Numbered from the stretch's first letter, positions 1-33,651 are shown. The stretch is DNA of 33,651 nucleotides from an uncultured Flavobacteriales bacterium (GCA_903873905.1 CAIQQJ010000063.1:1-33651); one strand, 5' to 3'. Numbers and translations: made by a program. The notes: generated from the letters alone by a model not told the origin.

Positions 1-56
1 TGACAAGTGACAAGTGACAAGTGACAAGTGACAAGTGACAAGTGACAAGTGACAAG
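1..56. repeat. Tandem array, eight copies of TGACAAG
   Basis: Eight perfect head-to-tail copies of the 7-bp unit TGACAAG fill the left edge, so the array may continue outside the window. It ends 18 bp before the paaB start. Because the unit is not a multiple of three, a TGA stop occurs in every frame within 21 bp, so no upstream gene can read through it. It probably lies in the gap between paaB and the preceding gene, expected to be paaA (inference). Confidence 0.97.
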
Positions 57-74
57 TAAAAAAATAAAAAAAAG

Positions 75-371
75 ATGAGCAACACACAAGACAATCAGTT
101 TCCGCTTTGGGAAGTTTTCGTTCAAGCAAAATCGGGCACACCGCACAAACATGTTGGAAGTGTTCATGCTGCCGATAAGGAAATGGCAATGCAAAATGCA
201 CGCGATCTTTATTCACGCAGAAGTGAAGGAACGAGCATTTGGGTAGTTCCTGCCGATCAAATCACGGCCTCTTCTCCCGAAGATCAAGGCGCGTTTTTTG
301 AACCTGCGAATGACAAAGCATATCGTCATCCAACATTTTATACAATTCCTGAAGACGTAAAATATTTGTAA
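75..371 (+). CDS. paaB: Phenylacetyl-CoA epoxidase subunit PaaB
   Basis: This 98-aa protein is the small PaaB subunit of the ring 1,2-phenylacetyl-CoA epoxidase, the multicomponent diiron oxygenase that converts phenylacetyl-CoA to its ring 1,2-epoxide in the cytoplasm. The length matches the family (about 95 aa), and conserved blocks are visible: WEVFVQAKSGTPHKHVGS near the N-terminus, YSRRSEGTSIWVVPA in the middle and YRHPTFYTIP at the C-terminus. In the known complex PaaB bridges the PaaA-PaaC heterodimers. The start codon follows an A-rich tract and no Shine-Dalgarno box is visible, as is common in Bacteroidota. paaC starts 9 bp after its stop, so the two are very likely co-transcribed and co-translated. 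paaA, normally directly upstream, is outside the window. Confidence 0.97.
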   Translation: MSNTQDNQFPLWEVFVQAKSGTPHKHVGSVHAADKEMAMQNARDLYSRRSEGTSIWVVPADQITASSPEDQGAFFEPANDKAYRHPTFYTIPEDVKYL

Positions 372-380
372 TCGATAATT

Positions 381-1148
381 ATGAGTCAGAATAAAAATAC
401 CGCCCTGCTCGATTTCGTTACGCGGCTTGGCGACAACAGTTTAATTGCAGGACATCGTCTTTCCGAATGGAGCAGCAATGGTCCGTTTCTCGAAGAGGAT
501 ATTGGAATGATCAATATTGCATTGGATTTCATTGGACAATCCAGAATCCTTCTCACTTATGCTGGAGTTGTTGAAGGCAAAGAAAGAACAGAAGATGATT
601 TCGCTTATTTCAGAAATCATGAGGAATTCAAAAATGCCTTATTGCTAGAACAGCCCAATGGAGATTTTGCAGTAAGCACAGCGAAACAATTTTATTATTC
701 CGTTTTCAATTTTCTTCTCTATTCTGAATTGCAAAAAAGCAAAGATGAAACACTCGCAGGATTTGCAGCGAAAGCTTTGAAAGAAGTAACTTATCACTTG
801 CGACATTCAAGTGAATGGGTGCTGCGTTTAGGCGATGGAACAGAAGAAAGCAAAATGCGAATGCAAAAAGGAATTGATGATTTGTGGATGTACACTGGAG
901 ACCTTTTCGCAACAACAGAAGGTGATTTGCTTTTACAAAAAGAAGGAATCATTCCAGATGTTGCAGCATTAAAATCAAAATGGTTGGAAATGATTGCTGA
1001 TGTTTTCAAGAGAGCAACCTTAACAATGCCAGATGTAAATGCTTTCCAACAAAAAGGTTCACGCGAAAAAAAGCATACTGAATATTTGAGTTATATCGTT
1101 GGGGAAATGCAATCCATCGCAAGGGTTTATCCTGGTGCGAAATGGTAG
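381..1148 (+). CDS. paaC: Phenylacetyl-CoA epoxidase subunit PaaC
   Basis: At 255 aa this fits PaaC, the structural, iron-free ferritin-like subunit that pairs with catalytic PaaA in the phenylacetyl-CoA epoxidase. Typical family stretches are visible: LGDNSLIAGHRLSEW near the N-terminus, an EEDIGMINIALDFIGQ helix, and KEVTYHLRHSSEWVLRLGDGTEES in the middle, all characteristic of the ferritin-like bundle of this subunit. The C-terminal part, with HTEYLSYIVGEMQ, also matches the family pattern. It begins 9 bp after paaB and is followed by a 73-bp gap with a short tandem repeat before paaD. The order paaB-paaC-paaD is the classical one. I saw no truncation or frameshift. Confidence 0.96.
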   Translation: MSQNKNTALLDFVTRLGDNSLIAGHRLSEWSSNGPFLEEDIGMINIALDFIGQSRILLTYAGVVEGKERTEDDFAYFRNHEEFKNALLLEQPNGDFAVSTAKQFYYSVFNFLLYSELQKSKDETLAGFAAKALKEVTYHLRHSSEWVLRLGDGTEESKMRMQKGIDDLWMYTGDLFATTEGDLLLQKEGIIPDVAALKSKWLEMIADVFKRATLTMPDVNAFQQKGSREKKHTEYLSYIVGEMQSIARVYPGAKW

Positions 1149-1182
1149 GAAAAATAATTTTGAATTTTGAGGTCTGAATTGA

Positions 1183-1218
1183 AATTCAAAATTTAGAATT
1201 CAAAATTTAGAATTCAAA
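1183..1218. repeat. 14-bp tandem repeat before paaD
   Basis: Two perfect copies of AATTCAAAATTTAG (1183-1196 and 1197-1210) and a partial third copy (AATTCAAA, 1211-1218) end 3 bp before the paaD start codon. The array therefore occupies the ribosome-loading region of paaD. Its effect is unknown, but a change in copy number would shift the spacing between paaC and paaD. Confidence 0.9.
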
Positions 1219-1221
1219 TTC

Positions 1222-1740
1222 ATGGAAAAAGTGCATCAATCAATAACACATCACCTCGCTGATCACGCTGCGATTTGGGAAATCCTGCGCGAAGTGGTGG
1301 ATCCTGAAATCCCAGTGCTTACGGTTGTGGACATGGGAATTATTCGTGATGTAGTGCAACGTGAAAATGGAATTGAAGTTTCGATCACACCAACTTACAC
1401 AGGTTGTCCGGCAATGGAAATGATTGGGGAAGAAATAAAATCTGCTTTAACGCGAAAGGGTTATTCCAACATTACGATCAAAACTGTCCTTGCTCCTACT
1501 TGGACAACAGATTGGATTTCAGATGAAGCAAAAGAAAAATTACGCCAATATGGAATTGCGCCACCAGAACATTCCACTGCCGACAAGAATTCTCTATTGG
1601 GAAAACCGAAAATCGTAAAATGTCCACAATGTAAATCCGAGCACACAGAAATGATTTCCCATTTTGGTTCAACAGCATGTAAGGCCTTGTGGAAATGTCT
1701 GGATTGCAAAGAGCCGTTCGATTATTTTAAATGTATTTAA
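1222..1740 (+). CDS. paaD: Phenylacetate pathway assembly protein PaaD
   Basis: This 172-aa protein is PaaD (sometimes called PaaJ in non-E. coli nomenclature), which is needed for phenylacetyl-CoA epoxidase function and is thought to help assemble its metal centres. The N-terminal half is a MIP18/DUF59 domain with DPEIPVLTVVDMGII (residues 27-41) and the conserved cysteine 62 in TYTGCPAMEMI. The middle shows APTWTTDWISDEAK, and the C-terminal half is a zinc-ribbon-like module with Cys134, Cys137, Cys159 and Cys162 ending in EPFDYFKCI, which is diagnostic for PaaD as opposed to general SUF-system DUF59 proteins. It follows paaC by 73 bp and is probably in the same operon. Confidence 0.96.
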   Translation: MEKVHQSITHHLADHAAIWEILREVVDPEIPVLTVVDMGIIRDVVQRENGIEVSITPTYTGCPAMEMIGEEIKSALTRKGYSNITIKTVLAPTWTTDWISDEAKEKLRQYGIAPPEHSTADKNSLLGKPKIVKCPQCKSEHTEMISHFGSTACKALWKCLDCKEPFDYFKCI

Positions 1741-1744
1741 AATT

Positions 1745-1924
1745 ATGCCATTTCTATTTTTCTTAGGTGCTACAATTTTCGGTGTTCCAATGATCACAGC
1801 ATTTTGCGCACATCGTTTTGGAAGACCTTTTTGGAAATGGTTTGCGATTGGTTGTGTACTTCCTTTGGTTTCCGTTTTTATTGTTTTGATGCTACCGGAA
1901 CAGCAGCAGGAAAAACAATTCTGA
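1745..1924 (+). CDS. Small two-helix membrane protein, unknown function
   Basis: A 59-aa reading frame starts 4 bp after the paaD stop and ends 33 bp before paaG. It has two hydrophobic stretches (about residues 2-20 and 33-53) separated by a basic, aromatic loop with HRFGRPFWKW, and a polar, glutamine-rich tail. A longer in-frame start inside paaD exists, but the ATG at 1745 gives a compact protein and sensible intergenic placement. I recognise no family. Its tight position between two paa genes suggests co-transcription with them, but nothing in the sequence shows a role in phenylacetate use. It could be a membrane facilitator or simply a small local insertion. That it is a real gene is likely but not certain. 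Confidence 0.6.
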   Translation: MPFLFFLGATIFGVPMITAFCAHRFGRPFWKWFAIGCVLPLVSVFIVLMLPEQQQEKQF

Positions 1925-1930
1925 TTAGAT

Positions 1931-1938
1931 TATCTTTA
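1931..1938 (+). promoter_or_regulatory. Possible -7 element TATCTTTA before paaG
   Basis: TATCTTTA resembles the Bacteroidota -7 consensus TAnnTTTG with the last base changed, and lies 19 bp before the paaG start. No clear TTTG box is seen 19-21 bp upstream, so this is weak. Near-identical TACCTTTA sequences precede paaI (6269) and paaJ (9263). Confidence 0.3.
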
Positions 1939-1957
1939 TCCGAAATTACTATCACCA

Positions 1958-2740
1958 ATGAGCAACACTACCATTCTCACAGAAACCGTTGGCAATGTCG
2001 CGGTCATTAAATTAAACCGACCTGAAAAATTTCACAGTGTAAATCGTGAAATGGCATTGGCTCTTCAAGCCGCACTTGATAAGGCAGAAGTCGACAATAA
2101 CATTCGTGCAATCTTATTTACTGCTGAAGGAAAAGCATTTTGTGCAGGACAAGATCTCTCAGAAGCCGCTGATGTAAATGGATTGGGAATTGAAAGAATT
2201 GTTCGTGAGCATTACAACCCGATTATTCTTCGCTTGAGAAATATTGAAAAACCAATTGTGTGTGCTGTGAATGGCGTTGCTGCAGGTGCCGGTGCAAATA
2301 TTGCACTTGCGTGTGATATTGTCATTGCAGGGAAATCAGCTGCCTTTATACAGGCATTTTCGAAAATTGCATTGATACCAGATAGTGGTGGAACTTTTTT
2401 GTTACCGAAATTAGTCGGCCTACAACGTGCAACAGCATTGATGATGCTGGGTGATAAAATTTCTCCAGAGGAAGCAGTGCAAATGGGAATGATTTACAAA
2501 GCAGTTGAAGATGAAAAGTTGATGGAAACAGCAATGGAAATTGCAAAAACACTTTCAGAATTACCAACCAAAGCTTTGGGATTGACAAAACGATTGCTGA
2601 ATGAAGGAACAACAAATTCACTCGAGGTTCAATTGGATCGTGAAGCACAAGAACAAGTTGTTGCCGCTGCGAGCAACGATTGCAAAGAAGGAATCACCGC
2701 TTTCATGCAAAAAAGAAAAGCTGTTTTCAAAGGAAATTAA
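1958..2740 (+). CDS. paaG: Ring 1,2-epoxyphenylacetyl-CoA isomerase PaaG
   Basis: This 260-aa crotonase-fold protein is best read as PaaG, which isomerises ring 1,2-epoxyphenylacetyl-CoA to the oxepin-CoA. Oxyanion-hole segments are AFCAGQDL (residues 60-67) and NGVAAGAGA (105-113), and Asp142 in LIPDSGGTFLLP sits where the catalytic aspartate of E. coli PaaG is found. The HYNPII segment (85-90) also matches PaaG rather than the hydratase PaaF. A GQDL block followed by an IPDSGG block, with Asp rather than Glu at the acid position, separates it from ordinary enoyl-CoA hydratases. No separate paaF is visible in the window, so hydration of the later C6 intermediate must be carried out by an enzyme encoded elsewhere or by this one (inference). 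Confidence 0.93.
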   Translation: MSNTTILTETVGNVAVIKLNRPEKFHSVNREMALALQAALDKAEVDNNIRAILFTAEGKAFCAGQDLSEAADVNGLGIERIVREHYNPIILRLRNIEKPIVCAVNGVAAGAGANIALACDIVIAGKSAAFIQAFSKIALIPDSGGTFLLPKLVGLQRATALMMLGDKISPEEAVQMGMIYKAVEDEKLMETAMEIAKTLSELPTKALGLTKRLLNEGTTNSLEVQLDREAQEQVVAAASNDCKEGITAFMQKRKAVFKGN

Positions 2741-2763
2741 TTTCAAATTCCTTCCTTTGAAAT
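2740..2763. repeat. 8-bp perfect inverted repeat after paaG
   Basis: ATTTCAAA (2740-2747) and TTTGAAAT (2756-2763) form a perfect 8-bp stem with a TTCCTTCC loop, starting at the last base of the paaG stop codon. It is followed by A residues rather than T on the plus strand, so it is not a canonical intrinsic terminator; an operator or mRNA-end stabiliser is possible. Confidence 0.6.
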
Positions 2764-2799
2764 AAAAAAAACAATTAACAAACCAAATTAATAGCCCCC

Positions 2800-3351
2800 A
2801 TGAAAAAGCATCTTCCAATTCTCATCGCATGCTGTACACTTTTTGCATTCGCCTCTTTCTCTAATGTAAAACCTGAATCCTGTTCCATTATTATAAAAAA
2901 AGGAACTATTACAGTTGCGGGAAACAAAATAACTCCAGGCTGGGAACTTAGTAACTTCAAAATTGGTCTTGGTGATTCAGATCGAACAAGAGATGGTTAC
3001 AACAAAACACATACGTACGATAATCTTGGAATCGTTTTGTTCGAGCCCATGGTCGATAAAAAACCAGGAGGAATAATTTCAGAATTTCAAATATTTTTCA
3101 GTGTTCCTGAGAAAAATGACGTGACTCCAACAGGCGATTGTTATAAAGGCTCCATCAAAATCGACAAATTTGTGGTAACAAAAGATTTGTCCTCTTCAGT
3201 GATGCTTGCAAAACTGAAAGGTTGGAAAAAAACAGAAAGCTACACAGTACACAGTTATAGAATGGCAAAAGGCGAACTTTACATTTACTTCCTATTCAAC
3301 GATGAAGAAACAAACCTTCAGAAAGTTAGTGTTGGGGTAAAAAAGAAATGA
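2800..3351 (+). CDS. Secreted protein of unknown function
   Basis: This 183-aa protein starts with a clear Sec signal peptide (KK, then a hydrophobic stretch to about residue 20), so it is exported, probably to the periplasm. Mature features are two cysteines (ESC and GDC) that could form a disulfide and a central segment LGDSDRTRDGYNKTHTYDNL followed by GIVLFE. The pattern of an LGxxxR segment followed by YDNLGI resembles small Bacteroidota exported proteins (perhaps DUF7738-like; this is from memory and unchecked). It lies between paaG and paaH on the same strand (59 and 35 bp gaps). No catalytic motif is visible and nothing links it to phenylacetate use except its position. Confidence 0.85.
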   Translation: MKKHLPILIACCTLFAFASFSNVKPESCSIIIKKGTITVAGNKITPGWELSNFKIGLGDSDRTRDGYNKTHTYDNLGIVLFEPMVDKKPGGIISEFQIFFSVPEKNDVTPTGDCYKGSIKIDKFVVTKDLSSSVMLAKLKGWKKTESYTVHSYRMAKGELYIYFLFNDEETNLQKVSVGVKKK

Positions 3352-3354
3352 TTT

Positions 3355-3370
3355 ACATTCAAACGAATGT
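3355..3370. repeat. Small hairpin between the secreted protein and paaH
   Basis: ACATTC (3355-3360) and GAATGT (3365-3370) form a perfect 6-bp stem with an AAAC loop, 17 bp before the paaH start. The following sequence has only four T residues, after GCGA, so it is at best a weak terminator. It may equally be a chance AT-rich palindrome. Confidence 0.4.
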
Positions 3371-3386
3371 GCGATTTTGAAAAACG

Positions 3387-4553
3387 ATGAATAAAGAAAC
3401 GATTATCGGAATTATAGGAAGTGGTGCAATGGGAAGTGGAATAGCCCAAGTTGCCGCAACTGCAGGACATCAAGTTATTTTGTTTGATGTTGATTTGAAT
3501 TTGTTGGCGGAAAGCGAAAATAAATTCAAAACAAATCTGGAGAAACTTGTTGACAAAGGGAAAATCACTTTTGAAACCGCGCGAGAAATCATTGGAAGAA
3601 TTTCCCTTGGAGATTCATTCGCATCGATCAGCAAATGTGGATTGATCATTGAAGCCATTGTGGAAAAACTGGATGTGAAGCAAGCTGTTTTTGCCGGTTT
3701 GGAAAAAAACACTTCTGCGGATTGCATTATCGCTTCGAACACTTCTTCACTTTCCATTACTTCCATTGCTTCATCTTGCAAAATACCTTCACGCATTATT
3801 GGAATTCATTTTTTCAATCCTGCAACGCTGATGCCTTTGGTGGAAATCATTCCTGGACTTGAAACAGATCCGAAAATACTTCTTGAAACAAAATCATTGA
3901 TTGATTCTTGGGGAAAAACGACTGTTGTTGCAAAAGATTCTCCTGGATTCATTGTGAATCGTGTGGCGCGTTCCTTTTATGGTGAATCGATTCGCATTTA
4001 CGAAGAAGGAATTGCTGACTTCGCAACAATTGATTGGGCCATGAAAAATTTCGGTGGATTTAAAATGGGTCCGTTTGAATTGATGGATTTCATTGGGAAT
4101 GATGTGAATTATTTGGTAACCGATACGGTTTGGCACCAATTTTTCTACGAACCAAGATTCAAACCATCCTTGACACAAAAAAGATTATACGAAGCAAAAC
4201 ATTTCGGCAGAAAATCGGGAAAAGGATTTTATGATTATTCTGAAGGAGCAATTCTTCCTGAACCAACCAAGGATGAAACGCTTGGAATAAAAATATTTTA
4301 CCGCGTGTTAGCCATGTTGATTAATGAAGCGGCCGATTCACTTTATTTGAAATTGGCAACACGAGAAGACATTGACACAGCGATGATGAAAGGCGTAAAT
4401 TATCCGAAAGGTTTATTGAAATGGGCGGATGAAATTGGCGTTTCAGTTGTGTATGAAAAGTTGGAAAAACTTTTTGACAAATACGGAGAAGACCGCTATC
4501 GCCCTTGTGTGTTGTTGAAAAAGATGGCGCTTGAAGGCAAATCTTTTTACTAG
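3387..4553 (+). CDS. paaH: 3-Hydroxyacyl-CoA dehydrogenase PaaH
   Basis: A 388-aa NAD-dependent 3-hydroxyacyl-CoA dehydrogenase. In the paa pathway it oxidises 3-hydroxyadipyl-CoA to 3-oxoadipyl-CoA. The N-terminal Rossmann domain has GSGAMGSG (residues 11-18); the catalytic dyad is His141 in GIHFFNP and Glu153 in LVEII, and ASNTSSLSIT is the conserved substrate-binding strand. Two C-terminal helical 3HCDH domains follow: the first begins at SPGFIVNRVARSFYGE, and the second includes LINEAADSLYLKLATREDID and the YPKGLLKWAD segment. It is shorter than E. coli PaaH (about 475 aa) because of more compact C-terminal domains; the fold appears complete. The assignment to PaaH rather than generic beta-oxidation FadB-like enzymes rests on its context. 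Confidence 0.92.
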   Translation: MNKETIIGIIGSGAMGSGIAQVAATAGHQVILFDVDLNLLAESENKFKTNLEKLVDKGKITFETAREIIGRISLGDSFASISKCGLIIEAIVEKLDVKQAVFAGLEKNTSADCIIASNTSSLSITSIASSCKIPSRIIGIHFFNPATLMPLVEIIPGLETDPKILLETKSLIDSWGKTTVVAKDSPGFIVNRVARSFYGESIRIYEEGIADFATIDWAMKNFGGFKMGPFELMDFIGNDVNYLVTDTVWHQFFYEPRFKPSLTQKRLYEAKHFGRKSGKGFYDYSEGAILPEPTKDETLGIKIFYRVLAMLINEAADSLYLKLATREDIDTAMMKGVNYPKGLLKWADEIGVSVVYEKLEKLFDKYGEDRYRPCVLLKKMALEGKSFY

Positions 4554-4609
4554 CTTGTTGGTGGTTTCTGCGATCCTTGCAGATAATTTATTGCACCAGC
4601 AGCAACTTC

Positions 4610-4660
4610 CCTAGCCCTGAATGCAGCGAGCTCCGCGAGCGGAAAGCAGGACAGGCGAAA
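4610..4660. repeat. GC-rich intergenic hairpin element
   Basis: Between paaH and the VWA gene is a patch (from CCCTAGCCCTGAATGCAGCG to GCGGAAAGCAGGACAGGCG) that is much richer in GC than its surroundings. It can fold: GCTC-CGC-GAGC forms a tip and CCTG/CAGG closes the base. The start and end blocks resemble an intergenic element I remember from many Bacteroidota genomes (CCCTAGCCC... GCGG..AGCGGG). It makes an apparent N-terminal extension of the next reading frame, which argues that this extension is not coding. Confidence 0.55.
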
Positions 4661-4731
4661 ATAAAAAACGCATTCGTTCCGCTCCTCACGTATCTTTTGA
4701 GCAATTTCAGCGTTATTATTGTAGTCTTGGA

Positions 4732-6207
4732 ATGAAATCTATGCGGTACGTTTTTCAACTCCTTTTTCTTTTCATTTTTTCCACAAGTGTTCTTTCTGCA
4801 CAGCAGGAAAAAGAATTTTTGGCTGCTGTAAATTTCTTGAAGGCCAATCAGGAATTGGTACCGAAATATTCCTTTCCTACGAATGAGTCGGGAAGAAATA
4901 TCTTGATTCTTGAAGTTCCATTTTCAAATTCCAATTTTATTTCCGCACGGTTGGCGGATGCTGTGAAAGGGAAAGTGGTGGAAAAAATTGAACTCATCTA
5001 TACCACTTTCAAAGTTTCTTCCGATTTCGATCAGCAAAAATTGAATCAACAACGCTTGAAAAATCTATTTTCATTGTTACCAAACGCATTTTCAAATCCA
5101 ATGACAGAATGGAAACTCATTGGACAAACAGGAGCTCAAAGTGTTGAAGATGGAAATAAATATTTTCACGGATTTGTCATTACGTGGCGACCCGACGCTT
5201 CACCTTCATTGGTAAAAAATGAATTATTAACATTAGATTCCATTTTTCTGAAAACGATTCCTAATGAGGGATCGAGTTCAGGTGGTTTGAAATTAGATTC
5301 CTTGCGATCAGACTTACGTGTACTGACGTATGCAGATGGCTCAAAGGTTGTCTTTAATCGCAACATTTCAGAAGACAGTCTCTGGCAATATCTTAAACCC
5401 GACAAGAAGGACTTTTCCGTTGTAACCGCAATGTGGATTGACACGGGACGCACTTCGTTGATGGTAATTGAGAAAAATTTCAATGGCGTAAAAATAAAAC
5501 GTATTTGGAAATTGGAAGATCATTTCAGCGATACTCCAATCACTTCCGAGAACAATGTTTATTTGCACAATCCCGATTCTGTAGTGACCACAGTGATGAG
5601 AAGAAATTCCTGGGATCACATTGTCCTTGTCGCGGATGTCACGGGAAGCATGTCGCCCTACTCTGCTCAAGTTTTAGCTTGGGTTCCAATTGGACTTGCA
5701 GGAGGGAAATGCGCAGGATTTGTTTTTTACAATGATGGAGATGGAAAATCAACAAATCAAAAAGATGTTGGTAAAACTGGAGGGATTTATGCTGTTCAAA
5801 CACAAAGACAAGACAGTGTTTTTATGACAATGAAAAAAGCAATGAATGCAGGAGATGGTGGTGACCTTGAAGAAAATCCTGTTGAGGCAATGATTTATTC
5901 GCTGAATCATTTTCCAATTACCACAGAAATCATTCTCATTGCCGATAATTTTTCTGCACCGCGAGACTTAGCATTGTATGCGAAAGTAAATCGTCCTGTA
6001 CACATTGTTCTGTGTGGCGCAAGAGGAACTGTAAATCCCGATTATCTTTTTCTTGCACGGCAATCACATGGCACCATCCACACGGTGCACGATGATATTC
6101 TTCATCTCGATGAAATGAAAGAGGGAGAAGTGGTTGTAATAGAAGGCAAACACTATTTGCTACATGATGAGCATTTCATTTGCAATGAAACATTTTCTCG
6201 GTACTAG
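4732..6207 (+). CDS. Secreted von Willebrand factor A-domain protein
   Basis: From the ATG at 4732 this is a 491-aa exported protein; an ATG at 4741 is equally possible. An in-frame start at 4621 would prepend a GC-rich, repeat-like segment before the signal peptide, so it is rejected. The signal peptide has a phenylalanine-rich core ending near SVLSAQ. The C-terminal half holds a VWA-like domain: LVADVTGSMSPY with MIDAS residues Asp302, Thr304 and Ser306, then an acidic GGDLEENPVEAMIYSL segment and an EIILIADNFSAPRD strand, so it probably binds a divalent metal and a protein partner in the envelope. The first 290 residues are unrecognised. It sits between paaH and paaI but has no known paa role. 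Confidence 0.85.
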   Translation: MKSMRYVFQLLFLFIFSTSVLSAQQEKEFLAAVNFLKANQELVPKYSFPTNESGRNILILEVPFSNSNFISARLADAVKGKVVEKIELIYTTFKVSSDFDQQKLNQQRLKNLFSLLPNAFSNPMTEWKLIGQTGAQSVEDGNKYFHGFVITWRPDASPSLVKNELLTLDSIFLKTIPNEGSSSGGLKLDSLRSDLRVLTYADGSKVVFNRNISEDSLWQYLKPDKKDFSVVTAMWIDTGRTSLMVIEKNFNGVKIKRIWKLEDHFSDTPITSENNVYLHNPDSVVTTVMRRNSWDHIVLVADVTGSMSPYSAQVLAWVPIGLAGGKCAGFVFYNDGDGKSTNQKDVGKTGGIYAVQTQRQDSVFMTMKKAMNAGDGGDLEENPVEAMIYSLNHFPITTEIILIADNFSAPRDLALYAKVNRPVHIVLCGARGTVNPDYLFLARQSHGTIHTVHDDILHLDEMKEGEVVVIEGKHYLLHDEHFICNETFSRY

Positions 6208-6268
6208 AAAACCATTTCAAATTTGTTAATTGCCTATTTCCAATTTTATTTTTATTGCAATTCCTGAT

Positions 6269-6276
6269 TACCTTTA
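6269..6276 (+). promoter_or_regulatory. Possible -7 element TACCTTTA before paaI
   Basis: TACCTTTA lies only 3 bp before the paaI ATG. If it were a real Bacteroidota -7 element the transcript would start at or just inside the coding region, so either paaI is leaderless, the true start is downstream, or the match is by chance. Low confidence. Confidence 0.2.
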
Positions 6277-6279
6277 GCT

Positions 6280-6720
6280 ATGGCAAAGAATCTCGCAAAA
6301 AAGGTTGTCGCGAAAATGTTCGACAATGATCCATTTACGAAGTGGCTTGGAATTGATGTAATAAAAATTGAACCCGGTTTTTGTATTTTGAAAATGAAAG
6401 TGCGGAAGGAAATGTTGAACGGATTTGGAATTGCACATGGAGGAATTACTTTTTCACTTGCTGACAGTGCGTTGGCTTTTGCCTCGAATTCACATGGAAG
6501 AATGGCGGTTTCAGTTGAGACTTCCATTTCTCATACGGAGAAATTGTATGAAGGAGATGAAATTACTGCAACAACAGAAGAAATGAGTTTGTCGAATAAA
6601 ATTGGTGTTTATCATATCTCAATAAAAAATCAGCGGGATGAAATTGTGGCTTTGTTTAAGGGGACGGTTTATCGTTCGGGGAAAGAGTGGTTTGGGGAAT
6701 TGGGTGATGGAGTGAAATGA
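6280..6720 (+). CDS. paaI: Acyl-CoA thioesterase PaaI
   Basis: This 146-aa hotdog-fold thioesterase matches PaaI, which hydrolyses ring-hydroxylated phenylacetyl-CoA and other dead-end CoA esters to free CoA during phenylacetate breakdown. The family signature HGGITFSLADSALAFASN (from residue 53) carries the HGG turn and Asp62, equivalent to the catalytic aspartate of E. coli PaaI, on the long central helix. VSVETSISHTEKLYEGDEI and the C-terminal segment ending in ALFKGTVYRSG are also typical. Length and motifs are those of an intact enzyme. Its operon partners are uncertain: 72 bp separate it from the VWA gene, and a 120-bp gap follows before the GH31 gene. Confidence 0.93.
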   Translation: MAKNLAKKVVAKMFDNDPFTKWLGIDVIKIEPGFCILKMKVRKEMLNGFGIAHGGITFSLADSALAFASNSHGRMAVSVETSISHTEKLYEGDEITATTEEMSLSNKIGVYHISIKNQRDEIVALFKGTVYRSGKEWFGELGDGVK

Positions 6721-6840
6721 AAATTTATATTGATTTTGAATTTTATTTTGGAATAAATTCATTTTTGTTTTAAAGCATTGACACTTTAGTTATAGACAAT
6801 CTTAAAATAGAACTTTGAATTCTAAACAGACACAACTAAA

Positions 6841-9192
6841 ATGAGATTGAATTATTATTTAACAATCGTGTGCATAAATATCGCCGCGATTTTGCCTGCG
6901 CAAACTGCAAAATATTCGGTGAAGGTGACAGAAAATCCATTTCAGTTTGAGGTCATTAAGAAAGGCGATACTAAGCCATTTCTATTAATGGACAATAGCA
7001 TCACGCTCCAGCATTTCACCAATAGTATTATTGAAGAAAAGAGTCCATACATGGTTTGTACGGATGGCCTATCCGATAAGAAACAAAAAGTGGATAGAGC
7101 CAAATTACTTTCTAAAAACGACACGGTTTCTTTTTATGTTTTATTAAATGAAAAGAATGATAGCTTATTTTATTTTCAATATCAATTTGTTGGCAATAAA
7201 CTCTCCTTCAAATTATCCGAAATAAATCCGCCTAAAGAAGATGACAAGCATCAGTCGCGCATCAGTGTGGATTTTCTGTCTTCGGCCGATGATAGTTATT
7301 TGGGAATGGGAATGCGGTTTGATCAAGTAAATCACAAAGGAACAATTGTCACCAACTGGTGCAGAGAAGTTGGCGTTAATTTGCCGAAAATTTCTAAAAA
7401 CGGAACTGCTGAAGGACGCGACATCACTTATTATCCTGTCCCATTTTTTCTGAATTTAAAAGGCTACGGATTTTTGCTCAACAGTTTTTATTACAGCGAA
7501 TTCGATTTTGCTAAAACAAAATCCACAACACTGAAAATCACAAACTACAGTCACACATTTGATGCAGTCCTATTTCTTTCAGAAAGTCCGCTTGAAATCA
7601 TTGGAAATTACCAAAAATCAACTGGCACTTACACGAAACCTAAACCATGGGTCTTTGGTGTTTGGGCTGCCGCTGCCAACGATTGGCAATCGGGTGAAAC
7701 TGGACAATTTGTGAATGAAAGTGTACTGAAAACGCATAGGGAAAATCACATTCCGTTAAGTGCAATCTTCGCTGAAGACTGGTATTGGAACAAAGATATT
7801 TTTCATCCTTTAGATGCATGGACTTTAAATGAAAAACAGTATCCGAATTACAAAAAATTGATTGAGGATCAACACAAGTCTGGCGTAAAACACATTTCAT
7901 ACATCTTGCCTTACCTCTGTACCAATATGCTTTTTGAAAAAAGTCCTTTATATGAAGAGGCGAAAAAAAAGGAATACTTCGCCAAGAACAATAAGGGAGA
8001 AACTTATGTTTTTCAATTCGCCATTTGGCGTGAAGCTCAATTCGATTGGACAAATCCAGAAGCTACAAAATGGTTTTGGAATAAATTTTATAAAAAGATG
8101 GCGGATTCAGGAGTCGATGGATGGATGAATGACTTTGGCGAATACACACCCTACAATTCCATTTCCTATAACGGAGAATATGGTTTAAGCATGCATAATA
8201 AATACCCCTTGTTATGGGCAAAGAATGCAGATAACTTTTGGAAAACAAATTATCCAAATAGAGATTTTGTGATTTTTCCAAGGAGTGGATTTATCGGTCA
8301 GCAATCCAACGCTGCATTCCACTTTACAGGTGATCGAAATGCTACTTACGATAATCTTTCCGGTTTCGGCGGACAAATCGTCGGATTAAATACTGCTGGA
8401 ATTTCAGCTCATCCAAATACCTCGATTGATATTGGCGCATACAATTGCGAAAACACAAAACCAATGGACAAGCTCATGATGTTCCGTTGGATTGAAATGG
8501 GTGCACTTGTTCCCGTGATGCGATTGCATAGAGGTTTACCCTTATGTGATCATTGGCGATTTGATGATGACCAGGAAACCCTGGAGCAATGGAAAAAATA
8601 TGCGCAATTGCATGCAAAACTTTTTCCATACATCTACACCTTAGCACAACAAGCAGAAGATAATGGTTGGCCCATGATTCGAAGTCTATCCATCCTTTAT
8701 CCGAAAGACAGCATTGCAGTCCTTCAGGATTATCAGTTCATGCTGGGAGATCGAATTCTCAGTGCGCCTGTTACAATTGAAAATGATGGAGGTGACAGAG
8801 CGGATATTACAAAAGGACGAACCACATGGAAAGTCTATTTACCCGAAGGCAATTGGTATCACTATTGGTCGAATAAAAAATACACTGGCAATGCCTATTA
8901 TGAAGTCCCTGCCGCTCCCGGATTTTTACCCTTATTTATTCAGGAAGGAAAAATTATTCCCACCTTCAATAAGGAAGTTGATACGTTCGTGGAAGGAGTG
9001 GAAGATCCAGCCATCAAAGACTTTGAATATGTCAATAATTCCATTGAAATTTATTTTTACGGGTATGGAAATGATACGTTGACATTATGGGACGGAACAG
9101 TAATTCATTGTTCGAGGGAAATCGGTAAGGCAGGAGTGTATGATGTGAAAAATGGTCATGAAAGAAAATACAATTGTGTTTTCATTGATTAA
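6841..9192 (+). CDS. Secreted GH31 family alpha-glycosidase
   Basis: A 783-aa exported glycoside hydrolase of family 31. A signal peptide ends near ILPAQ. The N-terminal beta-sandwich shows YLGMGMRFDQ and the (beta/alpha)8 barrel begins around residue 270. The catalytic nucleophile is Asp431 in DGWMNDFGEYTP and the acid/base is Asp498 in FTGDRNATYD; the 67-residue spacing and the DFGEY motif match what I recall of the sulfoquinovosidase YihQ (Asp405/Asp472) rather than the usual WxDMNE alpha-glucosidases. However, the Arg/Trp sulfonate clamp of YihQ is not evident (the corresponding loop reads AEDWYWNKDIFHPLDAW), so the substrate is unknown. It lies between paaI and paaJ, and 1.7 kb before susC, so it could supply oligosaccharides to the SusCD pair. 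Confidence 0.92.
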   Translation: MRLNYYLTIVCINIAAILPAQTAKYSVKVTENPFQFEVIKKGDTKPFLLMDNSITLQHFTNSIIEEKSPYMVCTDGLSDKKQKVDRAKLLSKNDTVSFYVLLNEKNDSLFYFQYQFVGNKLSFKLSEINPPKEDDKHQSRISVDFLSSADDSYLGMGMRFDQVNHKGTIVTNWCREVGVNLPKISKNGTAEGRDITYYPVPFFLNLKGYGFLLNSFYYSEFDFAKTKSTTLKITNYSHTFDAVLFLSESPLEIIGNYQKSTGTYTKPKPWVFGVWAAAANDWQSGETGQFVNESVLKTHRENHIPLSAIFAEDWYWNKDIFHPLDAWTLNEKQYPNYKKLIEDQHKSGVKHISYILPYLCTNMLFEKSPLYEEAKKKEYFAKNNKGETYVFQFAIWREAQFDWTNPEATKWFWNKFYKKMADSGVDGWMNDFGEYTPYNSISYNGEYGLSMHNKYPLLWAKNADNFWKTNYPNRDFVIFPRSGFIGQQSNAAFHFTGDRNATYDNLSGFGGQIVGLNTAGISAHPNTSIDIGAYNCENTKPMDKLMMFRWIEMGALVPVMRLHRGLPLCDHWRFDDDQETLEQWKKYAQLHAKLFPYIYTLAQQAEDNGWPMIRSLSILYPKDSIAVLQDYQFMLGDRILSAPVTIENDGGDRADITKGRTTWKVYLPEGNWYHYWSNKKYTGNAYYEVPAAPGFLPLFIQEGKIIPTFNKEVDTFVEGVEDPAIKDFEYVNNSIEIYFYGYGNDTLTLWDGTVIHCSREIGKAGVYDVKNGHERKYNCVFID

Positions 9193-9262
9193 TATTCCTA
9201 AAATATTTTTGATGCTAAAAACCTATTGAAACGCATACCCTACTTAAGTCAATTACCTTAAT

Positions 9263-9270
9263 TACCTTTA
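9263..9270 (+). promoter_or_regulatory. Possible -7 element TACCTTTA before paaJ
   Basis: TACCTTTA lies 23 bp before the paaJ ATG, a plausible distance for a short leader. The -33 box is not evident. It is almost the same as the sequences before paaG and paaI. Confidence 0.3.
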
Positions 9271-9293
9271 TCGCCTAATATAATTCCCAAACC

Positions 9294-10499
9294 ATGAAAC
9301 AAGCATTTATCATCGACGGTGTCAGAACAGCAATTGGAAACTTTGGTGGAACATTATCAACTGTTCGCACAGATGATATGGCCGCATTCGTCATTCGTGA
9401 ATTGATGAAAAAGAATCCTTCCATCGATCCGAAAACCATTGGTGATGTTTTATTTGGTTGCGCGAATCAGTCGGGAGAAGATAATCGGAATGTGGCGAGA
9501 ATGGCTATTCTTCTTGCGGGATTGCCTGTGACAGTTCCTGGTGAGACAGTGAATCGTTTGTGTGCATCAGGATTAAGCGCATCGATGTCAGGTGCGCGTG
9601 CCATCATGTGCGGTGATGCTGATTTGATTATTTCCGGTGGTGTAGAAAACATGACACGCGGACCTTGGGTGATTTCAAAAACTTCCACAGCATTCGGAAG
9701 AGATGCTCAAATGTTTGATTCTTCATTCGGGTGGCGCTTCATTAATCCGAAAATGAAAGAAATGTTTGGAACAGAATCCATGGGAGAAACAGCGGAAAAT
9801 CTTTCTGACAGAGATAAAATTTCTCGCGAAGATCAAGATCAATTTTCTTTTCACTCACAACAGAAAGCAGCAAAGGCTCAAGAGCGTGGTCGTTTCAAAA
9901 AAGAAATTGTTGCATATCCCGTTCCACAAAAAAAAGGTGATGCAATAAATTTTGAGAAAGATGAATTCATAAAAGCAACTACAACATTAGAAGGTTTGCA
10001 AAAACTGAAACCATCGTTTAGAAAAGATGGAACTGTAACTGCAGGAAATGCTTCCGGATTAAATGACGGAGCAATTGCATTGTTGCTTTCATCTGAAAAT
10101 GGAATCAAACAAAATAATTTGAAACCCCTTGCGAGAATTGTTTCCATGGGTGTCATTGGAACCGAACCGCGTATTATGGGAATTGGTCCGGTTGAAGCCA
10201 GCAATATCGCATTGAAAAAAGCAGGATTGACTTTCAATGACATTGATTTGATTGAATTGAATGAAGCATTCGCTGCGCAGTCACTCGCATGTCTTCGCTC
10301 ATGGGGAATTGCAGATAATGATCCACGTGTCAATCCAAATGGAGGCGCAATTGCATTGGGACATCCTCTAGGAATGAGTGGCGCGAGAATTTTGCATTCT
10401 GCAGCCATTGAACTGAATGAGCAAAATAAAAAATATGCCTTGGTTACACTTTGCATTGGTGTTGGACAAGGTTATGCTGTGGTGATTGAGAAGTGTTAA
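9294..10499 (+). CDS. paaJ: 3-Oxoadipyl-CoA thiolase PaaJ
   Basis: A 401-aa thiolase, exactly the length expected for 3-oxoadipyl-CoA thiolase. It cleaves 3-oxoadipyl-CoA with CoA to succinyl-CoA and acetyl-CoA, the last step of the phenylacetate pathway, and may also serve the earlier 3-oxo-5,6-didehydrosuberyl-CoA thiolysis. The acyl-binding Cys90 is in NRLCASGLSA; GHPLGMSGAR supplies the histidine and CIGVGQG the second cysteine near the C-terminus. NEAFAAQSLACL completes the thiolase set. The middle FIKATTTLEGLQKLKPSF segment matches this subfamily. It stands 101 bp after the GH31 gene and 365 bp before susC, and may have its own promoter. An alternative as a general acetyl-CoA acetyltransferase cannot be fully excluded, but the paa context makes PaaJ the best call. 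Confidence 0.94.
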   Translation: MKQAFIIDGVRTAIGNFGGTLSTVRTDDMAAFVIRELMKKNPSIDPKTIGDVLFGCANQSGEDNRNVARMAILLAGLPVTVPGETVNRLCASGLSASMSGARAIMCGDADLIISGGVENMTRGPWVISKTSTAFGRDAQMFDSSFGWRFINPKMKEMFGTESMGETAENLSDRDKISREDQDQFSFHSQQKAAKAQERGRFKKEIVAYPVPQKKGDAINFEKDEFIKATTTLEGLQKLKPSFRKDGTVTAGNASGLNDGAIALLLSSENGIKQNNLKPLARIVSMGVIGTEPRIMGIGPVEASNIALKKAGLTFNDIDLIELNEAFAAQSLACLRSWGIADNDPRVNPNGGAIALGHPLGMSGARILHSAAIELNEQNKKYALVTLCIGVGQGYAVVIEKC

Positions 10500-10667
10500 T
10501 AATTATTTTAGAAATTATTTTCAGATAATTTCCTTTCATCCCTCAGCGGTTTATGAGAGAATAGGTTGGTCTGACGTTTTCATTCACTTAGCACAAATAT
10601 TCTCCACTTGGTAGAAATTTGATATAGTTTGTAGAAATAAATTTCCGAGATTTCAAAGAATTATTAC

Positions 10668-10689
10668 ACTTTATTTTTACAAATAAAGT
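10668..10689. repeat. Perfect 9-bp inverted repeat upstream of susC
   Basis: ACTTTATTT (10668-10676) and AAATAAAGT (10681-10689) pair perfectly around a TTAC loop, 47 bp upstream of the TAGTTTTG box. It could be an operator for a regulator of susCD or a weak paaJ terminator; it lies 168 bp after the paaJ stop. Confidence 0.8.
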
Positions 10690-10735
10690 TCATAAAGCGT
10701 TAATAATTAAAATGTTAAGTACAGTTAAAATCTGC

Positions 10736-10743
10736 TAGTTTTG
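10736..10743 (+). promoter_or_regulatory. Putative susC promoter (-7 TAGTTTTG)
   Basis: TAGTTTTG matches the Bacteroidota -7 consensus TAnnTTTG exactly. No convincing TTTG box is found at the usual 19-21 bp upstream. Transcription from here would begin near 10750, giving a leader of about 115 nt. Confidence 0.5.
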
Positions 10744-10759
10744 GCCTGTACAAAATCCA

Positions 10760-10819
10760 ATGAAAAAGAAAACTTTTTCAAAACTGCGATGTACATTTTT
10801 TTTTATTCCGAATGCATAA
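10760..10819 (+). other. Short leader reading frame (19 codons)
   Basis: An ATG at 10760 opens a 19-codon frame, beginning with four codons MKKK and ending in IPNA, whose stop codon overlaps the 5' arm of the following hairpin. It begins about 10 nt after the predicted transcript start. The arrangement resembles a leader peptide of an attenuator, but a frame this short can arise by chance. Confidence 0.3.
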
Positions 10820-10835
10820 TGGATTTGATGCATTC
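10810..10835 (+). promoter_or_regulatory. Hairpin in the susC leader
   Basis: GAATGCAT (10810-10817) and ATGCATTC (10828-10835) form a perfect 8-bp stem with a 10-nt loop, 29 bp before the susC start. A T-rich run (TTAATTTTTT, 10841-10850) follows. It could act as a weak terminator/attenuator or control susC translation. Confidence 0.5.
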
Positions 10836-10864
10836 AAAGTTTAATTTTTTAAACCAATTCACTT

Positions 10865-13800
10865 ATGCACTTAAACAGAATTAGAAATCTGTTTGCATTT
10901 TTTATAATGCTTACAGGAACTTCTTTGTTTGCGCAAAAAACAATTACTGGAAAAATCACTTCCATAAAAGATGGCAGTGTAATTCCAGGCGCAATTGTTA
11001 CGGAAAGCGGAACAAAAAATGGTGTTGCTGCAAATCTTGACGGAATTTATTCCATCACTGTAGCAGATAATGCAAGCGCCTTGATTTTCCGAATGACTGG
11101 ATTGAAAACCGATACGGTTGCAATTAACGGTCGTACCGCAATTGATGAAATCATGAAGGAAGATGTAAAACAACTGAAAGAAGTTGTGGTTACAGCTCTT
11201 GGTGTATCAAAAGAGAAAAAAGCACTTGGTTATTCTGTTTCTACTGTCAGTGGAGAAGATGTATCAAGATCCGGTGAGACCAATGTCATCGAGTCGCTTT
11301 CATCAAAAGCACCTGGTGTTACAGTAACAGGTACAGGAGGAACTCCAGGTGCATCAAGCAAAATCCAGATTCGTGGAAATGCAACATTCACTGGAAACAA
11401 CCAACCACTCATTGTAATTGATGGAGTTCCAGTTGACAACTCCACAACTTCAACCAATGCAGGTGACAATCCTTACAACGCAACACTTGCGGGAGTGAGC
11501 AATTCAAATCGTGCCTTGGATATTAATCCAGACGACATTGAATCCGTTACAATTCTAAAAGGACCTGCTGCTGCTGCACTTTATGGTGCTCGTGCAGGAT
11601 CAGGTGCAATTATTTATACAACAAAAAAAGGTTCTTATGGAAAAGGTCAAGGACTTGGCGTTACTTATTCAACCAATGTTGAATTTGAAAAAGTAAACAA
11701 GCTTCCTGAACTTCAAAAAACCTATGCACAAGGACTTTGGACTGACCCAACTACTTTTTCCAGTTCAGCAATGTATGTCACCGCTGATCCAGGCCCAGAC
11801 CATATTTTTTATACAGCAGATGACATTTCCGATGGCACTTCATCATCATGGGGGCCAAAAATTTCTGATGTCCCAGGTGTAACTTACAATGACAATATGA
11901 AGAACTTCTTCAAAACAGGAATCACCACAAACAATAATTTGGCGATCACTGGTGGAAGTGAAAACACTTTGTATCGTTTCTCTTACGGAAATACAAATCA
12001 AACCGGAATTGTTCCAAATAGTTCACTCAAGAGAAATACATTCTTGGTTTCTGGTGAGCATAAAATTTCCGATAAACTTACAGTGGGATCCGTTGTCAAT
12101 TACGTCAACACACGTGGCGTGAAACCACAAAACGGAAGCAACCTTTCTGGAGTAATGCTTGGTTTGCTTCGTATGCCAGGAAGTTTTGACATGAATCCTT
12201 ATCAATATGATAATTTGAATAACAGAACTTATTTCAGTTTGTATGACAATCCACTTTTCACAGCATATAGGAATCCTTATAATGATGATGTGAATCGTAT
12301 TTATGGAAATACTTATTTGAATTGGAAGCCATGTAGTTTTTTCAGTCTCACCTATCGTTTGGGAACAGATTTCTATAACGACAACCGTCGTCAGATCTAC
12401 GCTGTTTCTTCCAATGGCGATGACAATACAACTGGACTTGGACAAATCAATTTCGAACAAGTTAACAGCATGCAGATTTATTCCGATTTACTTGCAACTG
12501 TTACAAAAGATTTCGGAACTAACTGGCATAGCAGTTTGACTCTTGGAAACAACATCTGGAACAAAAAGATGGACGAGCAATTCTCACGCGGTCGTACTTT
12601 GGGTGTACCAGGATTTTATAATCTTTCCAACGCATCAGAATTGTACACCAGTCAATACCAAGAAGCGATCAGAACCGTCGCGGGTTTCATTGATGGATCA
12701 ATCGATTACAAGAGCGCTATTTTCCTGAATTTGACTGCACGTAATGAATGGTCTTCCACTTTCTCAAAAGGAAAAGATGGATTCCTTTATCCATCTGCAA
12801 GTTTATCCGTTGTGTTGAGTGAATTAATGACACTTCCAAAATGGTTCTCTTTCGCGAAAGTCCGTGCGAATTATGCTGTAGCAGGTATTTCTCCTGAGCC
12901 TTATAGAAACCGCACTTACTATGCTCAATCTACCTTCACTGATGGCTATACCAATGGAAACTCATTTCCGTACCTCGGAACAGTTGGTTATGGAATCAGT
13001 AATACACTTGGAAATCCTGATTTGAAACCAGAGCGCGTAATTGGAAATGAAGTTGGAACAGATCTTCGCTTTTTCAATAATCGCTTGAATTTAGATTTCA
13101 CTTATTACCATCAAAAAACGGTTGACATTCTTGTTGCTCGTCCGGTTGCTCCATCGTCTGGATTCAATTCTGTTTATCAGAATTCTGGACAGATGTTGAA
13201 CCAAGGATTTGAAGTTCAATTAGGTGGTGTTCCAGTGAAAAAAGATAATTTCAATTGGGAGATTTCAGTTAACTGGGCTACCAACCATTCGAAAGTTCTC
13301 AAACTTGCTGAAGGTGTTTCTGAACTCAGTTTGGAAGAAGGTTTCGAATCAATTGGTGCTTACGCAATCGTTGGTCAACCTTACGGCGTTCTTTATGGAA
13401 CACAATACCAACATACCTCTGATGGAAAATTAATCATCAATCCAGCAACCGGTTTGCCATACATTGATCCAAAGAGCACAGCTCTCGGAAACCCAATGCC
13501 AAAATGGACATCTGGAATTCGCAATACACTTACCTACAAATCTTTCACCATGAGTTTCCTTTGGGACATTCGTAATGGTGGAAAAATCTGGAACGGAACA
13601 AAAATGCGTATCGATCGTCTTGGAACTTCAAAAGCTTCTGAGAATCGCGATCAAAATTATACCATTGCTGGCGTTCTTGCTACAGGTGTTGATGCGAATG
13701 GTTATGCTATTGCTGGTGATCAGGCCAATACTGTTGCAGTTGATGGACAAACCTATTTCCAACAATATCGTGGTGACATGGGTGGCGCAACTGAAATGGC

Positions 13801-14050
13801 AATTGAAGATGGATCGTGGGTTCGTTTACGCGATGTTTCCTTGAGTTACCGTTACAAATGCAAGAGCCAAAAATACATCCAGCACATTGACTTTACAATT
13901 ACTGGTCGTAACATGCTCCTCTTCACAAAATATACTGGTGTAGATCCTGAAACAAGTCTTACAGGTGCTGGATCAAATATCAGCGGGTTCGATTATTTCA
14001 ATAACCCTGGCACAAAGTCATTCATGTTTGGAATCAGAGTTGCATTTTAA
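10865..14050 (+). CDS. SusC/RagA-type TonB-dependent outer-membrane transporter
   Basis: A 1061-aa SusC-family TonB-dependent receptor that would import an oligomeric nutrient across the outer membrane using TonB energy. Order of parts: signal peptide (to about SLFAQ), carboxypeptidase-D regulatory-like domain (ITGKITSIKDGSVIPGAIV through the ANLDGIYSI motif), the TonB-box region KEVVVTALGV, a plug domain with NVIESLSSKAPGVTV, LIVIDGVPVDN and ILKGPAAAALYGARAGSGAI, then a 22-strand barrel ending in MFGIRVAF with the terminal aromatic residue. No secretin/STN domain for an anti-sigma partner is seen. The susD-like gene follows 21 bp later. The substrate cannot be told from sequence; GH31 at 6841 is the only nearby glycosidase. 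Confidence 0.96.
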   Translation: MHLNRIRNLFAFFIMLTGTSLFAQKTITGKITSIKDGSVIPGAIVTESGTKNGVAANLDGIYSITVADNASALIFRMTGLKTDTVAINGRTAIDEIMKEDVKQLKEVVVTALGVSKEKKALGYSVSTVSGEDVSRSGETNVIESLSSKAPGVTVTGTGGTPGASSKIQIRGNATFTGNNQPLIVIDGVPVDNSTTSTNAGDNPYNATLAGVSNSNRALDINPDDIESVTILKGPAAAALYGARAGSGAIIYTTKKGSYGKGQGLGVTYSTNVEFEKVNKLPELQKTYAQGLWTDPTTFSSSAMYVTADPGPDHIFYTADDISDGTSSSWGPKISDVPGVTYNDNMKNFFKTGITTNNNLAITGGSENTLYRFSYGNTNQTGIVPNSSLKRNTFLVSGEHKISDKLTVGSVVNYVNTRGVKPQNGSNLSGVMLGLLRMPGSFDMNPYQYDNLNNRTYFSLYDNPLFTAYRNPYNDDVNRIYGNTYLNWKPCSFFSLTYRLGTDFYNDNRRQIYAVSSNGDDNTTGLGQINFEQVNSMQIYSDLLATVTKDFGTNWHSSLTLGNNIWNKKMDEQFSRGRTLGVPGFYNLSNASELYTSQYQEAIRTVAGFIDGSIDYKSAIFLNLTARNEWSSTFSKGKDGFLYPSASLSVVLSELMTLPKWFSFAKVRANYAVAGISPEPYRNRTYYAQSTFTDGYTNGNSFPYLGTVGYGISNTLGNPDLKPERVIGNEVGTDLRFFNNRLNLDFTYYHQKTVDILVARPVAPSSGFNSVYQNSGQMLNQGFEVQLGGVPVKKDNFNWEISVNWATNHSKVLKLAEGVSELSLEEGFESIGAYAIVGQPYGVLYGTQYQHTSDGKLIINPATGLPYIDPKSTALGNPMPKWTSGIRNTLTYKSFTMSFLWDIRNGGKIWNGTKMRIDRLGTSKASENRDQNYTIAGVLATGVDANGYAIAGDQANTVAVDGQTYFQQYRGDMGGATEMAIEDGSWVRLRDVSLSYRYKCKSQKYIQHIDFTITGRNMLLFTKYTGVDPETSLTGAGSNISGFDYFNNPGTKSFMFGIRVAF

Positions 14051-14071
14051 TTAATCCAAAAGAAACTGAAA

Positions 14072-15466
14072 ATGAAAAAATCAATCATATATAAAACAGG
14101 AATTGTTTCCATGATGGTAGCAGTTCTTTCGATCACATCTTGCGAGAAATATCTCGATAAGGTGAGACCGAATCCAAATAATGCGGAGGATGTTTCAATG
14201 GACAACCTTCTTGCCAATGTAGAAGTTGCAACTTTCTGCAATTATTCTGGAAACAATGCGCGACGTGCTGGAATTTTCACCCAACATCTAGCAGGTACAG
14301 ATGGTCAAATGCAAATTGTTGCCGCTTATAACGTAACAGAAAATGATGTTACCAATGAGTGGAAAACAATTTTCTCTTCTGCGTTGATTAACTGTGATAA
14401 ACTGATCACAAAAGCAGGTGATGCAAATCCATATTATCGTGGAATCGCGAAAGTAATCAAAGCGATGAACCTTGGACTTGCAACGGATCAATGGGGTGAC
14501 ATTCCAAATAGCGAAGCCTTGCAAGGCGATGCTGCTACTCCTAATTTCACTCCGCATTATGATGCACAAGCAACAGTTCTAACTGACATACAAAGTTTGT
14601 TGTCGTCTGCAATTGTTGATTTGACACAAGCTCCTATTGGAACATTACCATCAATGAACGATTTCGTTTTTAATGGTGACAATACCAAATGGACAAAAAT
14701 TGCTTGGGTATTAAAAGCGCGTTATGCAAATCATGAAAGCAAACGTAATCCCACACAATCAGCAACAGATGCTCTTTCCTATTTGACTTCAGCAGGAATG
14801 ACAGGAAATGCTGATGATGCTAATTGTATTTTCGGGCCTGCAGGAAATGAAAACAACCAATGGTTTGCTTTCAATCAAACACGTTTCGGATATATTAGAA
14901 TGGGAAAATTCTTCATCGACATGATGAATACCAATTCCGATCCGCGTCTTCCATTCTATGCTACGCTAGATGACACAGGAGCCTACACTGGTTCTGGTGT
15001 AAGTTCAAATGACATCACTACTTCTCAGTTGGGAACTTATTATGGAAGCGCAACTTCAATAGCACCACTTTGTACATATGTGGAAGCGAAATTCATTGAA
15101 GCAGAAGCAAATTTACGCCTTGGAAATACCGTTGATGCTGCAACGGCACATAATGATGCAGTGAAAGCCTCTGTCCTTGCCGTAACAGGTGCAACAAATG
15201 CAACTTATGAATTGGCACACGCTTCCGAAACGGGTGGCTCAATTACACTCCAGAAAATAATGGAAGAAAAATATGTCGCACTGTTTACGCAGGTTGAATC
15301 TTGGTCAGATTGGCGTCGTACAGGTTTCCCTGTTCTTACGCCGAATGCTGCGGCCGCTGTTGCTGGCATTCCACGCAGTCTTCCAACAAGTGTTGACGAA
15401 CGTGTGAATAATCCAAATGCACCAGTGCAGAATAATATACTCAACCACATTTGGTGGGATTTGTAG
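14072..15466 (+). CDS. SusD/RagB-family surface lipoprotein (SusD-like_2 type)
   Basis: A 464-aa SusD-like nutrient-binding lipoprotein that caps the SusC barrel on the cell surface. The lipobox SITSC places the lipidated cysteine at residue 24, followed by EKYLDKVRPNPNNAEDV. The PNN motif and the WWDL C-terminus are typical of the SusD-like_2 subgroup rather than classical starch-binding SusD. Tetratricopeptide-like helical segments (for example the FIEAEANLRLG helix) are visible. It starts 21 bp after susC and is followed by a strong terminator, so the two form a bicistronic operon. No dedicated regulator such as a HTCS, SusR or ECF/anti-sigma pair is present nearby. Confidence 0.94.
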   Translation: MKKSIIYKTGIVSMMVAVLSITSCEKYLDKVRPNPNNAEDVSMDNLLANVEVATFCNYSGNNARRAGIFTQHLAGTDGQMQIVAAYNVTENDVTNEWKTIFSSALINCDKLITKAGDANPYYRGIAKVIKAMNLGLATDQWGDIPNSEALQGDAATPNFTPHYDAQATVLTDIQSLLSSAIVDLTQAPIGTLPSMNDFVFNGDNTKWTKIAWVLKARYANHESKRNPTQSATDALSYLTSAGMTGNADDANCIFGPAGNENNQWFAFNQTRFGYIRMGKFFIDMMNTNSDPRLPFYATLDDTGAYTGSGVSSNDITTSQLGTYYGSATSIAPLCTYVEAKFIEAEANLRLGNTVDAATAHNDAVKASVLAVTGATNATYELAHASETGGSITLQKIMEEKYVALFTQVESWSDWRRTGFPVLTPNAAAAVAGIPRSLPTSVDERVNNPNAPVQNNILNHIWWDL

Positions 15467-15487
15467 AAATAGTTTTTGAATAATAAG

Positions 15488-15520
15488 AAGGCGGTCTCTA
15501 AAAAAGAGATCGCCTTTTTT
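15488..15520 (+). terminator. Intrinsic terminator of the susCD operon
   Basis: AAGGCGGTCTC (15488-15498) pairs with GAGATCGCCTT (15506-15516) around a TAAAAAA loop, an 11-bp stem with a single G-U pair, running directly into a T6 tract. It lies 22 bp after the susD stop and is a textbook rho-independent terminator. Confidence 0.95.
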
Positions 15521-15641
15521 ATTGATCGCTTTTTTTGTCACAAAATAAAATTCTCAAAATTTGTATTTCCTGTATTTTTATACTTTCGCATCCTTGATTT
15601 TTGATTTGGAATATTTTGTAATTACGTTTTATATCTATTTT

Positions 15642-16019
15642 ATGTTTGAAAATGAAATCTCTTATGCGGTTCGAGGCGCAGCGTTTAAAGTTCACAATAC
15701 ATTAGGTCCAGGATTATTGGAATCTGTTTATGAAGCGGCATTGGAATATGAGTTAATAAAAGCAGGATTTGATGTGCGGACCCAAGTTGGCATTCCTGTA
15801 ATTTATGAAGGAAAGAATCTGGATTTGGGATTTAGACTTGATCTCCTTGTAAATGAAAAAGTAATTGTAGAAATAAAATCTATTGAAGCCATTGCCCCTG
15901 TTCATTACAAACAGCTGAACACCTATTTACGACTTTCCAAAAGGAAATTAGGGCTGTTGATTAATTTCAATAGCAGTTCGTTGACAGATTCAATTAAGAG
16001 AGTGGCAAATGGTTTATAA
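15642..16019 (+). CDS. GxxExxY protein
   Basis: From the ATG at 15642 this is a 125-aa GxxExxY-family protein; an upstream in-frame ATG at 15561 would prepend a hydrophobic, phenylalanine-rich stretch that the family lacks. The name-giving motif is GLLESVY, preceded by VHNTLGPG. LDLLVNEKVIVEIKSIEAI resembles the D-(x)n-ExK core of PD-(D/E)xK nucleases, and HYKQLNTYLRLSKRKLGLLINF is the usual C-terminal half. The biological role is unknown; the family is scattered across Bacteroidota and often sits beside repetitive sequences. Here a 14-bp inverted repeat lies just after its stop. Confidence 0.9.
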   Translation: MFENEISYAVRGAAFKVHNTLGPGLLESVYEAALEYELIKAGFDVRTQVGIPVIYEGKNLDLGFRLDLLVNEKVIVEIKSIEAIAPVHYKQLNTYLRLSKRKLGLLINFNSSSLTDSIKRVANGL

Positions 16020-16028
16020 CATTTCAGG

Positions 16029-16096
16029 CTCGCAGATTCAAATGAATACGCAGATGATATAAAAATAAAATCCGCGAAATCTTTTGAATCTGTGAG
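16029..16096. repeat. 14-bp inverted repeat after the GxxExxY gene
   Basis: CTCGCAGATTCAAA (16029-16042) and TTTGAATCTGTGAG (16083-16096) are inverted copies that pair over 14 bp with one G-U pair, around a 40-bp centre holding CGCAGAT and ATCCGCG. Such TCTGCG/GCGGAT-rich elements recur in Bacteroidota intergenic DNA, and I recall them beside GxxExxY genes. Confidence 0.85.
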
Positions 16097-16133
16097 AAAC
16101 CAAATTGAACTAATATTTCCCTAATTTTATACT

Positions 16134-16493
16134 GTGTCCCAAGAACCAATCACCCTCTTCAATTTCCGAAATGAACTCGACGAAAAAGTACTCGAACGGG
16201 GATGGATTTATTTTTTGAATTTCTGGGTGAAAGAACCTCGCGAAGTTTTGCCTGGATGTTTTGAAGCTGTGGTAGAAGAAGTAAATCCACATGCAGTTTC
16301 TTTTTCATTGAATGAATTGGGAACATTTTCCAATTTCTTTTGTACTTGCGGAGATAAAACACATGCTATATGTCGACATATGGCTGCTGTAATTTTTGTT
16401 TATGAAAAAAAATATATCGAGGAAAACAGGCCTGCTGATTGGGAAAGAATAGAAGAGGATTCACAGCAACCATTCAGAAAAGAGGAGAATTGA
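16134..16493 (+). CDS. Small SWIM zinc-finger protein
   Basis: A 119-aa protein with a single recognisable module: CTCGDKTHAICRH, a CxCx7CxH SWIM zinc finger with Cys70, Cys72, Cys80 and His82. SWIM fingers usually mediate nucleic-acid or protein binding and are normally found in larger helicase- or ligase-associated proteins; here there is almost nothing else, only an N-terminal segment rich in aromatic residues and an acidic C-terminus. The start is a GTG at 16134 because no in-frame ATG lies before the finger. recQ follows 100 bp later with its own promoter, so a link to DNA repair is a guess from position. Expression from the GTG start should be verified. Confidence 0.75.
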   Translation: MSQEPITLFNFRNELDEKVLERGWIYFLNFWVKEPREVLPGCFEAVVEEVNPHAVSFSLNELGTFSNFFCTCGDKTHAICRHMAAVIFVYEKKYIEENRPADWERIEEDSQQPFRKEEN

Positions 16494-16507
16494 GATGGTG
16501 ATTATTA

Positions 16508-16538
16508 TTTGGAAATAATTTTTTATATCGCATCTTTG
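16508..16538 (+). promoter_or_regulatory. Putative recQ promoter
   Basis: TTTG at 16508-16511, a 19-bp spacer and CATCTTTG at 16531-16538 match the Bacteroidota promoter (TTTG, 19-21 bp, TAnnTTTG) with one mismatch at the first base. The expected transcript start is about 16545, giving a 50-nt leader before recQ. Confidence 0.6.
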
Positions 16539-16593
16539 CGGACTTGATTATATTTTATATGTACGATTCTAAACTTTTAATTTTTGAAACTTT

Positions 16594-18426
16594 ATGTCAC
16601 TTGCCAATGAAATTTCAGCAAAACAAATTCTGAAACAATATTACGGTTACGAAATATTTCGGCCGCTTCAAGAAGAAATAATTCAATCTGTTCTTGACAA
16701 AAGAGATACGCTGGTACTTATGCCAACGGGTGGAGGGAAATCGGTATGTTTTCAAATTCCTGCATTATTGCTGGATGGAATTTGCATCGTTATTTCCCCC
16801 CTCATCGCATTAATGAAAGACCAGGTTCTTGCGTTAAGAGCAAATGGAATTCAGGCCGCCGCACTCAATTCATCTTTGTCACCAGAAGAATCGGCACAAG
16901 TGTTACGCGATTGTGTGGATGGAAATATAAAACTACTTTATCTCGCACCTGAAAGATTAATCAGTGAATTGCCTTTTTTTAAATCAACCATACAAATTTC
17001 ATTCATCGCCATTGACGAAGCCCATTGCATTTCTGCTTGGGGACACGATTTCCGTCCTGAGTACACGCAACTGCACAACCTTCGTGATTTTTTCCCAGGG
17101 ATTTCAATTATTGCATTGACAGCTACAGCAGATAAAATCACTCGTCGTGATATAATACAACAGCTTTCTATGCAAGATCCAAATGTCTTCATTGCATCTT
17201 TTGATCGTCCTAATATCAGTCTTGATGTTAGAAGGGCTTTGAATGGAAAAATGAAATTTGATGAAATTGTTCGTTTTATTCGTGCGCATAAGGAGGAAGC
17301 CGGAATCATATATTGCTTGAGCAGAAAAAGCACTGAAGAACTTTCACAGAAATTACGCAGCATTGGAATTTCTTCTGCTTCTTACCATGCCGGAATGGGA
17401 AATGAAGACCGCGACCGTGCACAGGAAGATTTTATTAATGACCGCGTGAGAATTATCTGTGCAACAATTGCTTTCGGAATGGGAATTGACAAATCGAATG
17501 TTCGGTATGTAATTCATTTTAATCTTCCGAAAAACATGGAAGGTTATTACCAGGAAATTGGTCGCAGTGGACGCGATGGAGAAAAAGCAGATGCCCTTTT
17601 ATTTTATAATGTTGGTGATTTAATGATGCTCACAAAATTCGCTCAGGATGGAAAACAGTCCGAATTGAATTTGGCGAAATTGCAACGCATGCAACAATTC
17701 GCTGAAGCAAATAATTGCCGAAGAAAAATATTGTTGAGTTATTTCGGAGAACAGGTATTGGAAAATTGTGGTAATTGCGACTCCTGCAAAAACCCACGAC
17801 CAATTTTTGATGGAACACGAATTGCACAGATGGCATTATCGGCTTCCACGCGATGCAAAGAGGAAGTTGGCGTAAATATGATGATTGATGTTTTACGCGG
17901 ATCAACAAGAAGCGATGTGATGGAAAGAAATTATCACACCATCAAAACATACGGAGTCGGAAAAGAATATTCATTCAAGGAATGGCAACAATTTTTATTA
18001 CAATTAATAAACCTTGGCGTTTTCGAAATTGCATTTGACGAAAAATATGCTTTGAAAATCACAGATTTTGGAAAAGAAATTCTGACGGGAAAACAAACTA
18101 TTCAATTAGCAGAAGTAGAACGAGAAACAATCATCGAAAAACGAAAACGAAAAAAACGATCCTCCGAAGAAGTCGAGATCAAAGAAGTACTCACTGCAGA
18201 TGAAGAATTATTCCAGGAATTACGCAAAATGAGACTGGCACTTTCAAAAGCAGAAAAAGTCCCTCCCTACATTATTTTTTCCGATGCTACTTTGCGAGCA
18301 ATGACATCTTCCCTCCCACAGACCGAACATGAATTACTAGATGTTACTGGAGTTGGAAAACGAAAAATGGAATTATACGGACAATATTTCTTGGACGTAA
18401 TTAAAAAATTCACGGCACAGCATTAG
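16594..18426 (+). CDS. recQ: ATP-dependent DNA helicase RecQ
   Basis: A 610-aa RecQ helicase (3' to 5' DNA unwinding in recombination and fork repair), the same length as E. coli RecQ. Walker A is MPTGGGKS (43-50), motif II is DEAH (141-144) within DEAHCISAWGHDFRPEY, and motif VI is YYQEIGRSGRDG. The RQC zinc site has Cys375, Cys392, Cys395 and Cys398. A basic, lysine/arginine-rich linker (KRKRKKR) precedes a C-terminal HRDC-like domain (SDATLRAM through DVTGVGKRKMELYGQ), so all standard parts are present and intact. No start ambiguity was seen. Confidence 0.97.
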   Translation: MSLANEISAKQILKQYYGYEIFRPLQEEIIQSVLDKRDTLVLMPTGGGKSVCFQIPALLLDGICIVISPLIALMKDQVLALRANGIQAAALNSSLSPEESAQVLRDCVDGNIKLLYLAPERLISELPFFKSTIQISFIAIDEAHCISAWGHDFRPEYTQLHNLRDFFPGISIIALTATADKITRRDIIQQLSMQDPNVFIASFDRPNISLDVRRALNGKMKFDEIVRFIRAHKEEAGIIYCLSRKSTEELSQKLRSIGISSASYHAGMGNEDRDRAQEDFINDRVRIICATIAFGMGIDKSNVRYVIHFNLPKNMEGYYQEIGRSGRDGEKADALLFYNVGDLMMLTKFAQDGKQSELNLAKLQRMQQFAEANNCRRKILLSYFGEQVLENCGNCDSCKNPRPIFDGTRIAQMALSASTRCKEEVGVNMMIDVLRGSTRSDVMERNYHTIKTYGVGKEYSFKEWQQFLLQLINLGVFEIAFDEKYALKITDFGKEILTGKQTIQLAEVERETIIEKRKRKKRSSEEVEIKEVLTADEELFQELRKMRLALSKAEKVPPYIIFSDATLRAMTSSLPQTEHELLDVTGVGKRKMELYGQYFLDVIKKFTAQH

Positions 18427-18493
18427 GCTTTTTCAAATCAGCTTACCACTTTTTATATGATGAAACCTGCATTGTAATTCGTAAATTCGTTCT

Positions 18494-19084
18494 ATGATAT
18501 ACGAATTCAACGGTTACCGACCTGTCGTTCACAAATCCAGTTTTGTTCATCCGCAAGCTGCGGTTACTGGGAATGTCACCATTGGTGAAAATGTTTATAT
18601 CGGTCCTGGTGCGGCTATTCGAGGAGATTGGGGAGAAATCATTATTGAAGACGGATGTAATGTTCAGGAAAATTGCACCATTCATATGTTTCCGGGAACA
18701 ACTGTTCGCTTGCAAAAGGGCGCGCACATAGGACACGGCGCAATTATTCATGGCGCGACCATTGGTAAAAACTGTCTGGTAGGAATGAATTCTGTTTTAA
18801 TGGATAATGTTGTGCTTGGCGATGAATGTATTGTTGGCGCATTGACATTAATAACTGCCGAAACGATTATTCCCAATAGAAAAATTGTTGTGGGCAATCC
18901 CGGAAAAATTGTGAAAGATGTCAGCGATAAAATGCTTGAATGGAAAACAAAAGGAACTGAATTATACCAACAGTTGCCAAAAGAATGTCACAACACCCTG
19001 AAACAATGTGAACCAGACAGACACGAGCAGCCCTTTAAACCTGAACAGCAGAATGTTTATAAAACATGGAGTAAGGAGAAATAA
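18494..19084 (+). CDS. paaY: PaaY-like thioesterase, gamma-carbonic anhydrase fold
   Basis: A 196-aa left-handed beta-helix protein with hexapeptide repeats and metal-site histidines at His64, His81 and His86 (in CTIHM and HIGHGAIIHG). The N-terminal RPVVHKSSFVHPQA and the C-terminal segment (EWKTKGTELYQQLPKECHNTLKQCEP) match PaaY of the phenylacetate cluster rather than generic carbonic anhydrases, which end sooner. PaaY acts as a thioesterase that removes the toxic CoA intermediate when the pathway overruns. It lies 8 kb from paaJ on the same strand, directly after recQ (67-bp gap), so it is separated from the rest of the paa cluster here. Confidence 0.88.
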   Translation: MIYEFNGYRPVVHKSSFVHPQAAVTGNVTIGENVYIGPGAAIRGDWGEIIIEDGCNVQENCTIHMFPGTTVRLQKGAHIGHGAIIHGATIGKNCLVGMNSVLMDNVVLGDECIVGALTLITAETIIPNRKIVVGNPGKIVKDVSDKMLEWKTKGTELYQQLPKECHNTLKQCEPDRHEQPFKPEQQNVYKTWSKEK

Positions 19085-19142
19085 TTCAATATTGAAAGGG
19101 GCCAAACTTCAACAATAACAATTGACAATTAGCAATCACCAA

Positions 19143-19173
19143 ATTGGCAATCCTCCTCTAAAGACTATATTTG
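19143..19173 (+). promoter_or_regulatory. Putative promoter of the DUF2304/deacetylase operon
   Basis: ATTG at 19143-19146, a 19-bp spacer and TATATTTG at 19166-19173 fit the Bacteroidota consensus (TTG, 19-21 bp, TAnnTTTG) well. The transcript start would be about 19180, a few bases before the DUF2304 ATG at 19189, giving a very short leader. Confidence 0.65.
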
Positions 19174-19188
19174 TTTTAAATAAAAGCC

Positions 19189-19536
19189 ATGGCTCGAGTT
19201 CAAATAATAGCAATTGTAGCAACCCTACTTTTTATCGCGTTCATTGCTCGATTGATCATACGTGGAAAATTGCGTGAAGAATACGCCATCATCTGGATTG
19301 TTTGTTCTGTAATTCTCATCGCATTTTCTTTTTGGCGTGATGGCCTTGATGTGATGTCGAGATTAATTGGCATTGCATCACCACCAAATCTTGTTTTTAC
19401 TGGAGCAATTTTTTCAATTCTTATTTATCTTTTGCATTTATCAGTTGTTGTTTCAAAACTGCAGGAACAAAACAAGACACTCGCACAGGAAATCGCGATA
19501 TTAAAGCAAAAACAGAGTGGCAAAAATGTTGAATGA
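19189..19536 (+). CDS. DUF2304 membrane protein
   Basis: A 115-aa protein with three predicted membrane segments (roughly residues 3-25, 33-50 and 66-86) followed by a charged coiled-coil tail (KLQEQNKTLAQEIAILKQKQ). The layout matches the DUF2304 family, small membrane proteins frequently found beside glycosyltransferases and glycan-modifying enzymes in cell-envelope polysaccharide clusters; the exact function is unknown. The last 11 bp overlap the start of the downstream deacetylase, indicating translational coupling. A well-placed promoter lies just upstream. The coiled coil could recruit the next protein to the membrane (inference). Confidence 0.85.
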   Translation: MARVQIIAIVATLLFIAFIARLIIRGKLREEYAIIWIVCSVILIAFSFWRDGLDVMSRLIGIASPPNLVFTGAIFSILIYLLHLSVVVSKLQEQNKTLAQEIAILKQKQSGKNVE

Positions 19537-20374
19537 AAATATTTTTTTATTCAGTGTTGACCTTGAAGATATTCGTCTTCGCATGGACGATGGTCTTAAA
19601 TACAACGCATCAGTTGAAAGATTAGTCGGCAACTACCTCGAGTTTCTAAACAAGTTCAAATCAAAAGCAACTTTTTTTGTAGTGGGTGATATTCCAAAAT
19701 ATTATCCCGACTTAATAAAAACGCTTGTCAAAGAAGGACATGAAATTGCTTGTCACTCCAACTTACATTTACCCGTTGAAAAACAAACTGCAAAAGAATT
19801 CAAAGAGGATCTATTGAGAAATATTGAAAGTCTCACGAATGCAGGAGCCAATCAAATAGTTGGTTATAGAGCACCATTTTATTCCATAACGCCTAAAACG
19901 CCATGGGCATTTGAAGTGCTTGCGGAAACCGGATTTAAATATTCCAGCTCTGTTCTTCCATCGAAAAATCCCATTTATGGATGGCCGAATTTTGGTGAGA
20001 AGCCAAGAAAAATGAAAGAAGGCATTTGGGAAATACCAATTAGCTTGTCTGCAAATTTTATGTTAACCGTTCCTTTTGCTGGCGGCGTTTATTTTCGAGT
20101 ATTGCCAAAAGCCATTATCAATTGGAACTTCAAAAAACAATTTGGCAACAACAACGCAGTTGCAGGATACTTCCATCCGTACGACATCGATGTAGACCAG
20201 GAACCATACATGCATCCTGGTATTGACGAAAGTTGGTTTTACAATAAACTTTTATATCACAATCGTTCCAAAGTGTTTTCGCGACTCGATTCAATTATGG
20301 AACGTTTCCAACCAAAAATAATTACCTATAAAAATTACTTTGAAGAATTAAATTCACAAGATGCAAAAAGGTAA
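19526..20374 (+). CDS. Polysaccharide deacetylase (NodB-type)
   Basis: A 282-aa NodB-homology deacetylase, starting at the ATG at 19526 inside the end of the DUF2304 frame (11-bp overlap); a GTG at 19517 is an alternative. Metal-site motifs: Asp12/Asp15 in VDLED, His77 and His81 in ACHSNLH, catalytic RAPFYS (115-120), and a YFHPYDID motif near residue 218. The C-terminal part resembles the deacetylases of exopolysaccharide (XrtA/PEP-CTERM-type) clusters. It would remove N- or O-acetyl groups from a surface or lipid-linked glycan. No signal peptide is visible, so it is either cytoplasmic or tethered to the preceding membrane protein (inference). Confidence 0.9.
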   Translation: MLNENIFLFSVDLEDIRLRMDDGLKYNASVERLVGNYLEFLNKFKSKATFFVVGDIPKYYPDLIKTLVKEGHEIACHSNLHLPVEKQTAKEFKEDLLRNIESLTNAGANQIVGYRAPFYSITPKTPWAFEVLAETGFKYSSSVLPSKNPIYGWPNFGEKPRKMKEGIWEIPISLSANFMLTVPFAGGVYFRVLPKAIINWNFKKQFGNNNAVAGYFHPYDIDVDQEPYMHPGIDESWFYNKLLYHNRSKVFSRLDSIMERFQPKIITYKNYFEELNSQDAKR

Positions 20375-20774
20375 TTCCATATATGCAGAAGAAGCTGAAC
20401 GCATTGCTGATTATTTAATCGGTGTTGCACCAGGAGAGCGTGAATTGAATATTTATTCAGAGGCGATGCAAATCCTGAATATTCAGTTTACAAAATATGA
20501 ACAGGAATTGTGGAAGAGCATGCTCAAAAGCAAATGGCGAATGGCTTGTATTGATGGAGGTCTTGCATTGAAAGAACCCAACAACAATGCAAGAAGAAAA
20601 CTTTTTTGCATGCTAAGCATTTTGGAAACGTCTCCAGCATACATAGATTATTTTCTTTCAAAGAGTTTTTCCTCATTTTATTTTTTCAAACTTATGTGGA
20701 CTGCAACAAGAGCGGTATGCAGAGGCTTGACTGGTTTATTTTTAATAAAACTGATCAAAATAAAATGCAAGTAG
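20361..20774 (+). CDS. Unrecognised 137-aa protein between deacetylase and oxidoreductase
   Basis: The ATG at 20361 overlaps the end of the deacetylase by 14 bp, and its stop overlaps the start of the oxidoreductase by 10 bp. The first 60 residues look like a helical soluble domain, and residues 96-136 are rich in Phe, Leu and aromatic residues and basic at the end (LFLIKLIKIKCK), suggesting membrane association. No motif or family is recognised; a small partner subunit of the oxidoreductase, like the auxiliary subunits of GMC-type membrane dehydrogenases, is possible by position only. Both overlaps make it likely to be truly translated. Confidence 0.7.
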   Translation: MQKGNSIYAEEAERIADYLIGVAPGERELNIYSEAMQILNIQFTKYEQELWKSMLKSKWRMACIDGGLALKEPNNNARRKLFCMLSILETSPAYIDYFLSKSFSSFYFFKLMWTATRAVCRGLTGLFLIKLIKIKCK

Positions 20775-22381
20775 ACTTCGATTATATTGTTGTTGGATCA
20801 GGAGCAACTGGAGCTATTGCTGCCAGAACGCTTGTGGAAGCTGGTTGCAAGGTTGCTGTATTGGATGCAGGAGTTGAAGATGAACAATATAAATCCATTA
20901 TTCCAAATAAAGATTTCATCAGCATTAGAAAGGAAGATCAACAACAACACACTTATTTTTTAGGAAATAAATTCGAAGGAATTCCTTGGCAAACAACAAA
21001 AGTGGGTTCTCAACTTACACCTCCCCGAAATTTTCTAACCGAACTCACCGAAAAATTAATTCCATTTGAATCGGAAACTTTTAAGCCAATGGAAAGTCTT
21101 GCAAAAGGCGGACTTGGTGGTGGATGGGGTTGCGGCTGCTATTTATTTTCAAAACCAGAGTTGGATGCAATCGGATTGGATGAATCGGTAATGCGTAAAT
21201 CCTATGAGGCCGTTGCAGAACATATCGGAATTTCAGGTGCAAAAGATGACGGCGCACCATATTGCTTAGGTGAACTTCAAAATATTTTACCGCCACCCAA
21301 ACTCGAAAATAATTTAAAAAACATTTTCGATGCCTATGCAAAAAAGAAAAACAAACTAAACAAAAAAGGTGTTTATGTTGGTAGGTCAGCCTTGGCTTTA
21401 TTAACAGAGAATAAAAATGATAGAAGCGCAGTAAAATACAAAGACATGGATTTCTGGAGCGACAAGGATAAATCTGCCTATCGCTCCTGGATGACCATTG
21501 ATGAATTGAAAAATAAATCAAATTTCACTTATCATAAAAATTGCCTTGTTTTAAAATTCAAAGAAACTGAATCCGGAATTGAAGTTTATGTAAAGCGAAT
21601 TGACACGAATGAGGAAAAAATATTTACGTGTAAAAAACTAATTCTTTCTCCAGGTGTTTTAGGAACTGCTCGTATTGTTATTCGTTCATTTGATTATGTA
21701 CAGGAGCAACTTCCTGTGATTTGCAATCCATATAGCTACATTCCTTGTCTACAATGGAAAATGCTTGGGAAAGAAACCGAGCAATACAAAACCAGCTTCA
21801 GCCAATTGGTAATGTACATTGATGAAAACAAAAGCAATTATGATGTTGCAATGGCTGCATTATTCAGTTACAGATCGTTATTGCTTTTCAAATTGATAAA
21901 GGAATCTCCACTGAACTTTGCGGATGGACGTATTCTCATGCAATATTTGCAATCTTCTTTTACCATTGCAGGAATACATCATCCTGAAAAACCTGGACCA
22001 TCAAAATTTATTCGAATGAAAAAAGATGTCCACAGTTTTACAAATGACATTTTAACTGGACAATATATTCTTTCGGATCAAGAAGAGGAAATAAATAAAC
22101 AAAGAGAAAATAAAATAAAGTCGACGCTTCGCACACTTGGATGCTTTCCTTTGAAAACCATTCATACGCCACACGGAGGAAGCATTCATTATGCAGGAAC
22201 ACTTCCATTTGACAAGAGTAACAAACCATTTACGCTTTTACCCAATGGGAAATTGGCAGGAACACAAAATGTTTTTGTGGCAGACGGTTCAGGATTTAAA
22301 TATTTGCCAGCTAAAGGATTAACTTTAACCTTAATGGCCAACGCACATTTTGTTGCAAATAATGCAATGATAAATGAGTAA
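20765..22381 (+). CDS. GMC-family-like FAD oxidoreductase
   Basis: A 538-aa FAD-dependent oxidoreductase with a start at 20765, inside the end of the previous gene; a longer frame from 20606 would prepend a stretch that lies within the preceding gene. Residues 6-20 give DYIVVGSGATGAIAA, the FAD-binding GxGxxG. The C-terminal portion (HGGSIHYAGTLPF then VADGSGFKYLPAKGLTLTLMANAHFVA) has the GMC-type catalytic histidine and flavin-capping pattern. GGLGGGWGCGC in the first third is also typical. The substrate is probably an alcohol or sugar hydroxyl, but which one is unknown; its neighbours suggest a glycan or polyol. No signal peptide or lipobox is seen. Confidence 0.85.
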   Translation: MQVDFDYIVVGSGATGAIAARTLVEAGCKVAVLDAGVEDEQYKSIIPNKDFISIRKEDQQQHTYFLGNKFEGIPWQTTKVGSQLTPPRNFLTELTEKLIPFESETFKPMESLAKGGLGGGWGCGCYLFSKPELDAIGLDESVMRKSYEAVAEHIGISGAKDDGAPYCLGELQNILPPPKLENNLKNIFDAYAKKKNKLNKKGVYVGRSALALLTENKNDRSAVKYKDMDFWSDKDKSAYRSWMTIDELKNKSNFTYHKNCLVLKFKETESGIEVYVKRIDTNEEKIFTCKKLILSPGVLGTARIVIRSFDYVQEQLPVICNPYSYIPCLQWKMLGKETEQYKTSFSQLVMYIDENKSNYDVAMAALFSYRSLLLFKLIKESPLNFADGRILMQYLQSSFTIAGIHHPEKPGPSKFIRMKKDVHSFTNDILTGQYILSDQEEEINKQRENKIKSTLRTLGCFPLKTIHTPHGGSIHYAGTLPFDKSNKPFTLLPNGKLAGTQNVFVADGSGFKYLPAKGLTLTLMANAHFVANNAMINE

Positions 22382-22474
22382 TCGATTTCGAATGTCTTCT
22401 TAGAATGACCTTAGAAATAAAATCAGAATTTGAAATTCACAATTCGTTATACCACAAAATAATTTCCATAAAAA

Positions 22475-23314
22475 ATGGAGTACGAATTCTCACCAGTTAA
22501 TACCGATAGTAATTCATTGAAAGAAATTGCAACCCTATTAAGGGTAGCTTTTCCCAAATCAACGCAATTCAATGAGAAATTCCTCGAATGGGAATACCGA
22601 GATAATCCGGATGGGAAAATTGTTGGGTACAATGCATACTACAACGGCTTGTTAGTTGCGCACTATGTTTTACAACCAATGTCTGCAAACATCAATGGCA
22701 AAACTGAAAAGGGATTACTTTCATTAAATACAGCCACGCATCCTTTGCATCAAGGGAAAAAACTTTTTACAAGATTGGCTGAGAAGAGTTATGATTTAGC
22801 TAAAAGTAAAGCCTATACTTTTGTCGTTGGTGTTGCGAATGCAAATAGTACACATGGCTTCATAAATAAACTGGGTTTTCAACTGGTCGGAAAACTACAT
22901 GCTAAAATTGGTATGGGAAATATTTCCAGAATCAAAAATATTCAAACTGAATATGAAAGAATATGGAATGACACCAATTTGAAATGGAGGATTTCCAATC
23001 CTGAAAACGTTTATAAAATAAAAAATAATTTTATTATGGCTTCGGCTCATATGATGGGAATTGAAGCAATATTAATTGAATTTGAAAAAGCGAATACACT
23101 TCTGCAATCGCAAAAATCTTTCAATCCACAACCTTTAAAACTTTGGATTGGAATTGATCACAGTGTAGACTGGAAAAAATCATTCTACTTTGATATTCCA
23201 AATAAGTTAAGACCTTCTCCTCTAAATTTTATTTTCAAGGATTTGACAAATGCCAAACGTAAATTAAATTACGAGTCCGTCAAATTCAGCGCAATTGATT
23301 TTGACGCTTATTGA
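22475..23314 (+). CDS. GNAT-like acetyltransferase
   Basis: A 279-aa protein whose first 150 residues look like a GNAT acetyltransferase: LSLNTATHPLHQGKKLFTRLAE fits motif A (QGKKL at the acetyl-CoA loop), and a following NANSTHGFINKLGFQLVG fits motif B. The C-terminal 120 residues are unrecognised. It starts 93 bp after the oxidoreductase on the same strand and ends before the convergent metal operon. Together with the deacetylase it suggests acetyl groups are both removed and added on the same molecule (inference). The acetyl acceptor is unknown. The rare combination of deacetylase, oxidoreductase and acetyltransferase is noted in the findings. Confidence 0.75.
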   Translation: MEYEFSPVNTDSNSLKEIATLLRVAFPKSTQFNEKFLEWEYRDNPDGKIVGYNAYYNGLLVAHYVLQPMSANINGKTEKGLLSLNTATHPLHQGKKLFTRLAEKSYDLAKSKAYTFVVGVANANSTHGFINKLGFQLVGKLHAKIGMGNISRIKNIQTEYERIWNDTNLKWRISNPENVYKIKNNFIMASAHMMGIEAILIEFEKANTLLQSQKSFNPQPLKLWIGIDHSVDWKKSFYFDIPNKLRPSPLNFIFKDLTNAKRKLNYESVKFSAIDFDAY

Positions 23315-23354
23315 TTTTTTTTCTCGTCAATTTTTATCCCAAACAATAAATGCC

Positions 23355-23394
23355 CCCGGAATCGGTAAACCCTCTAAGAAAAACCGACTCCGGG
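23355..23394. terminator. Inverted repeat between convergent genes, possible bidirectional terminator
   Basis: CCCGGA-A-TCGGT (23355-23366) pairs with ACCGA-C-TCCGGG (23383-23394), a 12-bp stem with one A-C mismatch and a 16-nt loop, between the plus-strand acetyltransferase and the minus-strand DUF2490 gene. A T tract is absent on both sides, so factor-independent termination is uncertain. Confidence 0.5.
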
Positions 23395-23412
23395 TCACAA
23401 TTCTAAACTATA

Positions 23413-24132
23413 CTACAGTGATAAACCATAACCCAAACCTAGTATAAAATTGTGATTGGCATTAACTACATTCATATGCTGTTCAATGAGATAATAAATT
23501 TCAAATTCACTTCTTTTATTCGGTCGAAAATATCCTCCGATAAAATATCGCATTCTGTCGATGTGCGGTGAAGGATCTGGTGCTGGAGCAGGAATATGCC
23601 AATACAATTCTTCCGCTGCATATACCGACCAATAAAAATTGAAGTTGTATTTAATGGTAACCTTATTTCTCAAATACCAGTCCGGTATTTTTCCTGAAAG
23701 ACTTGAATAAACATCCTTCACCTGTCCCATCAACATTTGACGATCATGAAATTCAAATTGTGAAACTTTTTTACTCCACATTGCTGCAAGATAATACTGA
23801 TGCCGATTGTCCCAATATTCAGGCATCTGCCATTTCTGATTCAACTTTCTGATATAAACATAGTCAAGCGTCAAACTGAAATGTGTCCTTGGAAATTTAT
23901 ATTCCATTCCAAAATCTCCATATAAATAGGTCAAGCGTGAATCGTTATTGGTAAAACGTCCTTCATGGCTAAACCTCGCAGTAATGTTTCTAGAAAGTTT
24001 TTTATCTACATTAAAATTCTCCCATAACTGAGCATCCTTGATACTTGGCGATTGGGATTGCGATTTACAATCGAAAACCGAAAAAAAAGTCAATAGAAAA
24101 ATAAAAGCAAAATGACTACTAGCTATTTTCAT
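23413..24132 (-). CDS. DUF2490 outer-membrane protein
   Basis: A 239-aa protein with a signal peptide (about 1-24) followed by alternating beta-strand-like segments: DAQLWENFNVDKKLSRNI, RFTNNDSRLTYLYGDFGMEYKF, and a C-terminal strand ending in GLGYGLSL, all of which suit a small outer-membrane beta barrel of the DUF2490 family. These proteins have no established function but are often found near efflux or envelope genes. It is the last gene of the minus-strand metal-efflux run, 26 bp after czcA, and is probably in its operon. A metal- or envelope-related role is only inferred from position. Confidence 0.85.
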   Translation of the reverse strand: MKIASSHFAFIFLLTFFSVFDCKSQSQSPSIKDAQLWENFNVDKKLSRNITARFSHEGRFTNNDSRLTYLYGDFGMEYKFPRTHFSLTLDYVYIRKLNQKWQMPEYWDNRHQYYLAAMWSKKVSQFEFHDRQMLMGQVKDVYSSLSGKIPDWYLRNKVTIKYNFNFYWSVYAAEELYWHIPAPAPDPSPHIDRMRYFIGGYFRPNKRSEFEIYYLIEQHMNVVNANHNFILGLGYGLSL

Positions 24133-24158
24133 CGTTTCAGATTTTCATTTTTAAAAAA

Positions 24159-27100
24159 TCATATACCGAGTTCAGAATGTTTTCTCTTATATGCGCGTTC
24201 AAAAATAATTGGCAATACCAACAGTGTCAGAATTGTTGCACTCACCAATCCTCCTATGATTACAATGGCAAGAGGCTTTTGAGTTTCAGAACCTATTCCC
24301 GTCGAAATTGCAGCAGGCAATAAACCAATCGCAGCCATCATTGCAGTCATCACAACTGGACGCACACGAGATGCAACACCTTTTATTATGGCATCATTTA
24401 AACTCATCTTGTCTGCTAAATTTTTCTTGAAAACTGAAATCAAGATTACTCCATTCTGAACACAGACACCAAAGAGTGCAATGAATCCTATTCCAGCAGA
24501 AATTCCGAAAATCGTATTCGTAATCAGCAATGCGAAGATTCCTCCGATCAGTGAGAATGGAACAGTTACAATTACAATTACGGCATCCTTGATATTTGAA
24601 AATGCAATAAAAAGAATAAGGAAAATAATGACAAGACTGATTGGCACCACTTGTCCTAAGCGTTTGGTGGCACGCACTTGGTTCTCATACTCACCTGCCC
24701 ATTCCAAATGATATCCTTCTGGAAGTGTAGGCTTGATGATTTTATCAATGGAATCTTGCGCTTCCTTTATTGCACCACCCATATCACGATCACGAATGGT
24801 AAACTTCACTCCTCCGAATCGCGTATTGTTATCGCGACTGATTCTGATATCTCCAGATTTTAATTTAATATCAGCAATTGCTTTGAGAGGAACTTTATTT
24901 CCATTAATAGTTGGCACCAAAAGATTTCCGATTTCCACCTCATCCGATCTGTATTCAGGTTTATATCGTACACGAATATCAAATCGTTTATCATCATCAT
25001 ACAATTGGGTAGCGGCTTTTCCTCCAATCGCCATTTCAATTACAGCCTGACAATCTCCAGTGCTAACACCGTAGGCTTTCATTCTTGCCTGATTCATCGA
25101 AATAATCAATTCAGGTTGACCAATTGTTTTTAATAAACCCAAATCATCAATTCCTCGAACCCGCGCCATCACAGGAATTATTTTTTTCCCAATCGAATCA
25201 ATCACATTGAGATCAGGTCCATAAACTTTCACGGCGATATCTGCATTCATTCCGGCAACCGCTTCGTGAACATTATCAATAATCGGTTGAGAATAATTAA
25301 AAATTACACCGGGAATCTGACTGAGTTTTGCATCCATCTGATCAATCAAATCATCAGAAGAAATTTGTTCTTTCCATTCTTCCTTTGGTTTCAAATTCAC
25401 TTGACATTGAATGCTGTAAAAACCATCAGGATCTGTTCCATCAGCAGGACGACCCGTTTGTGACATGACACCGTCCACTTCAGGAAACTGCATGAGGATT
25501 TTGCGCATCTTGTCCGCAATTTTTCTTGACTCCGTAATATTTACACTTAACGGAAGACAAGATTCAACCCACAAAGCGCCTTCATTCAGATCAGGTAAAA
25601 ATTCTGTTCCAAGAAAGCGGAAACTGAAAATGCTTATTCCAAGAATTGAAAATGCAAGTACAAGACTTATTGTTTTTCTCTTGAAAGCAACATTGAACAT
25701 TCCCAGAAACATTTTTGAAATAAAAGCTGTGAATGGATTTTTTTTCTCATGCACATTCTTCTTCAACAAAATGCTTGACATCACGGGTACGAGTGTGAGT
25801 GTAAAAATCAGTGCGCCGATAAGCGCGAAGCCAAGCGTGAAAGCGAGTGGTGAAAACATTTTCCCTTCCACTTTCTGAAAAGAAAAAATTGGAATGAGTG
25901 CTGTGAGAATAATAATTTTTGAAAACAAAATTGCTTTTCCCATTTCCGCACCAGTGTTTTTTATCAAACCTAGTTTAGAAAGTTTATTAAAAACAGCCAT
26001 CCCCCTTTCTTGGGCCTTGTGGTCTAATGCCACAAACACGCCTTCTACCATTACAACAGCCCCGTCAATAATGATTCCGAAGTCGATTGCACCCATAGAA
26101 AGGAGGTTGGCTGTCATGCCCATCATTCGTAAACAAATGAAGGCGAATAACAATGCCATTGGAACGATCATGGCCACAGTAACAGTTGTTCTCCAGTCGG
26201 CCATGAACAGAAGAACTACAAGCGTAACAAGAATAATTCCTTCAAATAAATTATGTAAAACGGTGTGTGTACAAAATCCAATTAATTTATCGCGATCGTA
26301 AAAGGGAACAATTTTTACATCGGAAGGAAGTATTCCAGAATTGAGTGCAGCGATTTTCAATTTCAAATTTTTCAGAAATTCACCAGGATTTTCACCCTTG
26401 CGCATGATCACCACGCCTTCCACTACATCACTCTGATTATTCAGCGCAACAGAACCCAATCGTGGCAACGAAGACTCCACAACTGTCGCAACATTTTTTA
26501 CAAGTATAGGAGTGCCGTTATTATTCTTGACAATAATATTTTGGATGTCACCAATATTCGTCAGCAATCCTAATCCACGAACAACATATGCTTGTTCATT
26601 CTTCTCGATAATATCTCCACCAACATTAATATTGCTTTTCCCCACCGCATCATAAACATCAAACGGACTGAGATCATACTTGGTAAGTAAATGCGGGTCC
26701 ACTTGAATTTCATAGGTCTTCACATCGCCACCAAATGTTACAATATCAGCAACACCAGGAACTTGTCGCAGATTTCTATCGATCACCCAATTTTGAATCG
26801 TAGTAAGTTCACGAACATCTTTCTTCGGACTCTGAACAGTGTAACGGAAAACCTCACCTGTTGGTCCACCTGGAGGAAGGACATCTGGTTCAATTCCATC
26901 AGGAAGTTCAACACCGTGAATTAAATTATTTACTTGTTGTCGCGCGAAGGCATCATCAATTCCATCATCAAAAATGATAATGACATCGGAGAGACCATAC
27001 ATTGAAATGGAACGGACAATTGTTTTTTTCTGAACGGAATTCATGGCAATTTCCATTGGGATCGTAACGAACTTTTCTATTTCGGTACAACTTCTTCCAG

Positions 27101-27269
27101 GCCAAAGCGTGATGATTTCAATTTGCGTATTGGTGACATCAGGAAATGCCTCCACAGGTGTATTTAAATAACTGATCACACCAATGATCGCAGTAAGTCC
27201 TGTCATTAACAAGACAAACAATTTATTCTTTAAGGAAAAGGCGATAATGCCTTTCATGAAATTATTCAT
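24159..27269 (-). CDS. czcA: Heavy-metal efflux RND transporter CzcA/CusA-type
   Basis: A 1036-aa inner-membrane resistance-nodulation-division proton antiporter, the pump of a tripartite metal efflux system. The N-terminus has the usual first helix and porter segment (NTPVEAFPDVTNTQIEI, then WPGRSCTEIEKFVTIPME). In TM4, DFGIIIDGAVVMVEG (residues 396-410) carries the D-F-G-x3-D-G-A signature typical of the divalent-metal (Zn/Co/Cd) HME groups rather than the Cu/Ag group; the usual following EN is EG here. Downstream helices include NIKDAVIVIVTVPFSL and the C-terminal LVSATILTLLVLPIIFERAY. It lies 18 bp after the adaptor gene. The metal is therefore most likely Zn, Co or Cd (inference). Confidence 0.93.
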   Translation of the reverse strand: MNNFMKGIIAFSLKNKLFVLLMTGLTAIIGVISYLNTPVEAFPDVTNTQIEIITLWPGRSCTEIEKFVTIPMEIAMNSVQKKTIVRSISMYGLSDVIIIFDDGIDDAFARQQVNNLIHGVELPDGIEPDVLPPGGPTGEVFRYTVQSPKKDVRELTTIQNWVIDRNLRQVPGVADIVTFGGDVKTYEIQVDPHLLTKYDLSPFDVYDAVGKSNINVGGDIIEKNEQAYVVRGLGLLTNIGDIQNIIVKNNNGTPILVKNVATVVESSLPRLGSVALNNQSDVVEGVVIMRKGENPGEFLKNLKLKIAALNSGILPSDVKIVPFYDRDKLIGFCTHTVLHNLFEGIILVTLVVLLFMADWRTTVTVAMIVPMALLFAFICLRMMGMTANLLSMGAIDFGIIIDGAVVMVEGVFVALDHKAQERGMAVFNKLSKLGLIKNTGAEMGKAILFSKIIILTALIPIFSFQKVEGKMFSPLAFTLGFALIGALIFTLTLVPVMSSILLKKNVHEKKNPFTAFISKMFLGMFNVAFKRKTISLVLAFSILGISIFSFRFLGTEFLPDLNEGALWVESCLPLSVNITESRKIADKMRKILMQFPEVDGVMSQTGRPADGTDPDGFYSIQCQVNLKPKEEWKEQISSDDLIDQMDAKLSQIPGVIFNYSQPIIDNVHEAVAGMNADIAVKVYGPDLNVIDSIGKKIIPVMARVRGIDDLGLLKTIGQPELIISMNQARMKAYGVSTGDCQAVIEMAIGGKAATQLYDDDKRFDIRVRYKPEYRSDEVEIGNLLVPTINGNKVPLKAIADIKLKSGDIRISRDNNTRFGGVKFTIRDRDMGGAIKEAQDSIDKIIKPTLPEGYHLEWAGEYENQVRATKRLGQVVPISLVIIFLILFIAFSNIKDAVIVIVTVPFSLIGGIFALLITNTIFGISAGIGFIALFGVCVQNGVILISVFKKNLADKMSLNDAIIKGVASRVRPVVMTAMMAAIGLLPAAISTGIGSETQKPLAIVIIGGLVSATILTLLVLPIIFERAYKRKHSELGI

Positions 27270-27287
27270 AATGCGTTACCTCCCTAA

Positions 27288-28385
27288 TTAAAAATTATTG
27301 CTTTCCACTAAAAGACTTCCCTCAGTAACAAGAATTTCTCCCTGTTCAATTCCCCTTTTGATATAGGTGTTTTTGCCAAGAACTGGGCCGAGCACTACTT
27401 CCCTCTTTTCAAAATTTGTTTTGTCTTTCCGAACCATTACGAAAAACTTATTGTTGTCGAACAAAACGGAAGAGGACGGAATTGAAATTGATTTTGTAGG
27501 ATGACCAATGTGAACTTTCACAACTGCAAACATTTCAGGTTTCAACAATCCATCGGTATTATCCATCACAATTCTAACTTTTAATGTTTTGGTTTCCGGA
27601 TCGAGAAGATTGCCAACTTGTCCGATTGTTCCTTTGAATATTTTTCCTTCGTAAGCAAGTGTTGAAACTTCAACTTCATCACCCAATGTTATTTTAGCAA
27701 TATCACTTTCATAAACATCTGCCAGCACCCATACAGTATTCAGTGCCGAGACTGTAAAAATATTTGTGCCATTGTCAGATCTAATTTCCATTTCCTCATT
27801 TACATTTTTTTCAACGACATATCCTTCCATCGGTGAATACACATTATACATACCATCAGAATTTTGTGTGTTGGAACCATAAACAGAAAGTGCTTGCTGC
27901 AAACGGTTTACTTCCGACTGTGAGCGTGAATACTCATTTCGCACCGAGAGCAATTGTGTTTCTGAATTCACATTGGTTTTAAAAAGTTCTTCCGCTATAT
28001 CCAAATTCTTTTTTGCTATTGCCTCATTATTTTGTGCAACAGAATACTGACTTTGCAAATCACTGATTTCTGTGCTTCTGATAATGGCGAGCAATTGTCC
28101 TTTATGAACGTAATCACCGAGAGCCACAGTAACCTTGATTACATTACCACCAACAAGAGGGAAAACTTTTCCAACTTTACTTTCGTCGAAAGAAATTTTA
28201 CCTGTAAGGGAAAGGTCTTCTTCTTCCGCTACAAGTCGCGCTGTATCCAAACTGATGTTTTTCAATTGTTCTTCCGAGAGCGAAACTGAATTTGTATTTT
28301 GTTTTGCAGCAGGAACAACCTCTGCCTTTTCAGAACAAGAAAGAAGAAAAACAGGAATCAATGGAATTAAATAAATCGTTTTCAT
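27288..28385 (-). CDS. czcB: RND efflux periplasmic adaptor (membrane fusion protein), CzcB-like
   Basis: A 365-aa lipoprotein adaptor linking pump and outer-membrane factor. The lipobox FLLSC places the lipid at Cys17. The pattern GKISFDESKVGKVFPLVGGNV followed by KVTVALGDYVHKGQLLAIIRSTEISDLQSQY gives the first half of the lipoyl/barrel-sandwich domain; a coiled-coil hairpin follows, then NVNEEMEIRSDNGTNIFTVSALNTVWVLADVYESDIAKI completes the sandwich and beta-barrel. The C-terminal GIEQGEILVTEGSLLVESN is the membrane-proximal region. It lies 12 bp after czcC and 18 bp before czcA, in an evident operon. Confidence 0.93.
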   Translation of the reverse strand: MKTIYLIPLIPVFLLSCSEKAEVVPAAKQNTNSVSLSEEQLKNISLDTARLVAEEEDLSLTGKISFDESKVGKVFPLVGGNVIKVTVALGDYVHKGQLLAIIRSTEISDLQSQYSVAQNNEAIAKKNLDIAEELFKTNVNSETQLLSVRNEYSRSQSEVNRLQQALSVYGSNTQNSDGMYNVYSPMEGYVVEKNVNEEMEIRSDNGTNIFTVSALNTVWVLADVYESDIAKITLGDEVEVSTLAYEGKIFKGTIGQVGNLLDPETKTLKVRIVMDNTDGLLKPEMFAVVKVHIGHPTKSISIPSSSVLFDNNKFFVMVRKDKTNFEKREVVLGPVLGKNTYIKRGIEQGEILVTEGSLLVESNNF

Positions 28386-28397
28386 TGTAGAGGGTTT

Positions 28398-29729
28398 TTA
28401 TTTTATTATTTGAATACCTGTAACATAATTGAGTTGTTGCGCCGCTCTGAAATAATCGGAGTCCAGCGCAATTATTCCGCGCCGAGCATCTTCGTACGTT
28501 CGAAGTTGATCAAGAAATTCAATAAGACTTATTCGGCGATGACTATAATTGTCAATGATATTTGTAAAAAGTAAATCGATGTCTTCGGAATAGCTTCCTT
28601 TTTTATCCGTACCATTTCCGCTGATCACACCTGGCTGTATATTCACACTGTCGCGTACTTCGCGAATTCTCAAAAACTGTCCATACGCCGAAACAACTTC
28701 CGATTGTGCATTTTGTTGCTGAAGCGTATCATCAAATTGCGATTGTGTCAATGCAAATTTCGCCGCTCGGATATTTCCTTGGTTGCGGTTAAAAATTGGA
28801 ATATCAATTCCTGCATTCACAGTCCATAAATTATTTACATAACTGCTTCGTCGATCATATTCTGTTCCCACTATCAAATCGGGTGCGCCTTGCGATTTTT
28901 GTAATTTCAAATTCTGTGCATTCCAATTCACATTGGTGGATGCGAGTTGAACATCGGGACGTTTTCCTGAAGCAATAATCAATGTATCAAGAATTGGAAC
29001 ATAGCCATTGGGCATTGGAATTTTTTCAATTTTCAACCAAGAATTTTGTCTGAAGCCAAGTAGCACTCGTAATTGTGCTTCCATCGTTTCAATAAAATTC
29101 AGATTGGCAAGTCGATCAGTAATGGTTGATTGCCTTTCCGCTTTTAAACGAATCACATCATTGCCAGCAGTTGCGCCCAATTTTAATTCCTGCTGTGCTG
29201 CGGAAATAACCTGATCAAGTGCTGCTAATTCAGAATCATATACTTCATCGATTTGTTGCGCTTCATATAAATCAGCAAGATCATTATACATTTCAAATTT
29301 GAGAGCAAGCGAAAGATCATCGAATGATAACTGATTTCTCTTCACATCAATTTCTGCAAGTCGTACAGCATTAATGTGCCGACCTGCAATGGATAACATT
29401 TGGCTAACCTGAACATCAACTTGTCCTGATGATGGATTATTATCAAGCCATGTTCCAGAGGTAGGATCATAAAGTGATTGCAAATAAACAATGTTCGGAT
29501 TATACCAAGCGCGTGCCTGCGTAACTTCTGATTTCGCTATATCCACATTATAGCGTGCAGATAAAAGCATTAGGCATTTCCCGACAAGGCGTTGCTCCGC
29601 TGTATTTACATTTAGTAAAAGAGTGTCAGCAGGAAAATCGGCATTCGTATTTGCTTTGGCTGTTGAAGTAAGCCCGAAAAAAATTACAGGCAGGAACAAC
29701 AAAACCTTCAGCGGATGAAGAGGATTCAT
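28398..29729 (-). CDS. czcC: TolC-family outer-membrane efflux protein, CzcC-like
   Basis: A 443-aa outer-membrane factor with a signal peptide (to about STAKA) and TolC-type long coiled-coil helices, including the repeat with SEVTQARAWYNPNIVYLQSLYDP in the first half and VNAGIDIPIFNRNQGNIRAAKFALTQSQ in the second half. These two PxF/PIFNRNQGNI-type elements are typical of CzcC/NodT-like factors. It forms the outer-membrane exit of the system with the downstream adaptor and pump. A 51-bp gap separates it from the preceding small acidic protein, and it is 12 bp upstream of czcB. Confidence 0.92.
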   Translation of the reverse strand: MNPLHPLKVLLFLPVIFFGLTSTAKANTNADFPADTLLLNVNTAEQRLVGKCLMLLSARYNVDIAKSEVTQARAWYNPNIVYLQSLYDPTSGTWLDNNPSSGQVDVQVSQMLSIAGRHINAVRLAEIDVKRNQLSFDDLSLALKFEMYNDLADLYEAQQIDEVYDSELAALDQVISAAQQELKLGATAGNDVIRLKAERQSTITDRLANLNFIETMEAQLRVLLGFRQNSWLKIEKIPMPNGYVPILDTLIIASGKRPDVQLASTNVNWNAQNLKLQKSQGAPDLIVGTEYDRRSSYVNNLWTVNAGIDIPIFNRNQGNIRAAKFALTQSQFDDTLQQQNAQSEVVSAYGQFLRIREVRDSVNIQPGVISGNGTDKKGSYSEDIDLLFTNIIDNYSHRRISLIEFLDQLRTYEDARRGIIALDSDYFRAAQQLNYVTGIQIIK

Positions 29730-29758
29730 ATGTGTAAATGATTGTAGAAATAAATGAA

Positions 29759-29771
29759 GTAACCTTGTTAC
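29759..29771. repeat. Short palindrome GTAAC-CTT-GTTAC before czcC
   Basis: GTAAC (29759-29763) and GTTAC (29767-29771) are perfect inverted copies with a 3-bp centre, located in the 51-bp gap between the small acidic protein and czcC. It could be a weak operator, but a 5-bp arm can occur by chance. Confidence 0.3.
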
Positions 29772-29780
29772 AACATTTTT

Positions 29781-30128
29781 CTAAATCCTGAACACTTTCA
29801 GAAAGCTTGGAGAATTTTCCCTGTGAGAATTTTTACAGGAATTGGAAAGAGAAATCTCTGTCTTGAATTGACGCAATGATTCAAGACTGATGGAATAGGA
29901 AATTACTGGTAAAAGGCGAACAACTGACTCTGATGTTTCATCCCCATCCTCATCGATTGCCGGGAAAGAAAAAGTATCATCATCATAAGCAGAAGAAACA
30001 TCCGACTGATCATCAACCAAAGATGTTTTGTGTTGCGTCGAAATCAAACGATTCTTCTCAGCCTGAAAAAACAGCACAGCTGCAAAAGGTAGAAAAAAGA
30101 AAAGAAAAGTTTTTAGGCTGAAGTGCAT
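29781..30128 (-). CDS. Small exported protein leading the czc operon, unknown function
   Basis: Starting at the ATG with its first base at 30128 this is a 115-aa protein; an upstream in-frame ATG at 30146 would overlap the predicted promoter, so the shorter form is preferred. It has a phenylalanine-rich hydrophobic N-terminus (signal peptide or anchor), a strongly acidic middle (SLVDDQSDVSSAYDDDTF and DEDGDETSE) and a C-terminal segment with one Cys and one His (NSCKNSHREN). The acidic residues could bind metal ions; this is inference. Small proteins at this place upstream of a CzcCBA operon are known in other Bacteroidota as uncharacterised, but I recognise no named family. Confidence 0.7.
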   Translation of the reverse strand: MHFSLKTFLFFFLPFAAVLFFQAEKNRLISTQHKTSLVDDQSDVSSAYDDDTFSFPAIDEDGDETSESVVRLLPVISYSISLESLRQFKTEISLSNSCKNSHRENSPSFLKVFRI

Positions 30129-30143
30129 GGCGGTATTACAAAC

Positions 30144-30151
30144 CAAAATTA
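30144..30151 (-). promoter_or_regulatory. Putative czc operon promoter (-7 TAATTTTG on the minus strand)
   Basis: The minus strand reads TAATTTTG at 30151-30144, an exact TAnnTTTG match, with ATTG 17 bp upstream (30172-30169). The transcript would start about 7 bp later, leaving a short leader before the ATG at 30128. No metal-regulator operator was recognised. Confidence 0.55.
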
Positions 30152-30201
30152 AGCCACAAACCGATCGCCAATACTTTATTAGTTTTTTTTAACAGGAAAC
30201 A

Positions 30202-31197
30202 TTATTCTTCATGACCTTTCGGTTTCACTTTCCCATTCTTCCACAAATATTCTTCCTGCTCTTGTGCCTTCTTCGCTGAATCGCTCACTTGCTTATCCTC
30301 CATCTTTGAAAGATCAGGCTGACCTGCATTAACCCAGGCTGTGTACCAAAAACTCCCAACGGTAATTATTGCTGAACGCATTCTACGTTCCACCATACCA
30401 TTTAATAAGGCGCTGTATTCACGTGTATATTCTTCACTATATGCTTTCACAGTTGTGTTTCCGCGATTTACAAATGCATATTTTCTATCAGGAGAAGTTG
30501 TCGCATTTAACTGTGCTTCGAATTTAAAAACAGAATCAACCTCACTGTGACTTTTCATAATTATATCCCATGCGGTATTAATTGGAGAATCTACGTAATG
30601 AGCACGACCAACAAAATAATCATATTGATCAGAAAGCAATTCAGGAACACTGGATTCCCAAAAACCATGAATGCCCACTTGATTTGTAAATTGTCCATTG
30701 TAATTTTCTGTTGTGTGCAATGGCACATGAGCATCCGCAATGTAATGGCCAATTTCTGCAGACAAACGAAGAATTTTATCTACATCGCCCACTTTAAATG
30801 CTTGTGTCAATCTGTACTCCATCATATCCACCCACCAAGGATTAATTCCATAGGCATTCAATGTATCCTCTGAATATTTTGCAACAGCCTTTCGCCAGTA
30901 ACGTGGAACACTATCAAATGCATGCGGATCATAATGATCGATATCTATATAATGCCGTGGCGCTTCTTCTGGTACACCGTAGCGGCGCTTATCCGGATCA
31001 ACTGCGTGTTCGGTAAGATATTCAATATGCTTTTTGTAAAAACCCAACATCTGTGGAGGCAAGGTGAACACCGCCATTCTATTTATTTTTTTATGCGCAT
31101 AAAACCCCCAACATTTTGCTTCTTGTTTCGGAAGAAAAAACAAAATGGAAATAATTGCGAGCGAAAGAAGTAAGGTGGTACGGAAAATGCGTTTCAT
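30202..31197 (-). CDS. Zinc-dependent phospholipase C / S1-P1 nuclease-like secreted protein
   Basis: A 331-aa exported protein with a signal peptide (to about EAKC) and the zinc-cluster signature of the phospholipase C/S1-P1 nuclease fold: Trp29 at the start of the mature chain (WGFYAHKKINRMA), His34, an acidic site around Asp67, then EIGHYIADAHVPLHTTENYNG (His150, Asp154, His156 or His160) and GIHGFWE (His176, Glu180). Those residues usually coordinate three zinc ions. The substrate may be phospholipid or a nucleotide; the sequence does not say which. It is 73 bp from the czc leader gene and transcribed the same way, but has its own gap. The C-terminus is charged and probably disordered (KKAQEQEEYLWKNGK). 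Confidence 0.85.
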   Translation of the reverse strand: MKRIFRTTLLLSLAIISILFFLPKQEAKCWGFYAHKKINRMAVFTLPPQMLGFYKKHIEYLTEHAVDPDKRRYGVPEEAPRHYIDIDHYDPHAFDSVPRYWRKAVAKYSEDTLNAYGINPWWVDMMEYRLTQAFKVGDVDKILRLSAEIGHYIADAHVPLHTTENYNGQFTNQVGIHGFWESSVPELLSDQYDYFVGRAHYVDSPINTAWDIIMKSHSEVDSVFKFEAQLNATTSPDRKYAFVNRGNTTVKAYSEEYTREYSALLNGMVERRMRSAIITVGSFWYTAWVNAGQPDLSKMEDKQVSDSAKKAQEQEEYLWKNGKVKPKGHEE

Positions 31198-31234
31198 TAA
31201 ACGAAGTTAAGGAATAGTGGTTGGTTTATAGCGG

Positions 31235-31285
31235 TTAGTTTGGAGATGAAAGAAAAAAAACGCTGATCTAAAATCTCCGAACTAA
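31235..31285. repeat. 13-bp inverted repeat between comB and the phospholipase gene
   Basis: TTAGTTTGGAGAT (31235-31247) and ATCTCCGAACTAA (31273-31285) pair over 13 bp with one G-U pair and a 25-nt loop. On the minus strand it follows comB; a T run lies in the loop rather than after the stem, so an intrinsic terminator is doubtful. Confidence 0.75.
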
Positions 31286-31299
31286 AAACGACAAACTCA

Positions 31300-31321
31300 T
31301 AACTTCATCTTAACTTCATCT
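31300..31321. repeat. 11-bp tandem duplication across the comB stop codon
   Basis: TAACTTCATCT is repeated exactly at 31300-31310 and 31311-31321. On the minus strand this covers the last codons and the TGA stop of comB, so the C-terminus KMKLR derives from the duplication. Small slippage duplication is the simple explanation. Confidence 0.8.
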
Positions 31322-32039
31322 TAACTAGCACCCCATTTTCCAAAACAGGAATACAATCTGTCAAATCCGGTTGAAGGCAATAACGGATATCATCCTTCAA
31401 ATTGAGTTTATGAAGTCGTTCTTTATGAGAAGCCCGACTGAGAAATTTCATCGGATTTTCCTTTGCCATTTGATAGAGATAATCCAATGCAAGGCAAGCA
31501 TCACCTAATTTATAATTAGGATTTCTTTTTGACAACTCGGCAGTCATCGCTCCTGCAAAAATTGAATCTTCCAAATTGAAACGATTTTTCCAACCTGAAC
31601 AAAGCAATAAAATATTTCTGTTTTGAGAAACCAACCAATCACAAAGTGCACTCATATTGGTAAAGGCTCCAATAACTACTTTGTAAGCATCTTTCGAAAC
31701 ATCGATAGCCTGCGTTCCATTTGTTGTTGTTAATGCAATTGTTTTTCCAACAACATGTTCACCCATATAATCAAATGGCGAATTTCCAAAGTCAAAACCC
31801 TCTATTTTAATTGCGTTTCGTTCTGCACCGGCGAGCATTCCTTTTTCTTTGTAAGCGCGAGCTTCATCAACTGTTGCCACAGGAATTATTTCTTTTGCTC
31901 CATTGTGAAAAGCTGTGCAGATCGCAGATGTGGCACGGAAAATATCAATAATCACAACAATACTATCCTCATCCTTGTATACAGAATACAATTGCGGAGA
32001 AAAACAAGCATCAATCTTTAATGGAGATTCTTCAGACAT
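31305..32039 (-). CDS. comB: 2-Phosphosulfolactate phosphatase ComB
   Basis: A 244-aa ComB-family protein. In methanogens it dephosphorylates 2-phosphosulfolactate during coenzyme M biosynthesis; bacterial homologues are common but their role in organisms that lack CoM is unclear. Motifs: VVIIDIFRATSAICTA near the N-terminus, LAGAERNAIKIEGFDFGNSP, TTTNGTQAI, and LLLCSGWKNRFNLEDSIFAGA, in the order and spacing of the family. Length is normal. In Bacteroidota it might take part in sulfonate or sulfolactate metabolism (inference). It lies in the minus-strand run between gcvT and the phospholipase gene. Confidence 0.9.
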   Translation of the reverse strand: MSEESPLKIDACFSPQLYSVYKDEDSIVVIIDIFRATSAICTAFHNGAKEIIPVATVDEARAYKEKGMLAGAERNAIKIEGFDFGNSPFDYMGEHVVGKTIALTTTNGTQAIDVSKDAYKVVIGAFTNMSALCDWLVSQNRNILLLCSGWKNRFNLEDSIFAGAMTAELSKRNPNYKLGDACLALDYLYQMAKENPMKFLSRASHKERLHKLNLKDDIRYCLQPDLTDCIPVLENGVLVKMKLR

Positions 32040-32054
32040 AAATTCTTATTACCA

Positions 32055-32073
32055 CCCTTCGCTAGGCTCAGGG
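32055..32073. repeat. CTTCGnnnGGCTCAGGG-type repeat element
   Basis: CCCTTCGCTAGGCTCAGGG is an imperfect palindrome (CCCT/AGGG and GC/GC arms) in the gap between comB and gcvT. It resembles the widespread bacterial REP-like CCTTCGACAAGCTCAGG element, recalled from memory. Confidence 0.6.
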
Positions 32074-32118
32074 CAAACTCCTGCACTTTGATAAGATTAA
32101 AAAATATTAAAAAAAATC

Positions 32119-32194
32119 AGCTTTGTCAGACTGAGTGTCCCACTTTTCACATTTCGAAAAAAAATCAAGGCAATATGAAAAGCGGGATGAAGCT
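32119..32194. repeat. Long imperfect inverted repeat downstream of gcvT
   Basis: CCCACTTTTCA (32139-32149) and TGAAAAGCGGG (32176-32186) pair over 11 bp with one mismatch; AGCTT (32119-32123) and AAGCT (32190-32194) extend it outward. It starts 9 bp after the gcvT stop on the minus strand and could stabilise or end its transcript. Confidence 0.65.
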
Positions 32195-32202
32195 AAGTCC
32201 GG

Positions 32203-33303
32203 CTACTTTGTATAGAATGGAGTCTTAACAATTTTCGCTTTCAAGGCTTTGTCGCGAACCTTGATAAAAATTTCAGAACCCATTTTTGCATTGGCAGTTT
32301 TTACATAACCCATTCCAATTCCTTTTTGCAAAGTTGGAGCTTGTGTGCCTGAAGTTACTTTTCCAATTACGGTCCCTGCCTCATCCACAATTTCATAATC
32401 ATGACGTGGAATTCCGCGATCGATCATTTCAAAACCAACCAATTTTTTTGTAAGACCTTTTTCCTTTTGATTCAGAAGAAAATCTTTGTCAATAAAATCC
32501 TTGTTGAATTTTGTTACCCAACCCAAACCCGCTTCGAGTGGTGAAGTGGTATCATCAATATCATTTCCGTAAAGACAAAATCCCATTTCTAAACGAAGCG
32601 TATCACGCGCACCAAGTCCAATTGGTTTGATTCCATATTCTGCTCCTGCTGCAAAAATCGCATCCCAAATTTTATTTGCGTCTTCATTGTCAAAATAAAT
32701 TTCGAATCCGCCAGAACCCGTGTAACCGGTATTCGAAAGCACAATATTTTCTATGCCGGCAAATTTTCCTTTTGCAAAATGGTAATAGGGAATATCAGCC
32801 AATTTCACATCCGTTAATTTTTGCAGAACATCTAATGCTTTTGGTCCTTGAATCGCAAGTAGCGATGTTCCACCAGAAATATTTTTCATGTCCACTCCGA
32901 ACGTATTGTGTTTGGAAATCCAATTCCAATCTTTTTCAATGTTCGAAGCATTCACGACAAGCATGTAGGTTTTCTCATCCACACGATATACCAAAAGATC
33001 ATCAACGATTCCACCTTTTCCATTTGGCAGGCAAGTATACTGAACACGGCCATCATACAATTGTGCCGCATCATTCGAAGTCACATATTGAATCAGATCA
33101 AGTGCCTTATCACCTTTCAGAATAAATTCTCCCATGTGCGAAACATCAAAAACACCAACGCCATTTCTGACAATTGCATGTTCCTCATTTAATCCCGTAT
33201 AGGAAACCGGCATGTTGTATCCGGCAAATGGAACCATCTTAGCACCAAGTGCAATGTGTTTTGCTGAAAGGGCTGTATTCTGAAGTGTCAATGTTTCGCT
33301 CAT
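32203..33303 (-). CDS. gcvT: Glycine cleavage system aminomethyltransferase GcvT
   Basis: A 366-aa T protein of the glycine cleavage system. It transfers the methylene group from the lipoyl-bound aminomethyl of GcvH to tetrahydrofolate, releasing ammonia. The length matches E. coli GcvT (364 aa). Family motifs: [45 protein letters not shown], and [21 protein letters not shown]. The C-terminal beta-barrel extends to TPFYTK. It is transcribed on the minus strand with a TAAATTTG promoter just upstream. gcvH and gcvP are not in the window. Confidence 0.97.
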
Positions 33304-33324
33304 GATTTTTTTATTTTAGGAAAG

Positions 33325-33332
33325 CAAATTTA
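33325..33332 (-). promoter_or_regulatory. Putative gcvT promoter (-7 TAAATTTG on the minus strand)
   Basis: The minus strand reads TAAATTTG (33332-33325), an exact TAnnTTTG match, 21 bp before the gcvT ATG at 33303. No clear -33 TTTG box is seen. A very short leader of about 15 nt is expected. Confidence 0.5.
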
Positions 33333-33536
33333 GCATTTAAATAGGTATCGGGTATTTAGTATTGCGTATTGAGAACCATTTTTCGTTGATCCTTGAAAAC
33401 CAATTACAACATTTCCATTTTCATGATTCAAAAATTGAGATAAAACATTTTTCGCCTACCGCCTGCCCCCTTTTTTGCCTACCTCTTTACAATTCGACAA
33501 CCACTACCACTAAATGCTGCCGCTTCATTTCTATTT

Positions 33537-33651
33537 GGGCGTGCCCCCAATCCCAACAATGCTGTTGGGAGGGTCGGGCTATCCGTTGCAAGTCCTCGCT
33601 CCACACACGTGCCTCGCTGCTGTGGGCTTTTCACTTCTATCCCTCACGCAA
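33537..33651. repeat. Bacteroidota-type intergenic repeat element (GGGCGTGCCC...CCCTCACGCAA)
   Basis: The element begins GGGCGTGCCCCC (33537), holds a perfect hairpin (TCCCAACA at 33551-33558 with TGTTGGGA at 33563-33570), then GGGTCGGGCTATCCGTTGC, a second hairpin-prone block (CCACACACG to GCTGTGGGC), and ends CTATCCCTCACGCAA at the window edge. I recall conserved blocks of this type flanking variable hairpins in many Bacteroidota genomes. The GC content is clearly higher than the flanking DNA. It may continue to the right. Confidence 0.7.

Follow-up and report, generated by a model that had tools for sequence, protein, structure and literature searches.

The window (33,651 nucleotides from an uncultured Flavobacteriales bacterium) raises the question of whether five neighbouring genes, coding for a small DUF2304 membrane protein, a NodB-type deacetylase, a small protein termed p137, a GMC-like oxidoreductase, and a GNAT acyltransferase, constitute a single system, and on what kind of sugar such a system might act (Table 1). 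The frames are co-directional, and the overlaps of 11, 14, and 10 bp as well as the gap of 93 bp ahead of the GNAT gene, all described in the initial annotation, are found exactly at their places. Concerning the single good promoter that had been proposed at 19143, the position is good (the candidate begins at 19144, agrees with the consensus at 10 of 12 positions, and is well placed ahead of the DUF2304 gene), whereas sites of this class are no commoner than in shuffled sequences (21 found vs. 16.9 +/- 3.8). Its second box runs on as TATATTTG, which we take to be a fit to the Bacteroidota TAnnTTTG element; the Bacteroidota promoter patterns with fixed spacings differ in their spacings from the site at 19144.

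Table 1. Genes and other features of the locus, with positions counted from the first letter of the window
Feature	Position	Strand	Basis
Candidate promoter TTGGCA-16-TATATT, then TATATTTG	19144..19173	+	
DUF2304 small membrane protein, putative GacJ-like partner of a polyprenyl-phosphate-sugar synthase	19189..19536	+	PF10066 1.2e-27; three hydrophobic segments
NodB/CE4-type de-N-acetylase with DUF3473 domain	19526..20374	+	Polysacc_deac_1 PF01522 8.6e-19; DUF3473 2.3e-23
p137, small all-helical protein	20361..20774	+	without Pfam/NCBIfam match
GMC-superfamily FAD sugar oxidoreductase, unnamed subfamily	20765..22381	+	AF2 model and Foldseek; sub-threshold GMC/FAD Pfam
93-bp gap (SDR gene here in most relatives, absent in the window)	22382..22474	+	
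GNAT acyltransferase	22475..23314	+	PF13527 1.1e-9

The GMC-like protein is present as a single copy in its own genome, and true relatives (around 40-75% identity) occur in 12 of the 39 relatives searched, the own genome counted; order-level searches covered 12 genomes only. A scan of genome contigs with the single sequence gave no match for this protein. The alignment scan of genome contigs yielded 69 named loci, which are spread over about ten phyla (by record title Bacteroidota, Acidobacteriota, Gemmatimonadota, Saccharibacteria, Chloroflexota, Krumholzibacteriota, Myxococcota, Planctomycetota, Sumerlaeota, and one Bdellovibrionales record) and are mostly MAGs, such that single odd placements are to be read with care. 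A phylum sample of 395 genomes exhibited ordinary GMC paralogues only (best 1.8e-9) and no evidence of an orthologue, which suggests that the subfamily is rare.

Gene order was counted over the 68 of the 69 named loci that have a clustered GMC frame, and the numbers refer to loci, some of them short or near-duplicate, not to independent events. The p137 gene is situated directly upstream of the GMC gene in 51 of these 68 loci (frames overlapping in 40), and an SDR gene directly downstream in 50 (frames overlapping in 38). The arrangement of the five genes is more than chance, because the overlapping p137-GMC order recurs across phyla. The initial annotation had regarded the set as one unit and had named gene order in other genomes as one way to check this; the p137-GMC-SDR core is kept across about ten phyla and the order is conserved in distant genera, both in favour of such a unit. 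The order NodB-p137-GMC is found at 11 loci (the window included), and the order GMC-SDR-GNAT in 11 named relatives. The most frequent further family within the stretches around the 68 loci is a GT2 glycosyltransferase (40 loci), followed by DUF2304 (26), a TPR membrane protein (24), GNAT (16), NodB (11), and a methyltransferase (10), with a linked GT2 absent at many loci; NodB and GNAT are optional decoration, since they are confined to a minority of loci. RecQ and KdsD genes adjoin many of the clusters as well, and were judged to be lineage neighbourhood, not parts of the set. Among the neighbour clusters of the named loci, no recurring flippase-like cluster was noticed. The module is real, conserved, and lies within a known kind of pathway; it is apparently undescribed so far, searches of the open-access literature having yielded nothing that matches this combination of genes and no such system for Bacteroidota.

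The kind of pathway is indicated by the glycosyltransferase. The initial annotation had stated that no glycosyltransferase belongs to the set, which has to be corrected: the relatives possess a GT2 in the cluster, and the own genome has one on another contig (C116). The cluster GT2 of a relative matches dolichol-phosphate-mannose synthase (DPMS), ArnC, and GtrB in the PDB, and D41, D45, D90, and D92 of the GT2 family are conserved. On these matches and the own C116 copy, the activity of a polyprenyl-phosphate sugar synthase is predicted. Among the 30 GT2s without C-terminal membrane helices (around 240 residues), 28 are accompanied by DUF2304, against none of the 20 longer GT2s with two such helices; as the sequences compared are related to each other, the p-value is a nominal one. 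DUF2304 is typical of GacJ, the helper of the Und-P-GlcNAc transferase GacI (PMC8327497). The distribution is as expected of a GacI/GacJ-like polyprenyl-phosphate-sugar synthase, with the window protein as the probable membrane partner of the GacJ type; if this is true, DUF2304 may be regarded as the detached membrane domain of its GT2. We give slightly better than even chances to the reading that the five genes serve a glycosylation pathway outside the cytoplasm, as that part of it which edits the donor on the cytoplasmic side; in this pathway, a lipid-linked sugar would be edited, exported, and transferred to protein.

Concerning the oxidoreductase, GMC and FAD domains are matched in Pfam below threshold only. 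The AF2 model (pLDDT 92.6) has its best Foldseek matches in fructose dehydrogenase, FAD-glucose dehydrogenase, C-glycoside oxidase, and pyranose 2-oxidase, and exhibits the fold of the catalytic subunit of FAD-GDH/FDH (E = 4.8e-28 to 9jqa_A and 5.4e-28 to 6a2u_B). In the alignment with cellobiose dehydrogenase, H475 falls on a His that we regard as catalytic there. Gly518 stands at the second catalytic position instead of the usual residue, and the adjacent Lys517 is nearly invariant. Because of the Gly at the second position, i.e., a non-canonical catalytic pair, the reaction could be unusual.

The SDR gene is situated after the GMC gene, fused to it, or close by in 65 of the 69 named loci. 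In 58 of them it was detected within the stretch; in four (L093, L098, L101, and L109) the GMC protein carries it as a C-terminal fusion, and in L100, L123, and L129 it follows the GMC gene directly and was overlooked by clustering. A loss of the SDR in the four former loci was considered and rejected, as it is fused to the GMC protein there. The only named loci with a complete GMC gene and no SDR nearby are L111 and L114, whereas the stretches of L115 and L131 end early. The active site of the SDR is kept (nucleotide-binding glycine motif, Ser107/108, Tyr119, and Lys123 of YxxxK conserved), so that an intact partner of the DprE2 type exists, although it is not adjacent to the GMC gene in the window. 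The GMC-SDR fusions, together with a resident SDR that was apparently kept beside a foreign GMC gene in the present genome (see below), speak for the two enzymes acting as a pair. They might nevertheless, as members of this same donor pathway, produce a new functional group (e.g., keto, deoxy, or uronic) and not an epimer. The non-canonical catalytic pair would agree with this, as would the carbamoyltransferase and methyltransferase genes at some loci, which suggest varied products; however, the SDR being adjacent or fused in nearly all loci, and its retention in the own genome despite the apparent replacement of the GMC gene, favour a redox pair acting on one substrate, and we consider this alternative unlikely.

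In NodB, H77, H81, R115, and H217 are invariant among 14 sequences, which includes the metal-binding His pair of CE4 enzymes. The protein reaches 183 bits against TIGR03006 (XrtA/PEP-CTERM deacetylase), below the cut-off of 276. A strongly hydrophobic, signal-like segment was found neither in NodB nor in the GMC or GNAT proteins, and GNAT enzymes require acyl-CoA, which is cytosolic. Because of this requirement, the missing signal-like segments, and the partner type of DUF2304, the enzymes look cytoplasmic and directed at the donor. This bears on the stepwise editing of one glycan or glycolipid that had been proposed initially: stepwise modification of one sugar is the natural reading of deacetylation, oxidation, and acylation, whereas a finished glycan is probably not the target. 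An action of the five enzymes, step by step, on an envelope glycan or glycolipid that is made elsewhere and already polymerised could build on the coupling of deacetylase, oxidoreductase, and acyltransferase in one unit and on the resemblance of NodB to the deacetylase of XrtA EPS clusters. We regard it as distinctly unlikely, for, besides the cytoplasmic character of NodB, GMC, and GNAT, the DUF2304 protein and the recurring GT2 indicate a lipid-linked monosaccharide donor, and neither a polymerase nor an exporter recurs in the loci.

The p137 protein has no match in Pfam or NCBIfam. Its AF2 model (mean pLDDT 93.6) is all-helical and ends in a C-terminal helix of 32 residues, which is hydrophobic in most members and only moderately so in the window copy; the fold finds no match in the PDB, and no small subunit in the PDB is matched by sequence or fold. 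In the loci with fused GMC-SDR proteins, p137 was not detected. It is a probable partner subunit of the GMC protein or a membrane adaptor. An assignment to PF13618, the gamma subunit of FAD dehydrogenases, was tried and dropped for want of support from Pfam, the PDB, or the relatives.

The best fold matches of the GMC protein, and the small subunits of fructose and FAD-glucose dehydrogenases, which are comparable in size to p137, are the points in favour of a catabolic or respiratory role, in which GMC and p137 would form a membrane sugar dehydrogenase of this kind and their neighbours would be incidental. Such a role is very unlikely, as PF13618 was unmatched in 25 relatives, p137 resembles no small subunit of the PDB, and the recurring neighbours are GT2, DUF2304, and a TMTC-like GT-C protein, not sugar transporters or kinases. 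The general similarity to these dehydrogenases, to C-glycoside oxidase, and to pyranose 2-oxidase consists in the GMC fold and in a small protein encoded alongside, whereas the present GMC protein is only 11-16% identical to them, its catalytic position is altered, the set contains no cytochrome subunit, and p137 is not homologous by the tests applied.

In the window, no SDR gene is found, and a gap of 93 bp separates the GMC and GNAT genes, between which most relatives place it. The window contains a fragment of the set only: the genes for SDR, GT2, the TPR protein, and the methyltransferase are situated on three other contigs of the genome, which thus holds a split but full set, in an assembly that is a MAG of 181 contigs with a possible binning error. 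A member of the SDR family lies on contig C51 (G000:C51; 32% identical to the SDR of L044), the GT2 on C116 (67% identical to the cluster GT2 of a relative), whereas C81 encodes the TPR membrane protein (62% identity). The gene of the latter is convergent with a methyltransferase gene that is 80% identical to that of L108, and it adjoins TatC; L044 and L070 are arranged alike. The context of the C51 SDR is that of the same genus, except that the usual GMC neighbour is absent. In the trees, the window GMC falls into a clade of L044, L070, and Aquimarina (100/100) and not among the GMC proteins of the genus to which it belongs. The C51 SDR, by contrast, is placed among its congeners (local support of 97-99 in a quick tree). 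Because the two trees place them differently, a foreign GMC gene seems to have been kept beside a native SDR, which is explained most simply if a foreign GMC set took the place of the resident GMC gene and the resident SDR stayed. That an operon was transferred and survives in the window only as a remnant, non-working without SDR and GT2, which are absent from the window, and with a GMC gene foreign to the genus clade, is the least probable of the alternatives, since all five frames are intact, GT2, SDR, GT-C protein, and methyltransferase exist elsewhere in the genome, and no second GMC copy is left, as a functional replacement predicts.

The TPR membrane protein exhibits the motifs FDD, YRP, RxD, KE, DW, and HR in the expected order. 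The list described for TMTC1-4 is DD, YRP, RxD, KE, DW, and ER (PMC7801869). The motifs correspond to M1-M5 of human TMTC1-4, with M7 less exact (HR, not ER) and motif 6 approximate. In the N-terminal region of L071, Pfam gave no match to the TMTC/DUF1736 domain up to E 10, and the profile of the protein matched TPR repeats alone in the PDB, such that this comparison bears on the TPR half only. By its motifs, not by structure, it is a predicted GT-C transferase, found near 24 of the 68 loci and on the own contig C81. It has in common with the O-mannosyltransferases TMTC1-4 a multi-pass N-terminal domain with motifs and C-terminal TPRs, and differs from them in being bacterial, in lacking a TMTC/DUF1736 match, and in the HR at motif 7.

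The sequences establish which genes are present, that their order is conserved, that GMC-SDR fusions exist, which families and catalytic motifs are represented, and that the own genome holds a full, if split, set; from this we infer chemical steps, their order, a sugar, and an acceptor as follows. In the first step, DUF2304 would anchor the C116 GT2, which would make a polyprenyl-phosphate-linked sugar, probably an N-acetylhexosamine. In the second, p137 and the GMC flavoenzyme would oxidise a ring hydroxyl of the lipid-linked sugar to a ketone, and the C51 SDR would reduce this ketone, with net epimerisation in the logic of DprE1/DprE2. In the third, NodB would strip the N-acetyl group, and GNAT and the C81 methyltransferase would add other groups. 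In the fourth, after flipping, the TMTC-like GT-C protein with TPRs encoded on C81 would attach the sugar to a secreted protein, for which Thr in collagen-like G-X-T repeats is a possible site.

Parts of this putative route have counterparts in known systems. ArnD and NaxD deacylate an Und-P amino sugar before transfer, and ArnD is NodB-like, whereas NaxD is not; the present NodB differs in carrying DUF3473, and the type of lipid-linked substrate is proposed to be shared. DprE1 is of the VAO fold, whereas the present oxidoreductase has the GMC fold according to Foldseek and no VAO-type Pfam domain. The DprE1/DprE2 decaprenylphosphoryl-ribose epimerase, an FAD oxidase paired with an SDR, has been suggested to act on a polyprenyl-phosphate sugar by inverting one of its hydroxyls (PMC11127046), and is the precedent for a redox epimerisation on the lipid carrier; the present set shares this pairing and differs in the extra p137, the fused versions, and an epimerisation that is so far presumed. 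Three-component systems constitute a precedent for the remaining steps of the pathway (PMC11127046). GacI/GacJ, and equally EpaI/EpaJ and WpsA/WpsB, have in common with it a GT2 and DUF2304 pair that supplies a membrane transferase with a polyprenyl-phosphate sugar (PMC8327497), to which the present set, mostly of Bacteroidota, adds p137, GMC, SDR, NodB, and GNAT. In the galactosamine pathway of M. tuberculosis (PpgS/Rv3632), a helper protein takes part in making polyprenyl-P-GalNAc, which is transferred after deacetylation by a factor yet to be identified (PMC9671496), whereas the present operon contains a deacetylase candidate in addition to the redox pair and the acyltransferase. If the proposed pathway is true, it would add a redox-editing module to glycosylation by lipid-linked sugars, and DprE1/DprE2, a drug target pair, would not be the only FAD-plus-SDR solution; the unnamed p137 family and the unnamed GMC subfamily would obtain a role, and the human TMTC transferases would seem to have a relative among bacteria.

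Concerning the acceptor, collagen-like proteins are candidates, and at most one kind of acceptor, because two Saccharibacteria (one of them a complete genome) possess the core and lack PF01391. A dedicated bacterial O-glycosylation of secreted collagen-like proteins (G-X-T repeats), comprising a polyprenyl-phosphate amino sugar, a GMC/SDR epimerisation independent of DprE1/DprE2, decoration, and TMTC-type transfer, is put forward tentatively and is somewhat doubtful; if true, it would offer a testable route for the glycosylation of such proteins by environmental bacteria. PF01391 is found in 24 of the 32 named GMC-positive genomes, and in 18 of 20 among Bacteroidota. The latter compare with 24 of 147 in a phylum sample (Fisher 8e-11; 5e-8 with Aquimarina counted once), and among near relatives at least four PF01391 matches are present in 11 of 12 vs. 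12 of 27 (p 0.006), in tests that ignore shared ancestry and sampling and include many MAGs, such that the co-occurrence may reflect lineage or sampling. Genes for collagen-like proteins are neighbours of the cluster in several lineages, among them Aquimarina, Sediminibacterium, Lacihabitans, and a Flavobacterium MAG. In the own genome, a collagen-like gene, its match just under the Pfam cut-off, and a gene with a T9SS tail are situated directly upstream of the GT2 on C116.

In four relatives' loci (L093, L098, L101 and L109), the genes of the GMC oxidoreductase and the short-chain dehydrogenase (SDR) form natural fused frames of around 843 residues each, which are followed by the GNAT gene; p137, the 137-aa protein, was not detected in these four loci.

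In L103, L121, L132 and L135, the TPR GT-C gene beside the p137/GMC/SDR core adjoins a carbamoyltransferase gene, which suggests that the decoration of the sugar is variable. On C81, the TMTC-type GT-C gene is convergent with a methyltransferase gene; the top match of this methyltransferase (80%) lies in a cluster whose GMC belongs to the foreign clade (L044/L070/Aquimarina).

The PaaY-like gene, situated between RecQ (610 aa) and DUF2304, is not conserved with the cluster among relatives, and the RND efflux operon is convergent with the cluster. On C116, a RecQ gene adjoins the collagen-like, T9SS-tail and GT2 genes in divergent orientation.

Coordinates of flanking, fused and own-genome features
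Feature	Location	Strand	Remark
GH31 glycosidase, thiolase, SusC-like/SusD-like pair	window 6841-15466	+	
PaaY-like hexapeptide protein	window 18494-19084	+	
RND efflux operon that includes an outer membrane factor	window 24159-29729	-	CusA/CzcA-like by eye
Collagen-like gene, T9SS-tail gene, cluster-type glycosyltransferase (GT2)	L066:9203-11575		own genome, contig C116; co-directional
GMC-SDR fusion	L093:7980-10508		single frame
GMC-SDR fusion	L098:2665-5196		single frame
GMC-SDR fusion	L101:7980-10511		single frame
GMC-SDR fusion	L109:7980-10511		single frame
Predicted TPR-bearing bacterial GT-C of the TMTC type	L151:4907-8084		own genome, contig C81
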